Origin: Luteitalea sp. TBR-22
GTDB lineage: Bacteria; Acidobacteriota; Vicinamibacteria; Vicinamibacterales; Vicinamibacteraceae
Reading direction: 5' to 3'
Assembly (NCBI RefSeq): GCF_016865485.1
Contig: NZ_AP024452.1
Coordinates: 6,222,501 to 6,286,500, forward strand
DNA: 64,000 nt
Made by a program: the position numbers and the translations under genes. The notes under the pieces are model-generated. The model searched no databases, had not been told where the DNA came from, and saw only the letters and a program-made list of their open reading frames with translations. Positions 1 to 64,000 of the stretch are shown one piece after another; position 1 is the first letter of the stretch, and the number at the start of each line of letters is the position of its first letter.

Positions 1-720
1 GGTGAGCAGGTCCCGATACGCCTCGAACAGCGCCGGCCTCGGCAGGTAGTCACGCAGCAGCGCGAGGTCGGTGCGCTGCCGATCGAACAGCGCCAGTTGT
101 CGCACTGCCCGCTGCTGCAGCAGCGTCGACTCGCCGGGCACCACCTCCGCGACGCGCTGCAGCGCCTCGATCCACAGCCACGCCTCCTCCGGCTTGTTGG
201 CCGAGAGGGCGCGCTCGACCTCGTGCTCGAAGGCGCCACGGGACATCGGCCCGGGACTGCAGGCCTCGAGGGCCAGCACCGCCCACCGCCACGTCGAGGA
301 CGGCATGTGCTGGTCGTTGGGCTGCTCGCGCACGCGCTGCGCGATGCGGCCGACCAGCGCCCGCAGGCCGTCGCGGCCGTCCTCGGCGAGCGCCAGCGAG
401 AGCCAGCGGTTGCGCTCCTGGCGCGGCATCCAGAACTGCAGCCGCGGCGGCAGGAACTGCCCGGTCTCGTCGATGGTCAGCGGCGAGGCCTCCGACTCGA
501 CCAGCCCCTCGGCGCGCCACGCGTCGAGGCGGGCCTGCTCCTCGCCCTCCACCCAGCCCGGGAAGCCGCAGCGCGAGGCCAGCACCGGCGACCACGCGGG
601 CACGATGCACAGCCAGCGCGCCACCTCGCCGACCGAGGCTTCCGCCATCCGCAGTTCGGTCTCGACCTCGGCCCTGGCCTCGGCGAGCAGCGCCCGCATG
701 CGTGAGAGTTCGGCGGCCAT
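1..720 (-). CDS. Unknown protein, fourth gene of CHAT operon (C-terminus off window)
   Basis: A minus-strand reading frame opens with ATG at 718-720 and stays open for 240 codons to the window edge, so the C-terminus is missing. It starts 6 nt after the stop of the CHAT/ATPase gene, whose last codons carry a GGAG ribosome-binding site, so the two are almost certainly co-transcribed. The protein begins MAAELSRMRALLAEARAEVE, is mainly helical, rich in Trp, Leu, Ala and Glu, and has no signal peptide. No catalytic motif or family is recognised. By position it could be a regulator, adaptor or effector of the upstream proteases; this is inference. The opposite-strand frames here are GC-driven shadows. 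Confidence 0.75.
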   Translation of the reverse strand, partial: MAAELSRMRALLAEARAEVETELRMAEASVGEVARWLCIVPAWSPVLASRCGFPGWVEGEEQARLDAWRAEGLVESEASPLTIDETGQFLPPRLQFWMPRQERNRWLSLALAEDGRDGLRALVGRIAQRVREQPNDQHMPSSTWRWAVLALEACSPGPMSRGAFEHEVERALSANKPEEAWLWIEALQRVAEVVPGESTLLQQRAVRQLALFDRQRTDLALLRDYLPRPALFEAYRDLLT

Positions 721-726
721 CGCGCG

Positions 727-3060
727 TCAGGGCTCCAGCGCCTGCAGGACCTGCTCGTCGTCGGCCTCGACGATCACGCTGGCCTGGCGGCACGCGCGCA
801 GGGCGATCCGCAACTGGCCCGCCGTGCTCTTGAGGTGCGAGGGGTAGCCGTCGGCCGTCGCCTCGTGGATCAGGGCGAACCACTCGTCGAGCTCCTGCGG
901 CGGGACGGCGCGCGCAGGGACCAGCGGTGGCGTCCGCTGCAGCAGGAGGTGGAGGTAGATCGATCGGTCGGTGAGCGCTTCGCGCAACGGGTGCAACTCC
1001 TCGCGGAACGCCCAGTTCGATACCGCGTCGAGCGCGGTGCGCAGCTGCTCGAACGGGCCGGCGTAGTTGGGATCCTTGCGGTAGGTGAAGGCGACGGGAA
1101 TCGGGTCCTGCGGCGTGCCCAGGCCCCCGGCGCGGAGCAGGTCGGCGACGAAGCGGCCCGCCGCGTCGGCGTACCGCTGCACCTCGTCGAGCAGCACCAC
1201 GGCCAGGGGGGTGCCGCTGCCCTGTGCCGGCACGCCGAGGTGCGCCACGATCTCGTCGCGCACGTGCCACAGGTCCTTCTGGATGGCCAGCCGCCAGGCC
1301 TCGGTCTGGTCGAGCAGCCAGGCGGTGCTCACCGCCGGATCGAGCGGCGCGGTCGCGTCACCCTGCTGGCGCTGCACGAGGGCGAGTACCTGCGGCACGG
1401 TCGTAAGCGCGCCGAGCCCGTAGTTCAGGCGCGTCTGCAGCGCCGCGGCCAGCAGCTCGCGGGCGATCGCCGGCACGTCGGTGGGCCGCTCGGGCGATCC
1501 CGACTTGCTGTTGTACGTGCGCAGGATCGGCACGTGACCGGCATGGACGGCCGACACGGCGAGTTCCTCGAGCAGGCGCGTGCCGCCCAGCTGCCGGTCG
1601 GCGTCGAAGGCGCTCATGGAGATCGCGAGCAGCCGACGGGCCGGCGTCGACGCAGGCGAGGTGAGCTGCCGCCACTGATCGAAGAACGCGAAGCGACCGC
1701 AGAACGCCGGTGGGTCGGACTGCCGACGGAACTGGCGGGCCGCCGTCTCCCGGCGTCGCGCCATGTCGAGCTCCGCCGGATCGACGGCCAGTTCGGCAGA
1801 CGCCTCGACGAACACCACCGGCATCGCCCAGTCCACGCTGTCGAGGGGATCGAAGCCGTGGGTGAAGGCGCCCCGTCGCCCTGCGGCAGCCGACCACGTC
1901 GGGTTGCCGCGCAACAGCGACTGGTAGAACTGCCGCGTGAACAACCGGCACGCCAGGTCGGCCACCTTGCCGCCCATGCCGACCACCAGCGCCGGCCCGC
2001 CGTTGATGCCGTCGCCTCGCACCAGCTCGGCGCCGAGCGGGATCGTGTCGGCGTGCGTCGGCAACACGGCAGACCCGGTGCCGAACACCGGCGCGGCCGA
2101 CAGTCGATCGACGGGATCGTCGCCCGGGACCGGCGGGGTCGCGCTGTAGCACGCGTTGAGCACGACGACCGGCGGATAGCGGGTGGTCCCGGCCTCGTCG
2201 GTGGTCGCCAGCAGCGCGAGGAGTTGCGGCGCCGTGTAGTCGACGTACGGCAGGCCCGGGTCGGAGGCCAACAGGCGAAGCGCGCCCCGCCCCTCGATGA
2301 ACCCGCCGTGGCAGATGAAGTGCACCACCGACGGCTGGAAGCGCGCGATCTCGGCCTGCAACGTCTCGGCGGTCGCATCTCGGAGCACGCGCGAGTCGAG
2401 GGTGAGGTCGAGCGCCTGCAGGCGGCGCAGCAGGCCGAGGTACTCGGCGCCGGCGCGCACCTCCGCGTCGTCCTGCAGCGATCCGACGACGAACAGCACG
2501 CGCGGCGAGAACACGCGGGGCGTCGCCGTGGCGCCCGGCGCCGTCACTACCCGGCTCATGAGCACGAGCGGTCCCGGACGTGCCGCCAGGAAGTGCTGGC
2601 CGTCGTGCATCAGCTCCCACGGCAGGCGCATCAACGCCCAGGCCTCCGGTGGGCAGGCGATGCGCAGGTCGATCGGCGCCGCCGCGGCGGCCGCGAGCAT
2701 GGCATCCCACACCGGTTGTCCCAGCACCAGCTCGAACAGGTACCGGCCGAACCGGCGCGCCATGCCGTCGGAGGCCTGCCCGCCGGCCATGTTCGCGTAC
2801 CAGCGTCCGAGCGTGCGGGCATCCAGCGCATGCAGCACGTCGGCGTCGGCAGCGCCGTCGGCCAGCGGCGCGTGGCACGCCGGGAACGTCAGCAGCACGT
2901 CGTCCTGGTCGTCGAGCGGCAGCGCCTGCAGGCGACGGGCGCTGCCGGCGAGCACGGCGCCAGTGGCGTCGCGCACCTCGGACGACCAGGCCGCGGGCGT
3001 GCCCGGCCCGGCCGGGTCCGCGGCGCCGAGGACCACGGTGAAGCGCACCGGCGCGGTCAT
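727..3060 (-). CDS. CHAT-domain protease fused to STAND/NACHT-like ATPase
   Basis: A 777-residue protein whose start ATG (3058-3060) overlaps the upstream stop as ATGA. Residues about 185-420 form a CHAT (caspase-like) cysteine protease: His251 lies in HFICHGG and Cys304 in VVLNACYSA, the expected His-Cys pair. Residues about 440-777 resemble a STAND/NACHT ATPase: an xxxPPAFCGR lead-in, a strand at 477-482 where the P-loop should be, and a Walker B (VVLLDEV, 621-627). The canonical GxxxxGK[ST] is absent; the position reads SAFDADRQLGGTRLL, so nucleotide binding is doubtful or altered. No signal peptide, so cytoplasmic. CHAT proteases in conflict systems cut partner proteins or act as death effectors. 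The family call is firm; the role is inferred from neighbouring proteases. Confidence 0.85.
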   Translation of the reverse strand: MTAPVRFTVVLGAADPAGPGTPAAWSSEVRDATGAVLAGSARRLQALPLDDQDDVLLTFPACHAPLADGAADADVLHALDARTLGRWYANMAGGQASDGMARRFGRYLFELVLGQPVWDAMLAAAAAAPIDLRIACPPEAWALMRLPWELMHDGQHFLAARPGPLVLMSRVVTAPGATATPRVFSPRVLFVVGSLQDDAEVRAGAEYLGLLRRLQALDLTLDSRVLRDATAETLQAEIARFQPSVVHFICHGGFIEGRGALRLLASDPGLPYVDYTAPQLLALLATTDEAGTTRYPPVVVLNACYSATPPVPGDDPVDRLSAAPVFGTGSAVLPTHADTIPLGAELVRGDGINGGPALVVGMGGKVADLACRLFTRQFYQSLLRGNPTWSAAAGRRGAFTHGFDPLDSVDWAMPVVFVEASAELAVDPAELDMARRRETAARQFRRQSDPPAFCGRFAFFDQWRQLTSPASTPARRLLAISMSAFDADRQLGGTRLLEELAVSAVHAGHVPILRTYNSKSGSPERPTDVPAIARELLAAALQTRLNYGLGALTTVPQVLALVQRQQGDATAPLDPAVSTAWLLDQTEAWRLAIQKDLWHVRDEIVAHLGVPAQGSGTPLAVVLLDEVQRYADAAGRFVADLLRAGGLGTPQDPIPVAFTYRKDPNYAGPFEQLRTALDAVSNWAFREELHPLREALTDRSIYLHLLLQRTPPLVPARAVPPQELDEWFALIHEATADGYPSHLKSTAGQLRIALRACRQASVIVEADDEQVLQALEP

Positions 3061-4394
3061 GGCAGCGGCTCCGCGTCCATGAGATCCCGCGCCAGGGCGG
3101 CGCACTGTGCCTCGAGCACGGCCGTCGGCACGCCGGCGGCGCCGCGCGTCCCGCGCTCGCGCAGCGCCGGCAGCCAGGCCAGCAGGTCGGCGCCGATGCC
3201 ATCGCCGTCGAAGGCGGTCGGTGTCGCGTCACCGTCGCGGCGGCGCATCACGGTGGCGGCCACGGCGGCGCGGATGTCGGCACGACGCGGCTTCGGCTCG
3301 GGCGTCGCCGGGCGGCTCGTCAACCGCTGCGACCACGGCAGCAGCGCCTTCCGGCGCCAGTCGCCGGGCGCCCAGTCCGCGAGGTCGCGCCACGACGAGC
3401 GCTGCACGCGTTCGGTCAGCAGGGCCTCGACGACGTGTCGCCCGGCCTGGGCAGACGCCGAGAGCGAGGCATCGGCATCGACCACCGCCTGCCATCGCGC
3501 GAGTTCCGTCTGCAGGTCGTCGAGTGGCGCCCCGAGCCGGTCGAGCGCGTGCGCCATCACCAGCAGCCGCACGGCCGGCGGCGGGTAGCTGTCGCGCCGC
3601 TGCGACAATCCGGCGGGATCCTGCGTTTCTGCGGTGGACAGGGCCCACAGCGCCCATGGGCCGTGCATCAGCGCAGCATAGAGATCGGCAAACGTCTCGC
3701 CGCTCCACCGCGTCCAGTCCTGTGCCGTGGCCGGGTCGAGCCCGCAGCCGTCCACCAGGCGGGCTCGTGCTGCCGGGCCGAGGAGTTGCGCGTCGACGAC
3801 ATGCCCGACCTCGTGCCCGAGGTGCACGAGCCACCAGGGCGCGGTGGCGCACGATGCCGGCACGCGCACCACGGCGAACGGCAACTGCTCGAGCGCAGCG
3901 CGCAGGAAGGGGGCATCGACGTCGCGTCGCAGTTCGCCGGGGACGAGCCCCTGCGGGAACACCTCCGGCGTCAGCCCGGGCTCGACGAACGGCAGCGGCG
4001 GCGGACCGGCCATGCCGTCACCGACGATGCCCAGCGAGGCGAATGGCTCCCTGTAGCAGCTCCACACCACCTCGTCGGCGGCGCGCAGCACGGGACCGAG
4101 CACCGCGTCGTCGCGCTGATCGAGGCGGACGCGCAGGAACTCCCAGAGTCGGCGAAGCCACGCCAGGCGCCGGTCGTGCACGCGACAGGCTTCCGACACG
4201 TGGGCGCCGGCCGTGGTCATTGCCGTGATGGGACCGTGCAGTCGGTCGAGCACGCCATCGACGAGCGTGTGCGCCGCCTGCAGTTGCGAATGGTGCTGGC
4301 CAGTGGCATCGGCAAGGCGCCGCCGCGCATGCCACTCCCCGAGTTCGCGCTTGAGGCGCCGCCACTCCGCCTCGGTCTCCCACACGCCGGGCAT
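3057..4394 (-). CDS. Putative zinc metallopeptidase (HExxH), CHAT-operon component
   Basis: A 445-residue protein with a zinc-binding HExxH motif at 194-198 (HEVGH) and a likely third ligand Glu233 in GETFADLY, the spacing of a gluzincin-like M48/M78-type active site. The N-terminal 110 residues are helical and Arg/Leu-rich; the C-terminal part is helical with a basic linker around 360-390. There is no signal peptide or membrane segment, so it probably acts in the cytoplasm. It starts 10 nt after the subtilisin gene and its stop overlaps the CHAT start by 4 nt (ATGA), implying translational coupling. Three proteases with different catalytic chemistry in one operon suggest a zymogen-cascade or multi-effector design. 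The substrate is unknown. Confidence 0.7.
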   Translation of the reverse strand: MPGVWETEAEWRRLKRELGEWHARRRLADATGQHHSQLQAAHTLVDGVLDRLHGPITAMTTAGAHVSEACRVHDRRLAWLRRLWEFLRVRLDQRDDAVLGPVLRAADEVVWSCYREPFASLGIVGDGMAGPPPLPFVEPGLTPEVFPQGLVPGELRRDVDAPFLRAALEQLPFAVVRVPASCATAPWWLVHLGHEVGHVVDAQLLGPAARARLVDGCGLDPATAQDWTRWSGETFADLYAALMHGPWALWALSTAETQDPAGLSQRRDSYPPPAVRLLVMAHALDRLGAPLDDLQTELARWQAVVDADASLSASAQAGRHVVEALLTERVQRSSWRDLADWAPGDWRRKALLPWSQRLTSRPATPEPKPRRADIRAAVAATVMRRRDGDATPTAFDGDGIGADLLAWLPALRERGTRGAAGVPTAVLEAQCAALARDLMDAEPLP

Positions 4395-4404
4395 GGCGTC
4401 GGCC

Positions 4405-6198
4405 TCACGCGAGACGGGCGCGCAGCGCCGCCGAGCCCTCGCGGGCCAGGCGGGTGAGGGTCGTGGTACGCGCCGCCGCTCCGGCGGGCGCCGACCTCGG
4501 AAGCGCGGCGCCGCGCTTCTTCGGCCCGCCGCCCTTCAGCACGCGGGCGCGCACGTCGGGGTTGGTCGCCACCTGGAACAGCAGTTCGTCGCCGAGTTCG
4601 GCGAGCACGAGGGGCAGGTCGCGATCGGTGGTGCGCAAGGCCCGCACCAGGCCGCGGCGGACGACCGCGGGCTCGACCTCCGGGTAGTACGGAAGGAAGC
4701 GATCGACGTCGTTGGCGCCGCGCGGCGCCACCGAGGCGCGCACGCGCAGGCCGCTGGCGGGCGGCGTGGCCGGCAGCGGCGCGCGCAACAGCTTCTCGAC
4801 GTCGAGGATGCCGGCGCCGTGCTTGTCCCGGCGCCAGCCACGCGGCGTGTTCACGCCGTGCGTCATCAGCACTTCCTTGAACACGGCGGCGATCTGCCCC
4901 TTGCCGTACCGGGCGGTCAGCGTGTCGCGGCCGTGGAACGCCAGCCACAGCGCGCAGGCGCCGGCCGTGGTCGCCACCGCGTAGGACGTCCCGGATCCGG
5001 TGTCGATGATGTCGTCGGCCGGTCCGGCATCCTTGCCGGGTCGGGCCACCCACACGCTTTCGCCCGGCGCAGTCACGTCCACGGTGTCGCCGCTGGCCGA
5101 GTGCTTCCAGATGCCGCCACGGCAGTTGCAGGCGGCGCAGGCGATCACCTGGTCGAGTCGGGCCGGGTACACGACCCAGGGCCACACGTTGCCGGCCGCC
5201 GCGAGCACGACCACGCCCTGCGACACCGCGTAGGCGACGGCCCGCTCCAACGCTCCCGACGGCGCCACGCCGCCCAGACTCATCGAGATGACGTGGCAGC
5301 CCTTGTCGGCGGCGTAGCGGATGGCCTCCGCAAGACGATCGAAGCCGAGCAGGACGACGCGCGGCGTGACGCGGAGCGGCACGATGGTGGCCGCCGGCGC
5401 GATGCCCGAGACGCCGCGACCGCCGCCCTGCGCCGCCCCGCCGGGGCTGCTCATGATCACGCTGGCCGTCGTGGTGCCGTGCCCGGGGTTGCCCGGCTCG
5501 AGCGGGTCGGCGGCGTCAGGCTTGCGCAGCACGAAGTCGTAGCTGTCCCCGACCCGAACGCGCGGCGCCGGATCGAAGAGCTCGGCGTGCCGCGTGTACC
5601 CGGTGTCGGGGTGACCGACGACGATGCCCTCGCCGCGTGCACGGCCCTCGGGAGTGGGTGGGGTCAGCGCCCAGGCCTCCTTGACGCGGCACAGCGCGAG
5701 GCTCCACTCCACGTCGTCGGCGGCGCACGGGAGCGGGGCGTCGGCGCTGAAGTCGCGAGGACGGATGACGGGGGTGGCTGGCGGCGTCGCCAGCACCCCG
5801 GGCGGCGGTTCCAGGCCCGGCTGGTCGATGGCTGGCTCGGCATCGGCGATGTCGCGGTGCCCGGCCAGGGCGCGCGTGAATGCCCAGGCCTCGCCCACCG
5901 GAATCGCGGCGCCGTCGGCACGGGTGACACGGTAGTCACGCGCCCCGACGCCCAGCGGCTCGACGACATACCCCTCGCCGATCGACTCGCGCACGGCCGC
6001 ATCCGCAATGGCGCGAGCCGTCGCGTCGCTGAGCTCTGCTGGCGCGGCGTGGACCAGGAGCCCGCGACACCTCGCCACGTAGGGGTCCGACGGCGCCCCG
6101 CTCGCCGGGACGAGGCCGGGTGCCGACGAGGGTGACCGGCGTTGGCGACGCGGTGACGGGGTCGAACGGCGAAGCCGCGCGGGGTTCGTTCTGGCCAT
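4405..6198 (-). CDS. Subtilisin-family (S8) serine protease, first gene of CHAT operon
   Basis: A 597-residue protein starting with ATG at 6196-6198 (MARTNPARLRR). The S8 catalytic triad is complete: Asp198 (HPDTGY), His240 (GNPGHGTT) and Ser405 (GSGTSYA), with the oxyanion Asn337 in AAAGN. The first 25 residues are very basic without a hydrophobic core, so no signal peptide; residues 40-190 may be a pro-domain. The C-terminal 150 residues end in a Lys/Arg-rich tail. Most S8 proteases are secreted; this one appears cytosolic, as in subtilase-containing conflict operons. It is the promoter-proximal gene of the set reading toward position 1. The 191 bp between it and the divergent cytochrome gene must hold both promoters; I see no convincing -35/-10 pair there. 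Confidence 0.88.
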   Translation of the reverse strand: MARTNPARLRRSTPSPRRQRRSPSSAPGLVPASGAPSDPYVARCRGLLVHAAPAELSDATARAIADAAVRESIGEGYVVEPLGVGARDYRVTRADGAAIPVGEAWAFTRALAGHRDIADAEPAIDQPGLEPPPGVLATPPATPVIRPRDFSADAPLPCAADDVEWSLALCRVKEAWALTPPTPEGRARGEGIVVGHPDTGYTRHAELFDPAPRVRVGDSYDFVLRKPDAADPLEPGNPGHGTTTASVIMSSPGGAAQGGGRGVSGIAPAATIVPLRVTPRVVLLGFDRLAEAIRYAADKGCHVISMSLGGVAPSGALERAVAYAVSQGVVVLAAAGNVWPWVVYPARLDQVIACAACNCRGGIWKHSASGDTVDVTAPGESVWVARPGKDAGPADDIIDTGSGTSYAVATTAGACALWLAFHGRDTLTARYGKGQIAAVFKEVLMTHGVNTPRGWRRDKHGAGILDVEKLLRAPLPATPPASGLRVRASVAPRGANDVDRFLPYYPEVEPAVVRRGLVRALRTTDRDLPLVLAELGDELLFQVATNPDVRARVLKGGGPKKRGAALPRSAPAGAAARTTTLTRLAREGSAALRARLA

Positions 6199-6389
6199 GG
6201 CAGTGCTCGCGGGACGCCTCTCCGGTCGGGGCCGGTGCTCGTCGGGGACATCTGTCTTAACGCTCGCGATGCGCCGAACGGACAGGTCGAGCTGGCGGCA
6301 TCGGCCGGCCCGGTACGGTTGCGGCACGTCCGCCGTTCTTCCCGATACGCCGGCCGTCCCCAGGCCGGTGCTTCCAGGAGACAGGGCGC

Positions 6390-8345
6390 ATGGGCGGAAC
6401 GGCTGGATGGACGACCGCGGCGCTGCTGGGGCTGACGCTCGCGGCAGCGACGTCGATGACGCGGCTCCCGACCGCGGCGGCAGGGGCCGGGCAACCCGCA
6501 GGCACACCGCAGCCCCGCTACGGCACCGAGGAGGACTACGGCTACGGCTCGCGGCTGTCCGACATCGAACGGAAGGGGCGCGACACCTGGTACTTCTGGA
6601 CCGGCGGCAACCAGAAGTTCTGGGTACGCATGGCCGAGATCACCGACGGCAACGTCGACCTGCTCAACTACGTGGACTCGCGACGGCACGGTCGACGCTT
6701 CCGCGAGCTGGGCGCCGTCACCCAGCCCGGCTGCCAGGCCGCGACCGGCCCCGATGCGTACGGCCTGTGGCTCGACACCTGCCCGCCCGACGCCCTGCCG
6801 CCCGAGTTCGGCCAACCCGCCGGCATCGTCGGCCTTCGCCGCTTCGACAACCCGAAGTTCGATCCGGCCAGGTGGAACGCCGAGCAGTACCGCACGCACC
6901 CGAAGGGCATCGAACCGCCGTACCTGATCGGCATGGCGTGCGGGTTCTGCCACGTCGGCTTCAACCCGCTCAACCCGCCCGTCGACCCGGAGCGCCCGAA
7001 GTGGAGTGAACTGGCCGGGGCGATCGGCAACCAGTACTGGGAGGAAGGGCGCCTCTTCAACCTGAAGATGACCCCCGAGGACTTCCGCTGGCACCTCGGC
7101 AACCGGCAGCCTCCGGGCACGTCGGACACGTCACGCTTCGCCACCGATCACGTGCACAACCCCAGCAACATCAACGCGATCTTCCTGCTCGCGCATCGCC
7201 CCACCGTGATGGAGCGGATGCCCGACGGGTCGGAGCGCGCCGTGCACCACATCCTCAAGGACGGTGCCGACTCGGTCGGCGTGGCCGGCGCGTCGCTGCG
7301 GGTCTACGTCAACATCGGCATGTGCTCGGACATCTGGCTGACCCGGATCGACGCCGTCGCCGGGCTCGTACCGCAGAAACCGTTCCGCATGGCCGAGGCG
7401 CGCGAGAAGTGCGAGGACTGGCGCGCCACCGAAGCGCGCATGGAAGCCGCGGAAGCGTTCCTCAAGACCGTCGGCCCGATGCACCTCGCGGATGCGCCGG
7501 GCGGCGCGCGCTACCTGTTCGAGCCACAGGACGAGGTCGCCGAAGGTGGCCGGGTCTTCGCGCGTGAGTGCGCACAGTGCCACTCGAGCAAGCAGCCCCC
7601 GACGCCACTCGCCGACCCGGGCGCGAGGAAGGCCTGGTTCGAGGACGCCGTGCAGTCACCGGATTTCCTCGCCGACAACTTCCTCTCCGACGACCGACGT
7701 TACTCGGTGCGCGAGATCGGCACCAACGTCGCGCGGGCGATGGCCACCAACGCGCAGAAGGACCACGTGTGGGAGGAGTTCTCGTCGGAGACCTACAAGC
7801 AGCTGCCGCCGGCCGGCGTCATCACCGGGCTGTACAACCCGCGCAAGCCCGAGGAACCGCTGACCGTCACCGTGGCGCAGGGCGGCTACTACCGCACGCC
7901 CTCGCTGGTGTCGATGTGGGCCACCGCGCCGTACCTGCACAACAACGCGCTCGGGACGTACGTCAAGGACCCGTCGGTGGTCGGACGCATGGCCGCCTTC
8001 AACGACGCGGTCGAGAAGCTCCTCTGGCCGGAGAAGCGCCTCGGCGTCCAGTCGATCATCGTCACCACCACGCCCAGCGCCCTGAAGGTCACCGGCCGCG
8101 ATCAGCCGGTGCAGATCCCGGCGGGCACGCCGGTCGACCTGATCGCGCGCGTCGACCCGACGCGGCTGCCGGCCATCGTGCGCAACCGCGTCGTGCTCAA
8201 CCTGCTGTCGGACGAGACGCTGTTCCGGGGCTTCCTGCGCAACAACGTCGCGCCGGACTTCGTGCTCGACCGCGGGCACTACTACGGCACGCGCCTGGCC
8301 GATGCCGACAAGCGCGCGCTGATCGCGTATCTGAAGCGGTTGTGA
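6390..8345 (+). CDS. Secreted diheme cytochrome c (peroxidase/DHOR-like)
   Basis: A 651-residue protein with an N-terminal hydrophobic segment (residues about 7-20) typical of a Sec signal. It has two c-type haem motifs, C184GFCH188 and C394AQCH398, and a late APYLHN motif typical of diheme oxidoreductases and large c-type cytochromes. The haem attachment places it in the periplasm. It is well over the length of classical CcpA peroxidases (about 350), with long inserts before and between the haems. It is followed by an Old Yellow Enzyme and a second diheme cytochrome on the same strand, suggesting one redox pathway. Substrate unknown. The start was chosen as the first ATG before the hydrophobic core, with AGGAGA 8-13 nt upstream. 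Confidence 0.85.
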   Translation: MGGTAGWTTAALLGLTLAAATSMTRLPTAAAGAGQPAGTPQPRYGTEEDYGYGSRLSDIERKGRDTWYFWTGGNQKFWVRMAEITDGNVDLLNYVDSRRHGRRFRELGAVTQPGCQAATGPDAYGLWLDTCPPDALPPEFGQPAGIVGLRRFDNPKFDPARWNAEQYRTHPKGIEPPYLIGMACGFCHVGFNPLNPPVDPERPKWSELAGAIGNQYWEEGRLFNLKMTPEDFRWHLGNRQPPGTSDTSRFATDHVHNPSNINAIFLLAHRPTVMERMPDGSERAVHHILKDGADSVGVAGASLRVYVNIGMCSDIWLTRIDAVAGLVPQKPFRMAEAREKCEDWRATEARMEAAEAFLKTVGPMHLADAPGGARYLFEPQDEVAEGGRVFARECAQCHSSKQPPTPLADPGARKAWFEDAVQSPDFLADNFLSDDRRYSVREIGTNVARAMATNAQKDHVWEEFSSETYKQLPPAGVITGLYNPRKPEEPLTVTVAQGGYYRTPSLVSMWATAPYLHNNALGTYVKDPSVVGRMAAFNDAVEKLLWPEKRLGVQSIIVTTTPSALKVTGRDQPVQIPAGTPVDLIARVDPTRLPAIVRNRVVLNLLSDETLFRGFLRNNVAPDFVLDRGHYYGTRLADADKRALIAYLKRL

Positions 8346-8377
8346 GGTAGGGCGCGGTCTCCGACCGCGCCGTTGCA
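8345..8377 (+). repeat. B-type palindromic 3' element, copy 1
   Basis: A 33-bp element beginning AGGTAGGGC and ending GCCGTTGCA around a GC-rich stem. It starts at the last base of the cytochrome stop codon (8343-8345). The same 33 bp occurs exactly, inverted, at 34016-34048. It may act as a terminator-like or mRNA 3'-end structure; there is no T-run. Confidence 0.8.
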
Positions 8378-8401
8378 GTCACGGCCTTCGTCATGCCTTG
8401 G

Positions 8402-8438
8402 TTCGTAGCCGTCGGCCCTGGCCGACGGTCAGCGATGC
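8402..8438 (+). repeat. A-type REP-like hairpin
   Basis: Contains GTAGCCGTCGGCC, then TG, then GGCCGACGGTCAG, forming a stem-loop flanked by TTC and CGATGC. Related copies occur at 11411, 25359-25537, 59083-59126 and 59410. No coding capacity. Confidence 0.7.
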
Positions 8439-8491
8439 CCGGCATCGAGCCACGCGTCGAGCTGAAGCTCGACGCCTACGACGATGGGTTC

Positions 8492-8562
8492 TTCGCTCTT
8501 CGCTCTTCGCTCTTCGCTCTTCGGCGTTAAACGTCAAACGTTAAACGTCAAACGTCAACGGA
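8492..8562 (+). repeat. Two adjacent 7-bp-period microsatellites
   Basis: Four perfect TTCGCTC units (8492-8519) plus one degenerate unit are followed by [T/C]AAACGT units (8528-8555, four copies). The array ends about 7 nt before the ATG of the next gene and covers the space where the leader and ribosome-binding site lie. Confidence 0.85.
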
Positions 8563-8568
8563 GCTCCC

Positions 8569-9879
8569 ATGTCCGACGAGATCTTCCAGCCGCTCGCGTT
8601 CCGGAATCTCACGGTGAAGAACCGCGTGTTCCGCTCGAACGTCTCGGGCCGCTTCGACAACTACGACGGGTCGGGCAACCAGGCGCGCATCAACTGGGAG
8701 ACGCAGTTCGCGCGCGGCGGCGTCGGCGCCATCGTGTCGTCGTTCGTGCCTGTGACCATCCGCGGCCGGATCGTGCCCAACTACGCCACGATCGACCGCG
8801 ACGAGCGGATCCCGTTCTGGCGGGCGGTCGGCCGATCGGTCCACGAACACGACTGCCGGTTCATCATGCAGCTCTCGCATGCCGGGCGGCAGCGCGACAT
8901 CCCGGGCATCGAGTTCGCGCAGGCCTGGAGCTCGACCGAGCGCGACGAGCCGCTGCACGGCTTCCCCTGCGTCGCGATGACGCAGGCACAGATCACCGAG
9001 ACGGTGACCGCTTTCGCGGCGGGCGCCCGCCGCGCCCGCGAGGCCGGCCTCGACGGCGTGGAACTGCACGCCGCCAACGGCTACCTGTTCACGCAGTTCC
9101 TCAGCTCGGGCATCAACGACCGGACCGACGACTACGGCGGTCCGTTGCGCCAGCGCGCAAGATTCCTCCTCGAGGTCGTGGCGGCCATCCGCGCCGAGGT
9201 CGGCGCCGACTTCCACCTGCAGGTGAAGATCAGCGCCGAGGACCACAACGACGCGCTCGACGACGACGAGAAGCCCGGCAACACGCTTGACGAGAGCGTG
9301 CAGGTGTGTCGGTGGCTCGACGAGGCCGGCGTCGACGCCATCCACGTGTCGTCGGGCAGCTACTTCCCGCACCCACGCAATCCGCCCGGCGACTTCCCGG
9401 TCGACGAACTGGTCAAGACCTACGACCAGCTGCTCTCGAGCGGCAGTCACGCGCTGCGCAACTACCTGCTCTTCCGGTTCGAGCCGACGCAGCGGCTGTT
9501 CGAACAGCGCTGGGAACGCGCCCGCGGCGACAGGATCGAGGGCATCAACCTTCCGGCCGCCAGGGCGATCAGGGCCGCGGTCGGCGTGCCGGTGCTGTGC
9601 ACGGGCGGCTTCCAGTCGGCCGAGGTGATCCGCGAGGCGATCCGCCAGCAGTTCTGCGACGCGGTCACCATCGCCCGCCCGCTCATCGCCAACCCCGACC
9701 TGGTGCAGCAGTTCGCGGCCGGCCGGGGCCGCCCGGCGGTGCCCTGCACGTACTGCAACCGGTGTCTGGTCAACGCCGTCGAGAACCCGCTCGGGTGCTA
9801 CGACGAGTCGCGCTTCGCCTCGCGCGAGGCGATGGTGGCGCAGATCATGAGCGTCTTCTCGCCCGCTCCGTTCGTGTGA
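8569..9879 (+). CDS. NADH:flavin oxidoreductase, Old Yellow Enzyme family
   Basis: A 436-residue FMN TIM-barrel enzyme. Family landmarks are the N-terminal 'FRNLTVKNRVFRS' substrate/FMN segment, 'QLSHAGRQ' near residue 105, 'DGVELHAANGYLFTQFLS' around 165-180 and 'NDRTDDYGG' just after, and the C-terminal phosphate-binding 'ARPLIANP'. A cysteine cluster at C393, C396, C399 and C410 (CTYCNRC) resembles the 4Fe-4S site of the 2,4-dienoyl-CoA reductase/trimethylamine dehydrogenase branch, though the second half of those enzymes (FAD/NAD domain) is absent. It is cytosolic, yet sits between two exported cytochrome genes. The likely activity is reduction of an activated C=C bond; substrate unknown. 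A GGAG lies 6 nt before the ATG. Confidence 0.88.
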   Translation: MSDEIFQPLAFRNLTVKNRVFRSNVSGRFDNYDGSGNQARINWETQFARGGVGAIVSSFVPVTIRGRIVPNYATIDRDERIPFWRAVGRSVHEHDCRFIMQLSHAGRQRDIPGIEFAQAWSSTERDEPLHGFPCVAMTQAQITETVTAFAAGARRAREAGLDGVELHAANGYLFTQFLSSGINDRTDDYGGPLRQRARFLLEVVAAIRAEVGADFHLQVKISAEDHNDALDDDEKPGNTLDESVQVCRWLDEAGVDAIHVSSGSYFPHPRNPPGDFPVDELVKTYDQLLSSGSHALRNYLLFRFEPTQRLFEQRWERARGDRIEGINLPAARAIRAAVGVPVLCTGGFQSAEVIREAIRQQFCDAVTIARPLIANPDLVQQFAAGRGRPAVPCTYCNRCLVNAVENPLGCYDESRFASREAMVAQIMSVFSPAPFV

Positions 9880-9884
9880 CCGCC

Positions 9885-11315
9885 ATGCCGATCCCGGGGG
9901 TTGGTCGCCGGCCGGCGCTGATGGTGTGCCTCGCGCTCCTGGCGCTGACGATCGGCCTGCGCGCCGCCACGCCCGCACGTCCCGATGCCTCCTCGTTTCC
10001 CGACATCGTCGAGCACTTCAAGTACGGCTCGATCGGCGCCGAGGAGAACTCGGGGCTGCCGTACCGGATCTGGAAGGTGCTGCCCGAGGTCTGCGCCGAC
10101 GCGCTGCCGCGGCGACCAGGCACGGGGTACGAGCGCATCGGCTTCATCAGCGACGGCGCGCCGCACGGCCGCCCGATCGGCACCTCCTTCCGCAAGGGGA
10201 ACGGCGACCGCGTCGGACTCAACTGCGCGACCTGCCACGTCGGCACGTTGCGCGACGCACCCGACGCGCCGCGCCGCGTGATTGTCGGCATGCCAGCCAA
10301 CCAGATGGACCTGCAGGCCTACGGCCGGTTCCTGTCGGCGTGCGCGAAGAGTCCCGCCTTCGAGACCGGGCGCCTGATCGACGCGATCCGCAAGGGCGAT
10401 CCCGGGTTCGGGTTCTTCTCGCGCCTGGCCTACCGGCTGTTCGTGGTGCGCGCCGCGCGCAACGGCATCCTGGATCGCGAGAAGCAGAACGCCTGGTTCG
10501 ACGACCGCCCGGCGTTCGGTCCCGGGCGCGTGGACACGTTCAATCCGTACAAGGTGCTGCTGAAGGTCCCGATGGATCGCACCGTCGGCACGGTGGATCT
10601 GCCGTCGATCTGGAACCAGCGGCCGCGCCAGGGGCTGTGGCTGCACTGGGACGGCAACAACGATCGCGTCGAGGAACGCAACAAGAGCGCGGCGATCGGC
10701 GCGGGCGCGACGCCCGCCTCGCTGGACCTGCCGTCGATGAAGCGCATCGAGGACTGGCTGCTCGACTTCCCGGCGCCGCGCTATCCCGTGGAGCGCATCG
10801 ACACGGCCCGCGCCGCCGAGGGCCGCGGCGTGTACCAGGCCGCGTGCGCGTCGTGCCACGACCTCGGGACGGCCAGGGTCGGCCAGGTGACCCCCGTCGA
10901 GGAGGTGGCGACCGATCGACAGCGCCTCGACTCGTTCACGCCGGCACTCGCCGCCGCGATGAACACGATCGGCAAGGGCCGGCCGTGGGCGTTCTCGCAC
11001 TTCCGCAAGACGCAGGGCTACGCCAACATGCCCCTCGACGGCCTGTGGCTCCGCGCGCCCTACCTGCACAACGGCTCGGTGCCCGACCTGCGCAGCCTGC
11101 TGTTCCCGGAGGAGCGACCAACCGTGTTCCATCGCGCCTACGACGTGTACGACTGGACGCGGGTCGGCTTCGTGTCGTCGGGGCCCGACGCCGAACGCGA
11201 AGGCGTGCGCTTCGACACCGCGCTGCCCGGCAACGCCAGCACCGGCCACACCTACGGCGCCGACCTGCCTACGACGCAGAAGCTCGCGCTGCTGGAGTAT
11301 CTGAAGACGCTGTAG
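9885..11315 (+). CDS. Secreted diheme cytochrome c
   Basis: A 476-residue protein starting 5 nt after the flavoenzyme stop codon, with a hydrophobic signal segment at residues 10-28. It has two haem-binding motifs, C114ATCH118 and C321ASCH325, and the conserved 'RAPYLHNGSVPDL' loop of diheme oxidoreductases. It is periplasmic or surface-exposed. It shares haem layout and the YLHN loop with the gene at 6390 but differs in length, so the two are distant homologues rather than recent duplicates. The tight spacing makes an operon with the flavoenzyme very likely. An upstream in-frame extension exists but lies inside the flavoenzyme and was rejected. Confidence 0.85.
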   Translation: MPIPGVGRRPALMVCLALLALTIGLRAATPARPDASSFPDIVEHFKYGSIGAEENSGLPYRIWKVLPEVCADALPRRPGTGYERIGFISDGAPHGRPIGTSFRKGNGDRVGLNCATCHVGTLRDAPDAPRRVIVGMPANQMDLQAYGRFLSACAKSPAFETGRLIDAIRKGDPGFGFFSRLAYRLFVVRAARNGILDREKQNAWFDDRPAFGPGRVDTFNPYKVLLKVPMDRTVGTVDLPSIWNQRPRQGLWLHWDGNNDRVEERNKSAAIGAGATPASLDLPSMKRIEDWLLDFPAPRYPVERIDTARAAEGRGVYQAACASCHDLGTARVGQVTPVEEVATDRQRLDSFTPALAAAMNTIGKGRPWAFSHFRKTQGYANMPLDGLWLRAPYLHNGSVPDLRSLLFPEERPTVFHRAYDVYDWTRVGFVSSGPDAEREGVRFDTALPGNASTGHTYGADLPTTQKLALLEYLKTL

Positions 11316-11323
11316 GGCGCTCT

Positions 11324-11367
11324 CGGCCTTCGGCCTTCGGCCTTGGGCCTTGGGCCTTGGGCCTTGG
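11324..11367 (+). repeat. 7-bp-period microsatellite (CGGCCTT/GGGCCTT)
   Basis: Three CGGCCTT units followed by three GGGCCTT units, 9 nt after the cytochrome stop codon. The same GGGCCTT unit recurs between sufB and sufC. Confidence 0.85.
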
Positions 11368-11410
11368 TCGCGGTCGACCTGCATCACACAGGTGCGGCAG
11401 CTGGGGCTGG

Positions 11411-11447
11411 TGCGTAGCCGTCGCCCCTGGGCGACGGTCCGTGATGC
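11411..11447 (+). repeat. A-type REP-like hairpin
   Basis: GTAGCCGTCGCCC, then CT, then GGGCGACGGTCCG, then TGATGC. The stem differs from the 8402 copy but still pairs (compensatory changes). It lies in the 248-bp gap before the next gene, which otherwise contains only the microsatellite. Confidence 0.65.
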
Positions 11448-11563
11448 CGCGTTGGTGCGTGCCAGTCGTGCCGGCGCTCAACGCCTGCGCGCCTGCGCCG
11501 CGCCCTGTCTCTGCGCGATTCCGGCATCGCCGCATCGCGGCATTTTCCCGCTACCATCCGGTC

Positions 11564-12517
11564 ATGCTCCGTCCCGTCCTCTCGCTCGCGGGCGCGCTCG
11601 TCGCCGCCCTGCTCCTCGCCACCTCCCATCCCGTTGCCCAGGCGGCGGCCGCGAAGAAGTCGCTGGCCGAGCGGCTCGGGTTCGCCGCCACCGACATCGT
11701 CCTCATCGTGAACGCCGACGACGTGGGCATGAGCCACGCGACCAACGAGGCGGTGAAGGCGGGGATGGAGAAGGGCCTGATGACCAGCGGCACGATCATG
11801 GTGCCGACCCCGTGGTTCGAGGAGATCGCCGTCTACGCGACCGCGAACCCGACGAGGGACTTCGGGCTGCACCTCACCCACACCAGCGAGTGGAAGGTCT
11901 ACAAGTGGGGGCCAGTGGCCAACAAGGCCGACGTGCCCGGGCTGGTCACGCCGCAGGGCTACCTCTGGCCCGACATCGAGCCGATCTACAGGAACGCGAC
12001 GCCGGCGCAGGCCGAGATCGAGGCACGCGCGCAGATCCGCAAGGCACTCGATCGCGGCATCGACGTGACGCACCTCGACTCGCACATGGGCGCGCTGCAG
12101 TACGACATGCGCTTCCATGCCGTGTACCGCAAGCTCGCCAGGGAGTTCGACCTCCCGATCCGGATGGGCAACCAGGACCTGCTCGCGAAGCTGGGCGGCG
12201 CGCACCTTCGCGGCGAGCTCGACGCCGACGGCACGATCTATCCCGACTACCTGATCCACCAGCAGCGCAAGCCGGGCGAGCCGGTCGACGAGTACTGGAA
12301 GCGGATGATCGCCGAGCTGAAGCCGGGTGTCACCGAGCTGTACATCCACCCGGCGATCGCGGGGGACGAGATGCAGCACATCACCGGCAGCTGGAAGGAG
12401 CGCGACAGCGAGTACCACCTGTTCACCGACGATGCGTCGGTGCGGACGCTGCTCGAGGCGCGCGGCGTGAAGCGGATCGGCTGGCGCGCGCTGCGGGAAC
12501 TGCAGCGCAGGCGGTAG
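11564..12517 (+). CDS. Secreted ChbG/YdjC-like carbohydrate deacetylase family protein
   Basis: A 317-residue protein with an N-terminal signal peptide (hydrophobic residues 4-20, AxA-type site around 26-30). It shows the ChbG/HpnK/YdjC metal-site pattern: 'VNADDVGMS' (Asp52, Asp53) and 'THLDSHMG' (His170, Asp172, His174), plus a later 'IHPA'. Members are (beta/alpha)-barrel deacetylases acting on N-acetylated sugars such as diacetylchitobiose. The export signal suggests periplasmic action on an oligosaccharide or glycoconjugate, unlike cytosolic ChbG. It appears to be a single-gene unit; the next gene has its own promoter. Exact substrate unknown. Confidence 0.8.
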   Translation: MLRPVLSLAGALVAALLLATSHPVAQAAAAKKSLAERLGFAATDIVLIVNADDVGMSHATNEAVKAGMEKGLMTSGTIMVPTPWFEEIAVYATANPTRDFGLHLTHTSEWKVYKWGPVANKADVPGLVTPQGYLWPDIEPIYRNATPAQAEIEARAQIRKALDRGIDVTHLDSHMGALQYDMRFHAVYRKLAREFDLPIRMGNQDLLAKLGGAHLRGELDADGTIYPDYLIHQQRKPGEPVDEYWKRMIAELKPGVTELYIHPAIAGDEMQHITGSWKERDSEYHLFTDDASVRTLLEARGVKRIGWRALRELQRRR

Positions 12518-12633
12518 GAGGACGCTCGGCGGCCTTCGCCATGCCGGCCGTCGTCCGACCTCGCCCCTTCGGCGTTCCCGGCATTGCAGGCGGGAAGTTC
12601 CCCAGTAGAGCCCGGGAACTTCTCACGCTCCTA

Positions 12634-12666
12634 TTGCGTTCCCATACGAAGCACCTTTAGTATGGG
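12634..12666 (+). promoter_or_regulatory. Promoter with overlapping inverted repeat before padR
   Basis: A perfect 7-bp inverted repeat CCCATAC (12641-12647) and GTATGGG (12660-12666), spaced 12 bp, overlaps a possible sigma-70 promoter TTGCGT (12634-12639) - 18 bp - TAGTAT (12658-12663). The placement suits autorepression by the PadR protein encoded just downstream; binding is inferred. Confidence 0.55.
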
Positions 12667-12684
12667 CAAACCATAGGAGCAGGC

Positions 12685-13026
12685 ATGGGAACCAAGGCAG
12701 ACGTCTGGCAGGGCACCCTGGCGCTGATGATCCTGCGCACCCTCGATGCGCTCGGTCCGCAGCACGGGTACGGGATCGCACGCCGCATCGAGCAGACCAG
12801 CGGCGATCGACTCTCGGTCAACTACGGCACGCTGCACCCGGCCCTCCTGAAGCTCGAGCAGGAGGGTGCGATCTCATCGGAGTGGGGGCAGTCGGAGAAC
12901 GGCCGGCGAGCGAAGTTCTACACGCTCACACGCCGCGGCCGGACCGAGATGGCGCGGGCCTCGCGGGAGTGGGCCGAGGCCACGGCGATCATGGCCCGTT
13001 TCCTCGGTGAAGGCGGTGGCGCGTGA
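12685..13026 (+). CDS. PadR-family transcriptional regulator
   Basis: A 113-residue winged-helix protein with the PadR core 'QGTLALMILRTLDALGPQHGYGIARRI' split over residues 9-35 and the wing 'ENGRRAKFYTLT' near 75-88. The short C-terminal helix is typical of subfamily 1 PadR proteins. Its stop overlaps the permease GTG start (GTGA), so it is translationally coupled to it. PadR genes next to ADOP permeases are a recurrent acidobacterial pair, and the regulator probably represses its own operon via the inverted repeat at 12641-12666. The inducer is unknown. Start ATG has an AGGAGC about 7 nt upstream. Confidence 0.92.
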   Translation: MGTKADVWQGTLALMILRTLDALGPQHGYGIARRIEQTSGDRLSVNYGTLHPALLKLEQEGAISSEWGQSENGRRAKFYTLTRRGRTEMARASREWAEATAIMARFLGEGGGA

Positions 13027-15707
13027 AGCGGCTCCGCGTCCTGTCGATCCGGATCGCCGGGCTGTTCGCGCGCCGCTCCCACGACGCCGAGCTGCGCGAG
13101 GAACTCGAGAGCCTGGCGGCGCTGCAGTTCGAGGAGCACGTTGCCGCGGGCGTGCCGCCCGACGAGGCACGCCGACGGGTGCACGCTCGCGCCGGCAGCG
13201 TGACCGCCGTGCAGGAGGCCGTGCGCGAGCAGCGCCGGCTCGCGTGGGTGGAGCATCTCGCACGCGACGCGGCGCATGGTTTGCGCCTGCTGCGCCGCAA
13301 CCCGGTGTTTGCGGCCACGGCGGTCCTCTCGCTCGCCCTGGGCATCGGCGCCAACGCCGCCATCTTCTCCATCGTCGACCACCTGCTGCTTCGATCGCTC
13401 CCGGTGGCGCACGCCGACCGCCTGCTGCTGCTCGACGGCGATTCGTGGACGTACCCGATCTGGGAGCAGATCCGGGAGCGCGCCGACCAGTTCGACGGGG
13501 CGGCCGCCTGGGCCGCCGACGAGCAGGTGACGCGAGCCGGTGACATCGCCACGCGAGAGCCCAACCTGTTCGTGTCGGGCGAATTCTTCGATGTGCTGGG
13601 CGTGTCGCCGCAACTGGGGCGCGCCGTGACCATGGCCGACGACCGCCGCCGCGGCGGCACGCACGGCCCGGTCGCCGTGCTGAGCCACGCCTACTGGGAG
13701 CGGGCCTTCGGAGGCGATCCGGAGGTGCTCGGCCGCACGATCACCATCGGGCGCGTCCCCTTCACCATCGTCGGGGTGATGCCTCGATCGTTCTTCGGTC
13801 CGGAGGTCGGCCGGTCGTTCAGCGTGGCGATCCCGTTCGGCACGGAACCGCTGCTGCGCGGTTCGGGGTCGCTCCTCGACGAACGACGGGGCTGGTGGCT
13901 CAGCGTCGCCATCCGCCGCAAGCCGACGCAGACCCCGGCCGATGTCGGCGCGGTGCTGCGGCAGATGCAGCCGGCCATCCGCGAGGCCACGCGCACGCCG
14001 AATCCTGACTACCTGCAGGCGCCACTCGGAGTCGTGGAAGCCTCGCAGGGCCAGTCGCCGCTCCGGCGACGCTACCGCGACGCGTTGTGGGTCCTCATGG
14101 GCGCGGCCACGGTCGTCCTCCTGGTGACGTGCGCCAACGTCGCGAATCTGCTGCTGGCGCGAGGAAACAGCCGTCGCGCGGAGATGAGCCTGCGGCTGGC
14201 GCTCGGGGCGTCGCGCCGTCGCCTGGTGCAGCAGCTCGTCATCGAGAGCACGATGGTGTCGCTGCTCGGTGCCGGCCTCGGGCTGGTCTTTGCCGTGTGG
14301 GTGGCTCGCATCATCGTGTCGCAGCTCTCCACGGTGGCGACGCCCGTGCTGGACGTGGCGCTGGACTGGCGGCTGGTGGGATTCGCGGTTGCGGTCGCGG
14401 GGGTGGTCACGCCGCTGTTCGCGCTCGTGCCGGCGTTGCGCGCCACGCGGTGCGCGCCCGACGAGGCGATGAAGGAACAGGGACGCGCCGTCGCCGGCGA
14501 CCGATCACAGGCCCTCGGTCAGGTGCTGGTGCTCGGGCAGATCGCCTTGTCGCTGACCCTGGTCGTGCTGGCCGGGCTGCTCGTGGGCACGTTCACGAAG
14601 CTGGCGACGCGCCCGCTCGGACTCGACAGCCGACGAGTGGTGGTGGCCGACGTCACGCTGCAGCCAGACAGCGTGCCGGAGGCCGAGCGGGCGGTGCTTT
14701 TCGAGCGCTTGCGGCAGGAGGTGTCGCAGGTGCCGGGCGTGGACAGCGTCGCGCTGGCCGCGCTGGCGCCAATCTCGGGACGAGGCTGGAACACGGCCAT
14801 CCTCGACGTGGACGGCGCCGACGTCGGCGGCGAGGGGCGCGAGCGCATGGCCTGGGCCAACGGGGTCAGCGACGGGTTCTTCGCGACATACGGCATGACG
14901 CTCCGCCAGGGCCGTGACTTCACGCCAGCCGACGCAGCCGACGCGCCGAAGGTGATGATCGTGAACGAGGCGTTCGTCCGCCGGTTCGTGGGCGTGGGCA
15001 GCGCGCTGGGCCGACGCGTCCGCGAGGGCCTCGTCGGGCAACCGGAGACGTACTCGGAAGGGCGCGAGATCGTCGGCGTGGTCGCCGATGCGGCGTACCA
15101 TCGCGACCTGCGCCGGCAGGTCGATCCCACGGTGTTCATCCCGTTCACCCAGACCGAGGGCGCGGCGCCGACGTTCGTGGCGATCAGCGTGCGGGCGCGT
15201 GGCGACGGCGCCGCGGCGCTGGTCGCCCCGATTGCCGCGCGGCTCGACCGCGCCGACCCGCGGATCACGACGCGCGTGGTGGCCCACCAGTCGTACGTGC
15301 AGATGGCGCTGGCGCAGGAGCGACTGGTGGCGACGGTCGCGGGGCTGTTCGGCGGCCTGGCGCTGCTGCTGGCCGTCGTCGGGCTGTACGGCGTCGCGGC
15401 CTATACGGTGAGCCGGCGCCGCAGCGAAATCGGCGTGCGCCTGGCCCTGGGCGCCACCCCGCAGCGCGTGCTCGGACTGGTGCTGCGTCGCATCGCCGTG
15501 CTGGTCGTGCTGGGCATCGGCGCGGGCCTGGCGATGTCGCTGTGGGCCGGCAAGGCCGTGCGCGTGCTGCTGCACGGACTCGAGCCGAGCGATCCGGGCA
15601 CGCTGGCCGGGGCTGCCGCCATCCTGACCCTCACCGCCGGCATCGCCGGGGCGCTCCCCGCGTGGCGCGCCGCGCGGACGAACCCGGCCGTGGCTCTCCG
15701 CGACTGA
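13023..15707 (+). CDS. ADOP-type MacB-like ABC transporter permease
   Basis: An 894-residue inner-membrane protein beginning at GTG 13023. The N-terminal 90 residues are the cytoplasmic helical region common in acidobacterial duplicated orphan permeases. It is followed by a MacB periplasmic core domain (first TM near residue 100, 'NPVFAATAVLSLALGIGANAAIF' region), an FtsX-like permease block (about 350-480), then a second MacB/FtsX half (about 490-894) ending in a four-helix permease domain. Both permease halves lie in one chain and no ATPase gene is adjacent, which defines the 'orphan' class. The substrate is unknown; related MacB proteins export peptides or antibiotics or act mechanically on the envelope. 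Co-transcribed with padR. Confidence 0.9.
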   Translation: MKRLRVLSIRIAGLFARRSHDAELREELESLAALQFEEHVAAGVPPDEARRRVHARAGSVTAVQEAVREQRRLAWVEHLARDAAHGLRLLRRNPVFAATAVLSLALGIGANAAIFSIVDHLLLRSLPVAHADRLLLLDGDSWTYPIWEQIRERADQFDGAAAWAADEQVTRAGDIATREPNLFVSGEFFDVLGVSPQLGRAVTMADDRRRGGTHGPVAVLSHAYWERAFGGDPEVLGRTITIGRVPFTIVGVMPRSFFGPEVGRSFSVAIPFGTEPLLRGSGSLLDERRGWWLSVAIRRKPTQTPADVGAVLRQMQPAIREATRTPNPDYLQAPLGVVEASQGQSPLRRRYRDALWVLMGAATVVLLVTCANVANLLLARGNSRRAEMSLRLALGASRRRLVQQLVIESTMVSLLGAGLGLVFAVWVARIIVSQLSTVATPVLDVALDWRLVGFAVAVAGVVTPLFALVPALRATRCAPDEAMKEQGRAVAGDRSQALGQVLVLGQIALSLTLVVLAGLLVGTFTKLATRPLGLDSRRVVVADVTLQPDSVPEAERAVLFERLRQEVSQVPGVDSVALAALAPISGRGWNTAILDVDGADVGGEGRERMAWANGVSDGFFATYGMTLRQGRDFTPADAADAPKVMIVNEAFVRRFVGVGSALGRRVREGLVGQPETYSEGREIVGVVADAAYHRDLRRQVDPTVFIPFTQTEGAAPTFVAISVRARGDGAAALVAPIAARLDRADPRITTRVVAHQSYVQMALAQERLVATVAGLFGGLALLLAVVGLYGVAAYTVSRRRSEIGVRLALGATPQRVLGLVLRRIAVLVVLGIGAGLAMSLWAGKAVRVLLHGLEPSDPGTLAGAAAILTLTAGIAGALPAWRAARTNPAVALRD

Positions 15708-15930
15708 GCCCTCCTCGCTTCGGCCCGGCAGCGGTCCAGGGGCTGCCGCGCGGGGGCCGCCATCGGCACGATGGCGGTCCTCGTGCCGTGTTCCCTACTC
15801 ACATCCGCCATTCTCCTGATGTCACGGCATGCTTACGGGTATCGATGGATACCCCTTGGCATGGCATGCCACGGGATGTCGGAATTCGTGGGCCTCCGTG
15901 TGCCTCGTTTCGCTCCAGCTCGACGGTTGA

Positions 15931-15974
15931 GAGACCGATTGGAGGGAACGTGGCGAATGGTCTCTGCCATTCGC
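15931..15974 (+). promoter_or_regulatory. Leader with two mutually exclusive hairpins
   Basis: In the 280-bp gap before the large secreted gene, GCGAATGG (15953-15960) pairs with CCATTCGC (15967-15974). GAGACC (15931-15936) could instead pair with GGTCTC (15959-15964), which overlaps the first stem. The GGAG at 15977-15980 lies just 3'. A further GGGTATC/GATACCC hairpin is near 15837-15854. An mRNA switch is possible but unproven. Nothing else is seen in 15708-15930. Confidence 0.35.
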
Positions 15975-15987
15975 TCGGAGACTCCTC

Positions 15988-18900
15988 ATGCATCCCCGAT
16001 TCCTGCAGACAAGACGGTGGCGGACCGCAGTCGTCCTCGCCGCCCTCGCGACCTGGACCAGTGTGGGCCTGGCCCTCTTCACCAACGGCGGCTTCGAAGC
16101 CGGCGACCTCACCAGCTGGACGAAGGAGCAGTTCGCCAATCCCGGGCTGACGGGCGCGCCGCCGTACACGGGCGCCAGCATCCAGCGCCAGACCGGCTGG
16201 GGGGAGGTCGACCGCACGGCCGTGGTCGGTAGCCCGGGAGGCGGCCCCCTGTCGGTGGCGGTCGCCGAAACGGCGAGCGCACCCGGGGGCGCGCTGATGG
16301 TGCCGCGCTTTGGCGACTACGCGGCGGTGATCAACTACCTGGGCGACAGCAACAACGCCAACGTCCTGAAGCAGCAGGCGACCGTGCAGCCCGGCGACGT
16401 CGACAGCCTGGATGGCAAGGTCCACGTCCGCCTGGCTTTCGCGCCCGTCCTCGAGGATCCGAACCACGCGCCGATGGACCAGCCCTGGTTCTTCATCAAG
16501 GTGCGCAACGTGTCGCGGGGCACGACCCTGTACGAGTCGTTCGCCTATGCCAACCAACCCGGCGTGCCGTGGCAGGTCTCGGGCGGGTACAAGTTCACCG
16601 ACTGGCAGGTCGCCGACATCGCTCCCGGCAACGCGGCCCTCGCCGTGGGCGACGTGATCGAGCTCGAGGCGATCGCGGCCGGCTGCGCCCAGGGTGGCCA
16701 CGCCGGCTGGGTGTACGTCGACGCGTTCGGATCGTCCATCCCCGGCCCGAGCGTCGTCGCGACGGCCCCCGCGCAGGTCAATGCGTCGAGCCCCCTCACC
16801 TACACGGTGACTGCGCGCAACCAGGGCACGGCGTCGCTGTCCAGCGGCGTCATCCGCTTTGCCGTACCCAACAACACCACCTTTGCCAGCCTGTCCGATC
16901 CGGGCGCGACCTGCGTGCAGTCGGGTGGCGTGGTGACCTGCAACATCGGCACGCTGAACGTCGGCGCCACCTACAGCTTTCAGGTGACGGTCAACGTCGG
17001 CGCGGTGGCCAACGGGACGGTGATCGGCGCCGGCAACTACGGCATCTCCGGCACGAGCGAACCCGAGCTGCTCGGGCCGCTCGTCAACTCGACGGTCACC
17101 GCCGACACGCTCATCGACCTCGGCATGTCGGTCGACAACGGGGCGAACGGCGTGGGCAACGGCGCGACGCCCACCTACACGATCACGGCGCAGAACCTGT
17201 CGAGCACGACGGTGACTGGCGCAACCGTGACCGCGACGCCTCCCGGAACGCTGATCAACGTGTCGTGGACGTGCGTGGCGTCGGGCAGCGGCGCCTGCGG
17301 CGCGGCCGGCGGCACCGGACCGATCAACGACACCGTCACCCTGGCCGCCAACGGCACGGTGACCTACACCCTGACGGGCACGGTGGCCGGCCTGTCCGGC
17401 ACGCTGTCGATGGCGGCCAGCATCGCGGCCCCGGGGGGATCCACCGATCAGGACCCGGCCAACAACAGCGCCGCCGACAACGACGTGTTCGTGCCCAACG
17501 TGGCGCCGACGGCGACCGCCGACAGCTACACCGTCGCCGAGGACGCGACGCTCACGGTGAACGCCGCCAGCGGCGTGCTCGCCAACGACACCGACGGCGA
17601 CCTCGACCCGCTCGCCGCCGTCCTGGTCAGCGGCGCCGCGCACGGCGCCGTCGTGCTCAACGCCGACGGCAGCTTCACCTACGCGCCCGGTGGCGACTTC
17701 AACGGGACCGACAGCTTCACCTACAAGGCGACCGACGGCAGCGCCGACAGCGGCACCGTGACGGTGACGCTGAACGTGACGGCCGTCAACGACTCGCCGA
17801 CGCTGGTCCAGCCGTCCAACGTCTCGGTGATGTGGATTGCCGGCCCGCAGACCATCACGCTGACCGGCATCTCGGCCGGCGGCGGTGAGAGCGACACGCT
17901 GACGGTGACGGCCGCGAGCAGCGCGCCGGGCATCGGCGCGGCAGGCACCGTGACCTACGGTGGCGGCTCGACGGCGACCTTCACCCTCACGCCGACGGTC
18001 GGCCAGCAGGGCGTGGCCACCATCACCGTCGCCGTCAACGACGGCACGACGACCGTGCAGCGGACCTTCACGTTCAGTGTGACGCCTCCGCCCTTCTACG
18101 TGACACGCCTGTACCCGGCCACCGGCCCGGCGCCGGGTGGCGTGAACATCCGCATCTTCGGCGGCGGCTTCACGCTGTCAGCGCCTCCGTCCGACACGGC
18201 GCGCGTCGCCCGTGCCGTCGCGCCGACGGTGCTCATCAACGGCGTCCCGGCTCCTGCCGTGGTCGTCGAGTCCGACTCGGTGGTCAGCGCGGTCACGCCG
18301 GCGCTGCCGGCAGGCTCGGCACTGGACGTCCAGTTGATCCTGCCGGGGGGTCAGGGCACGCTGGTGCACGCCTACACGCCGTACGAGCGGCCGACCGACC
18401 CGGCGCCGCCGACCGAACCGACTGCCCCGAACCAGCCGCCGCCCGACCCGACCAACCCGGGTGATCCGACGGCCCCGACCACCGACACCGACGGCGACGG
18501 CATCCCCGACGTGTGGGAGGAGTTCTACGGCACCGATCCGAACGACCCGAGCGACGCCAACGCCGATCCCGATGGCGACGGCCGGACCAACAAGGAGGAG
18601 TACGACAGCAACACCCATCCGGACAGCCGATCGGTGCGCTACTTCGCCGAGGGCAACGCGCAGGTGCCGTTCCGCACGTGGGTCAACCTGTACAACCCCT
18701 CGCCCATCGAGGCAGCGATCAACATCACGTTCTACCTCGATGACGCCACGGTCGTGCACCACCTGGTGAAGGCCGCCGGTGGCGCGCGCACGACCGTCGA
18801 CACGAGCACCATCGCCGGGATCCAGGGGCACGCCTTCGGCATGCGCGTGGACGCCGACGAGGCGGTGGTCATCAACCGCACGATCACCTGGAACGAGCAG

Positions 18901-19938
18901 GGCATCGGCGCGGCCGCCGAGCGCGGCGTGCAGCTCTCGCCCACGTGGTACTTCGCGGAAGGCGCCACGCACGCCAACCTGCAGACGTTCGCGCTGCTGA
19001 CCAACCCGGCCGACCAGCCGGCGACCGTCGAGATCGAGTATCTCGTGTCGGCGGCCGGGACGCGCGTGAGCCGCACCCACCTCGTGCCGGCGCATGCACG
19101 CTACACGGTGTGGGTGAACAGGGAGGGTCCGGAGCTGGCCGATCAGGGCTTCGGCATGGTGGTGCGCAGTTCGCTGCCGATCGTCGCCGAGCGCGCCACC
19201 TACATCACCGAGGGCTCGCTGTTCGAGGCCGGCGAGACCTCCGTCGGCGCTCCGACCGCGGGCCAGGACTGGTACTTCGCGGAAGGCGTGTCCGGACCAC
19301 TCTTCAACACCTTCCTGCTGCTCGCCAACCCGACGGCGACCGTCGCCGAGGTGCAGGTGCGGTACCTGCCCGAGAGCGGTGCCGAAGTGGTGCGGACCCA
19401 CGTCGTGGCCCCGTACGGACGCGTGACCGTGCCGGTGAGTGACGAGGCCGCGTGGGCCCCGCAGGCCGGCTTCGGCATGCACGTCCACGTGACCAACGGC
19501 GTCGACATCGTCGCCGAGCGGGCCATGTGGTGGTCCACCGATGCCGACGCCGGCACCTGGGAAGAAGGCCATGGCAGCGCCGGGACCGAGTCGCTGCATA
19601 CCGCGTATGCCATCGGCGACGGCGTCGCCGGCGGCGAGCAGGGCGCCAGCACGTACCTCCTGCTGGCCAACCCGGGCACGAGCGACGCGCAGGTTCGCGT
19701 GACGCTCGCCTTCGAGGACGGCACGGCGCCGGTCTCGGCGACGCTGACGGTCGCCGCCGGGCGTCGTCTCACCATCGACGCGGCCACGCACTTCCCGACC
19801 GCCGACGGCAGGCGCTTCAGCGCCACCCTCGAGGGCCTCAACAGCGTGCCGTTCCTGGCCGAGCAGTCCATCTACTGGACCTTCGGCACCGGCGCCTGGC
19901 GCAGTGGCGTGAGCCTCCCGGCAACGCCGTTGCAGTAG
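15988..19938 (+). CDS. Large secreted multidomain protein with DUF11, Ig-like, IPT and FAEG repeats
   Basis: A 1316-residue exported protein (hydrophobic segment at residues 14-31). In order: a lectin/jelly-roll-like N-terminal domain (about 32-250), two DUF11 repeats (about 253-505), a cadherin-like/VCBS Ig domain ('VAEDATLTVNAASGVLANDTDG', about 506-605), a further Ig-like domain (to 700), an IPT/TIG domain (about 703-797), a Pro/Thr linker (798-828), calcium-binding TSP3-like Asp repeats ('DTDGDGIPDVWEEFYGTDPN', about 830-884), and four beta-rich repeats of about 105-110 residues opening with [WY]FAEG and containing 'LL.NP'. No sortase, PEP-CTERM or T9SS tail is obvious, so it is probably released or outer-membrane associated. 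Adhesion or matrix function is inferred. Confidence 0.75.
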   Translation: MHPRFLQTRRWRTAVVLAALATWTSVGLALFTNGGFEAGDLTSWTKEQFANPGLTGAPPYTGASIQRQTGWGEVDRTAVVGSPGGGPLSVAVAETASAPGGALMVPRFGDYAAVINYLGDSNNANVLKQQATVQPGDVDSLDGKVHVRLAFAPVLEDPNHAPMDQPWFFIKVRNVSRGTTLYESFAYANQPGVPWQVSGGYKFTDWQVADIAPGNAALAVGDVIELEAIAAGCAQGGHAGWVYVDAFGSSIPGPSVVATAPAQVNASSPLTYTVTARNQGTASLSSGVIRFAVPNNTTFASLSDPGATCVQSGGVVTCNIGTLNVGATYSFQVTVNVGAVANGTVIGAGNYGISGTSEPELLGPLVNSTVTADTLIDLGMSVDNGANGVGNGATPTYTITAQNLSSTTVTGATVTATPPGTLINVSWTCVASGSGACGAAGGTGPINDTVTLAANGTVTYTLTGTVAGLSGTLSMAASIAAPGGSTDQDPANNSAADNDVFVPNVAPTATADSYTVAEDATLTVNAASGVLANDTDGDLDPLAAVLVSGAAHGAVVLNADGSFTYAPGGDFNGTDSFTYKATDGSADSGTVTVTLNVTAVNDSPTLVQPSNVSVMWIAGPQTITLTGISAGGGESDTLTVTAASSAPGIGAAGTVTYGGGSTATFTLTPTVGQQGVATITVAVNDGTTTVQRTFTFSVTPPPFYVTRLYPATGPAPGGVNIRIFGGGFTLSAPPSDTARVARAVAPTVLINGVPAPAVVVESDSVVSAVTPALPAGSALDVQLILPGGQGTLVHAYTPYERPTDPAPPTEPTAPNQPPPDPTNPGDPTAPTTDTDGDGIPDVWEEFYGTDPNDPSDANADPDGDGRTNKEEYDSNTHPDSRSVRYFAEGNAQVPFRTWVNLYNPSPIEAAINITFYLDDATVVHHLVKAAGGARTTVDTSTIAGIQGHAFGMRVDADEAVVINRTITWNEQGIGAAAERGVQLSPTWYFAEGATHANLQTFALLTNPADQPATVEIEYLVSAAGTRVSRTHLVPAHARYTVWVNREGPELADQGFGMVVRSSLPIVAERATYITEGSLFEAGETSVGAPTAGQDWYFAEGVSGPLFNTFLLLANPTATVAEVQVRYLPESGAEVVRTHVVAPYGRVTVPVSDEAAWAPQAGFGMHVHVTNGVDIVAERAMWWSTDADAGTWEEGHGSAGTESLHTAYAIGDGVAGGEQGASTYLLLANPGTSDAQVRVTLAFEDGTAPVSATLTVAAGRRLTIDAATHFPTADGRRFSATLEGLNSVPFLAEQSIYWTFGTGAWRSGVSLPATPLQ

Positions 19939-20153
19939 CACACGCACGGAAGTCGGAGCCGCGTGATCCGCCCTCGGCAGGATCGAGGGGATCACGCGGC
20001 CGCCATTGCCGCCCGGGTGCTCGACGAGCCACGCCTCGCGCTGGTCACACCGGCGCCTACGGGATGGGCTACCGATTCGGTGCCCGTCCCGACTCGTCAT
20101 CGAGCGGGACTGCCCCCAACACACTGGCACGCGAACGTCTGGCGAAATGCGAC

Positions 20154-20208
20154 CAAAATGAGACTGGTCTCATTTTGTCGGATCTAAGTCGTTGCAACAA
20201 AACGACTT
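20154..20208 (+). promoter_or_regulatory. Two palindromes upstream of the suf promoter
   Basis: A perfect palindrome CAAAATGAGAC-TG-GTCTCATTTTG spans 20154-20177, and AAGTCGTT (20186-20193) / AACGACTT (20201-20208) follows. They end 15 bp before the -35 box and are AT-rich islands in very GC-rich DNA. A regulator site, for instance for an Rrf2/IscR-like iron-sulfur sensor, is plausible, but no regulator gene lies in the window's suf cluster. A terminator for the upstream gene is less likely since it lies 216 bp after its stop. Confidence 0.6.
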
Positions 20209-20223
20209 GCGCCACGAAACCTC

Positions 20224-20252
20224 TTGATCGCGGACCGCGTCAGTCGTATATT
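20224..20252 (+). promoter_or_regulatory. Sigma-70-type promoter of the suf operon
   Basis: TTGATC (20224-20229), a 17-bp spacer, and TATATT (20247-20252) form the best promoter in the window. Transcription would start near 20259, giving a leader of about 110 nt before sufB; apart from the ribosome-binding site I see no further signal in it. Confidence 0.7.
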
Positions 20253-20370
20253 GAGAAGGTTCGACGCCCTCCCTCGACCCGATCCGTGGGTCGTGGCACG
20301 CACCCGCGCCGACCGGCGTCAGACACATTCCGGGATGGGGCTCGCCGAAGCCGACCCAGAAGGAACCGCG

Positions 20371-21813
<1,443 letters not shown>

Positions 21814-21843
21814 CGTCCGCTGCCGCAGAAGGCCTTGGGGCCG

Positions 21844-21929
21844 GGGCCTTGGGCCTTGGATGTCTCGAGGGCACTCAACCAAGGCCGAAGGCCCAGTGCC
21901 GAAGGCCCGCATTCCAAGGCCCAAGGCCC
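21844..21929 (+). repeat. Inverted heptamer element between sufB and sufC
   Basis: A 17-bp arm (21844-21860) made of GGGCCTT units is repeated exactly in inverse at 21913-21929 (TCCAAGGCCCAAGGCCC). The 52-bp interior contains a second nested pair, GGCACT/AGTGCC. Flanking bases carry further degenerate units. The RNA could fold into a long hairpin between two highly expressed subunit genes. Confidence 0.8.
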
Positions 21930-21957
21930 AACGCCGAAGGCCCCCAGTGAAAACGTC

Positions 21958-22713
<756 letters not shown>

Positions 22714-22727
22714 GACGAGACCAGACC

Positions 22728-24029
22728 ATGTCCCCGACTGCTGCACAGGATTCCCTGCTCACCGGCTTCGACGAGTTCACCGCGACCCGCGCCAGCGAAC
22801 CGGCGTGGCTGCAGGACAGCCGCGCCCGCGCCGCCGCCACGTTCCGCGCCGAGGGCCTGCCGACGACACGCCACGAGGAGTGGCGCTTCACGCCGGTGAC
22901 CGGCATCACCGACGTGCCGGCCCGCCCCGTGGCGACCTCGGCAGCCGACGCCAGGGCGATCGACGGCTTCCTGTTTCCCGACTTCGGCGGGCCGCAGCTC
23001 GTGTTCGTCGATGGCCGATTCGCACCGGCGCTGTCGCAGGCGCACGCGCTGCCGGCCGGCCTGCGCGTGAGCAGCATCGGCGACCTGCTTGGCACCGATC
23101 CCGACCTGCTCCAGCGACACCTCGGTGCGGCCATCCGCTTCCGGCAGCTGGGCTTCACCGCGCTCAACGACGCCTGGTTCACCGACGGCCTGGTGATCGT
23201 CGCCGAGGCCAACGTGGTCGTCGAGTCGCCGATCCACGTGCTGTACTTCTCGACCGGCGCGGGCACCTCGTATCCGCGCACGCTGGTGGTCGCCGGCGCC
23301 AACAGCCAGCTGTCGCTCGTAGAGAGCTTCGCCGGCCTCGACCGCCCCTACGTGACCAACGCCATCACCGAGGTGCTCTCGGCCGAGGGCGCGCACGTCG
23401 ACCACTACAAGGTCAACCGCGAGAGCCTCGAGGCGCGCCACGTGTCGAGCACGCACCTGCTGCTGGAGCGCGCGTCGGTGTTCTCGACGCACAACATCTC
23501 GCTCGGCGGCCAGTTGACGCGCAACGACATCAACGCGACGCTCGACGGCGAGGGCATCGAGTGCACGGTGAACGGCCTCTACCTGGCCGACGGTGACCGC
23601 CTCGTGGACAACCACACGGCCATCGATCACGCCAAGCCGCACTGCCACAGCTACGAGATCTACAAGGGCGTGCTCGACGGCAGCAGCCGCGGCGTGTTCA
23701 ACGGCAAGATCTTCGTGCGGCAGGACGCCCAGAAGACCGACGCCAAGCAGACCAACCAGGTGCTGCTGCTCTCCGACGACGCGACGATCGACACCAAGCC
23801 GCAGCTCGAGATCTTCGCCGACGACGTCAAGTGCACGCACGGCGCGACGGTCGGCCAGCTGAGCGAGGAATCGCTGTTCTACCTGCGCGCCCGCGGCATC
23901 GGCAAGGACGACGCCCGCGCCCTGCTGATCCACGCGTTCGCCGAGGACATCGTCGAGCGCATCCGGATCGACGGCGTGCGCCGGGCGCTCGAGCAGGTGC
24001 TGCTCGCGCGGTTGCCGATCCGGGAATAG
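22728..24029 (+). CDS. sufD: Fe-S cluster assembly protein SufD
   Basis: A 433-residue SufD. The N-terminal helical part contains 'LPTTRHEEWRFTPVTGI', the hallmark of the family; the C-terminal beta-helix includes 'GTSYPRTLVVAGANSQLSLVE', 'DHAKPHCHSYEIYKGVLDG' and 'CTHGATVGQLSEESLFYLRARG', the last holding the conserved His for SufB-SufD interface cluster formation. It acts with SufB and SufC in the cytosolic scaffold. ATG 22728 is preceded by GGACGAGA. It precedes sufS by 88 bp, occupied by two REP-like hairpins. Confidence 0.96.
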   Translation: MSPTAAQDSLLTGFDEFTATRASEPAWLQDSRARAAATFRAEGLPTTRHEEWRFTPVTGITDVPARPVATSAADARAIDGFLFPDFGGPQLVFVDGRFAPALSQAHALPAGLRVSSIGDLLGTDPDLLQRHLGAAIRFRQLGFTALNDAWFTDGLVIVAEANVVVESPIHVLYFSTGAGTSYPRTLVVAGANSQLSLVESFAGLDRPYVTNAITEVLSAEGAHVDHYKVNRESLEARHVSSTHLLLERASVFSTHNISLGGQLTRNDINATLDGEGIECTVNGLYLADGDRLVDNHTAIDHAKPHCHSYEIYKGVLDGSSRGVFNGKIFVRQDAQKTDAKQTNQVLLLSDDATIDTKPQLEIFADDVKCTHGATVGQLSEESLFYLRARGIGKDDARALLIHAFAEDIVERIRIDGVRRALEQVLLARLPIRE

Positions 24030-24043
24030 GGTCAGGGCCGTGA

Positions 24044-24107
24044 GCGCCGACCTGAAGGTCGGCGCCTACACCTCGGGATTCGTAGGCGTCGACCTTCAGG
24101 TCGACGC
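24044..24107 (+). repeat. Paired hairpins between sufD and sufS
   Basis: GCGCCGACC-TGAA-GGTCGGCGC (24044-24065) and GCGTCGACC-TTCA-GGTCGACGC (24086-24107) form two 9-bp stem-loops with complementary tetraloops, joined by a CTACACCTCGGGATTCGTAG link. A similar pair is at 63145-63212, giving a BIME-like layout. The hairpins end 10 bp before the sufS start. Confidence 0.75.
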
Positions 24108-24117
24108 GCGAAAACAC

Positions 24118-25335
24118 ATGTTCGACGCAGACGCCGTCCGCCGCGAGTTCCCCATCCTGGACCAGCAGGTCCACGGCAAGCCCCTCGTCTACCTCGACAA
24201 CGCCAACACGACGCAGAAGCCGCTGTCGGTGATCGAGGCGCTCGACCACTACTACCGGGCCGACAACGCCAACATCCACCGCGCGACCCACCTGCTGAGC
24301 GAGCGCGCGACGAAGGCGTACGAGGGCGCGCGCCAACGGATCGCCCGCTTCTTCAACGCCCGCGAGACCGAGGAGATCGTCTTCACGCGCGGCTGCACCG
24401 AGGCGATCAACCTCGTGGCGCACGCCTACGCGCGGCCGCGGCTGCAGCCCGGCGACGAGATCCTCGTCACGCGCATGGAGCACCACTCCAACATCGTGCC
24501 GTGGCAGATCGTGGCGCAGCAGACCGGCGCCGTGCTGCGCGTGGTGCCGATGGACGAGCATGGCGTGCTCGACATGGCCGCCTTCGAACGGCTGCTCGGG
24601 CCGAAGACGCGGCTGGTGTCGGTGATCCACGTCAGCAACGCGCTCGGGACCGTGAACCCGGTGCGCGAGGTCATTCGCCTCGCGAAGGCGCAGGGCGTGC
24701 CGGTGCTGCTCGACGGCGCGCAGGCCGCGCCGCACATGCCGGTGGACGTGCGGGAGCTCGATTGCGACTTCTACGCGTGCTCGGCGCACAAGATGTACGG
24801 GCCGACGGGCATCGGCGCGCTGTACGGCCGTCGCGCGCTGCTCGAGTCGATGCCGCCGTGGATGGGCGGCGGCGACATGATCGCGTCGGTGACCTTCGAG
24901 CACACCGAGTACAACGAGATCCCGTACAAGTTCGAGGCAGGCACGCCGAACATCGCGGGCGTCGTCGGCTTCGGCACGGCCGTCGACTTCCTCTCGCGCT
25001 TCGACCTGCGCGAGGTGGCGGCGCACGAGCACGACCTGCTCACGCACGCGACCGAGGCGCTGTCGGCGATCGACGGCATCCGCATCGTCGGCCAGGCCCC
25101 TGAGCGCGCCGGCGTCGTGTCGTTCCTGGTGGGCGACGTGCACCCGCACGACGTCGGCACGTTCCTCGACCAGGACGGCGTGGCGGTGCGGACCGGCCAG
25201 CACTGTGCGCAGCCGGTCATGGACTTCTACGGCATCACGTCGACGGTGCGCGCCTCGTTCGGTCTCTACAATACGCACGCCGACGTGGACGCCCTCGTCG
25301 CGAGCGTCAAGAAGGTGCAAGCATTCTTTTCGTGA
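24118..25335 (+). CDS. sufS: Cysteine desulfurase SufS
   Basis: A 405-residue PLP enzyme (group II cysteine desulfurase) that takes sulfur from L-cysteine for cluster assembly. PLP lysine Lys225 lies in CSAHKMYGPTG, and the catalytic persulfide Cys363 in RTGQHCAQP. Other markers are 'YLDNANTTQKP' near 25-35 and 'HHSNIVPWQ' near 122-130. The first position of the usual 'YLDNAAT' reads Asn-Thr here (NANTT), a small variation. The ATG at 24118 was preferred over an in-frame start at 24040, because the extra 26 residues are encoded by REP-like hairpin DNA. The partner sulfur acceptor sufU follows. Confidence 0.96.
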   Translation: MFDADAVRREFPILDQQVHGKPLVYLDNANTTQKPLSVIEALDHYYRADNANIHRATHLLSERATKAYEGARQRIARFFNARETEEIVFTRGCTEAINLVAHAYARPRLQPGDEILVTRMEHHSNIVPWQIVAQQTGAVLRVVPMDEHGVLDMAAFERLLGPKTRLVSVIHVSNALGTVNPVREVIRLAKAQGVPVLLDGAQAAPHMPVDVRELDCDFYACSAHKMYGPTGIGALYGRRALLESMPPWMGGGDMIASVTFEHTEYNEIPYKFEAGTPNIAGVVGFGTAVDFLSRFDLREVAAHEHDLLTHATEALSAIDGIRIVGQAPERAGVVSFLVGDVHPHDVGTFLDQDGVAVRTGQHCAQPVMDFYGITSTVRASFGLYNTHADVDALVASVKKVQAFFS

Positions 25336-25336
25336 C

Positions 25337-25357
25337 GGCAGTCGGCAGTCGGCAGTC
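25337..25357 (+). repeat. 7-bp microsatellite (GGCAGTC x3)
   Basis: Three perfect GGCAGTC units begin 1 nt after the sufS stop codon. The reverse-complement unit recurs at 27927-27940. Confidence 0.8.
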
Positions 25358-25358
25358 A

Positions 25359-25537
25359 GTTCGTAGCCGTCGGCGTGATGCGTTCGTAGCCGTCGGCCTT
25401 GGCCGACGGTCAGTGATGCGTTCGTAGCCGTCGGCCTTCAGGTCGACGGTCAGTGATGCGTTTCGTAGCCGTCGACCTTGAAGACGCGCCGATGTGCGCC
25501 TCCGGCGCGCGGCGCGTTCAGGTCGACGGTCAGTGAT
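25359..25537 (+). repeat. Cluster of four A-type REP-like hairpins
   Basis: Head-to-tail copies: a truncated one (25359-25380), full copies at 25382-25418 (stem GCCGTCGGCC) and 25419-25460 (loop TTCAGG), and one at 25461-25537 whose loop carries an extra 36-bp GC-rich hairpin. Each ends CGACGGTCAGTGAT. They fill nearly all of the 233-bp gap between sufS and sufU. Confidence 0.8.
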
Positions 25538-25568
25538 CTTCCCGGAAGACTGAAGCCGTAGGCCCAAG

Positions 25569-26015
25569 ATGGAACTCCGCGACCTGTACCAGGAAGTCAT
25601 CCTCGACCACAACAAGCGGCCCCGCAACTTCGGGGTCCTCGAGGGCGGGTCGCAGGCGGCCGGGCACAACCCGATGTGCGGCGACCGCGTGAGCGTCTAC
25701 GTCCGCATGGACGGCGACCGCGTCGCCGAGGCTCGCTTCACCGGCAACGGCTGCGCGATCAGCAAGGCGTCTGCCTCGATGATGACCGAGGCCGTCACCG
25801 GCAGGACGCTCGCCGAGGTCCAGGGCATGTTCACCACCTTCCAGGAGATGGTCACGGGCAAGGCCGAGGCCGACGACGAGAAGGTGGGCAAGCTCGTGGT
25901 GCTTTCGGGCGTGTCGGAGTACCCGTCACGCGTCAAGTGCGCGATGCTCGCCTGGCACGCGCTGGTCGCCGCGATCGAGGGCGCCAGCACCACGGTGACG
26001 ACGGAGGCAATTTGA
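25569..26015 (+). CDS. sufU: Sulfur acceptor/scaffold protein SufU
   Basis: A 148-residue IscU-like protein of SufU type. Zinc/persulfide ligands are Cys37 and Asp39 (NPMCGDR), Cys62 (GNGCAIS) and Cys124 (RVKCAMLAWHAL), with the roughly 18-20-residue insertion before the last cysteine that distinguishes SufU from IscU. It begins MELRDLYQEVILDHNKRPRN, a strong SufU signature. It receives sulfur from SufS. Its presence with SufS and absence of sufE fits the Gram-positive-like SufS-SufU system. The last codon overlaps the first heptamer of the next repeat element. Confidence 0.96.
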   Translation: MELRDLYQEVILDHNKRPRNFGVLEGGSQAAGHNPMCGDRVSVYVRMDGDRVAEARFTGNGCAISKASASMMTEAVTGRTLAEVQGMFTTFQEMVTGKAEADDEKVGKLVVLSGVSEYPSRVKCAMLAWHALVAAIEGASTTVTTEAI

Positions 26016-26138
26016 AATTTGAGATTTGAAATTCCAGTGGGCGACGGCCTCTCGGCCGGTCGCCCTGCGTGGTGCCTGGCGCGAGCGAAGGGCGAAGCCC
26101 GAGCCGCCGAGAATTTCGAATTCTAGATTTCAAATTGC
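26010..26138 (+). repeat. Inverted heptamer element between sufU and sufT
   Basis: ATTTGAA-type units (26010-26030) and an inverted, degenerate array at 26111-26138 (23 of 28 bases complementary) flank about 75 bp containing a strong hairpin GGGCGAC...GTCGCCC (26039-26065). The AT-rich arms stand out in this GC-rich DNA. The left arm overlaps the end of sufU. Confidence 0.8.
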
Positions 26139-26150
26139 GAGGAGCAGCAC

Positions 26151-26642
26151 ATGTTTTCGTTCCTGAAGTCCAAGTCCGAGCCCGAACCCGTCGCCGAGAA
26201 CCCGCTCGCCGCCCCCGTCGAGGCGCCTGACGTGCCGCGCCCGCAGGAGCAGTCGGGACTGAACGTCGGGGCGCTGCTCGAGCCGCCACCCGCGCCGGCG
26301 GCCAGTGCGCAGATCGGCCCGAAGGACGAGGCGCGCACGGCGGAGCTGATGCCCAGGGTCGTCGAGGCGATCAGCACCGTGTACGACCCTGAGATCCCGG
26401 TCAACATCTACGAGCTCGGGCTCATCTACAAGATCGAGGCCGACGCCGACAGCAAGGTGAAGGTGGAGATGACGCTCACCTCCCCCGCCTGCCCGTCGGC
26501 GCAGCAGCTGCCGAGCGAGGTCCGCTACAAGGTCAAGGCGCTCGAGGGCGTGAGCGACGCCTTCGTGGAGGTCGTGTGGGAGCCCGCCTGGACGAAGGAC
26601 CTCATGAGCGAGGACGCGAAGATCGCGCTGGGGATGTTCTAG
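26151..26642 (+). CDS. sufT: SufT/MIP18-family (DUF59) Fe-S assembly protein
   Basis: A 163-residue protein whose C-terminal 100 residues are a MIP18/DUF59 domain: 'TVYDPEIPVNIYELGLIY', 'MTLTSPACPSAQQLP' with the reactive Cys, and 'VVWEPAWTKDLMSEDAK'. SufT aids [4Fe-4S] maturation, especially under Fe-S demand. The first 60 residues form an unusual Pro/Ala/Glu-rich, probably disordered extension. It is the last gene of the suf operon, preceded by AGGAG about 10 nt before the ATG. The tandem 78-bp repeat begins shortly after its stop. Confidence 0.93.
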   Translation: MFSFLKSKSEPEPVAENPLAAPVEAPDVPRPQEQSGLNVGALLEPPPAPAASAQIGPKDEARTAELMPRVVEAISTVYDPEIPVNIYELGLIYKIEADADSKVKVEMTLTSPACPSAQQLPSEVRYKVKALEGVSDAFVEVVWEPAWTKDLMSEDAKIALGMF

Positions 26643-26668
26643 TCGGCCTCCGCTCGCTGCCGCGAGCT

Positions 26669-27024
26669 CGGCCGACAACGCTCACGCGAGCCGGCCGCAG
26701 GCCGCCTCGCGAGTTCTCGTCGCATCCACAACCGCTGGCGTGAACTCGGGCGACCGCGCTCACGCGAGCCGGCCGCACGCCGCCTCGCGAGTTCTCGTCG
26801 CATCCACAACCGCTGGCGTGAACTCGGGCGACCGCGCTCGCGCGAGCCGGCCGCAGGCCGCCTCGCGAGTTCTCGTCGCATCCACAACCGCTGGCGTGAA
26901 CTCGGGCGACAACGCTCGCGCGAGCCGGCCGCAGGCCGCCTCGCGAGTTCTCGTCGCATCCACAACCGCTGGCGTGAACTCGGGCGACAACGCTCACGCG
27001 AGCCGGCCGCACGCCGCCTCGCGA
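26669..27024. repeat. 78-bp tandem repeat, about 4.5 copies
   Basis: Four complete units start at 26713, 26791, 26869 and 26947, with a partial unit before and the start of another at 27025. Variation is confined to a few positions, such as CGCGCTCA/AACGCTCA and CGCAGGC/CGCACGC. The unit length is a multiple of three and contains no stop in several frames, so it makes spurious open frames on both strands. It lies between convergent sufT and the 27036 gene. Confidence 0.92.
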
Positions 27025-27035
27025 GTTCTGGGCCG

Positions 27036-27902
27036 CTACTTCTGCGTGCTGGTGATGTCGACGGCGAGCCCGTCGACGAACGTCACCTCGATCACCTCGC
27101 GCCGCGTCTCCCAGGTGTCGATGCTCGTGGCGTAGTCGCCCTGCGTCCCCGGGCGCCGACGCGACGGAAAACCCAGCACCGCATACACGTCGGCCGTCGT
27201 CATGCCCTTGCGCAGCGACGCAAGCCGCGGGTCCGAGAAGTCGACGTAGCGCGCAAGCACCTGCATCAGGTCGGCCGGCGACGGCACCCACTGCTCGAGC
27301 CGCTTGTCGGGATACCACACGTTGATCCGTGAGCCCCGCTCGAGGCGCTTCCTGGCGATCTCGGCCTTCTTGATCGCCTCCTCGAGCTCGATCCGGCGGT
27401 TCTCGGCCATCGTGTCGCGCGATCGATCCATCGACAGCGACAGCAGCTGGCGTTCGATCTCCTTCTTGCGCGCCGGATCGCGCGTGCGATCGCGCTCCTT
27501 CTCGAGGTCGAGCTCGCGCGCGCTCTTCGGGATGTAGGCGACCCGGGGCACCACGACGGGATCGTTCCGCGTGCCGTAGCCGCCACCCGCGAGGTGGATC
27601 TCGATGTTCTTCGTGTTGACCTTGATGAGGGTGATCGGCGCGCGCGTGCCCCTGGGGAGGGCGGTGCCGAACTCCTTGAGGCGGAGACCGTAGGCCTCGG
27701 CGTCGATGTCGGGCTCGCGTTGCGGGTAGACGTCGATGCCGCCGTGCGATGCGGGCATGTCGATCGACATCGTCACCTGCCGCCCCTCGAGCGCCGCCTT
27801 CAGCGCGGCGACGCCTTCGGCAGGCTGCGCCCGCACCGTCGCCGTCTGGCACCACACCAGCACGACGCACCCGACACCAATCAGGACGTCAGTGACCCGC
27901 AT
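27036..27902 (-). CDS. Exported protein with coiled coil and SmpA/BamE-like C-terminal domain (paralogue 1)
   Basis: A 288-residue protein with a signal peptide (hydrophobic residues 5-22, cleavage near AQA). After a beta-rich region (about 30-120) there is a charged helical stretch (about 123-185, 'ELDLEKERDRTRDPARKKEIERQL' type) likely to form a coiled coil, then 'NVWYPDKRLEQWVPS', then a C-terminal domain with 'LRKGMTTADVYAVLGFPSRR', the GMT-xxV-xxLLG-P pattern of SmpA/OmlA/BamE-like folds. The start at 27902 was chosen since the upstream 15 codons overlap a microsatellite. It is a paralogue of the next gene, with matching regions in the same order. Function unknown. Confidence 0.75.
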   Translation of the reverse strand: MRVTDVLIGVGCVVLVWCQTATVRAQPAEGVAALKAALEGRQVTMSIDMPASHGGIDVYPQREPDIDAEAYGLRLKEFGTALPRGTRAPITLIKVNTKNIEIHLAGGGYGTRNDPVVVPRVAYIPKSARELDLEKERDRTRDPARKKEIERQLLSLSMDRSRDTMAENRRIELEEAIKKAEIARKRLERGSRINVWYPDKRLEQWVPSPADLMQVLARYVDFSDPRLASLRKGMTTADVYAVLGFPSRRRPGTQGDYATSIDTWETRREVIEVTFVDGLAVDITSTQK

Positions 27903-27926
27903 GGGGGACCACCCTGCACCCGACCG

Positions 27927-27940
27927 CCGACTGCCGACTG
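27927..27940 (-). repeat. 7-bp microsatellite (CCGACTG x2)
   Basis: Two units plus a partial one in the 41-bp gap between the paralogous genes, overlapping the end of the second. Confidence 0.6.
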
Positions 27941-27943
27941 CCG

Positions 27944-28930
27944 TCACTTGCTGGACGAGGTGAACTTCACGACGACGCCGCCCACGAAGGTCACCTCGGT
28001 GACGCTCTCGGGGGTCTCCCAGGTCTCGACCACGGCGTCCAGGTCGCCCTGCTTCGACGACCGGCGCCTGGTCGGCGTGCCCAGCAGGTCGTGCACCTCG
28101 TCGGTGCTCATCCCCCGCCGCAGCGACGTCGCCCGCATCTCGACCGATCGGAGGCGCGCCGGTCCCAGCTGCGTCTGACCGTTGTCCACGAGCCGGTTGC
28201 CCGGCGTGCCGCGCATCACGCCGGGGACGCCGTCCCCGTTGCGCCCATCACCGAAGTCGAGATAGGCCGACAACGAGAGCATCAGCTCCTCGGCCGTCGG
28301 CACCCACTGCTCGAGCCGCTTGTCCGGGTACCAGATGTTGAAGCGCGACCCGGCGCTGAGGCGCTTCTCGGCCACCTCGCGCTTCTTGATTGCCGTCAGC
28401 GCCTCGGCTTCCCGCTGCGCGGCGCGCTCCTCGCGGTACCGCTCGTCCCGAAGGTAGTTGAGCTCACGGTCGATCGACCGCCGCCGCTCGGGTGAGGCGT
28501 CCTTCCGCTCCTTTTCGAGGTCCTGCTCGCGCCGCGACTTGCCGACGTAGGCCGGTGCCACGTATCCGGACTCGTCGCCCCAGGTGCCGTACCCGCCGCC
28601 GGCGAGCTGCACCTCGATGTTCTTCTTGTTGACCTTGACCAGGGTGATCATCACCCGGTCTTCCTTGCGGATCGCGATCCCGGCGTCCTTCATCCGCCGC
28701 CCGTGCTCGGCGAAGTTCATCTCGGGCTCCTGCTGCAGGTGCAGGTCGATGCCGGCACTGGTCGCCGGCATGTCGATGAGGACCGTCACCTCCCGGCCCT
28801 CGAGCGCCTTCTTCAGCGCCGCAGCAGGTCCCGCCGGCTGCGCGGCCGCGTGCGGCGCAGCCAGCAGGGTCGCGGCGAGGGCCACGACGGGCGAGACGGA
28901 CACGGACAGGCGGAGGGCGATCTGGCGCAC
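27944..28930 (-). CDS. Exported protein with coiled coil and SmpA/BamE-like C-terminal domain (paralogue 2)
   Basis: A 328-residue paralogue of the 27036 gene. It has a signal peptide (hydrophobic 8-30, cleavage near AAAQ), the shared 'ALKKALEGREVTVLIDMPAT' and 'KVNKKNIEVQLAGGGYGT' blocks, a charged coiled-coil-like region (about 130-185), 'NIWYPDKRLEQWVP', and 'LRRGMSTDEVHDLLGTPTRR' at the C-terminus. It has about 30 extra residues (GDGRNGDGVPGVMRG region) before the last domain. The pair arose by tandem duplication and probably acts in the periplasm. Lack of any lipobox argues against a BamE-type lipoprotein. Function unknown. Confidence 0.75.
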   Translation of the reverse strand: MRQIALRLSVSVSPVVALAATLLAAPHAAAQPAGPAAALKKALEGREVTVLIDMPATSAGIDLHLQQEPEMNFAEHGRRMKDAGIAIRKEDRVMITLVKVNKKNIEVQLAGGGYGTWGDESGYVAPAYVGKSRREQDLEKERKDASPERRRSIDRELNYLRDERYREERAAQREAEALTAIKKREVAEKRLSAGSRFNIWYPDKRLEQWVPTAEELMLSLSAYLDFGDGRNGDGVPGVMRGTPGNRLVDNGQTQLGPARLRSVEMRATSLRRGMSTDEVHDLLGTPTRRRSSKQGDLDAVVETWETPESVTEVTFVGGVVVKFTSSSK

Positions 28931-28987
28931 GGCTGGCTCCCGGGGAAACGGCTCAACCTAGCACAACGGCCCCAGAAGGCAGGGCGA

Positions 28988-29025
28988 ACAGGAGCCGGGC
29001 ACCGGGCACCGGGCACGGGCGGGGC
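28988..29025 (+). repeat. GGGCACC-type 7-bp microsatellite
   Basis: GGGCACC, GGGCACC, GGGCACG and degenerate G-rich units lie in the 153-bp gap upstream of the helicase gene. No promoter was recognised there. Confidence 0.65.
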
Positions 29026-29083
29026 ACGGGGCGCCGGCGGCATTGGGCATCGCGGCACCGCGGCGTTCCCCTAAAATCCCCCC

Positions 29084-32000
29084 GTGTCGACTCCCCCGTC
29101 AGTACCCGCGATCGTCGGCGCCTCGCTCGACACGTGGAAGCGGCAGCTGCTCGACCTCACCCGCCGCAATCGCGCCCTCAACTTCCGGCCCCTCAAGGTT
29201 TCGACGATCGCCATCGTCGACGAGCCGCCCGCCGAGGTGTTCCGGCTGCTCTACGACGAGGAACAGGCGCTCACGTTCGGGATCGGGGGGCGGGAACCGG
29301 GGAGCGCGGATCGGCCGCCGGCGCCGCCTGAGGACGATTCGGCTGATCCGTTCGAGGAGGAGCTGGCGGTGCCGGACGCGGGAGCGTTCGAGCCCTATGC
29401 GCCCTCGACGCTGCCGCCCGCGCACACCGACCTCGTGCTCCAGACGACCCTCGAGCCCGAGGCGCTCGACCGCGCGCTGCGTCGCATCGAGGAGCAGGCG
29501 CGCCTGTCGCTCGAGGAGCGTGGCGTCAACACGCTCTTCCTGGCCCTCGGCCTCCTCCACTACACCGAGGCCGAGACATCCGACGAGGTGTTCCGCGCGC
29601 CCATCGTGCTGCTGCCCGTCACGCTGCGACGCTCGTCGGCCCGCGCGCCGTTCACGCTGACGGTCGGCGACGACGAGCCGATGGTGAATCCGGCGCTCGC
29701 CGAGTTGCTCCGTCGCCAGTTCGGCCTGGTGATGCCGGACCTGCCGACGGCCGAGGGCGGCACGCTGCAGGACGTGTTCACGGCGCTGCAGGAGCGACTG
29801 GCCACGGTGCCAGAGGCCAGGGCGACGCCGCCGTGGAAGGTGACCAGCGACGTGTACCTGGGGCTGTTCTCGTTCCAGAAGCTGGTCATGTACAAGGACC
29901 TCGAGGCCAACGCCGCCGCGGTCACCAGCCATCGCCTGATCCACCAGTTGGTGACGCGGCGGGGCGTGGTGAAGGGCGGCGGCCTGGGGCTGCCAGACGA
30001 TGTGCGGGAGGCCAGGCTCGACGAGGCGCATCCGCCCGAACGCGCCGCCCACGTGGTGGATGCCGATGGCAGCCAGTTGCGGGCGCTGGCCGCGTCGGAG
30101 CGCGGCTACGACCTCGTCGTCGAAGGACCGCCGGGCACGGGCAAGTCGCAGACGATCACCAACCTCGTGGCGCAGGCGCTGCACGCCGGCAAGCGCGTGC
30201 TGTTCGTGGCCGAGAAGATGGCGGCGCTCGACGTGGTGCACCAGCGCCTGCAGAAGGCCGGACTGGGCGAGTTCTGCCTCGAGCTGCACTCCACGCGGTC
30301 CAGCAAACGCGAGGTGGTACGCAGCATCGCCGCGGCCCTCGACGCGTCGCTGCAGGCGCCCGAGCCGGGCGGCGACGCGGCAGCGCGGTTGCCCGAGGTG
30401 CGCGAGGCGCTCGGGGCGTACGTGGCGGCCCTCCACGATCCGTTCGGCGCGATCGCGATGTCGCCCTTCGAGGCGTACGGCGCCCTCGCCGCCGTGATCG
30501 AGGCGCCGCGCGTCGACTGGCCCGGGGACGCGGAGGCGGTGACGCGCGCGCAGCATGAGAACGCGGTGGCGAAGCTGCGCGGCCTGGCGGCCGCCGCCGA
30601 GGCCGCGGGCGACATCGGGACCCACCCGTGGCGCGACACCAGCCGCACGTTCTACCCGCAGGATCAGCTCGACGCCGTGATCGAGGCCGCAAACGACGTG
30701 ACCGGTCGCATCCCCGAGGTGCGGCATGCCACCAGCGAGGTGCACGACACGCTGGGACTGCCACGGCTCGAGCGCCTGTCGGACATCGGTCGGTTGCGCG
30801 AGGTGATCGAGATCCTGCGCCAGTCGCCGGGCGCGCCACTGGGCGTCGTCGACGGCACGGCCTTGCACTTCAATCCCGATGACGTCGTGGAACTCATCGC
30901 GGCGGTGACCGAGGTCCGACGGCTCGAAGCCGAGGCAGGCGCGAAGTTCGTCCCCGAGGCACTGCAGGTCGACCACGAGGACGACATCGCCTACATCAAC
31001 GACCGCTCGGGCATCGTGGGCTCGCTGTTCTGGTGGCTCGACAGCCGCCATCGCGCGATCCGGGCACGGTGGAGCGCGATGCGCCTCCCGGGCTATGCCC
31101 CGTCGTTCGTGGACCAGGCGCATGACCTACGGACGGTCGTCGCGCTGCGGCAGGCGCGTGCATCGCTGGAACTGCGTCGAGAGCGCGCCGTGGCCATGTT
31201 CGGCAAGGCATGGCAAGGGGCGGCATCCGATCCCGCGCGGCTGACGGCCTACTACGGATGGCTCGTGCGGTTCCGGCACATGCAGGTCCGCGAGCACCTG
31301 CCGGCCTCGACGCTGGCACTCGTGGCCGATGGGCACGTGCCGCTCGAGGCCGCAGACCGCCTGGTGCGGCTCGCCACGGCCCTCGAGGAGGCCGTGCAGC
31401 GGCTGGCGGCCCTGCTGCAGTGGCGGGCCGACGCGCCCGCTCTCTCGGGCCTGCCCCTCGAACAGCTCCACGCGCGCGTCGCGGACCTGGTGACCGCGGC
31501 GCCACGCGCGGCGCGCTGGGGAGCGTTCGTCGCCGCGCAGCAGGAGGTGCGAGAGACCGTCGCCGGTTCGTTGATCGACGCCGCCGCGACGGGCCGACTG
31601 ACATGGGCCTGCCTGCCGCAGGCAGCCGAGCGCGCGTTCTGGTTCGCGTGGTTGGCCAGGGCCGTCGCCGCGCGGCCGCCGCTGGCCCGCTTCCAGGCGC
31701 TCGCGCACGAGCAGCGCGTGCAGGAGTTCCAGGACCTGGACCGTCGCGTGCTCGCCGACAACCGCGCGCGGCTGGTCGCCTCGCTGCGGGCCCGCGTGCA
31801 GGCACGGCTGCGGGAGGACGCGGTCGAGGCCGCCATGCCGGTGCTGCGGCGCGAGATGGCCAAGCAGCGAAACCATCGACCGCTGCGCGAGACCCTGCAG
31901 CAGGCCGACGCGGCGGTGCGCGCCATCAAGCCGGTGTTCCTCATGAGCCCGCTGTCGGTCGCGCAGTTCACGCGCGGCAACGCGCCGAGCTTCGACATCG

Positions 32001-33919
32001 TGATCTTCGACGAGGCGTCCCAGCTGCCGCCTGAGGATGCGGTCGGCGCGATCGTGCGCGGGTCGCAGCTGGTGGTGGTCGGCGACCCGAAGCAGTTGCC
32101 ACCTACCGACTTCTTCGCGGCGCCGCACGAGGTCCAGCCGACGGTCGAGGGCGAGGACGGCGCGGAGGTTCCCGACGCCGAGAGCGTGCTCGAGGCATTC
32201 ATGGGCTGTGGCGTGCCGATGAGCCGCCTGAAGTGGCACTACCGCAGCGCGCACGAGTCGCTCATCTCGTTCTCCAACGTGAGCTTCTACGACGGCGACC
32301 TGCTGACGTTCCCGAGCGTCGAGCCGCTCTCCGATCGACTCGGGCTCACCTTCGAGCACGTCGCCGACGGCATGTACGAGGGCAAGGGCCTGAACCTGGC
32401 CGAGGCTCGACGGGTCGCCGCGGCCGTCGTGGCGTTCGCGCGCGAGCAGCTCGAGGTCGAGCGCTCGGGCGGGCGGGCCCTGTCCCTCGGGGTCGGCACC
32501 TTCAACCTGCGCCAGCAGCTCGCGATCCTCGACGTGCTCGAGGAATGGCGGCGCGAGGAGCCGGCGATCGAGCCGTTCTTCGACCGGAGCCGTCCGGAAC
32601 CGTTCTTCGTCAAGAACCTCGAGAACATCCAGGGCGACGAGCGCGACGTGGTGTTCCTCAGCGTCACGTATGCCAGGGGGCGCGACGGCCGCCTGCGCCA
32701 GAACTTCGGGCCGTTGAACGGCGAGAACGGCTGGCGACGCCTGAACGTGATCACCACCCGGGCGCGTCGCGCGATGCGCGTCTTCGCGTCGATGCGTGGC
32801 AGCGACATCCAGGACGGGCAGTCACGCGGCGGGCCACTGCTGAAGGCGTTCCTCGAGTACGCCGAATCGGGGCGGCTCGATCAGCCGGCGCTGCGGGCGA
32901 TGGGCCGGGCCGAGTCGCCGTTCGAACGCGAGGTCGTGCGCGATCTCGCCCGGCGCGGCCACCTGGTGGAATCGCAGGTCGGAGTCGCCGGCTACCGCAT
33001 CGACATCGGCGTGCGCGATCCCGACGCGCCCGGGCGGTACCTGCTGGGCATCGAGTGCGACGGCGTGGCCTACCACGCGTCGGAGACGGCGCGCGATCGC
33101 GACCGCCTGCGCCAGCAGGTGCTCGAGGCGCGAGGGTGGACGATCCTGCGGCTGTGGAGCACCGACTGGTTCAAGGATCGCGCCGGCCAGATGGAACGCC
33201 TCGAGCAGGCGATCGCGGGCGCGCGGGCGCGGCGCGCCGCCGCCCCGCCGGTCACCGCCGTCGTGCCGTCCGTGCAGGAGACGGCGCCTCCCCCGGTGGC
33301 CGCGGCTGCTGCTGCGGCAGGCGCGCCCGAGCCTGCTCCGGCACGCCCGTTGGTCGCCCCTGACGCGCCCCGTGCGGTCGATCCTGATCTGCCGCTGCCC
33401 TACGAGAAGGCTGGCAAGCCGGCGCGGTTGCCGGGAGACGCCGCGCTCGATTGCGACCTCGAGGCACTGTCGGCGATCGTGACGCACGTGGTGAGGATCG
33501 AGTCGCCGGTGCACGAGGACGACGTGGTGGCACGCGTCGCGGGCTACTGGGAGCAGCGTGCCGGGACGCGGATCCGGGCGCACGTGCTGGCCGCCTGCGC
33601 TCGCGCCGCGTCGAAGGGCGCGGTCGAGCGCCGTGGCGAGTTCCTGTGGGCGCCTGGCTCGACGTGCCGGCCCCGTGATCGATCGGGCAGCGGCATCGCC
33701 GCCGATCGCATCGCGCCCGAGGAGTACGAGGCCGCGGTGCGCGCCTCGCTGGCCAACGGGCGCGTCCTCAGACGCGAGGCGCTGCTGGCCGAGGCGCGTC
33801 GTCGGCTCGGCTTCGAGCGCACCGGCCCGACCATCGCCGCGGCCCTCGAGTCTGCCATGGATCGCCTGGTGAGCACCGCGACCGTCGGCGAGGGCAGCGA
33901 GGGCTACCGGCTGCGGTAA
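29084..33919 (+). CDS. DUF4011-SF1 helicase-Vsr/DUF3320 protein (Hhe-like defence protein)
   Basis: A 1611-residue protein starting at GTG 29084. N-terminal DUF4011 ('WKRQLLDLTRRNRALNF', residues about 17-34), then a superfamily-1 helicase: Walker A GPPGTGKS (348-355), Walker B FDEASQLPP (Asp976, Glu977), motif III GDPKQLPP just after, and C-terminal helicase motifs near 1210-1240. A Vsr/DUF559-like nuclease follows (about 1280-1380; 'YRIDIGV' with Asp1307, 'GIECDGVAYH'), then a Pro/Ala linker and a DUF3320 winged-helix-like domain (about 1460-1525). DUF4011-helicase-Vsr is the architecture described for the single-gene Hhe anti-phage system. It stands alone here. Anti-phage activity of this copy is inferred. 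Confidence 0.88.
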   Translation: MSTPPSVPAIVGASLDTWKRQLLDLTRRNRALNFRPLKVSTIAIVDEPPAEVFRLLYDEEQALTFGIGGREPGSADRPPAPPEDDSADPFEEELAVPDAGAFEPYAPSTLPPAHTDLVLQTTLEPEALDRALRRIEEQARLSLEERGVNTLFLALGLLHYTEAETSDEVFRAPIVLLPVTLRRSSARAPFTLTVGDDEPMVNPALAELLRRQFGLVMPDLPTAEGGTLQDVFTALQERLATVPEARATPPWKVTSDVYLGLFSFQKLVMYKDLEANAAAVTSHRLIHQLVTRRGVVKGGGLGLPDDVREARLDEAHPPERAAHVVDADGSQLRALAASERGYDLVVEGPPGTGKSQTITNLVAQALHAGKRVLFVAEKMAALDVVHQRLQKAGLGEFCLELHSTRSSKREVVRSIAAALDASLQAPEPGGDAAARLPEVREALGAYVAALHDPFGAIAMSPFEAYGALAAVIEAPRVDWPGDAEAVTRAQHENAVAKLRGLAAAAEAAGDIGTHPWRDTSRTFYPQDQLDAVIEAANDVTGRIPEVRHATSEVHDTLGLPRLERLSDIGRLREVIEILRQSPGAPLGVVDGTALHFNPDDVVELIAAVTEVRRLEAEAGAKFVPEALQVDHEDDIAYINDRSGIVGSLFWWLDSRHRAIRARWSAMRLPGYAPSFVDQAHDLRTVVALRQARASLELRRERAVAMFGKAWQGAASDPARLTAYYGWLVRFRHMQVREHLPASTLALVADGHVPLEAADRLVRLATALEEAVQRLAALLQWRADAPALSGLPLEQLHARVADLVTAAPRAARWGAFVAAQQEVRETVAGSLIDAAATGRLTWACLPQAAERAFWFAWLARAVAARPPLARFQALAHEQRVQEFQDLDRRVLADNRARLVASLRARVQARLREDAVEAAMPVLRREMAKQRNHRPLRETLQQADAAVRAIKPVFLMSPLSVAQFTRGNAPSFDIVIFDEASQLPPEDAVGAIVRGSQLVVVGDPKQLPPTDFFAAPHEVQPTVEGEDGAEVPDAESVLEAFMGCGVPMSRLKWHYRSAHESLISFSNVSFYDGDLLTFPSVEPLSDRLGLTFEHVADGMYEGKGLNLAEARRVAAAVVAFAREQLEVERSGGRALSLGVGTFNLRQQLAILDVLEEWRREEPAIEPFFDRSRPEPFFVKNLENIQGDERDVVFLSVTYARGRDGRLRQNFGPLNGENGWRRLNVITTRARRAMRVFASMRGSDIQDGQSRGGPLLKAFLEYAESGRLDQPALRAMGRAESPFEREVVRDLARRGHLVESQVGVAGYRIDIGVRDPDAPGRYLLGIECDGVAYHASETARDRDRLRQQVLEARGWTILRLWSTDWFKDRAGQMERLEQAIAGARARRAAAPPVTAVVPSVQETAPPPVAAAAAAAGAPEPAPARPLVAPDAPRAVDPDLPLPYEKAGKPARLPGDAALDCDLEALSAIVTHVVRIESPVHEDDVVARVAGYWEQRAGTRIRAHVLAACARAASKGAVERRGEFLWAPGSTCRPRDRSGSGIAADRIAPEEYEAAVRASLANGRVLRREALLAEARRRLGFERTGPTIAAALESAMDRLVSTATVGEGSEGYRLR

Positions 33920-33951
33920 GGAGGGCCGATACACCGGCCCTCCTTACCGCA
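33912..33951. terminator. 16-bp-stem hairpin at the helicase 3' end
   Basis: TGCGGTAAGGAGGGCC (33912-33927) is complementary to 33936-33951 with an 8-nt loop, and the helicase TAA stop lies inside the left arm. It lacks a clear T-run. It may terminate transcription from both sides of this convergent junction. Confidence 0.6.
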
Positions 33952-34015
33952 AATGCCGCGATGCCGGGAATGCCGAATGTCGAGGGCCACGACGGGAGTG
34001 ACGCCGACGACGGCG

Positions 34016-34048
34016 TGCAACGGCGCGGTCGGAGACCGCGCCCTACCT
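34016..34048 (-). repeat. B-type palindromic 3' element, copy 2
   Basis: On the minus strand it is identical over 33 bp to 8345-8377. It begins 5 bp beyond the stop of the metalloprotease gene and has the same orientation relative to the gene as copy 1. Confidence 0.85.
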
Positions 34049-34053
34049 GTGGG

Positions 34054-36666
<2,613 letters not shown>

Positions 36667-36757
36667 TGCAAAGGTCTCCAACCAGGGAAGGCAGGGCAGG
36701 TTGTCCCCAACCCGGCCCTACCGGCGATGCTGTTCTCTACGTCTGACGCGCCGCGTG

Positions 36758-36788
36758 CGCTTCAGAGGGGGCAGGCCGCGCCCTACCT
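36758..36788 (-). repeat. B-type element, degenerate copy
   Basis: On the minus strand AGGTAGGGCGCGG is followed by a diverged right half. It starts 12 bp after the gntP-like stop codon, in the same orientation relative to the gene as the other copies. Confidence 0.5.
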
Positions 36789-36800
36789 GCCCGGAGGGCG

Positions 36801-38495
36801 TCAGGCCATCGGCCACAGCCACGCGAGCGCCAGCGTGGCCACCAGCCCCACGCAGCCCTCGATGAACACCATCACGCTCACCGACCGCAGCGTCTCGGCC
36901 TCGGTCATGCCGCTCATCCTGGCGATGACCCAGAAGCCGCTGTCGTTCATCCACATGCCGATCTTGGAACCGGCACCGATGGCCACCGCCACGTACACCG
37001 GGTGGTACGGCAGCCCGCCGGCGAGCGCAATCGGGCCGACGATGCCCACGGCGGTGATCATGGCCACGGTCGCCGACCCCTGTGCGATGCGCACGAGCGC
37101 CGTGACGGCCCAGGCGATCGGGATGAGCAGCAGCTTCTGCGATGGCACCGTCGCCGCCGCCAGCTCGGCCATGCCAGCCTGCCGCAGCACCGTGCCGAGC
37201 GCGCCGCCCGCGGCAATCACGAGGATGATCTCGCCCGCCTCGATCACGCCGTCCTTCACGGTCTTGCGCACCAGCTCGGCGCGCCCCTCGGGTGCCGGGG
37301 CATAGACCACGAGCAGCATGATGGCCGCGGCCGCCGACAGCGTCAGCGCGAGGTTCTTGTCGCCGAGCACCCGGACGACCTGCACCAGCCACTCGGGCAG
37401 GCCGCGGCTGCCCGCCTCGAGCGCCGAATCCGCGCTGATGAGGATCACCGGAAGAAGGATTGGTAGCAGCGAGAGCACCAGCGGCGGGAGACGGCGCGTG
37501 CCCGCGAGCATCGCCGAGGCCTCGGGGGTCTCGACGGCGCCGCCCGGGCCGCTTCGCACCTCGAGCGGCCAGCGCTGGTCGGCGTAGCGCGCATAGCCGT
37601 AGCCGGCCACCGCCGCAATCGTCGACACGATCAGGCCCTGCTGCATCATCAGCGCGATGTCGATGCCCATCGCCTGCGCCACGAACAGCGGACCCGGCGT
37701 CGGCGGCACCAGCGAGTGCGTCATCGTCGCGCCGGCAACGATCGTCATGACGAACAGCAGGTAGTTCCGGCGCGTGTCGCGCCACATCGCCTTGGCCAGC
37801 GGCAGGAGCAGGTAGAACACGGCCTCGGCGAACATCGGGATGCCGAGCAGCAGCCCGCTGCCCAGGAAGGCGAAGGGCGTGCGCGAGGGCCCGAGGGCGT
37901 TGCGGAGCGACACCACGATCCGCTCGGCGCCATGGGCGGCCATCAGGCAGCCGCCGAGGATCGACGCCATCGCGATGAGGATGCCGATGTCGAGCGCGGT
38001 GCGGCCGAAGCCGGCGGCGACCCGTTCGCCGATGGTGTCGCCGGCAACCCGCGCCGCGGCCTTCGCCGTCGCCTCCGTGGCGACCCACAGGCCCGGGATC
38101 GGCGCCGACAGATCGTCGGGCGTCGTGTCCAGGGCTGTCTCCTGTCCGGGTGCCCCGGGCTGGAAGACGGTCGCCTTCCCGACTCGTCGAGGCGGCGCCC
38201 CCGGCTCCAGCCGGTACAGGCCGTACTCGACGCCCTGTCTCAGCTGTCCCGGCCGGGCGAGCGCGAGCGCGTGGTGGTCGCCGGTCGAGAGGCGGTCGAT
38301 GCGGACGGCATCCTTCGACAACTCGTACCGCTCGATCGCCGGCCCGGGCGTGATCGCCGCGACGGCCAGCGCCGCGACGATGAGCGTGAGGAAGGCGTGG
38401 AGGCGGAAGGCCAGCACGCCCGTGATCACGATCCCGAGGGCGACCGCCAGGATCAGCAATGGACTCAAGAGGCGCCTAGCGTAGACTTCCGGCAC
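36801..38495 (-). CDS. GntP-family sugar-acid permease with large N-terminal insert
   Basis: A 564-residue multi-spanning membrane protein of the GntP (gluconate:H+ symporter) family: 'LGIPMFAEAVFYLLLPLA', 'THSLVPPTPGPLFVA', and C-terminal 'RIAQGSATVAMITA' and 'KIGMWMNDSGFWVI' segments. Usual members have about 440-460 residues. Here about 110 hydrophilic residues are inserted after the second helix (about 50-160), including 'YELSKDAVRIDRLSTGDHHA', possibly a periplasmic or cytoplasmic sensor-like loop. The GTG start at 38495 would leave only 19 bp to the divergent dehydratase ATG; a TTG at 38468 is an alternative. The neighbours suggest uptake of an aldonate. Confidence 0.85.
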   Translation of the reverse strand: MPEVYARRLLSPLLILAVALGIVITGVLAFRLHAFLTLIVAALAVAAITPGPAIERYELSKDAVRIDRLSTGDHHALALARPGQLRQGVEYGLYRLEPGAPPRRVGKATVFQPGAPGQETALDTTPDDLSAPIPGLWVATEATAKAAARVAGDTIGERVAAGFGRTALDIGILIAMASILGGCLMAAHGAERIVVSLRNALGPSRTPFAFLGSGLLLGIPMFAEAVFYLLLPLAKAMWRDTRRNYLLFVMTIVAGATMTHSLVPPTPGPLFVAQAMGIDIALMMQQGLIVSTIAAVAGYGYARYADQRWPLEVRSGPGGAVETPEASAMLAGTRRLPPLVLSLLPILLPVILISADSALEAGSRGLPEWLVQVVRVLGDKNLALTLSAAAAIMLLVVYAPAPEGRAELVRKTVKDGVIEAGEIILVIAAGGALGTVLRQAGMAELAAATVPSQKLLLIPIAWAVTALVRIAQGSATVAMITAVGIVGPIALAGGLPYHPVYVAVAIGAGSKIGMWMNDSGFWVIARMSGMTEAETLRSVSVMVFIEGCVGLVATLALAWLWPMA

Positions 38496-38514
38496 GCAAT
38501 TTTCCAGTCAACCC

Positions 38515-40242
38515 ATGCCGGACGTCAGAGATCCCTCCCGCCTCCGATCCCAACGCTGGTTCGCGCCCGACGACCTCCGCAGCTTCGGCCATCGCAGCCG
38601 ACTGCGACAGCTGGGGTTCTCCGCGGGCGACGCCGAGGGGCGCCCGGTCATCGCCATCCTCAACACGTGGAGCGACCTGCAGCAGTGCCACGGGCACTTC
38701 CGCGAGCGCGCCGAGGACGTCAAGCAGGGCGTGTGGCAGGCGGGCGGCTTCCCGGTGGAGATGCCGGTGCTGTCGCTGTCGGAGATGTTCGTCAAGCCGA
38801 CGGCGATGTTCTACCGCAACCTCCTGTCGCTCGAGGTCGAGGAGATCCTGCGCTCGCACCCGATCGACGGCGTCGTGCTCATGGGCGGCTGCGACAAGAC
38901 CGTGCCGGGCCTGCTGATGGGCGCGATCTCGATGAACCTGCCGGCGATCTTCGTGCCCGCCGGGCCGATGCTGGCCGGGCGGTTCCGCACCGAGCGGCTC
39001 GGCAGCGGCACCGACGTGTGGAAGTACTGGGCCGAGCGCAAGGCGGGCAACCTCGATGAGTGCGCGATGCGCCAGATCGAGGAAGGCATCTCCCGCTCGC
39101 CCGGCACGTGCATGACGATGGGCACGGCGTCGACGATGGCGTCGATCGTCGAGGCGATGGGGATGACGCTCACCGGCGCGGCGTCGATTCCGGCGGTGCA
39201 CTCGGCGCACGCCCGCATGGCGATGGCGGCCGGCAAGCGCGCCGTCGATCTGGTGTGGGAGGACCTGCGCCCCTCGCACATCCTGACGGCCGACGCGTTC
39301 CGCAACGGCGTGGTGACCGACATGGCGATCTGCGGGTCGACCAACGCGATCATCCACCTGATCGCGATGGCGCGCCGCGCCGGGGTGCCGCTCACCATCG
39401 AGGACTTCGACCGCATCTCGCGCGAGGTGCCGGTGATCTGCAACCTGCGGCCGGCCGGTGAGTTCCTGATGGAGGACTTCCACGACGCCGGCGGCGTGCC
39501 GGCCCTGCTCACGCGCCTGCGCGACCACCTGACGCTCGACTGCAGGACGGTGTCGGGCCGCACGCTGGGCGAAGCGATCGCGGGGGCGGAGGTGCTGTCG
39601 GACGAGGTGATCCGGCCGATCGACAGGCCGCTCGCCCGCGCCGGCGGCACGTTCGTTTTGCGCGGCAACCTCGCGCCCGACGGCTGCGTGATCAAGCCGA
39701 CGGCCGCCGAGCCTCGGCTGCTGAAGCACACCGGGCCGGCGATCGTGTTCGCGTCGTACGGCGAGATGAAGGTGCGGATCGATGCCGACGACCTCGAGGT
39801 CACGCCGGATCACGTGATCGTGTTGCAGCAGGCGGGCCCGGTCGGCGCGCCCGGCATGCCGGAATGGGGCATGCTGCCGATTCCGAAGAAGCTGCTGCAG
39901 CAGGGCGTGCGCGACATGGTGCGCATCTCCGACGCGCGCATGTCGGGCACCAGCTACGGCACGTGCGTGCTGCACGTGGCGCCGGAGTCGGCGATCGGCG
40001 GTCCGCTCGCGATGGTGCGCGATGGCGACCTGATCGAGATCGACGTCGAGGCGCGCCGCATCCACCTGCACGTGAGCGACGAGGAACTGGCCGCGCGCCG
40101 CGCCGCCTGGACGCCGCCGCCACGCCGCTACGAGCGCGGCTACAGCCGCCTGTTCCTGGATCAGACCTCGCAGGCGCCCGACGGCTGCGACTTCACGTTC
40201 CTCGAGGGCACGGCGCCGACGCCGGAGCCGGACATCTACTGA
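38515..40242 (+). CDS. IlvD/Edd-family dehydratase, sugar-acid (arabonate/xylonate) type
   Basis: A 575-residue Fe-S dehydratase with Cys58 (QQCHGH), Cys126 (MGGCDKT) and Cys199 (SPGTCMTMGTAS), the three cluster ligands of the [2Fe-2S] aldonate dehydratase subgroup, plus 'ADAFRNGVVTDMAICGSTNA' and 'SDARMSGTSYGTCVLHVAPE'. Length and the 'KTVPGLLMGAISMNLP' segment fit L-arabonate/D-xylonate dehydratases better than branched-chain amino acid IlvD. It would convert an aldonate to a 2-keto-3-deoxy acid, which the next enzyme can process. The ATG at 38515 lacks a strong ribosome-binding site. It depends on Fe-S assembly, as supplied by the suf operon. Confidence 0.87.
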   Translation: MPDVRDPSRLRSQRWFAPDDLRSFGHRSRLRQLGFSAGDAEGRPVIAILNTWSDLQQCHGHFRERAEDVKQGVWQAGGFPVEMPVLSLSEMFVKPTAMFYRNLLSLEVEEILRSHPIDGVVLMGGCDKTVPGLLMGAISMNLPAIFVPAGPMLAGRFRTERLGSGTDVWKYWAERKAGNLDECAMRQIEEGISRSPGTCMTMGTASTMASIVEAMGMTLTGAASIPAVHSAHARMAMAAGKRAVDLVWEDLRPSHILTADAFRNGVVTDMAICGSTNAIIHLIAMARRAGVPLTIEDFDRISREVPVICNLRPAGEFLMEDFHDAGGVPALLTRLRDHLTLDCRTVSGRTLGEAIAGAEVLSDEVIRPIDRPLARAGGTFVLRGNLAPDGCVIKPTAAEPRLLKHTGPAIVFASYGEMKVRIDADDLEVTPDHVIVLQQAGPVGAPGMPEWGMLPIPKKLLQQGVRDMVRISDARMSGTSYGTCVLHVAPESAIGGPLAMVRDGDLIEIDVEARRIHLHVSDEELAARRAAWTPPPRRYERGYSRLFLDQTSQAPDGCDFTFLEGTAPTPEPDIY

Positions 40243-40250
40243 GTTCTGGC

Positions 40251-40351
40251 AATTTCAGGATTGGAGAATTTCAGAATTGCATCACCACCAAAGCACTTCG
40301 ACGACTGCTGGTGGTAAGGAACTTCTGAAATTCCTGAAATTCCTGAAATGC
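40251..40351 (+). repeat. Inverted short-period repeat element
   Basis: A left arm of AATTTCAG-type units (40251-40278) faces three CTGAAATTC/CTGAAATGC units of 9-bp period (40325-40351). The interior carries ACCACCA (40274-40280) paired with TGGTGGT (40309-40315). It fills the gap between dehydratase and aldolase genes and resembles the elements in the suf operon. Confidence 0.75.
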
Positions 40352-40371
40352 TCCAATTTCGCGAGCCTCCC

Positions 40372-41286
40372 ATGCTGACCACGCCCCTGACTCCCGACCA
40401 CTTCGATCGTTCCGTGATGGCCGTGCCGCCGCTGGCGCGGGCGGCCGATCGCTCGCTTGCCGAGGACGCCAACGCGCGCATCATCGGCCACCTCGAGGCC
40501 GGCGGGGTGCGGTTGCTGCTGTATGGCGGCAACGCGAACTTCTACCACCTGCCCCTGGCCGAGTACGACGCGGCGCTGTCGATGCTGGCGCGGCTCGCGG
40601 GGGACGACACGCTGGTGGTGCCGTCGGCGGGGCCGACCTACCCGCTGCTGATCGAGCAGGCCAGGACGCTGCGCCGGCACGCGTTCCCGGTGGTGATGGT
40701 GCTGCCGCAGCGTGGCATCACGACGAGCGCGGGCGTCGCCGACGCGATCCGCGAGTTCTCCCAGGCCGCCGGCCTGCCCGTGATCGTGTACGTGAAGGAC
40801 GATGGCTACATCGAGCCGGAGGAGATCGCCGCGCTCGACAAGGAAGGCCTGGTCGCGGCCATCAAGTACGCCGTCGTGCGTCCCGACACGGGCACCGACC
40901 CGTACCTGCGCAAGCTGGTGTCGATGGTCGACACGCGCAAGATCATCAGCGGCATCGGCGAGCAGCCGGCGATCGTGCACGTGCGCGATTTCGGGCTGGG
41001 TGGGTTCACCAGTGGCTGCGTGTGCGTGGCGCCGGCGCTGTCGCAGCAGATGCTGGCGGCCGTCAAGCGCCAGGACTGGGCCGAGGCCGAGCGGATCCGC
41101 GCAATCTTCAAGCCGCTCGAGGACCTGCGCAACGGCATCAACCCGATCCGCGTGCTGCACCGCGCCGTCGAGGGCGCCGGCATCGCGCCGACCGGGCCTC
41201 TCCTGCCGATGCTGACCACCGTCGGGACGGAACATCACGCCGCGATCGACGCGGCAGCGCAGGCACTGCTGCAGGCGCAGGGGTAG
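40372..41286 (+). CDS. DapA-like (dihydrodipicolinate synthase family) aldolase/dehydratase
   Basis: A 304-residue class I aldolase-superfamily protein. The Schiff-base lysine is Lys165 in AAIKYAVVRPD. The N-terminal 'GGVRLLLYGGNANFYHLPLAEY' resembles the GGxGE-type loop but is altered (YGGN). Together with the upstream sugar-acid dehydratase and GntP permease it probably acts on a 2-keto-3-deoxy aldonate, either by aldol cleavage or dehydration. It starts at ATG 40372; an in-frame ATG 24 nt upstream lies in repeat DNA. It ends the module. Confidence 0.82.
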   Translation: MLTTPLTPDHFDRSVMAVPPLARAADRSLAEDANARIIGHLEAGGVRLLLYGGNANFYHLPLAEYDAALSMLARLAGDDTLVVPSAGPTYPLLIEQARTLRRHAFPVVMVLPQRGITTSAGVADAIREFSQAAGLPVIVYVKDDGYIEPEEIAALDKEGLVAAIKYAVVRPDTGTDPYLRKLVSMVDTRKIISGIGEQPAIVHVRDFGLGGFTSGCVCVAPALSQQMLAAVKRQDWAEAERIRAIFKPLEDLRNGINPIRVLHRAVEGAGIAPTGPLLPMLTTVGTEHHAAIDAAAQALLQAQG

Positions 41287-41306
41287 GCGGTACGGCTTAC
41301 GGCATC

Positions 41307-41366
41307 GGGCTCAGGGCTCAGAAAGCATGCCGGTCAGAGAGGTGATGGTTTCTGAGCCATGAGCCC
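41307..41366 (+). repeat. Inverted GGGCTCA heptamer element
   Basis: GGGCTCAGGGCTCAGAAA (41307-41324) pairs with 41349-41366 with one mismatch in 18, around a 24-bp loop. More degenerate units follow to about 41387. A related one-armed copy at 61341-61380 shares the adjoining GAGCATGC. The rest of the 215-bp gap before the sigma-like gene shows no recognised signal. Confidence 0.8.
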
Positions 41367-41501
41367 GAGGCCTTGAGCCTTCGAGCATTCCCTGCGCCGA
41401 GGGCGGGTGTCAGACCGTGCCCACCCGAGGCGTCTCCCATCTGACCGGCCCTGAGTTCCTTGCTCCAGGGGGCCCACGACGCGGAGAGACAAACCCTGGA
41501 A

Positions 41502-42314
41502 ATGACGCTGTCGCAAGCGCTTGTCGAGATGGCCCCTCCTGACCGCACCCTGTCCCCTGAAGAGAACCAGCGCCGTGAACGCGCCATCGTGATGGTGTTC
41601 GAGGAGCTGTCCCGCCTCGCGCGGCGCGTGGTCGAGCCCGCCCACCGCGACGAGCTCGTGAGCAACCTCCTGTACCGCCTCATGAAGAACCGGCCCGGTC
41701 CGCGGCGCTATACCGCCGACGACGAGGGCGCGCGGGCGTACCTCGTGCGCGGCCTGAGGAATCAGGAGAAGGACGCGCATCGCCGCGACGCCCGGCAGGC
41801 CAATCGGTGCCCGGATCCGCGGGATCGCGACAGCCGGAAGGCGCGCGCGCCCGAGGACGAGGACTTCGTCGATCCCGAGACGCCCGACGACAACCTGCAG
41901 CAGGACGAGCGGGCGCGGCTCGAGGCCGAGGCGACGCGCCAGCTGTTCGACCTCGCCATCCCGGCCATCTCGAGGAGCCTGCAGAACCCGACGGGCTTCC
42001 TCGCCAACATGGCCGACCTGCGCGCCATCTTCGACGGCACCCTCAGCGTCGACCAGATCGTCGCCCGCGAAGGCGGCACGCCCGAGACCTACACGACGGT
42101 CCGCAACCGCGTCTACCAGCGCCACAAGCGGGCCCGCGCGTACCTCCTCGAGGTGCCGCGCAACAGGCCCGACGACGTGCCGCGGCTGACCGCGTGGCTG
42201 ACCCGCGCCGGGTTGCCGTCCGAGCTGACCGACGAGGTGCGCCGCGTCGCCAACGAGGTGTTCGCGCCGCGCGTCGACCGCGGCGAGGCCGCGCTCGAGG
42301 AGCAGGTGTCATGA
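41502..42314 (+). CDS. Sigma-70/ECF-like factor, first gene of Lon-SMC locus
   Basis: A 270-residue protein resembling RNA polymerase sigma factors. A region-2-like helical segment near residues 40-110 contains 'GARAYLVRGLRNQEKDAHRRD', and a region-4-like HTH near 190-230 contains 'SVDQIVAREGGTPETYTTVRNRVYQRHKRAR'. The linker is long and acidic (PEDEDFVDPETPDDN). Unlike standalone ECF factors it carries a 35-residue C-terminal tail and overlaps the next gene (ATGA). It may activate its own operon or regulate effector genes. No anti-sigma gene is recognised. An upstream TTG start at 41460 is possible. Confidence 0.65.
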   Translation: MTLSQALVEMAPPDRTLSPEENQRRERAIVMVFEELSRLARRVVEPAHRDELVSNLLYRLMKNRPGPRRYTADDEGARAYLVRGLRNQEKDAHRRDARQANRCPDPRDRDSRKARAPEDEDFVDPETPDDNLQQDERARLEAEATRQLFDLAIPAISRSLQNPTGFLANMADLRAIFDGTLSVDQIVAREGGTPETYTTVRNRVYQRHKRARAYLLEVPRNRPDDVPRLTAWLTRAGLPSELTDEVRRVANEVFAPRVDRGEAALEEQVS

Positions 42315-43417
42315 ACCCGGAACTGTTGCTGGAGCACCAGCTCCGAGAGATCGGCATCACGCCGGAGATGCTCGGCGACGTCGAGCGCGTGCCATTCCAG
42401 GCCCGACCGGGGCATGGCGCGCTGGGACGCGAATGGCCAGCCCGGGTGGAACACGACGACGAGGCCGTCGCCTGGGCGTCCTTCTCGTCGCTCGGTCGGC
42501 CAGCCTCGTCGGAGCACGCCATGTTCGTGGCGAGCCCGAATCCCGAGTCCCTCCTGCCCGCGCACAGCTCGGTGATGGACGACCTCGGCCTGCGCCTCGA
42601 GGTGGACCCGTCGGGGCGCGACCTCCGCGTCATATCCCGCGAGGGCGCGGCGTTTCAGGTGCGACCGGGCCTGGGTACCGTGGAGGCCCAGGTCGCGGAC
42701 GCGGCGGGCATCGCCCGCGTGACGCTGCAGCAGGACGGGCGCTTCCTGATCGAGTCGGCCACCGGCATGCCGCTGGTGGTCGGCTGGCGCGAATCCCGCG
42801 CCCTGCTGCTGCGGCCCGTGTACCCCTGGGCGGCCCCGCCGGTCGAGGAGTGGACCATGATGACGACCGACCGTTGGATGCAGGACAGGCTCTCGCGCGG
42901 CACCCACGCCGACGCATGGACACGCACCTCGCTTGCCGGTCAGCTGGCCCGCCTCTGCGAGCCCGAGGAACGCGACGTCGCGGCGCTGATCGCCAGCGGA
43001 CGCCTGCAGGACCTCGTGAGCGAGGTGGAACTGGCGCCCAGGCGCTGGGCGCGTGCGCTGCCGCCCACCGAGAAGGCGGCGCTCGAGCAGCAGGCCGTAC
43101 GGCGCGCCGAGGCGCTCGGCGACGACCTCACCGACCTGTTCGACACGTTGTCGGCCGACATGACCGAGGCCTCCGAAGCGTGGGCGCGGCTCTGCCATCG
43201 ACGTGACGACATCGAGAGCGTGCGACTGCTGCTGAAGGAAGCCGGCACGGGCGAGGCGCTCGACGCCGTGCTCGAGGCCACCGACCGCACCGGTCGCGCC
43301 ATCCGGATCAACCTCGAGGCCTCGCTGACCAGCGACGACGAGCGGCTGCGCCGCGTGGCGCTCGGCGACCCGTCGGCCTGGTGGGGCAGCACGGACTTCG
43401 AGGCGCACTACTTCTGA
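42311..43417 (+). CDS. Unknown protein of Lon-SMC locus
   Basis: A 368-residue protein with no recognised family. The N-terminal half (to about 185) is predicted beta-rich; the C-terminal half is helical (LLKEAGTGEALDAVLEATDRT region) and acidic. No signal peptide or membrane segment. It overlaps the sigma-like gene by 4 nt and the Lon-like gene by 1 nt (TGATG), so all three are probably translated together. It could link the sigma-like factor and the protease, for example as substrate or anti-sigma-like regulator; this is inference only. Confidence 0.75.
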   Translation: MNPELLLEHQLREIGITPEMLGDVERVPFQARPGHGALGREWPARVEHDDEAVAWASFSSLGRPASSEHAMFVASPNPESLLPAHSSVMDDLGLRLEVDPSGRDLRVISREGAAFQVRPGLGTVEAQVADAAGIARVTLQQDGRFLIESATGMPLVVGWRESRALLLRPVYPWAAPPVEEWTMMTTDRWMQDRLSRGTHADAWTRTSLAGQLARLCEPEERDVAALIASGRLQDLVSEVELAPRRWARALPPTEKAALEQQAVRRAEALGDDLTDLFDTLSADMTEASEAWARLCHRRDDIESVRLLLKEAGTGEALDAVLEATDRTGRAIRINLEASLTSDDERLRRVALGDPSAWWGSTDFEAHYF

Positions 43418-45114
43418 TGCCGCCACTGCGTCCACACGTCGCCGACGCGGCGTGGTCGGCCGGGCCCTGGTGCTGGCCGCGGGAGGGCCAGCGCGCCGAG
43501 CGCTGGCGCGATCGGCACGGCCCGCCTCCCGTGCCGCCACCCGGCACGGTCGCTGGCCTCACCGTGCAGGACGAGACGACGGCGCTCTGGTGCATCGCGT
43601 GCGGCCCGCGTCGACACGCCCCACGCGGCGACGGCGGGGCGACGCTCGGCCCCGAGACCCGTGGCGCATGGCACGACGCCGGCGTGTCGCTCCCTCGCGC
43701 CGTGCCGGTGCTCTGGCGCAGCGTGCACGAGGGCACCGCCCAGTTGCCGCGCGTCACCTATCTCGCGTCGGCCTCGGGGGTCGCCGTCGTCCCCGACGTC
43801 AGGCAGCCCATCGATGGGCCGTCGTTCGGCCTGGCCTTCGGCCTCGCGCTCGCCTCTCGCATTCTCGACTGCGCGGTGCCCGGCGACGTGATCGCCACTG
43901 CGACGCTCGACGCGACCGGCCGGGTGGGGCCGGTGGGCGGCCTGGCACAGAAGCTGCGCGCGGTGGGGCGCATGGCGCCCTCGGTGCGGCGCGTGCTGGT
44001 CGCGGCCGCGCAGCAGGCCGAGGCGCAACGCCATGCCGCGCCGCACGTCGAGGTGATCGGCGTGTCGCACGCCGCGGCGGCGATCGATGCGGTGTTCGGG
44101 CGGCGCCTCGCGGCGCGGCTCGTCGAGGCGGGCGACCAGGTGGAACGGCGCGAGGAGCTCACGGGCAGCTTCTTCCGGCTGGCCCTGATGGGGAGCGAGG
44201 GCTTGGTGGACTGGCGTCCGGTCCGACGGGGCGCGCGCCTCGCGCTCGACCGGTGGAAGGATCTCGGCGCCGACGCGCGCTACCGGCTCGAGTTCGCCGA
44301 GGCCGTGGCGGCGCGGCACGTCGACAACGGCGGACGCGCCGACCTGCCGCCACCCGGGTGGCTCGACGGGCAGCCGCGGCCGATCCGTGTGCAGGTCGTC
44401 GCCCACCTCGTGCAGCAGTGCGCCGATGCCGGCACGCCGGTCGTCGCGGCCATCGAGCCGATCGCCGCGTCGCTGCTCGATCACCCGATCGCCGAGTCGT
44501 CGCCTGCCGAGCTCCGGCTGCGCGGCGCCGTGGCGCGCCTGCTCGCGGTCACGGGGCGTCCCGATGAGGCACGCCGCCTGCAGGAGCAGGTCGCGCTCGC
44601 CTTCGCGGCCATCTACGCCGACCAGGATGTCGCGTATCCGTTGGCGGAGTGGGCGCGGCTCGCCGGCGTGCTCGGCGACGTGGAGGCGCTGGCGCGAGCG
44701 GAGCGGGCGCACGACCGTGCCCGGAGCAGCGGCGGCTACCGCGGCCTGGGTCCACGGTACGTCGACCTCGCGCTGGTCAAGGGCGCGCTGCTTGTCGACC
44801 CGACCGATGCGCAGGCGCGCCGACGGGCCCTGGCGCTCGGCACCGACCCGACGCTGCCCGACACGTTGCGCTGGTCGGCGCTGCGCTGGGCAGGCGGCGG
44901 TCGCGCGGCGCTGGAGCGGGCGACGGCCGAGGGCGATCCAGTGGCAGGGCGCCAGTTGGTGCTCGCCCGGCTCGACGAGGCGGTGCGGGCTGGCGATCCG
45001 GCTGCGGTCGAGTCGGCGATGCGGGTCCTCGCGCGGTACGATCCGGGCCCGGTCGGACACCTTCGACGCGCCGGCGCGTCATCGTCCGACATCGCGAGGC
45101 TTTACCCCTACTGA
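43417..45114 (+). CDS. Lon-type (S16) Ser-Lys protease with helical repeat C-terminus
   Basis: A 565-residue protein with an S16 (Lon proteolytic) domain in residues about 90-215. Catalytic Ser136 lies in IDGPSFGLAF (Lon consensus DGPSAG) and Lys179 in GGLAQKLRAV (consensus GGLxEKLxA). No AAA+ ATPase domain is present, so it is not a classical Lon. Residues about 240-565 are helical and Ala/Leu/Arg-rich, suggestive of TPR-like repeats that may bind partners. It is coupled by a 1-nt overlap to the unknown upstream protein and followed 77 nt later by an SMC-like ATPase. It may be a regulated effector in a conflict system. Confidence 0.8.
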   Translation: MPPLRPHVADAAWSAGPWCWPREGQRAERWRDRHGPPPVPPPGTVAGLTVQDETTALWCIACGPRRHAPRGDGGATLGPETRGAWHDAGVSLPRAVPVLWRSVHEGTAQLPRVTYLASASGVAVVPDVRQPIDGPSFGLAFGLALASRILDCAVPGDVIATATLDATGRVGPVGGLAQKLRAVGRMAPSVRRVLVAAAQQAEAQRHAAPHVEVIGVSHAAAAIDAVFGRRLAARLVEAGDQVERREELTGSFFRLALMGSEGLVDWRPVRRGARLALDRWKDLGADARYRLEFAEAVAARHVDNGGRADLPPPGWLDGQPRPIRVQVVAHLVQQCADAGTPVVAAIEPIAASLLDHPIAESSPAELRLRGAVARLLAVTGRPDEARRLQEQVALAFAAIYADQDVAYPLAEWARLAGVLGDVEALARAERAHDRARSSGGYRGLGPRYVDLALVKGALLVDPTDAQARRRALALGTDPTLPDTLRWSALRWAGGGRAALERATAEGDPVAGRQLVLARLDEAVRAGDPAAVESAMRVLARYDPGPVGHLRRAGASSSDIARLYPY

Positions 45115-45191
45115 CGCGCCCCTCGCGTTCGCCCGAGCGTCGTCGATCGTTGTACTCGAGGAGACGGCACACGTCTCACACCGGGCTACTC

Positions 45192-47657
45192 GTGACAGAC
45201 ATCCTCCTCAAGCGCATCGTCACCCAGGGACTCCAGAGCGAGCCGTTCACCTACTACGTCCTCGCGTCCTGCGAGGGCGACCAGGCTCTCGCCACCTTCA
45301 TCGACGACGGTGTCGGGCCACGGCGGTCGGAAGTGATCACTGCCGATGCCGGCGCGCCGCTGCGTCGCGCGTACATCCGGAGTGTGAAGGTGCGTGGCTT
45401 CCGGGGCATCGGGCCGGAGCGCACGCTTGACCTGCATCCGGCCAATGGCCTCACGGTGATCACGGGCCGCAACGGCTCGGGCAAGAGCAGCTTCGCGGAA
45501 GCGATCGAGGTCATTCTGACCGGGAAGTGCGTGCGAGTGGCCTCGATGCAGAAGCGGTGGCGTAACAGTTGGCGCAACCTCGACGCCACCCATGCACCCT
45601 GGATCGCCCTCGAGTTCAACATCGAGCACGCGGGGTCGGTGGTGTTGCAGCGCAAATGGAATGCGCAGGAGGACCTCGAGGACACGACGGGCGAGCAGAC
45701 GGTGGTGAAGGCCCCCGACGGCACGGTGCCGATCGCGGAGACAGGATGGCGCAGGGCCGCGGCGGACTACCGGCCGTTCCTGGCGTACAGCGAGCTCGGC
45801 ACGCTCATCACCGAGTCGCCCTCGCAGCTGCACGACGCGCTCCTCGCGGGCCTCGGCCTCTCCGACATCGAGAACGCGCGCAAGCGCATCGTCGCGGCGC
45901 GCAACCAGCGCAAGACGCTCATCACGCAGGCGCGCGACACCGCAAAGCTGTTGCTGGCGACGGCGCGAACCGTGGCCTCGCAGCATGAGGATGAACGCCT
46001 GCGCCGACTCGCGGCGCTGCTCGACGCCGACAGCGTCGACCTCGACGCGATCACGGCGCTGGTCGATCTCGCGGCCGACACGGACGACGACGTCCAGCAA
46101 CTCAGGGAGTTGGCCTCGCTGCCGGCTCTCGACCTGGACATCGTGTCCAGGGCCGTGCACGCCCTGCGTGAGGCCGATGAGCGCGATCGCTTCGCGGCGG
46201 CGGACAAGGCGGGTCAGGCGCGGCGAGTCGCCCGCCTGCTCGAGCAGAGCCTGGAGGTCGTGGCGGCTTCGGCCGACGGCACGTGCCCGGTGTGCAAGTC
46301 GCCAGGGGTAATCACGGACGCATGGCGCGTCGAGACGCGAGCCGAGATCGACCGACTGAAGGTCGAGGCGGAGGCAGCCGAACTGGCACGCGGTGCGGTA
46401 AGACAGCGGCTGGCCGAGGCGCGGCAATTGATCACGCCGATGCCCGGAGCCGTGACGCGGGCGGCGGCATCACCGGTCGATGGCATCGACGCCAGTGCCG
46501 TGGCGGCTGCATGGGCCGCCTGGGCGGCCGTGCCCGCTGACATCACGTGCGAGACGCTCGCCTCGCACCTCGAGGCCCGCGGGCCGGCACTGGCGGATGC
46601 GGTCGAGCGCGTACGGGAGGCGGCGCGGGCGCTGCACGAGCGCCGGCAGGACGTGTGGCGGCCACTCGCACTGCAGGTGCAGGCGTGGCTTCCGGACGCC
46701 CGTCGCGCGCAACGGCTCGCGGTCGTGATTCCGCAACTCGACGAGGCCGCCGACTGGCTGCGAACGGCGGTCGACGAGTTGCGCGACGAGCGGTTCGAGC
46801 CGATTCAGGCACAGGCCGTGAAGAACTGGGAACTGGTGCGACTGCAGAGCAGCGTCAACCTGCGCGACATCACGCCGTCAGGCGCGGGTCCAACGCGTTC
46901 GGTGTCGCTCGACGTCGATATAGACGGGCACCCGTCCAACGCGCTCGGGGTGATGAGCCAGGGCGAGATCAACAGCATGGCCCTCAGCCTCTTCCTGCCC
47001 CGCGCGGCCCTGGCCGAGAGCCCCTTCGGGTTCATCGTGGTCGACGACCCGGTACAGGCGCTCGACCCGTCGAAGGTGGACGGCTTGGCGCGACTCCTGG
47101 CAGGTGCGGCCCAGGAGAGGCAGGTGATCGTGCTGTCGCACGACGATCGCCTGCCCGAAGCCATCCGCCGGTTGGGGATCGAGGCCCGCTTCGTGGACGT
47201 GAGCCGACGCGCCAACTCGGTCGTGGAGCTCCGACGGACGTCTGGCCCCATCGAGCTGCTCATCGAGGATGCGCGCGCGGTGGCCAAGACGCCGGAAGTC
47301 CCGTTGAGTCGCCGGCAGCGACTCGTGGCCGGCTTCTGTCGCTCCGCCATCGAGGCCGGGTGCATGCAGGCCATTCGCGCACGCCGCATCGGTCGGGGTG
47401 AGGCGCACGCCGACGTGGAGGACTTCCTCAAGGAGATCGACCGCCTGAAGGAGCTCGTGTCGGTCGCCTTGTTCGACAGGATCGACGAAGCGAAGGTGGG
47501 CCCCCGGCTCACCAACGCGCTCGGCGCCTGGGCGCGCGACGTCCTCGACGACTGCAACGAAGGCGCGCATGGGAGGTTCGACGGCGACCCGCTGGCGCTC
47601 GTGAAGGACGCCGAGAAGCTCGCGCTGTACCTGCGCGACCACGTGAAGGCTGCGTGA
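45192..47657 (+). CDS. SMC/Rad50-like AAA ATPase with zinc hook
   Basis: An 821-residue RecF/SMC-type ATPase. Walker A GRNGSGKS (92-99), a C365PVC368 zinc-hook motif flanked by helical arms (about 200-350 and 380-520), a D-loop/signature region 'VMSQGEINSMALSLFLPR', and Walker B FIVVDDP (614-620). A 170-residue helical C-terminal domain ends with 'DDCNEGAHGRF', a motif seen in HEPN-like helical tails. About 60 extra N-terminal residues precede the ATPase. It is too short for Rad50/SbcC and lacks a paired Mre11-like nuclease gene. Start GTG 45192 is the best-supported; ribosome binding is unclear. The HEPN gene follows 1 nt after. Confidence 0.8.
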   Translation: MTDILLKRIVTQGLQSEPFTYYVLASCEGDQALATFIDDGVGPRRSEVITADAGAPLRRAYIRSVKVRGFRGIGPERTLDLHPANGLTVITGRNGSGKSSFAEAIEVILTGKCVRVASMQKRWRNSWRNLDATHAPWIALEFNIEHAGSVVLQRKWNAQEDLEDTTGEQTVVKAPDGTVPIAETGWRRAAADYRPFLAYSELGTLITESPSQLHDALLAGLGLSDIENARKRIVAARNQRKTLITQARDTAKLLLATARTVASQHEDERLRRLAALLDADSVDLDAITALVDLAADTDDDVQQLRELASLPALDLDIVSRAVHALREADERDRFAAADKAGQARRVARLLEQSLEVVAASADGTCPVCKSPGVITDAWRVETRAEIDRLKVEAEAAELARGAVRQRLAEARQLITPMPGAVTRAAASPVDGIDASAVAAAWAAWAAVPADITCETLASHLEARGPALADAVERVREAARALHERRQDVWRPLALQVQAWLPDARRAQRLAVVIPQLDEAADWLRTAVDELRDERFEPIQAQAVKNWELVRLQSSVNLRDITPSGAGPTRSVSLDVDIDGHPSNALGVMSQGEINSMALSLFLPRAALAESPFGFIVVDDPVQALDPSKVDGLARLLAGAAQERQVIVLSHDDRLPEAIRRLGIEARFVDVSRRANSVVELRRTSGPIELLIEDARAVAKTPEVPLSRRQRLVAGFCRSAIEAGCMQAIRARRIGRGEAHADVEDFLKEIDRLKELVSVALFDRIDEAKVGPRLTNALGAWARDVLDDCNEGAHGRFDGDPLALVKDAEKLALYLRDHVKAA

Positions 47658-47658
47658 G

Positions 47659-48048
47659 GTGGGCGACGCTTCCCCGCGCGACGTCCTGCAGGACGCGACC
47701 GAGCTGATCACGAGCACCGACTGGGCCACCTCGTTCTGGTGGTGTCGGGGCGCGGCGTTGCTGGCCAGGCAGGCCCTCGAGCTGTCGGTGGGACAGTTCT
47801 GGGAGGCACACGACCCAGGCATGGAAGCGGCGTCGATGCGGGCGCAGTTCCTGTGCCTTCACGACGTCGAACTCGAGGCACGCGTGATCGCCGACGCGAG
47901 GATTGCCTACGATCTGCTGTCGCGGGCATGCCACTACCACCCGTACGAACTTCAGCCCACGCGGGAGGAGGTGGTGCACTGGGTGGCCGCCGTCGAACGG
48001 TTCCATGAGGCGCTGGTCGCCCACGCCATGCGCCTGCCGCAACGCTGA
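47659..48048 (+). CDS. Small HEPN-like protein (putative RNase)
   Basis: A 129-residue all-helical protein starting at GTG 1 nt after the ATPase stop. It has the R-x4-H signature of HEPN ribonucleases (Arg89 to His94, SRACHYHPYEL) in the last third, as expected, and the upstream 'RGAALLARQALELSV' helix. HEPN proteins are frequent RNA-cleaving effectors in toxin-antitoxin, abortive-infection and CRISPR systems. Coupling to a zinc-hook ATPase suggests ATPase-gated activity. The HEPN call rests on motif and helix pattern, so the ribonuclease role is unproven. Confidence 0.6.
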   Translation: MGDASPRDVLQDATELITSTDWATSFWWCRGAALLARQALELSVGQFWEAHDPGMEAASMRAQFLCLHDVELEARVIADARIAYDLLSRACHYHPYELQPTREEVVHWVAAVERFHEALVAHAMRLPQR

Positions 48049-48473
48049 TGGATCGGCATCTCCTCGAGGCCTACCGGCGCGCCGAGTACCGGGTTGCCGA
48101 TCGCGGCTACACGTTCACGCTGCGCATCGACGCGCTGTCATGGCCCCTGCGCGCGGTGCACGCCTCCTTCGGCGTGGACCGGTCGGCCTACATCACGGCC
48201 TGGAACCCGGGCAGCGTGCCGACCGATCGCGCCATCAACGAGGCCGCGCAGGCGAGCCTGACCGCGGACGTCGAGGCGCTCGGCCTGCACTGGCTGCGTG
48301 GCGAGGGCGTCGACCCGTCGGGGTCGTGGCCGGGCGAGCCGTCGCTGCTCGTGCTCGGCCTGCGCGAGCCGGAGGCGCGCGCGTTGGCGGCGCGCTATGG
48401 CCAGGTGGCCATCCTCTACGCGAGCTCGGACGCCACGCCACGGCTGCTGGTCACCGGTCCCCTCCAGGCGTAG
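48048..48473 (+). CDS. DUF3293 domain protein
   Basis: A 141-residue cytosolic protein with the DUF3293 pattern 'YITAWNPGSVPTDRAINEAA', 'GSWPGEPSLLVLGL' and 'ARYGQVAILYAS'. DUF3293 proteins are small and of unknown function, usually standalone. It overlaps the HEPN gene by 1 nt (TGATG), so it is probably in the same transcript. This placement may be functional or accidental. Confidence 0.82.
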   Translation: MDRHLLEAYRRAEYRVADRGYTFTLRIDALSWPLRAVHASFGVDRSAYITAWNPGSVPTDRAINEAAQASLTADVEALGLHWLRGEGVDPSGSWPGEPSLLVLGLREPEARALAARYGQVAILYASSDATPRLLVTGPLQA

Positions 48474-48549
48474 GGGCATCACGGCATCGCAGATCGCCGC
48501 GTCAGACCGGTCCGGCCGCGGGCGTTTCCCTTCCATGGAGGGGACGCGC

Positions 48550-49224
48550 ATGAAGACGGACATCACGGTGGTGCTGGATCGGTCGGGCTCGATGGCGGAC
48601 ATCGCCGACGACATCGTCGGCGGGCTCAACGAGTTCGTCGCCAAGCAGAAGGCGCTCGAGGGCGAGGCGCACTTCACGCTGGTGCAGTTCGATGACGAGT
48701 ACGAGGTGGTGCACTTCCGCGTGCCCATCGGCGAGGTCCCGCCGCTGACCCGGCAGACCTACGTGCCCCGGGGGATGACGGCGCTGCTCGACGCCATCGG
48801 CCGCACCATCAACGAGATCAACGCCCGCATGGACCGCATGCGCACCGAGGAGCGGCCGGACCAGATCGTGTTCGCCGTGGCGACCGACGGCCAGGAGAAC
48901 TCGAGCCACGAGTTCACGAGGCGGCAGATCTTCTCGATGATCCGCTCGCGCGAGAAGCTCGCGCAGGTGGATCCGTCGGCCAGGCCGACGTGGGAGTTCG
49001 TGTTCCTGGGCGCCAATCAGGACGCGATTGAGGAGGGCGGCCAGATGGGCTTCGCGGCGGCCCGCGCCGTGGACTTCGACGCCGACGCCGGCGGCGTGCA
49101 CGCCGCGATGAGCGTGATGCACAGCAAGATCGCGCTCAAGCGGTCGATGGGCCACCTGGCCTCGATGGACTTCGCCTCGAGCGAGCGCTCGCAGCTGAGC
49201 CGCAAGAAGCGCAAGACCAACTAG
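48550..49224 (+). CDS. von Willebrand factor A domain protein
   Basis: A 224-residue protein made up almost entirely of one vWA domain. The MIDAS motif DRSGS is at residues 10-14, Thr in 'PRGMTALLDAIG' near 77, and Asp in 'VATDGQENSS' near 118. A Lys/Arg-rich tail (SRKKRKTN) ends it. No signal peptide. vWA proteins often act with AAA/MoxR ATPases or proteases in conflict systems. It lies 76 nt after the DUF3293 gene, so it may share the operon. GGAGGGG is 7-14 nt before the ATG. It converges on the toxin-antitoxin genes with a 4-nt 3' overlap. Confidence 0.88.
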   Translation: MKTDITVVLDRSGSMADIADDIVGGLNEFVAKQKALEGEAHFTLVQFDDEYEVVHFRVPIGEVPPLTRQTYVPRGMTALLDAIGRTINEINARMDRMRTEERPDQIVFAVATDGQENSSHEFTRRQIFSMIRSREKLAQVDPSARPTWEFVFLGANQDAIEEGGQMGFAAARAVDFDADAGGVHAAMSVMHSKIALKRSMGHLASMDFASSERSQLSRKKRKTN

Positions 49225-49598
49225 GCGAGGCGCAAGCCGTCTGCGACGAAGCGGGCGAACCCGGCATCGGTCGTGGCCAGCGGCGCTTCCGCGTCGATGG
49301 CCGCGGCCGCAATCAGGCAGTCCGGGAGTGAGCCGCGGCGACGTCCAGAGGCATTGAACAAGCGCGCGGCGAGTTCGGCATGACGCGCGTGGATGGGAAC
49401 GGGGGCGCTGAGCAATCGGGCGGCAAGCGCCCGCTGCTGGTCGGTGACCGGGCCGCACAGGAACTCCGCCCACGCCATGGCGCTCATGTGAATGGCCCGT
49501 CCCTCATTGAGCCATCGCGTCATCCGTGACGCGGCCTCGGTCTCCGGTCGGGCCGCGCGCAGCAGGAAGCTCGTGTCGATGTGAACGGCGGTCGTCAC
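49221..49598 (-). CDS. PIN-domain toxin (VapC-like)
   Basis: A 125-residue PIN ribonuclease with the four acidic positions: Asp8 (HIDTSF), Glu in 'WAEFLCG', Asp in 'LPDCLIAAAA' and Asp in 'TTDAGF'. VapC toxins cleave tRNA or rRNA. The GTG start overlaps the antitoxin stop (GTGA). Its own stop overlaps the convergent vWA gene by 4 nt, an unusually tight tail-to-tail fit. Confidence 0.9.
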   Translation of the reverse strand: MTTAVHIDTSFLLRAARPETEAASRMTRWLNEGRAIHMSAMAWAEFLCGPVTDQQRALAARLLSAPVPIHARHAELAARLFNASGRRRGSLPDCLIAAAAIDAEAPLATTDAGFARFVADGLRLA

Positions 49599-49867
49599 GG
49601 CTTCTCCCAGGCCATCACGTGCGCGTCGCGCTCGGCTCGGATCTCGGCCACCCAGGCGGCCTCCTTCTCCGGGGTCATCTGCATCGACGCCTGCAGTTCC
49701 TTCAGCGCCGCCAGGCGATCCGAGGCGGCCGACTGCTCGTCGGCCATGCGCACGGCACGTCGCAGCACTTCCGATTTCGACACGTTCCACCTCCTGGCCA
49801 GTTGCTCGATCCGCCCAATCGTGTCCTCGTCGAGTGAGTACGTCGTTCGAACCGATGTTATTGCCAT
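49595..49867 (-). CDS. Ribbon-helix-helix antitoxin
   Basis: A 90-residue protein with an N-terminal CopG/RHH DNA-binding motif (TTYSLDEDTIGRIEQLARRW, residues about 8-27, then 'VSKSEVLRRAVR') and a helical C-terminal toxin-binding tail. It neutralises the co-encoded PIN toxin and autoregulates. The ATG at 49867 lies within the predicted operator, 6 bp from the -10 box, suggesting a leaderless mRNA; an upstream start at 49909 would cover the promoter. Confidence 0.88.
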   Translation of the reverse strand: MAITSVRTTYSLDEDTIGRIEQLARRWNVSKSEVLRRAVRMADEQSAASDRLAALKELQASMQMTPEKEAAWVAEIRAERDAHVMAWEKP

Positions 49868-49902
49868 ACCCAGAGTATGGTCGTAACTGTTCTCGAGCGC
49901 AA
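49864..49902 (-). promoter_or_regulatory. Toxin-antitoxin promoter/operator
   Basis: On the minus strand, TTGCGC (49897-49902), 17 bp, CATACT (49874-49879). CCATAC (49864-49869) and GTATGG (49875-49880) form an inverted repeat overlapping the -10 box and the start codon. Confidence 0.55.
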
Positions 49903-49974
49903 GGGCCATCTGCCACGCCTCCGGCGCTTCGCAGTGGTAGCCCTCGTGCCAGGCGTCGAGGCCCGGAAAAGCCG

Positions 49975-50002
49975 ACAGGGCCGGCGTTTCCGCCGACCCT
50001 GT
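49975..50002 (-). terminator. Terminator after the rhodanese gene
   Basis: ACAGGG...CCCTGT outer arms with inner CGGCG-TTTC-CGCCG form a strong hairpin; on the minus strand it is followed by CGGCTTTTCC. It lies 57 bp beyond the rhodanese stop. Confidence 0.6.
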
Positions 50003-50058
50003 TGAAGAAACTGCGCTCGGCGCGGCGAGGACACCGCGCGCTTGTCGCTACCTGGTCC

Positions 50059-50961
50059 CTACCGCGGAGTCGCGGCCTTCACCACCGGCGCGTCCGACGC
50101 GCTCCACTCCTGGTACGAGCCGTCGAACAGCTTCACGTCGTAGCCGAGCATGCGGCCGACGATGACGGGGACGGTGGCCTGCACCCCAGAGGTGCAGTAG
50201 CTGACCAGCGGGGTCCCCGGCGTGAAGCCGGCGTCGCTGAACATCTTCTTCAGGTCGTCGGTGGACTTGAGCGTCTTGTCGGCCTTGAAGAACGTGCTGT
50301 ACGGCAGGTTCACCGCGCCGGGGATGTGGCCGGGCCGCTTGATGGCGCCGCCGCGGTCGTCGGCCCCGGTGTACGACTCGACCGGGCGCGCATCGAGCAC
50401 GTGCGGGGCTGGGGCGTCGAGCCCGGCACGCACCGCCGCGAGGTCGATCGTCGCGCCCTCGCGGACCTTCACCGTGAGCGATCCGGGCCTGGGCGCGGGC
50501 ACGGGCTCCGAGCTGATCCCGTTGCCGGCCGCCACCCACGCCGAGAGGCCGCCGTCGAGGATCGCCGTGCGCGCCCCGAGGCCGGCGTAATCGAGGGTGA
50601 AGGCGACGCGCGTCGCCAGCGGGAACTCGCCGTTGCCGAAGTACACGACCACCCGCGAGTCGTCGCTGATCCCGAGGGCCTCGAGCTTCGCCTCGAGGTC
50701 GGCAGGGGCAGGCAGCTCGTTCTGCCGCGGCGGGTTCGCCGTGGTGATCATCGAGAGGTCGACGAAGTGCGCGCCCGGGATGTGCTCCCTGGCGTAGGCG
50801 TCCTTGTCGCCGACGTGGAGCAGCACCAGCTTCGGGTTGCGCAGGTCCGCGGCGAGGGCCGACGCGGAGACGAACGTGGGCGTGCCGGCCGGCGCCTGGG
50901 CGAAGGCCGCGGCGGCGGAGAGCAGCGAGATCGCGAGGGCGGGGATGATGCGACGAGCCAT
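50059..50961 (-). CDS. Exported two-domain rhodanese sulfurtransferase (copy 1)
   Basis: A 300-residue protein with a signal peptide (hydrophobic 5-20) and two rhodanese domains (about 30-155, inactive, and 165-295, active). The catalytic Cys256 is in the loop YCTSGVQA, similar to thiosulfate sulfurtransferases. It is periplasmic. It is a paralogue of the 58088 gene, sharing 'ALGISD.SR', 'RVAFTLDYAGLG' and 'GRMLGYDVKLFDGSY.EW'. It is downstream of sbcC, separated by a pair of B-type repeats, so it may have its own promoter. Confidence 0.9.
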   Translation of the reverse strand: MARRIIPALAISLLSAAAAFAQAPAGTPTFVSASALAADLRNPKLVLLHVGDKDAYAREHIPGAHFVDLSMITTANPPRQNELPAPADLEAKLEALGISDDSRVVVYFGNGEFPLATRVAFTLDYAGLGARTAILDGGLSAWVAAGNGISSEPVPAPRPGSLTVKVREGATIDLAAVRAGLDAPAPHVLDARPVESYTGADDRGGAIKRPGHIPGAVNLPYSTFFKADKTLKSTDDLKKMFSDAGFTPGTPLVSYCTSGVQATVPVIVGRMLGYDVKLFDGSYQEWSASDAPVVKAATPR

Positions 50962-50983
50962 GCCGGAAGCGTAGCAAATCCAC

Positions 50984-51063
50984 CAGGTAGGGCGGCATGT
51001 CCCCATGCCGCCGTTGGTCGGATCACCGACGAACGGCGCGATGGGGACATCGCGCCCTACCTG
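50984..51063. repeat. Two facing B-type elements
   Basis: CAGGTAGGGC-stem-GCCGTTG (50984-51016, stem GGCATG/CATGCC) faces an inverted copy at 51031-51063 with a different stem (GCGATG/CATCGC). The right copy supplies the TAG stop codon of sbcC. Ends are conserved while stems differ but stay self-complementary. Confidence 0.8.
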
Positions 51064-54000
51064 ATTGACCAGCGGGAGCCGTCGGGGCGCTTCTCGATCA
51101 CCACGCAGGTCGGCATGCGATCGGTGAGTTCGCGCACGTGCGTGATGATGCCGACCATGCGGCCGCTGACCTGCAGCGACTCGATGGCCGAGGCCACCAC
51201 GTCCTGGGCAGCCGCGTCGAGCGTGCCGAACCCCTCGTCGATGAACAGGCTGTCGAGCCGCACCGCGCCGGCGGCGCGCTGCACCTGCTCGCTGAGCTCC
51301 AGGGCGAGGGCGAGCGAGGCCAGGAAGGTCTCGCCGCCGCTCAACGTGTCGGCGGCCCGCCGCTCCTGCGCGTTGTCGTGATCGACCACCACGAACTCGT
51401 CGTCGATCCACTGCAACGTGTAGCGGCCCGAGAGCTCCATCAGCCGCGTCGAGGCGCCCAGGACGAGGCGCTCGAAGTACTCGCGCAGCAGCCAGGCCTG
51501 GAAGGCGTCGGCCTTGAGGTCGCTGGAGAGCCGCGTGTAGGTGTCCACGCCCTGGCGCGCTGCGGCGACCTGCGACTGCGCGGCGACGGCCTCGAGCGCG
51601 CGGGCCCGCAGGCCCTGCAGCCGCACCTCCAGCATCGCCACGTGCCTGACGTGCCCCTGCACCGCCTCGTCGGCCTCGCGCTCGGCCTCCAGGCAACGCG
51701 CCACATCGTCGTCGCGCACGGGCTCGGAGCCCAGCCGCGCTTCGATCTCGGCCAGCTGCGCGTCGACGGCCGCGACGCGCCGCGCGTGCGCGGCGGCCTG
51801 GTCCTCGAGCTCGCCCAGGTCGGCAGGCGTCAACAGGGCCGACGCGGCCTCGGCAATCGACGCGAAGCCCGAGGCAGCCAGGGTGCCGGTGATCCGCGCC
51901 GTCACCGCCTGGAGGGCCAGGGCGGCCTGTTCCAGGGCCCGCGCCGCGGCCGCGTCGGCCTCGGTCGCGCCGGCCAGTGTCGTCTCCTCGCGCGACGCCG
52001 CGACGCGCGCCGCGTCGTGCGCGCCCTCGACGTCGAGGATGCGGGCGCGCAGGTCGGCCAGCTCCGCGCGCGGGTCGGCGGCGTCGGTAGCCTGCCGGAT
52101 CTCGGCCCGCTGCTCGTCGAGCCTCGCCTGCTTCTGTCCCAGCTGCGTCGAGAGCGCAGCGAGCGCCTGCTGGGTCGAGGCGATGGCCTGCGCCGTCAGC
52201 GCGACGCGATGCTCGGCGGCTAGTCGCGACGTCTCGAGGATCTGTCGCTGCCGCTCGCGGCCCTCGCGCTCGGCACGCAGCGCCTGCAGGTCGTCGAGGC
52301 GCTCCAGCAGCCAGTGCTCCGGCATCGCTGCCCTGGACGCCGGCAGGTACGGCGCGAGGCGACTGGCCAACGTCGCGATGGTGCTGGCGACGCGCTCCCG
52401 CAGCGCGCGCTGCTGTTGCTCGGCAGCCGCAAGACGGGCCCGCGCGCCTTCGACGGCCGCGGCCGCCTTCACCTGGCGCTCGCGCTGCTTCTCCACGCGC
52501 TGACCGAGGGTGACGCAGGCATCGGCCGCCTCGTTCTGGGCGTCGAGCAGCGCCGTGAACTCGGGGGCGTGCTCCACCGGCGGCACCTCGGCGACCAGCT
52601 GCGTGCACACGGGACACGCGTCGCCGGCGTGCAGGTGCGAGCGCAGCGTCATCGCGCGATGGGCGTCCTGCGCGGCCGTGAGCTGGCGCGCCACCTCGGC
52701 CCGCCGCGCCTCGGCCCGCGTGAGCGCGGCGCGTGCCTCCTCGAGCGCCGTCGCCTCGGCGGCCGCGATGCGCTCGTCCTCTGCCAGGTCGGCGCGGGCA
52801 CGCGACGCCTGGGCCTCCGCATCGGGGCCCTGCTGGCGCGCCGACCGCAGTTCGCGCGCGACGTCGCGCCACTGCTCGCATGCGGCCAGCTCCGCGGGAT
52901 CGAACGTGACCGCTGACAGTTGTCGATCGAGCCGCGCCACGTCAGCGGTCACCTGCTCGAGAGCCGTCGACCGTTCGACCTGCTCGCGGAGCCGGTCCTC
53001 GAGCTCGGCCGCGCGGGCCACGCGTTCCCGGGTGAGCGTCTCGCACTCTGCGGCCAGCGCCTCTGCGTGCTGCAACCGGCCCTCGAGGGCCTGCAGCTTC
53101 TCGGCCTTCTCGCGCGCCGGCGCCAGGGCCGCCACGGCCCGCTCCGCCTCGGCCAGCCGCGCACGGGCCCGCGTCGCCGCCTGTTGCGCCGCGGCCAGTC
53201 GTCCGGCGGCCTTCTCCCGTGCCTCGGTCCGCTCGCGATGCACCGCCTCGTCGCGCGCGTGCTGGGCCAGTTCGGCCTCGATCGCCTGCGCCCGCCGCGA
53301 TCGCGCGATGCGCTCGAGCCGCGCCACTTGCTGCGGCTCCGACTCCCGCAGCGCATCGCGCTCGGCACGACGGACCGCCAGATCCCCGGCGAGCGCCGCG
53401 CGCGCCTCGGCCAGCACGCGAGCCGCCTGCGCGAGGGCCCTGGCCTCGACCAGCTGCGGCTGCCGCGCCTGCGCGGCCGCCAACTCGAGCTCCGAAGCGG
53501 CAATCGCCTCCGGCGTCGCGTCGGCGCAGGCGTCCAGCTGCCGCTGGGCGGCGTCGAGCTCCGCCTGGGCCTGCGCGCAACGCTCACGCGCCAGTTGCCG
53601 CATCCGGCCGTACACCCCCAGACGCAGCAAGTCCTGCAGGATCTGCCGGCGCTGTGCCGGCGCGCCCTTGAGGAAACGCGCGAACTCGCCTTGCGGGAGG
53701 ATGACCGCGTGCGTGAACGCGTCGTAGTCGAGGCCGACGATCCGCTGCACCGCGTCCTTGACCGCCGTGGAGTTGGCCGCCACGGGCGTCGCGCGTCCGT
53801 CGACGATCTCGTCGAGCTGGCACGTGCCCGCCGTGTTGGTTCGGCGCACCGTCCGCGACACGACGAACGTGCGCGCGCCGACGGCGAACCGCAGCGTCAC
53901 CGTCATGCGGTCGCGGCCGTGCGAGATGAGCTCCTTCATCTGCGCCCGGCCGACGCGCGGCACCTCGCCGTAGAGCGCGAACGTGATCGCGTCGAGCACG

Positions 54001-54122
54001 GAGCTCTTGCCCGCGCCGGTCGGGCCGGTGATCGCGAACAGCGACAATCCGGAGAGGTCGAGTTTCTCCTGCGGGTCGCGGAAGCAGGTGAACCCGTTGA
54101 CCTCGAGGCTGAGCGGCTTCAT
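51057..54122 (-). CDS. sbcC: Exonuclease subunit SbcC (Rad50-like)
   Basis: A 1021-residue SMC-like ATPase. Walker A GPTGAGKS (33-40), long Ala/Glu/Arg coiled-coil arms (about 180-480 and 530-820) around the zinc hook C503PVC506, the signature 'TLSGGETFLASLALALEL', and Walker B 'DSLFIDEGFGTLD'. With SbcD it opens and trims hairpin or blocked DNA ends. Its start overlaps the sbcD stop (ATGA). Length is typical. It is the last gene of the herA-nurA-sbcD-sbcC set. Confidence 0.96.
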   Translation of the reverse strand: MKPLSLEVNGFTCFRDPQEKLDLSGLSLFAITGPTGAGKSSVLDAITFALYGEVPRVGRAQMKELISHGRDRMTVTLRFAVGARTFVVSRTVRRTNTAGTCQLDEIVDGRATPVAANSTAVKDAVQRIVGLDYDAFTHAVILPQGEFARFLKGAPAQRRQILQDLLRLGVYGRMRQLARERCAQAQAELDAAQRQLDACADATPEAIAASELELAAAQARQPQLVEARALAQAARVLAEARAALAGDLAVRRAERDALRESEPQQVARLERIARSRRAQAIEAELAQHARDEAVHRERTEAREKAAGRLAAAQQAATRARARLAEAERAVAALAPAREKAEKLQALEGRLQHAEALAAECETLTRERVARAAELEDRLREQVERSTALEQVTADVARLDRQLSAVTFDPAELAACEQWRDVARELRSARQQGPDAEAQASRARADLAEDERIAAAEATALEEARAALTRAEARRAEVARQLTAAQDAHRAMTLRSHLHAGDACPVCTQLVAEVPPVEHAPEFTALLDAQNEAADACVTLGQRVEKQRERQVKAAAAVEGARARLAAAEQQQRALRERVASTIATLASRLAPYLPASRAAMPEHWLLERLDDLQALRAEREGRERQRQILETSRLAAEHRVALTAQAIASTQQALAALSTQLGQKQARLDEQRAEIRQATDAADPRAELADLRARILDVEGAHDAARVAASREETTLAGATEADAAAARALEQAALALQAVTARITGTLAASGFASIAEAASALLTPADLGELEDQAAAHARRVAAVDAQLAEIEARLGSEPVRDDDVARCLEAEREADEAVQGHVRHVAMLEVRLQGLRARALEAVAAQSQVAAARQGVDTYTRLSSDLKADAFQAWLLREYFERLVLGASTRLMELSGRYTLQWIDDEFVVVDHDNAQERRAADTLSGGETFLASLALALELSEQVQRAAGAVRLDSLFIDEGFGTLDAAAQDVVASAIESLQVSGRMVGIITHVRELTDRMPTCVVIEKRPDGSRWSIR

Positions 54123-55294
54123 GCCGGCTCCTCCTCGCGCAGCGCCGCGGCGTACAGCGCGTCGAAGGCCGCGAGCGTCGCCTCCGTGGAAGTGCCGCCC
54201 GACTGCTGGACGTAGGCCTGATACAGCTCGCGCGGCGACACCGTGCCCGGTCTGGGCGCCACCGGTGCGTCCTGGCCCGGCTCGGCCCGCCGCAGCTCGA
54301 CGCTCACCACGCCAGGGAATGCGTCGCGGACACGCCTGTTGATGTCGGGATCGACGGGGCCGAGCGCCGCATCCACGACGACGCGCAGGTGCGGCTGCCC
54401 CGTGAGATCGACGTCGGCGACGACCGGCACCGTGCCCGGGATGACGATCGTCCGCAGCGGGCGGGCGCCCACGTACGGTCGCGCCTCGACCCGCGCCGGC
54501 TGGCCGGGACGGGCGTCGATGACGTTGTAGGCCTTGGCCTCGCCCTCCTCCCCGAAATCGAGCTGCATCGGCGCGCCGGCGTACCAGGTGGGCGCCGGGG
54601 CGGCCTCGATGCACTGGTGCCGGTGGATGTGCCCGAGCGCCACGTAGTGCGCCGTCGACGGCAACACCTGCGGCTGCGCCGCCCAGTCGTCGCCGACGTG
54701 CATCCGGCGCTCGCTCTTGCCGACCACCGCGCCATCCAGGTGCGTGTGGGCCAGCAGCAGGTTGACCGTGGTGCCGCCGAATCCCGCGCACATGTGCGAG
54801 ACGTACTGCTGCATGCGAGCGGCATACGTGGACATCGCCGCGTCGGGCGCCGCGCCCAGTTCCTCGGCCGACAGCACCTGCGCCGCCGACACGAACGGGA
54901 TCATCGCCACCAGCGCGGCCTCGCCCGAGGCCGTCTCGATGGCCACCCGGCCGCCCTGGTCACGGTGACGCACGACGCCGCGCGCAGTCACCCGCGCGAG
55001 CTCGGCCAGCTGCGCCCACGCTTCCACGCGCGCCGGGCTGTCGTGGTTGCCGGCAATCAGCACCGACGGCACGTCGAGCCGGCCGATGCGCCGGAAGAAG
55101 CCGAACACGATGCGCTCGGCCTCGGCCGGCGGCGACGGCGTGTCGAACACGTCGCCGGTCATCAGCACGAGGTCGATGCGCTCGCGCTCGACGACGTCGG
55201 CCAGGTCGTCGAGCACCGCGGCGAGCTCGTCGAGGCGCGACTGTCCCTTCCACGCCTTGCCGGCGTGCCAGTCGGACGTGTGGAGGATTCTCAC
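54119..55294 (-). CDS. sbcD: Exonuclease subunit SbcD (Mre11-like)
   Basis: A 391-residue calcineurin-like phosphoesterase nuclease. Metal-site motifs: 'LHTSDWHAGK' (Asp8, His10), 'MTGDVFDTPSP', 'AGNHDSPAR' and the late 'ALGHIHRHQ'. It is the nuclease subunit partnering SbcC. It begins at GTG 55294 overlapping the HerA stop (GTGA). The C-terminal 120 residues form the SbcC-binding capping region. Confidence 0.95.
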   Translation of the reverse strand: MRILHTSDWHAGKAWKGQSRLDELAAVLDDLADVVERERIDLVLMTGDVFDTPSPPAEAERIVFGFFRRIGRLDVPSVLIAGNHDSPARVEAWAQLAELARVTARGVVRHRDQGGRVAIETASGEAALVAMIPFVSAAQVLSAEELGAAPDAAMSTYAARMQQYVSHMCAGFGGTTVNLLLAHTHLDGAVVGKSERRMHVGDDWAAQPQVLPSTAHYVALGHIHRHQCIEAAPAPTWYAGAPMQLDFGEEGEAKAYNVIDARPGQPARVEARPYVGARPLRTIVIPGTVPVVADVDLTGQPHLRVVVDAALGPVDPDINRRVRDAFPGVVSVELRRAEPGQDAPVAPRPGTVSPRELYQAYVQQSGGTSTEATLAAFDALYAAALREEEPA

Positions 55295-56961
55295 GGCGTG
55301 ATCCGGGCAAACAGCGCGTTGTCGTCCTCGACCCTCGCCGCGGGCACCTCGCTGGCACGCGTCGCCCAGGCGGGGAACGGGAACCGCACGAGCACGGGCA
55401 TCGGCACTTCCGGCTGCGCGACGATCATCGTGCCAGGCTGCAGCATCGACGCACGTTGCCGTCCGACGGTCGAGAGGAATCCGTACTCGGCGCGCTGCGC
55501 CTCGGCCGCGTCGAGGCGCCCCACGACGCGCAGCGAGGCGTTGGAGACGATGCGCCGCTCCACCTCGCTCGCCGTCTGCTGCGCGCCGAGCAGCGACACG
55601 CCGAGCGATCGCCCCCGCTCCGCGATGTCGAGCAGCACGTCGCGGATCGGGCTCCAGCCCTCGCGCGGCGCGTACTTGTTCAGCTCGTCGAGCACCACGA
55701 ACACCAGCGGCCGGGCGGTGCCCTGCTGCTCCTTCTCCTCGAGCATCCGCTTGAGCAGCACGCCGACGACGAACATCTGCGCAATCGAGTGCAGCTGGTG
55801 GATGTCGACGACGGTGACGCGGTGGTTGCGGAGCTGCACCTCGCGGTTGCGCGCGTCGGAGTCGCCGCGCACCAGGTGGCCCATGTGCTGGGCGGCGCGG
55901 TGCAGGCGCCGGCGGAAGGCGTCGAGCGTGCCCTGGGCGACCGGCGTGCTGCCCATCATCGCGTCGAGCGCGGTCGTGTCGAGCAGATCGACGAGGTCGT
56001 CGAACGACAGGACGGGCGCGCCGTTCACCCTGATGCTCGCGCTGGTGGGATCGCCCTCGCGGGCCGCCTGCTCGAGCGCCTTCTCCACCCGCATCACCAC
56101 GATCGGGAACTGCGCCTTCGCGTCGTCGCCGTCCGCGAACACGAACGGCAGCAGCCGCTGCTTCGCGAACTCGCGCATCGTCCACACGTACGGGGACACG
56201 CCCTCCTGGCGGCTGCCGGTGCTCGGCACGAGGGCGCCAATCGCCCGGTTCGCGGGGGCGTACAGGCCGACGCTCGTGAACGGCCCGACCGGCAGGCCGA
56301 GCCGCGCGTAGACCTGCCTGGCCTCGTCGGTCAGCCGGGCGTTGGGCGTGTCGAGCCAGAGCAGGTCCTCGCCCTTGACGTTGAAGATCAGCGCCCGCGT
56401 GTTGATGGCCTCGGCGCCGAGCACACCGGAGTGGAACAGCGAGTACAGCAGGAACGTCGCGTAGGACGTCTTGGTGGCGACGCCAGACACCCCGCTGATC
56501 GAGGCATGCGCGCCGCGCGTGCCGTCGAGGAACTCGAGGTTGGCGTACACCGGCTCGCCGCTGCGCGACACGCCGATGGGCAGCGGCTGCTCCATGCGAT
56601 CGGCGAACAGCGCCTGCCGGAACTCCTCGCCGACGACGACCCGCGCCGGCGTGCCCGGATGCGGCGGCACGTAGACCTCGGGGTCGATGCGCGTCACCTG
56701 GACGTGCGCGGCGTACGAGACGTCGGCCGGCAGGATGCCCTTCGCGACGCGGAAGGCATCGCTGTCGAACTGGCCGCCCTCGTAGCGCTTGCGGACGATG
56801 TCCACGAGGCCGAAGAAGCGGACGACCGTGCCGTCTGGCTGCCGGGCCTCGACGAGGATCGGGTCGTCGAGCTGCACCGACGCGCCCTCCGCGACCCCGA
56901 TCCAGAAGTCGAGGGGCGTCGCGTCGAGCGAACCGAGCACGAGGGCGGTCGGGGTGGTCAT
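55291..56961 (-). CDS. herA: HerA-like DNA translocase ATPase
   Basis: A 556-residue protein with an N-terminal HAS-barrel-like beta domain (about 1-110) and a FtsK/HerA ATPase. Walker A reads GVSGVATKT (157-165), a variant with the Gly-Lys spacing of the family but Ala-Thr before Lys. Walker B 'FVVLDELNKYAP' lies near 455. 'ERGRSLGVSLLGAQQTAS' is the sensor segment. HerA hexamers pump DNA and stimulate the NurA nuclease during end resection. It overlaps nurA and sbcD by 4 nt each. Confidence 0.85.
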   Translation of the reverse strand: MTTPTALVLGSLDATPLDFWIGVAEGASVQLDDPILVEARQPDGTVVRFFGLVDIVRKRYEGGQFDSDAFRVAKGILPADVSYAAHVQVTRIDPEVYVPPHPGTPARVVVGEEFRQALFADRMEQPLPIGVSRSGEPVYANLEFLDGTRGAHASISGVSGVATKTSYATFLLYSLFHSGVLGAEAINTRALIFNVKGEDLLWLDTPNARLTDEARQVYARLGLPVGPFTSVGLYAPANRAIGALVPSTGSRQEGVSPYVWTMREFAKQRLLPFVFADGDDAKAQFPIVVMRVEKALEQAAREGDPTSASIRVNGAPVLSFDDLVDLLDTTALDAMMGSTPVAQGTLDAFRRRLHRAAQHMGHLVRGDSDARNREVQLRNHRVTVVDIHQLHSIAQMFVVGVLLKRMLEEKEQQGTARPLVFVVLDELNKYAPREGWSPIRDVLLDIAERGRSLGVSLLGAQQTASEVERRIVSNASLRVVGRLDAAEAQRAEYGFLSTVGRQRASMLQPGTMIVAQPEVPMPVLVRFPFPAWATRASEVPAARVEDDNALFARITP

Positions 56962-58091
56962 CCGGCGATCAGGTCCACGATCTTGCGGCGAATCAGCCGC
57001 GCATCGCCCATCTGGTGGCGCAAGTGATCTTCGAGCGCGCCGAAGGGCATCAGGTTCTGCGGCGCGCGGGGATCGCGCGCCGACGACGGGGCGAAGGCCG
57101 GCAGGCGCGTCGCGGCCTCGTCGGCAAGCCGACGCGCGACCTCGAGGCCGGATCGCGCGCTGACCTCCAGACGCACCAGTCCGGACATGTCTGACTCTGC
57201 CGGCCCCGGCGCCGCCAGGCGCAGGAACCACGAGTACCGCGCTCGTGCCTCCTGGCCGATCAGGAACACCGGCGTGCGTTGGCCGGCACCAAGCCGCGCG
57301 AGCACCGGCCGGTGCGATTCGGGCACGTACAGCTTGTAGACGCGCTTGATCAGCCCGACGATGTCGGGCATGCGTCGACGGTCGGCGCCACCCAGGGCGC
57401 CGCCGCGACGGTCCCCGCGCAACGACCGCCGCTCACCGGCGCCCGCCGGTGGACCCTGCTGCGCGCGACGTCGGTCGATGCCGGCGGCCGGCCCGAGATC
57501 CTGCAGCGGGCCATCGCAGACGATGAGCGGCGGACGATCGATCTCGCGCGTCGGCAGGCCGAGCGGCCCGGTGCGCGGGCCGCCCGCCGGGATGAAGGGC
57601 GATTGCGTCATCGCCGCTTCGGCGCGGCGCATCGCCGCATGCAGGGCCTCGAGCGGTCCGTCGGGTTCGGGGTCTGGCGTGCTGAGCGGCTGGTACTCGA
57701 GCTCCGGGCCGATGCGGACGGGCCAGTCCGGCAGTTCGCCGCTGCCGTAAATCAGGTGCCGGCCGAACCGCGCGTCGGCGAACTGGGCTTCCCGCCCCGG
57801 CGTCGCGACCACGCAGCCGACCCCGTAGCTGCCGAAGGCCCCGTAACAGGAGACGCCGCGCGATTGCACGATCAGCCGCGCCTCGAGACGGCGGACGCCG
57901 TCGATGAAGGCGATGGTCCGCTCGTCAGGCTCGCGTAGCGGGTCGACAGGCGCCCATACGCCGGCCGGGTACTCCACCCCCAGGTCCACCCCATCGTCGG
58001 CACCCGCAGTGACCGAGAAGTCGGCCTGCATCTCCGCGCCGTAGTCGACGTCCCAGCCGTCGAGGCGCACGGTGAACCCGCCGAACGTCAC
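56958..58091 (-). CDS. nurA: NurA-domain nuclease
   Basis: A 377-residue protein with the RNase-H-like NurA acidic residues Asp64 (AFIDGVRR) and Asp193 (IVCDGPL), the two markers of the family. It is the 5'-3' nuclease partner of HerA. An Arg/Gly-rich stretch near 205-240 is unusual and may be a loop. Its GTG start overlaps the rhodanese stop (GTGA), and its own stop overlaps the herA ATG. Confidence 0.8.
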   Translation of the reverse strand: MTFGGFTVRLDGWDVDYGAEMQADFSVTAGADDGVDLGVEYPAGVWAPVDPLREPDERTIAFIDGVRRLEARLIVQSRGVSCYGAFGSYGVGCVVATPGREAQFADARFGRHLIYGSGELPDWPVRIGPELEYQPLSTPDPEPDGPLEALHAAMRRAEAAMTQSPFIPAGGPRTGPLGLPTREIDRPPLIVCDGPLQDLGPAAGIDRRRAQQGPPAGAGERRSLRGDRRGGALGGADRRRMPDIVGLIKRVYKLYVPESHRPVLARLGAGQRTPVFLIGQEARARYSWFLRLAAPGPAESDMSGLVRLEVSARSGLEVARRLADEAATRLPAFAPSSARDPRAPQNLMPFGALEDHLRHQMGDARLIRRKIVDLIAG

Positions 58092-58999
58092 GGCTTGCTG
58101 ACCGGCGCGTCGGGCGTCCGCGCCCACTCCTCGTAGGACCCGTCGAACAGCTTCACGTCGTAGCCGAGCATCCGGGCCACGAAGTAGGGAACGGTGGCCT
58201 GCTGCCCGATGTGACAGTAGGTGGCGATCGAGGTGCCGGGCGCGGCGCCTGCCGCCTTCAGCATCGCCTCGAGCTCGGCGCGGGGCTTGAACGTGCCGTC
58301 CTCGCGCACGAAGGTGCTGAATGGCGCGCTCACGGCGCCGGTCACGTGTCCAGGCCGCGGAATGCGCCCGTTGTTGTCGCTCTCGCCCGTGTAGAACTGC
58401 GGCAGGCGCGCGTCGATCACCAGGCTGCCGCTGGCGCCGGCGTGCGAGCGCACCCAGGCGAGGTCGGCGACCGCCTCCGGGCGCGGCCGGAGCGTGAGCG
58501 TGCCGGGCGCGGGCGCCGCAGGCACGTCGGTCGTCACCGGCTTGCCGGCCGCCTTCCACGCCGGCAGGCCGCCGTCGAGCACCACGGTGCGGCCGCCCAG
58601 GCCAGCGTAATCCAGCGTGAAGACGACGCGGGTCAGCGGGCTCACCCAGTCCTTGCCCATGTACAGCACGATGCGCGAGCCGTCGGAGATGCCGAGCGCC
58701 TCGAGCCTGGCCTCGAGGTCGGCCGGCTCCGGCAGCTGGAGCGTGAGGCCGCCCTCGCGCGGCGCAGCGGCGATGGCCCGTGTCTCGAGATGCCGGGCGC
58801 CCTGCAGGTGCCCCGCGTCGTACTCGGCCTTCTCGCCGATGTGGAACACCACCGTTGCGGGGTCGGCGAGCATCGGCTCGAGCTGCGCCACCGTGACGAG
58901 CGAGGGCGCGCCGCCCGGCTGTGCCGAGGCGGGCGAGGCCGCAGCTCCCACGAAGGCAACGAGGGAGACGACGAGGCTCGGGATCAGGCTGCGGGTCAT
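58088..58999 (-). CDS. Exported two-domain rhodanese sulfurtransferase (copy 2)
   Basis: A 303-residue protein with a signal peptide (hydrophobic 6-26), an inactive first rhodanese domain and an active second with Cys262 in YCHIGQQA. It is about as long as the copy at 50059 and clearly paralogous. Its stop overlaps nurA by 4 nt, so a periplasmic sulfurtransferase is the first gene of a DNA-repair operon, which is functionally surprising. The active-site loop differs from copy 1 (CHIGQQA against CTSGVQA), suggesting different acceptors. Confidence 0.9.
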   Translation of the reverse strand: MTRSLIPSLVVSLVAFVGAAASPASAQPGGAPSLVTVAQLEPMLADPATVVFHIGEKAEYDAGHLQGARHLETRAIAAAPREGGLTLQLPEPADLEARLEALGISDGSRIVLYMGKDWVSPLTRVVFTLDYAGLGGRTVVLDGGLPAWKAAGKPVTTDVPAAPAPGTLTLRPRPEAVADLAWVRSHAGASGSLVIDARLPQFYTGESDNNGRIPRPGHVTGAVSAPFSTFVREDGTFKPRAELEAMLKAAGAAPGTSIATYCHIGQQATVPYFVARMLGYDVKLFDGSYEEWARTPDAPVSKP

Positions 59000-59031
59000 C
59001 CCTCAACGATGACATAGGTTGCGGTTCGGGA

Positions 59032-59126
59032 ACGGGGCACCAGGCACCGGGCGGTCAGTGACCCGACGGCTCGGATGTAGCCGCCGGCCTTGGCGGATGT
59101 AGCCGCCGGCCTTGGCCGGCGGTCAG
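59032..59126 (+). repeat. Microsatellite traces and A-type REP-like copies
   Basis: GGGCACCAGGCACCGGGC (59034-59051) is a degenerate 7-bp array. GTAGCCGCCGGCCTTGG (about 59087-59103) is a truncated A-type copy followed by a complete one ending GGCCGGCGGTCAG (to 59126). These occupy most of the divergent gap 59000-59162; no promoter recognised. Confidence 0.7.
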
Positions 59127-59162
59127 ACCGCGCCCGACCTCGGTGGCAGGTACGATCGCCAC

Positions 59163-61334
59163 GTGCGTCGGTGGCTGGTCGTCCTGCTCGTGCTCGCGCT
59201 GCTCGCCGCAGCCGCCGCGGCGTGGCTGTGGAGGCGCGAACCGCCGGCGCTCGGGCCATGGTCAGGCGTCACCTCGGTGCTCGCCGACGGCTTCACCGAC
59301 CCGTTCGGCGTGGCCGCGCTCGCCGACGGCTCGGTGGCCGTGACCGACGGCGCGCGCGTCAGGCGAATCGGCGTCGATGGCCGCGTGACGACGCTTGCCG
59401 GCAGTGACGCTGACCGCCGGGCAAGCCCGGCGGCTACACCTCGCCCGGCGGCTACACCTCGCCCGGCGACTACACCGCCCCCGGCGGCCACGCCTCACAT
59501 GTCGGGTATCGCCGTCGCGCCCGACGGCTCGCTCGTCGTCGCCGACACCGGCACCCACACCATCAAGCGCGTGACGATGGACGGCGCGGTGACGAGGGTG
59601 GCAGGCGACGGCACGCCCGGATACGAGGACGGCCCCGCCGCGCAGGCGCGCTTCAGTGGCCCCGTCGGCGTCGCCGTGGACCCCACCGGTGGGATCATCG
59701 TCGCCGACACCTACAACGACAGGATCCGCGCCATCGACCGCGATGGCACGGTGCGCACCATCGCCGGCGGCGACGACGTGGGCACGACGGACGGGCCGGG
59801 TCCACAGGCGCGCTTCGACACGCCGTGCGGTGTCGCGATCGCGCAAGACGGCCGCATCCTCGTGGCCGATACCGGCAACGGCCTGCTGCGCGCCATCGCG
59901 TCCGATGGCACGGTGACGACGATCCCGACGGCCGGCGTGGAGCTGGAACGTCCCATGGCGCTGGCGGTCGGTGCCGATGGCGAGGTGTTCGTCGCCGACG
60001 AGCGCGGCATCGTCGTCGCGGTATCGCCCGCCGGCGACGCGCGCCTGATCGCCGGCGAGGACCCGGGGTTCCAGGATGGCGAAGGCGCCGACGCGCGCTT
60101 CCGGCGCCCGTCGGGCATCGCCCTCGTGACCGCTGGGGCGGGGCATCGATCGCACGCGTCGCTGCTGGTGGCCGATGCCGGTAACGCGATGGTGCGCGCC
60201 ATCCGTCCGGCGACGAGCACCGCCGCCGGCTGGACGATGCCCTGGCCCGTGCCGGCGCTTCCGGTGCCGCCACGGCCAGCCGCGGCTCCGGGGTTCGACG
60301 CGGAGGCATTCGCGCGCACGCCGCTGCTGTGGCCCATCGCGCCGCTCGAGGGTCCGCACGAGGTCGCCGGCACGTTCGGCGAGGCCCGCGGCGGCGCAGG
60401 CGCGGAGCGCTTCCATGCCGGGCTCGACGTGCGCGAGGTGCAGGGCACGATGGTCCGCGCCGTCCGCGACGGCGTCGTCACCAGCCCGCTCTCCACGTTC
60501 GGCTTCGACACGATCAACGAGGGCGTGCGCATCGGCGACGTCGCCTACATCCACATCCGTGCCGGACGTACGCCGTCCGACGAGTTGCTCGATCCCGGCA
60601 GGTTCGCGCCGGCGCGCGACGCAACCGGCGCCATGGTGCGCATCCGGGTGCGCCGCGGGGCACGCTTCCGTACCGGCGACGTGGTCGGCACGATCAACGC
60701 GTTCAACCACGTGCACCTCAACGTCGGCTGGCCGGGCGAGGAGCACAACCCGCTGCGCTTCCGGCTCGTGCAGTTCCGCGACGGCATCCCGCCGACAATC
60801 GAGCCCCACGGCATCCGTCTCTTTGACGACGCGTGGACGGCGCTCAACCCGGACCGTCCCGGGCCGATGCGCGGACGCGGGCGCGCCCGTCGCCCGACGC
60901 GCCTGCCGCCGATCGAGCCCGTCGTCGTGAACGGACCGGTGCGGATCGTCGTCGACGGGTGGGATCAGGCCGACGGCAACGTGTCGTACCGGCGGCTCGG
61001 GTTGCATGCAGTGGCGTGGCAGGTGATCGACGCCACCGGCGGACCTGTCGCCGGGTTCGAGCACCCGCGCGAGGCCATCCGGTTCGATCGCCTGCGCGGC
61101 GACCGGGAGGCACCGCGCCTGGTGTACGCGCGTGGCAGCGGCATCCCCGTGTATGGCGCGAGCCGCACGCAGTTCCTCTACGTGGCGACGACGACGTTCC
61201 GGGACGGCCGGGTGGAGGACGGCCTGTGGGACACGAGGACGCTCGTGCCGGGGCCGTACGTCCTGCGCGTCATCGTCAGCGACTTCGCGGGCAACGAGAC
61301 CTCGCGCGAGTTGAGGATTGAGGTCGCGCGCTGA
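59163..61334 (+). CDS. Membrane-anchored NHL-repeat protein with M23 metallopeptidase domain
   Basis: A 723-residue protein starting at GTG 59163, with an N-terminal membrane anchor (WLVVLLVLALLAAAAAAWLW). Residues about 35-360 hold NHL propeller repeats ('GIAVAPDGSLVVADTGTHTI' type, about five). The M23/LytM domain (about 400-540) has His418-x3-Asp422 (FHAGLD) and His516-x-His518 (NHVHLN), all zinc ligands. A further 200-residue beta-rich tail resembles surface Ig-like domains. It probably faces the periplasm and acts on peptidoglycan or a peptide. The residues at about 83-110 derive from an A-type repeat. Confidence 0.8.
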   Translation: MRRWLVVLLVLALLAAAAAAWLWRREPPALGPWSGVTSVLADGFTDPFGVAALADGSVAVTDGARVRRIGVDGRVTTLAGSDADRRASPAATPRPAATPRPATTPPPAATPHMSGIAVAPDGSLVVADTGTHTIKRVTMDGAVTRVAGDGTPGYEDGPAAQARFSGPVGVAVDPTGGIIVADTYNDRIRAIDRDGTVRTIAGGDDVGTTDGPGPQARFDTPCGVAIAQDGRILVADTGNGLLRAIASDGTVTTIPTAGVELERPMALAVGADGEVFVADERGIVVAVSPAGDARLIAGEDPGFQDGEGADARFRRPSGIALVTAGAGHRSHASLLVADAGNAMVRAIRPATSTAAGWTMPWPVPALPVPPRPAAAPGFDAEAFARTPLLWPIAPLEGPHEVAGTFGEARGGAGAERFHAGLDVREVQGTMVRAVRDGVVTSPLSTFGFDTINEGVRIGDVAYIHIRAGRTPSDELLDPGRFAPARDATGAMVRIRVRRGARFRTGDVVGTINAFNHVHLNVGWPGEEHNPLRFRLVQFRDGIPPTIEPHGIRLFDDAWTALNPDRPGPMRGRGRARRPTRLPPIEPVVVNGPVRIVVDGWDQADGNVSYRRLGLHAVAWQVIDATGGPVAGFEHPREAIRFDRLRGDREAPRLVYARGSGIPVYGASRTQFLYVATTTFRDGRVEDGLWDTRTLVPGPYVLRVIVSDFAGNETSRELRIEVAR
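59410..59494. repeat. A-type REP copy plus 18-bp tandem inside coding sequence
   Basis: CTGACCGCCGGGCAAG then CCCGGCGGCTACACC (59410-59440) is an inverted A-type copy, followed by 18-bp repeats of TCGCCCGGCGGCTACACC type to about 59494. They read in frame as a Pro/Ala/Thr linker (ATPRPAATPRPATTPPPAAT). Confidence 0.75.
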
Positions 61335-61340
61335 GACCCA

Positions 61341-61380
61341 GGGCTCACGGCTCAGGGCTCAAGGCTCAGAGAGCATGCGG
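61341..61380 (+). repeat. GGCTCA heptamer array
   Basis: GGGCTCA, CGGCTCA, GGGCTCA, AGGCTCA and then GAGAGCATGCGGG. Unit and flank match the element at 41307. It lies in the 67-bp gap between convergent genes. Confidence 0.75.
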
Positions 61381-61401
61381 GCACGAGGGGAGTCGGGAGT
61401 G

Positions 61402-61857
61402 TCAGGCGGTCGGCAGCGACGGGCCACGTGCGCCATATCTGGTCAGGCGGCGCGCCACGGCGGCTGCGGCGCGATTGAGCGCAGCGTCGGCGCTCGAGAA
61501 CATCACGGGCTCCGGCGCGGCATCGCGGGCGACGGCCTCATACGCGGCCAGATGCAGGCTGTCGTAGGCACGCAGACGATACTGCTCCGCCAGCTCTCCG
61601 GCCCGGCGACAGAGGCCGTCGTCCACGTCGTACACCAGAAGGGCCGGCCACAAGCCCAGGAAGGCACGCTTCGCCTCGGCGTGTTGGCGAGGCGCAAGAT
61701 CGCGGCGCCGCCGTGCCAGGGCCGCGCGTGCCTCCGTGTAGGCCAGCGACAGCGTGATCACCACGTCCGCGTCGTCCACCTGCTCGACTACCGCGAGACT
61801 ACCTGCCTCGTCGAGGAACAGCTTCACCAGGCTGCTCGTGTCGAGGTACACAATCAC
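61402..61857 (-). CDS. PIN-domain toxin (VapC-like)
   Basis: A 151-residue PIN protein: Asp6 (VYLDTSSLVKLF), Glu in 'YTEARAALA', Asp in 'RAYDSLHLAAY' and Asp in 'SSADAALN'. Its GTG start overlaps the antitoxin stop by 4 nt (GTGA). Probably an RNase inhibited by the paired antitoxin. Confidence 0.9.
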   Translation of the reverse strand: MIVYLDTSSLVKLFLDEAGSLAVVEQVDDADVVITLSLAYTEARAALARRRRDLAPRQHAEAKRAFLGLWPALLVYDVDDGLCRRAGELAEQYRLRAYDSLHLAAYEAVARDAAPEPVMFSSADAALNRAAAAVARRLTRYGARGPSLPTA

Positions 61858-62126
61858 CGTCGATCCTCGAGCACCGTCTGCGACAACGGAGGACCACCGC
61901 GCAGGCGAGCGCGTGGCGCCTTGACGACGGGCTTGCCGCCGTTCCACCGCGCGCGTCCCTCCCGCACCATGCGCCATGCCCATTCGTGGTCCGGCGCCGG
62001 CTTCGCTGGCGACAGGGTGGCGATCTCACGCCCGCGGTCGGTGACCACGAGCGTCTCCCCTGCCTGCACGCGCTTCAGGTGATGACTCAGTCGCGCCTTC
62101 AGGTCGCGAACACCGACCTTGGTCAT
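61854..62126 (-). CDS. Phd/YefM-family antitoxin
   Basis: A 90-residue protein beginning MTKVGVRDLKARLSHHLKRV, with 'GETLVVTDRGREIATLSP', the Phd/YefM DNA-binding fold. The C-terminal region binds the toxin. Together with the PIN toxin it forms a type II module that differs in antitoxin class from the one at 49595. Confidence 0.92.
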   Translation of the reverse strand: MTKVGVRDLKARLSHHLKRVQAGETLVVTDRGREIATLSPAKPAPDHEWAWRMVREGRARWNGGKPVVKAPRARLRGGPPLSQTVLEDRR

Positions 62127-62143
62127 GTCCCTTCCCCTCCGAT

Positions 62144-62173
62144 GTGACTACACTAGCATCGTCTTGTAGTCAC
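62144..62173. promoter_or_regulatory. Operator in divergent toxin-antitoxin/lyase gap
   Basis: GTGACTACA (62144-62152) and TGTAGTCAC (62165-62173) form a perfect 9-bp inverted repeat with a 12-bp spacer. It sits 17 bp upstream of the antitoxin start and 5 bp before the divergent lyase start, so Phd binding could affect both genes. Confidence 0.6.
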
Positions 62174-62178
62174 CTGCC

Positions 62179-63138
62179 ATGACGCATCGCCTCAGCCTCG
62201 AACGCATCGCCGCGGCCTCGTCGGTCATCGATCCGGTCTTCCTGGACTCGCCGCAGTTCCGGGCCGAGTCGCTCGAGGCGGTGTTCGGGTGCCGGTTGGT
62301 CGTGAAGGTGGAGACGCTCAACCCGATCCGCTCGTTCAAGGGTCGGGGCGCGTCGCTGTACGGCAGCACGCTGCGCGCCGGCGACACGGTGATCACGGCC
62401 AGCGCCGGCAACTTCGGCCAGGCGGTCGCGTATGCCTGCCGCAGCCGTGGGGCCTCGGCGATCATCTTCGCGAGCGTCAACGCCAACCCGCTGAAGGTCG
62501 ATCGGATGCGGGCGTTCGGTGCCGACGTGCGCCTGCACGGCGAGGACTTCGACGAGGCCAAGGTCGAGGCGAAGCGGTACGCCGCGGCGCACGGCCTGCC
62601 GATGCTGGAAGACGGACTCGAGCCGGCGACGGCGGAAGGCGCGGGCACGATCGCCATCGAGCTGTTGCGATGGCCTGACCCGTTCGACGACCTGCTCGTA
62701 CCGCTCGGAAACGGCGCGCTGCTCACCGGGGTCGGGCGATGGACGAAGGCGCATGCTCTTGCCACGCAGGTGATCGGCGTTGCGGCGGCGGGCGCGCCGG
62801 CGATGGTCGAGTCGTGGCGCTCCGGCCGCATCGTCACGTACGAGCGGATCGACACGATCGCCGACGGCATCGGCGTCCGCGTGCCTGTGCCCGAGGCGGT
62901 GGCCGACATGCAGGGCACGGTGGACGACGCGATTCTCGTGACCGACACGTCGATCCTCGCTGCGATGCGCCTCGCCCACGAGCATCTCGGGTTGGTGATC
63001 GAGCCGTCGGGGGCGGCGGGGTTGGCGGCGATCGTGGAGAACCCGGCGCGGTTCCGCGGCCGGTGCGTCGCCACGATCCTCTGCGGCGGGAATCTCACGC
63101 CACAGCAGATGACGGAGTGGCTTCGGCGATTGCCGTGA
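62179..63138 (+). CDS. PLP-dependent threonine dehydratase/serine racemase-like enzyme
   Basis: A 319-residue fold-type II PLP enzyme. The cofactor lysine is Lys54 (IRSFKGRGA), the substrate/phosphate loops are 'SAGNFGQAVAYA' (SxGNxGQ) and 'LVPLGNGALLTG' (GGG-like), and 'EPSGAAGLAAI' is the C-terminal PLP-pyridine site. It lacks an ACT regulatory domain, so it is likely a catabolic or racemase-type lyase acting on serine/threonine or a hydroxy amino acid. It starts 5 bp after the operator. Confidence 0.87.
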   Translation: MTHRLSLERIAAASSVIDPVFLDSPQFRAESLEAVFGCRLVVKVETLNPIRSFKGRGASLYGSTLRAGDTVITASAGNFGQAVAYACRSRGASAIIFASVNANPLKVDRMRAFGADVRLHGEDFDEAKVEAKRYAAAHGLPMLEDGLEPATAEGAGTIAIELLRWPDPFDDLLVPLGNGALLTGVGRWTKAHALATQVIGVAAAGAPAMVESWRSGRIVTYERIDTIADGIGVRVPVPEAVADMQGTVDDAILVTDTSILAAMRLAHEHLGLVIEPSGAAGLAAIVENPARFRGRCVATILCGGNLTPQQMTEWLRRLP

Positions 63139-63144
63139 TTGCCT

Positions 63145-63212
63145 GCGTCGACCTGGAAGGTCGACGCCCACGAAAGGATTGTGTTCGTGGCGGCCGACCT
63201 TCAGGTCGGCCG
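63145..63212 (+). repeat. Paired hairpins (BIME-like)
   Basis: GCGTCGACCT-GGA-AGGTCGACGC (63145-63167) and CGGCCGACCT-TC-AGGTCGGCCG (63191-63212), the same layout as at 24044-24107. They fill the gap between the lyase and symporter genes. Confidence 0.75.
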
Positions 63213-63264
63213 ATCCTGGTCTCCAGCAACCCGCCCCCAGTCTCGACTTGGCTAGAATCCCCCC

Positions 63265-64000
63265 GTGAACTGGCTGCTCGTCGGGATCCTCGCCTACCTC
63301 GCCGTCCAGATGGCCATCGGCCTGTGGGTGTCGCGACGCGTGAACAACGAGGTGGACTACATCCTCGCGGGCCGCACGCTCGGGCTCGGCGTGGCCTCGT
63401 TCTCGATCTTCGCCACATGGTTCGGCGCCGAGTCGATTCAGGGCGCCGCGGGAACGATGTACACCGACGGCCTGTCGGGCGCGTCGGCCGATCCGTTCGG
63501 CTACGTGCTCTGCATCCTGCTGGTGGGCCTGATCTTCGCGCGGCCGTTGTGGAACGCCGGCTTCACGACGTTCGGCGACCTGTTCCGCGCCCGGTACTCC
63601 GCCGGCGTGGAGAAGTTCGTGATCCTGCTCATCGTGCCGACGTCGATCATCTGGGCCGGCGCGCAGGTGCGGGCCTTCGGCAACGTGCTCTCGCACGCGT
63701 CGGGGCTGTCGATCGAGGCGGCGATCACCGCCGCGGCGCTGTTCGTGATGCTCTACACGACGATCGGCGGCCTGCTCGCCGACGCCTGGACCGACGTGGT
63801 GCAGGGCATCGCCGTCATCGTCGGCCTGATCGTGCTGCTGGCGCACCTGATGATCACCGGGGACCTGCAGGCGGCGTGGGCGCAGGTGCCTGCGGAGCGG
63901 CTGGCGATCCTCGGCGACGGCAGCGTGCCCTGGTACGAGATGCTCGAGGCGTGGACGGTGCCGGTGGTCGGTTCGATGCTGGCGGTGGAACTGCTGTCGA
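63265..64000 (+). CDS. Sodium:solute symporter family protein (5' part)
   Basis: An open frame from GTG 63265 running off the window end (245 codons). It is highly hydrophobic with about six to seven transmembrane helices, and shows SSF-family traits: 'DYILAGRTLGLGVASFSIFATWFGAE' around 28-55 and 'TFGDLFRARYS' near 100-112, then 'TTIGGLLADAWTDVVQG' near 165-182. It probably imports a small solute with Na+. The C-terminal half is missing. Confidence 0.85.
   Translation, partial: MNWLLVGILAYLAVQMAIGLWVSRRVNNEVDYILAGRTLGLGVASFSIFATWFGAESIQGAAGTMYTDGLSGASADPFGYVLCILLVGLIFARPLWNAGFTTFGDLFRARYSAGVEKFVILLIVPTSIIWAGAQVRAFGNVLSHASGLSIEAAITAAALFVMLYTTIGGLLADAWTDVVQGIAVIVGLIVLLAHLMITGDLQAAWAQVPAERLAILGDGSVPWYEMLEAWTVPVVGSMLAVELLS

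Follow-up and report, generated by a model that had tools for sequence, protein, structure and literature searches.

A nurA-herA-sbcD-sbcC operon in Luteitalea sp. TBR-22 represents a recurrent bacterial gene set with a possible role in DNA-end processing

We describe a four-gene operon, nurA-herA-sbcD-sbcC, in the genome of Luteitalea sp. TBR-22 and place it among related loci in other bacteria. On balance, we favour the reading that it belongs to a bacterial nurA-herA-sbcD-sbcC family encoding one accessory DNA-end-processing machine. The window that we analysed is a stretch of 64,000 nucleotides (contig NZ_AP024452.1, positions 6,222,501 to 6,286,500), in which the locus lies on the minus strand. 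Its features, with coordinates read from the sequence, are as follows.

58088..58999, minus strand: rhodA, a rhodanese/sulfurtransferase gene (Pfam Rhodanese, 2.9e-21); landmark upstream of nurA, outside the proposed machine
56958..58091, minus strand: nurA, 377 aa, GTG start; bacterial-type nuclease with RNase H-like fold (phmmer, Foldseek)
57363..57503, minus strand: R/G-rich in-frame insert in NurA, residues 197-243, between DGPL and VGLIK
55291..56961, minus strand: herA, 556 aa, Deinococcus-type; expected hexameric dsDNA translocase (phmmer)
54119..55294, minus strand: sbcD, 391 aa, GTG start; Mre11-family nuclease of bacterial type (TIGR00619)
51057..54122, minus strand: sbcC, 1021 aa; Rad50-family ATPase with a CPVC motif (TIGR00618)
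50962..51056, minus strand: palindromic spacer of 95 nt from sbcC to rhodB (sequence)
50059..50961, minus strand: rhodB, a second rhodanese gene and downstream neighbour (Pfam Rhodanese, 5.5e-27)

The nurA/herA, herA/sbcD and sbcD/sbcC junctions are each an overlap of exactly 4 nt (ATGA or GTGA), as a preliminary description of this DNA had claimed; rhodA, upstream, overlaps nurA by another 4 nt in the same way. That description had delimited the unit as 50059-58999, a span that does hold the four-gene set but also includes two rhodaneses outside it. We rejected this span as a single unit because rhodaneses are present at same-genus loci that have no nurA-herA; a rhodanese was also found upstream in none of the 14 nurA-first relatives whose upstream DNA was examined. 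Among junctions within 200 nt in relatives, 4-nt overlaps were counted at sbcD-sbcC (23/66), sbcC-nurA (15/33), herA-sbcD (11/59) and nurA-herA (7/22), a recurrence that, from these raw counts, may exceed chance.

The identity of HerA and NurA is supported by comparison with the Deinococcus structures. The window HerA matches D. radiodurans HerA (7f6d_B) at E 2.3e-157 in phmmer, over stretches 6-299 and 313-540, a full-length homology typical of Deinococcus-type NurA-HerA; its likeness to other HerA chains is mostly confined to the ATPase core. Residues K164, D425, E426 and R451 are invariant in a 29-sequence alignment. The window NurA matches D. radiodurans NurA (7f6d_H) at E 1e-20 (phmmer), and its AF2 model retrieved 7f6d_G (4e-19), 1zup (1e-14) and 2ygk (1e-5) in Foldseek. 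It has the RNase H-like fold and conserved acidic residues of the Deinococcus-type nuclease, with D64 and D193 invariant among 35 aligned sequences. The earlier HerA-NurA assignment is upheld by these homology tests. Profile searches bore it out less well: neither protein has a Pfam match at E 0.1, and the NCBIfam HerA models match weakly (E about 1e-4). The NurA profile PF09376 has no match anywhere in the source genome and matches 21/35 of the aligned NurAs at E 0.01.

NurA also carries a pin-like N-terminal motif, in which W13 and Y17 are at least 90% conserved across the 35 sequences. By our reading of the alignment, these residues would be the counterparts of drNurA W8/F13, and the pin motif is described as absent from archaeal NurA (PMC9960219). 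The window pair thus has in common with D. radiodurans NurA-HerA both proteins (2e-157 for HerA, 1e-20 for NurA) and the pin-motif positions, but differs in its linkage to sbcD-sbcC, in the presence of AddAB-like enzymes and in the NurA insert. At the insert site, the window NurA has 48 residues, whereas 67 other NurA rows have a median of 9 and a maximum of 22 (a count that excludes the window itself and L035, which is truncated, and in which L146 comes from the same genome as L033). Residues 212-234 have pLDDT < 50 in the AF2 model, and the insert is unusual and probably disordered. We rejected a genomic repeat as its source, since the genome contains no second full copy, only short partial matches.

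SbcD and SbcC are of the SbcCD/Mre11-Rad50 type, with a phosphoesterase domain in SbcD and ABC-ATPase heads and a zinc hook in SbcC, whose CPVC motif was read from the sequence. SbcD matches TIGR00619 above its cut-off (1.2e-55), and SbcC matches TIGR00618 at E 4e-85 with 286.6 bits, short of the curated cut-off of 478.5; PF00149, PF13476 and PF13558 all score over their cut-offs. The best-scoring families for both proteins are bacterial, SbcD reaching 189 bits with bacterial sbcd versus 55 with Mre11_Sulfo.

We collected HerA relatives with two peptide patterns from three acidobacterial HerAs, which gave 255 confirmed stretches, and analysed the best 80. Among these best 80 of 255 loci, sbcD follows herA on the same strand in 73, 54 have all four genes on a single strand, 20 have the exact order nurA-herA-sbcD-sbcC and 33 have the order herA-sbcD-sbcC-nurA, one of them (L072) with sbcC in two pieces. 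A separate sample came from the actinobacterial class of L050, where HerA was found in 68/198 genomes; SbcD is present in 66 of these 68, lying downstream of herA within 10 kb in 63 and within 500 bp in 49. Linkage is therefore the rule in the HerA clade of the window, and it occurs across several phyla. The earlier expectation that bacterial sbcCD usually lie apart from herA-nurA is not supported in this clade, and the accompanying caution that the order might be common across bacteria is largely borne out among these loci, for the herA-first arrangement as well as the exact one. A published bacterial precedent is Oceanithermus profundus, in which sbcD and sbcC are encoded 3' of hepA (herA), as in the window; the likeness is to that published account (PMC5448004) rather than to a sequence comparison. 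That account sees SbcCD as having been recruited later, in a single Thermales genus, whereas the window is one case of a multi-phylum linkage.

HerA and SbcD distances are correlated across 22 nurA-first loci (r = 0.91, 231 pairs, without L146), although this would be expected for any co-inherited genes, in an operon or not. In both the HerA and the SbcD tree, the herA-first loci form one strongly supported group. These trees omit L045, L068 and L070; every locus off the nurA-first list, truncated ones included, is labelled herA-first, and L025 is labelled nurA-first though no nurA was seen there.

The four genes equal in content the archaeal herA-mre11-rad50-nurA operon (PMC10470591), as had been pointed out, and like the archaeal genes they are linked on one strand. 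The label archaeal-style is apt for this content and for the four shared functions known from Sulfolobus/Saccharolobus, but not for the proteins, which are of bacterial types, or for the gene order: the archaeal order is identical to that of the herA-first bacterial operons, and the window has a rotation of it with nurA first. In S. islandicus, each gene of the set is described as essential (PMC4351679), whereas the window-type set is patchy. We consider it very improbable that the operon was acquired from archaea by horizontal transfer, although the preliminary description had offered the word transferred as a possibility. The shared gene content and the archaeal order of the herA-first operons would suit such an origin, and the herA-nurA of Deinococcus-Thermus has been attributed to transfer from Archaea (PMC12977600). 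However, a profile of 29 HerA sequences reached D. radiodurans HerA at E 1.4e-199. Four further ATPases, HerA-like or of the DUF87 type, matched at 6e-5 to 4e-3, and E was 1.0 for the sole match nameable as archaeal, 9x1l from T. kodakarensis. Bacterial families give the best scores for SbcD and SbcC, NurA keeps pin positions described as bacterial, and the operon resembles its neighbouring genes in base composition. With bacterial-type proteins, and with the four genes found together again in other bacteria and on some plasmids, the operon does not look borrowed from archaea; our trees contained no archaeal rows and are compatible with a very old transfer. The word may be right in another sense, as the operon is patchy and found on plasmids.

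The distribution of nurA-herA around the window indicates that the pair is separable from sbcDC. In three genomes of the same genus the locus reads rhodanese-sbcD-sbcC, with no nurA-herA, and in G313 sbcDC is present with no herA within the 14 kb inspected. In the actinobacterial class sample, SbcD is found in 19/130 genomes without this HerA, or 19 of the 85 that bear SbcD. All three observations count against the reading of one four-protein machine. On examination of the locus, nurA-herA is missing in G125, G297, G298 and G299; G125 also has no HerA match genome-wide, G299 has no SbcD match, and G297 has a rhodB-like gene 3' of sbcC (63-65% match). SbcD matches were found in at least 16/120 same-order genomes (15 of the 16 loci were inspected, G366 being left out) and HerA matches in at least 8/297 same-phylum genomes, both lower bounds because only part of the first-look candidates was scored in many genomes. 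A gain of nurA-herA is favoured by the SbcD tree, (G298,(window,(G125,G297))), in which the window alone has the pair at the locus, and by a rhodA tail that is shorter in the window genome than in the three others compared (that of G298 read from its locus DNA). Old presence followed by losses is favoured by order-mates that carry nurA-herA at the same position before sbcD, by HerA/SbcD distances that fall on a single line (the window has a residual of -0.030, and only one of the 22 loci lies further below) and by an SbcD N terminus with no mosaic. The window is grouped weakly with L033/L034/L147 in the HerA (44/91) and NurA (57/86) trees, a grouping that the SbcD data neither show nor reject (p-AU 0.399), and no branch is starred in the rpoB trees. 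When the short spacers were searched for remnants of nurA-herA, the matches were short, the best at E 0.036 (tblastn) and E 0.008 over 12 nt (blastn), and we took them as chance.

Bacterial NurA-HerA has been described as limited to few bacteria, such as Deinococcus-Thermus, which lack RecBCD/AddAB (PMC9960219). We searched the PDDEXK_1 profile in 40 of the 80 carrier genomes and found AddAB-like pairs in 31 of them; RecBCD-type enzymes may be missed by this count, since E. coli has no PDDEXK_1 match at the same threshold. The source genome, for which the preliminary description had proposed a check for recBCD/addAB, has two AddAB-like pairs. Such coexistence in carriers was not found reported in the literature searched. 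The proposed machine would be accessory, since AddAB-like enzymes occur in most examined carriers, the source genome included, and since the operon has a patchy distribution and is in part carried on plasmids. In such a machine, SbcCD would recognise DNA ends and clip hairpins or protein-blocked ends, after which a HerA hexamer with a NurA dimer would engage the cleared end, drive the duplex inward and split it on the NurA pin, and NurA would degrade mainly the 5' strand. The polarity is carried over from D. radiodurans, whose NurA-HerA is described as performing ATP-dependent 5' tail resection in vitro (PMC9960219), and archaeal Mre11 has been described as interacting with HerA (PMC2288612). 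Any role in repair need not be a positive one, as D. radiodurans deleted for nurA and herA is described as tolerating high mitomycin C and UV better (PMC9960219), and doubt has been cast on end resection by archaeal HerA-NurA altogether (PMC12977600). The literature searched yielded no biochemistry or expression data on any four-gene bacterial operon.

The main rival to accessory end-processing is a role against foreign DNA, in which the operon would be mainly a defence or plasmid-competition module, plasmid-mobile, with HerA-NurA and SbcCD destroying invading or unprotected linear DNA in the manner of other HerA-nuclease pairs. We regard this as possible but unlikely. The patchy distribution given above would fit it, and all four genes occur on plasmids of Sphaerospermopsis (conjugative), Aulosira (mobilizable), Streptomyces and Candidatus Chlorohelix, with a fifth copy, on a Nostoc plasmid, running off the record end. 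Neither the plasmid-borne operon nor the same-genus loci without nurA-herA were found reported in the literature searched. The Streptomyces copy adjoins Wadjet jetA, jetB and jetC and an ImmA/IrrE gene similar to CapP; next to the Chlorohelix copy lies another ImmA/IrrE gene, with genes of the TIR, HEPN and kinase types no more than 9 kb away. However, plasmid neighbours were inspected on these two plasmids only and without a control, the Chlorohelix TIR gene has no PADLOC match, and homologues of both ImmA/IrrE proteins are absent from the ORFs of the best 80 of 255 HerA loci (E 1e-5), so that we rejected ImmA/IrrE as a general neighbour. PADLOC similarities are weak and generic: HerA matches mad8 best (1.5e-12) and the HerA models at 3.6e-6 or worse, SbcC is remotely similar to mad3 and LmuB, NurA has no match, and the known anti-phage combination of HerA with its partner was not found. 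The NurA model resembles chain 8wfd_G of TdpAB, a defence system (Foldseek, E 3.6e-4). TdpAB, Sir2-HerA and DUF4297-HerA, the last two named as defence systems (PMC12977600), share a HerA-family translocase and a nuclease with the window, which unlike the latter two has no Sir2 or DUF4297 partner. An antiviral role has been suggested for archaeal HerA-NurA (PMC12977600). In the genus, the genes that flank the locus differ little whether nurA-herA is there or not, so that nothing points to a variable defence island at this site, and presence of HerA in 68/198 class genomes is frequent for a defence module. More tentatively still, nurA-herA-sbcD-sbcC might be a mobile bacterial DNA-degradation module with a role of its own rather than an AddAB/RecBCD substitute, carried on plasmids, once beside Wadjet and IrrE-like genes, in which the end-opener SbcCD and the dsDNA-pumping HerA-NurA nuclease ring would destroy foreign or unprotected linear DNA and nurA-herA would be gained or lost beside resident sbcDC, the locus in this genus being an example.

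It is improbable, in our judgement, that the machine is decaying in the window strain, with the insert by the catalytic strand of NurA and the absences in the genus marking a module under loss. The length of the insert, its low-confidence loop, its lower GC3 (0.79 vs 0.87 in the remaining nurA) and the genomes listed above without nurA-herA at the locus, G125 and G299 with their further absences included, would fit such decay. The insert could impair the window copy, which also weighs against a working machine in this strain. Against decay, the nurA frame is open, the NurA core is modelled with high confidence, D64 and D193 are intact, and so are HerA, SbcD, SbcC and all overlaps.

NurA-HerA, linked to SbcCD, is found in about a third of the sampled genomes of one actinobacterial class (68/198) and in scattered acidobacteria, mostly beside AddAB-like enzymes (31 of 40 carriers), and also on plasmids. 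This makes testable what role HerA-NurA has when AddAB is present and whether SbcCD feeds ends to HerA-NurA, and genomes of one genus that differ in whether nurA-herA is present at this locus provide a natural control.

The preliminary description of a nurA, herA, sbcD and sbcC operon overlapping by 4 nt in series at window positions 50059-58999 was correct: the overlaps are seen in the sequence, and the span given also covers two rhodanese genes. In the 6.47-Mb single-contig genome, of which the window is 6222501-6286500, rhodA-nurA-herA-sbcD-sbcC are five minus-strand genes with a 4-nt overlap at each of the four junctions, and a 95-nt spacer 3' of sbcC is followed by the second rhodanese gene. 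Other features of the window are:

44649-49224, plus strand: SMC/RecF-like ATPase gene (matches in same-genus genomes G125, G297 and G299), small ORF, DUF3293 gene and VWA gene (match in G297)
49221-49916 and 61402-62126: PIN toxin/antitoxin-like pairs on either side of the operon, one PIN with RHH, the other with Phd/YefM
26577-27044: tandem repeat, period 78 nt
8401, 11410, 25382 and 59095: four copies of a 38-nt palindrome-like dispersed repeat family

SbcD matches the bacterial family TIGR00619 (1.2e-55), and SbcC matches TIGR00618 (4e-85, under the curated cut-off). A Pfam search gave no match for the window's HerA or NurA, and PF09376 is matched by 21 of 35 aligned NurAs. The comparison with Deinococcus radiodurans gave E 2.3e-157 for HerA and 1e-20 for NurA. 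An AF2 model of NurA (pLDDT 84) matches the structures 7f6d_G (4e-19), 1zup (1e-14) and archaeal 2ygk (1e-5). HerA K164, D425 and E426 (alignment of 29) and NurA D64 and D193 (alignment of 35) are invariant; from family knowledge, we take these to be the Walker and catalytic residues. In this NurA, 48 residues separate DGPL from VGLIK; across 67 other NurA rows the median length is 9 and the longest is 22. The insert loop is modelled by AF2 with low confidence and no second full copy was found in the genome; the nurA frame is open and the protein core intact.

Judged by profile scores, the operon is not archaeal by recent descent. The HerA family profile matches D. radiodurans HerA (PDB 7f6d) at 1.4e-199 and four further ATPases, HerA-like or DUF87, with E between 6e-5 and 4e-3; it reaches the Thermococcus kodakarensis chain 9x1l at E 1.0 only. 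For the window's SbcD, the bacterial sbcd family gives 189 bits and Mre11_Sulfo 55, and the SbcDs of three herA-sbcD-sbcC-nurA (herA-first) operons show the same pattern. The earlier term "archaeal-style" fits the gene content only, the HerA profile and the SbcD scores pointing to proteins of bacterial type. The archaeal order, given in PMC10470591 as herA-mre11-rad50-nurA, is the same as that of the bacterial herA-first loci.

HerA relatives were fetched by pattern from genome contigs; 255 were confirmed and the best 80 examined. Among these 80, sbcD lies downstream of herA on the same strand in 73; of the other seven loci, L035, L045, L052 and L067 reach a contig edge, and sbcD was not found in the downstream sequence examined for L056 (8961 nt), L086 (2980 nt) and L107 (8916 nt). 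All four genes share one strand in 54 of the 80, ordered nurA-herA-sbcD-sbcC (nurA-first) in 20 and herA-first in 33, with nurA more distant in L093. Herein, herA-first loci form a single group in both the HerA tree (100, quick tree) and the SbcD tree (100/99), and therefore gene order changed rarely; for these trees, all loci outside the nurA-first list, including truncated ones, were labelled herA-first, and L025 was labelled nurA-first. In a separate sample of 198 genomes from the class of locus L050 (Acidimicrobiia), HerA occurs in 68, SbcD in 85 and both in 66, with SbcD within 10 kb downstream of HerA in 63 of the 66; of the 130 genomes without HerA, 19 have SbcD.

HerA is rare in the window's own phylum (matches in at least 8 of 297 genomes, three of them close). 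At least 16 of 120 same-order genomes have SbcD matches, and among 15 examined, nurA-herA precedes sbcD in 11 and is absent there in four (G125, G297, G298 and G313). In the same-genus genomes G125, G297 and G298, a rhodanese gene is followed directly by sbcD and sbcC (the G298 contig ends inside sbcC), so the presence or absence of nurA-herA falls exactly between rhodA and sbcD. G299 retains the rhodanese and flanking genes and lacks sbcDC at the locus. A genome-wide search of G125 gave no HerA match; in G297, G298 and G299 the absence refers to the locus. Seven same-order loci of one family (L148-L151, L153-L155) carry a divergent nurA-first operon whose HerA shares about 40-42% identity with that of the window.

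A plasmid collection yielded six HerA records, of which the 11.85-Mb Nonomuraea record was taken as a chromosome. The full set is herA-first on a Streptomyces sp. BB1-1-1 plasmid (L164:1-16438), where its neighbours are the Wadjet genes jetA, jetB and jetC, the last truncated at the edge of the locus, and an ImmA/IrrE gene whose product resembles CapP/RmrA. It is nurA-first on the Sphaerospermopsis kisseleviana conjugative plasmid, the Aulosira laxa mobilizable plasmid and a Candidatus Chlorohelix plasmid (L166:1-15029); in the last, an ImmA/IrrE gene adjoins the operon and TIR, HEPN and kinase genes lie upstream. A further copy, on a Nostoc plasmid, is truncated where the record ends. The Chlorohelix set and the two cyanobacterial sets other than that of Sphaerospermopsis are distant, with 27-28% identity in HerA. 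Two distant matches to HerA came from phage records, one of them in Marinitoga camini virus 1 (KP836355.1, 38504-40129; 23% identity).

Bacterial NurA-HerA is said in PMC9960219 to be present in few bacteria, such as Deinococcus-Thermus, a group without RecBCD/AddAB. The window's genome carries an AddA/AddB-like pair (5.68 Mb) and a second RecB/AddA-like plus AddB/RecC-like pair (about 5.52-5.53 Mb, L032), all under equivalog cut-offs. PDDEXK_1 proteins were found in 37 of 40 carrier genomes searched, and in 31 of the 40 two long ones are paired on the same strand at most 6 kb apart, which we read as putatively AddAB- or AdnAB-like.

In Oceanithermus profundus, sbcD and sbcC downstream of hepA have already been published (PMC5448004). 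Among the titles and abstract starts of the matches listed in a literature search, we recognised none reporting wide bacterial linkage, two orders or plasmid copies. A 2004 article by Iyer et al. in NAR reportedly may discuss bacterial HerA neighbourhoods, and for this reason we do not claim novelty for the linkage itself.

In D. radiodurans, HerA is described as pumping duplex DNA and NurA as cleaving the 5' tail in the presence of ATP (PMC9960219), and archaeal Mre11 is reported to interact with HerA (PMC2288612). Deletion of nurA and herA in D. radiodurans gave better tolerance of some DNA damage (PMC9960219), which counts against a repair role. We infer that SbcCD would clear DNA ends and that HerA-NurA would then degrade DNA from the cleared ends.
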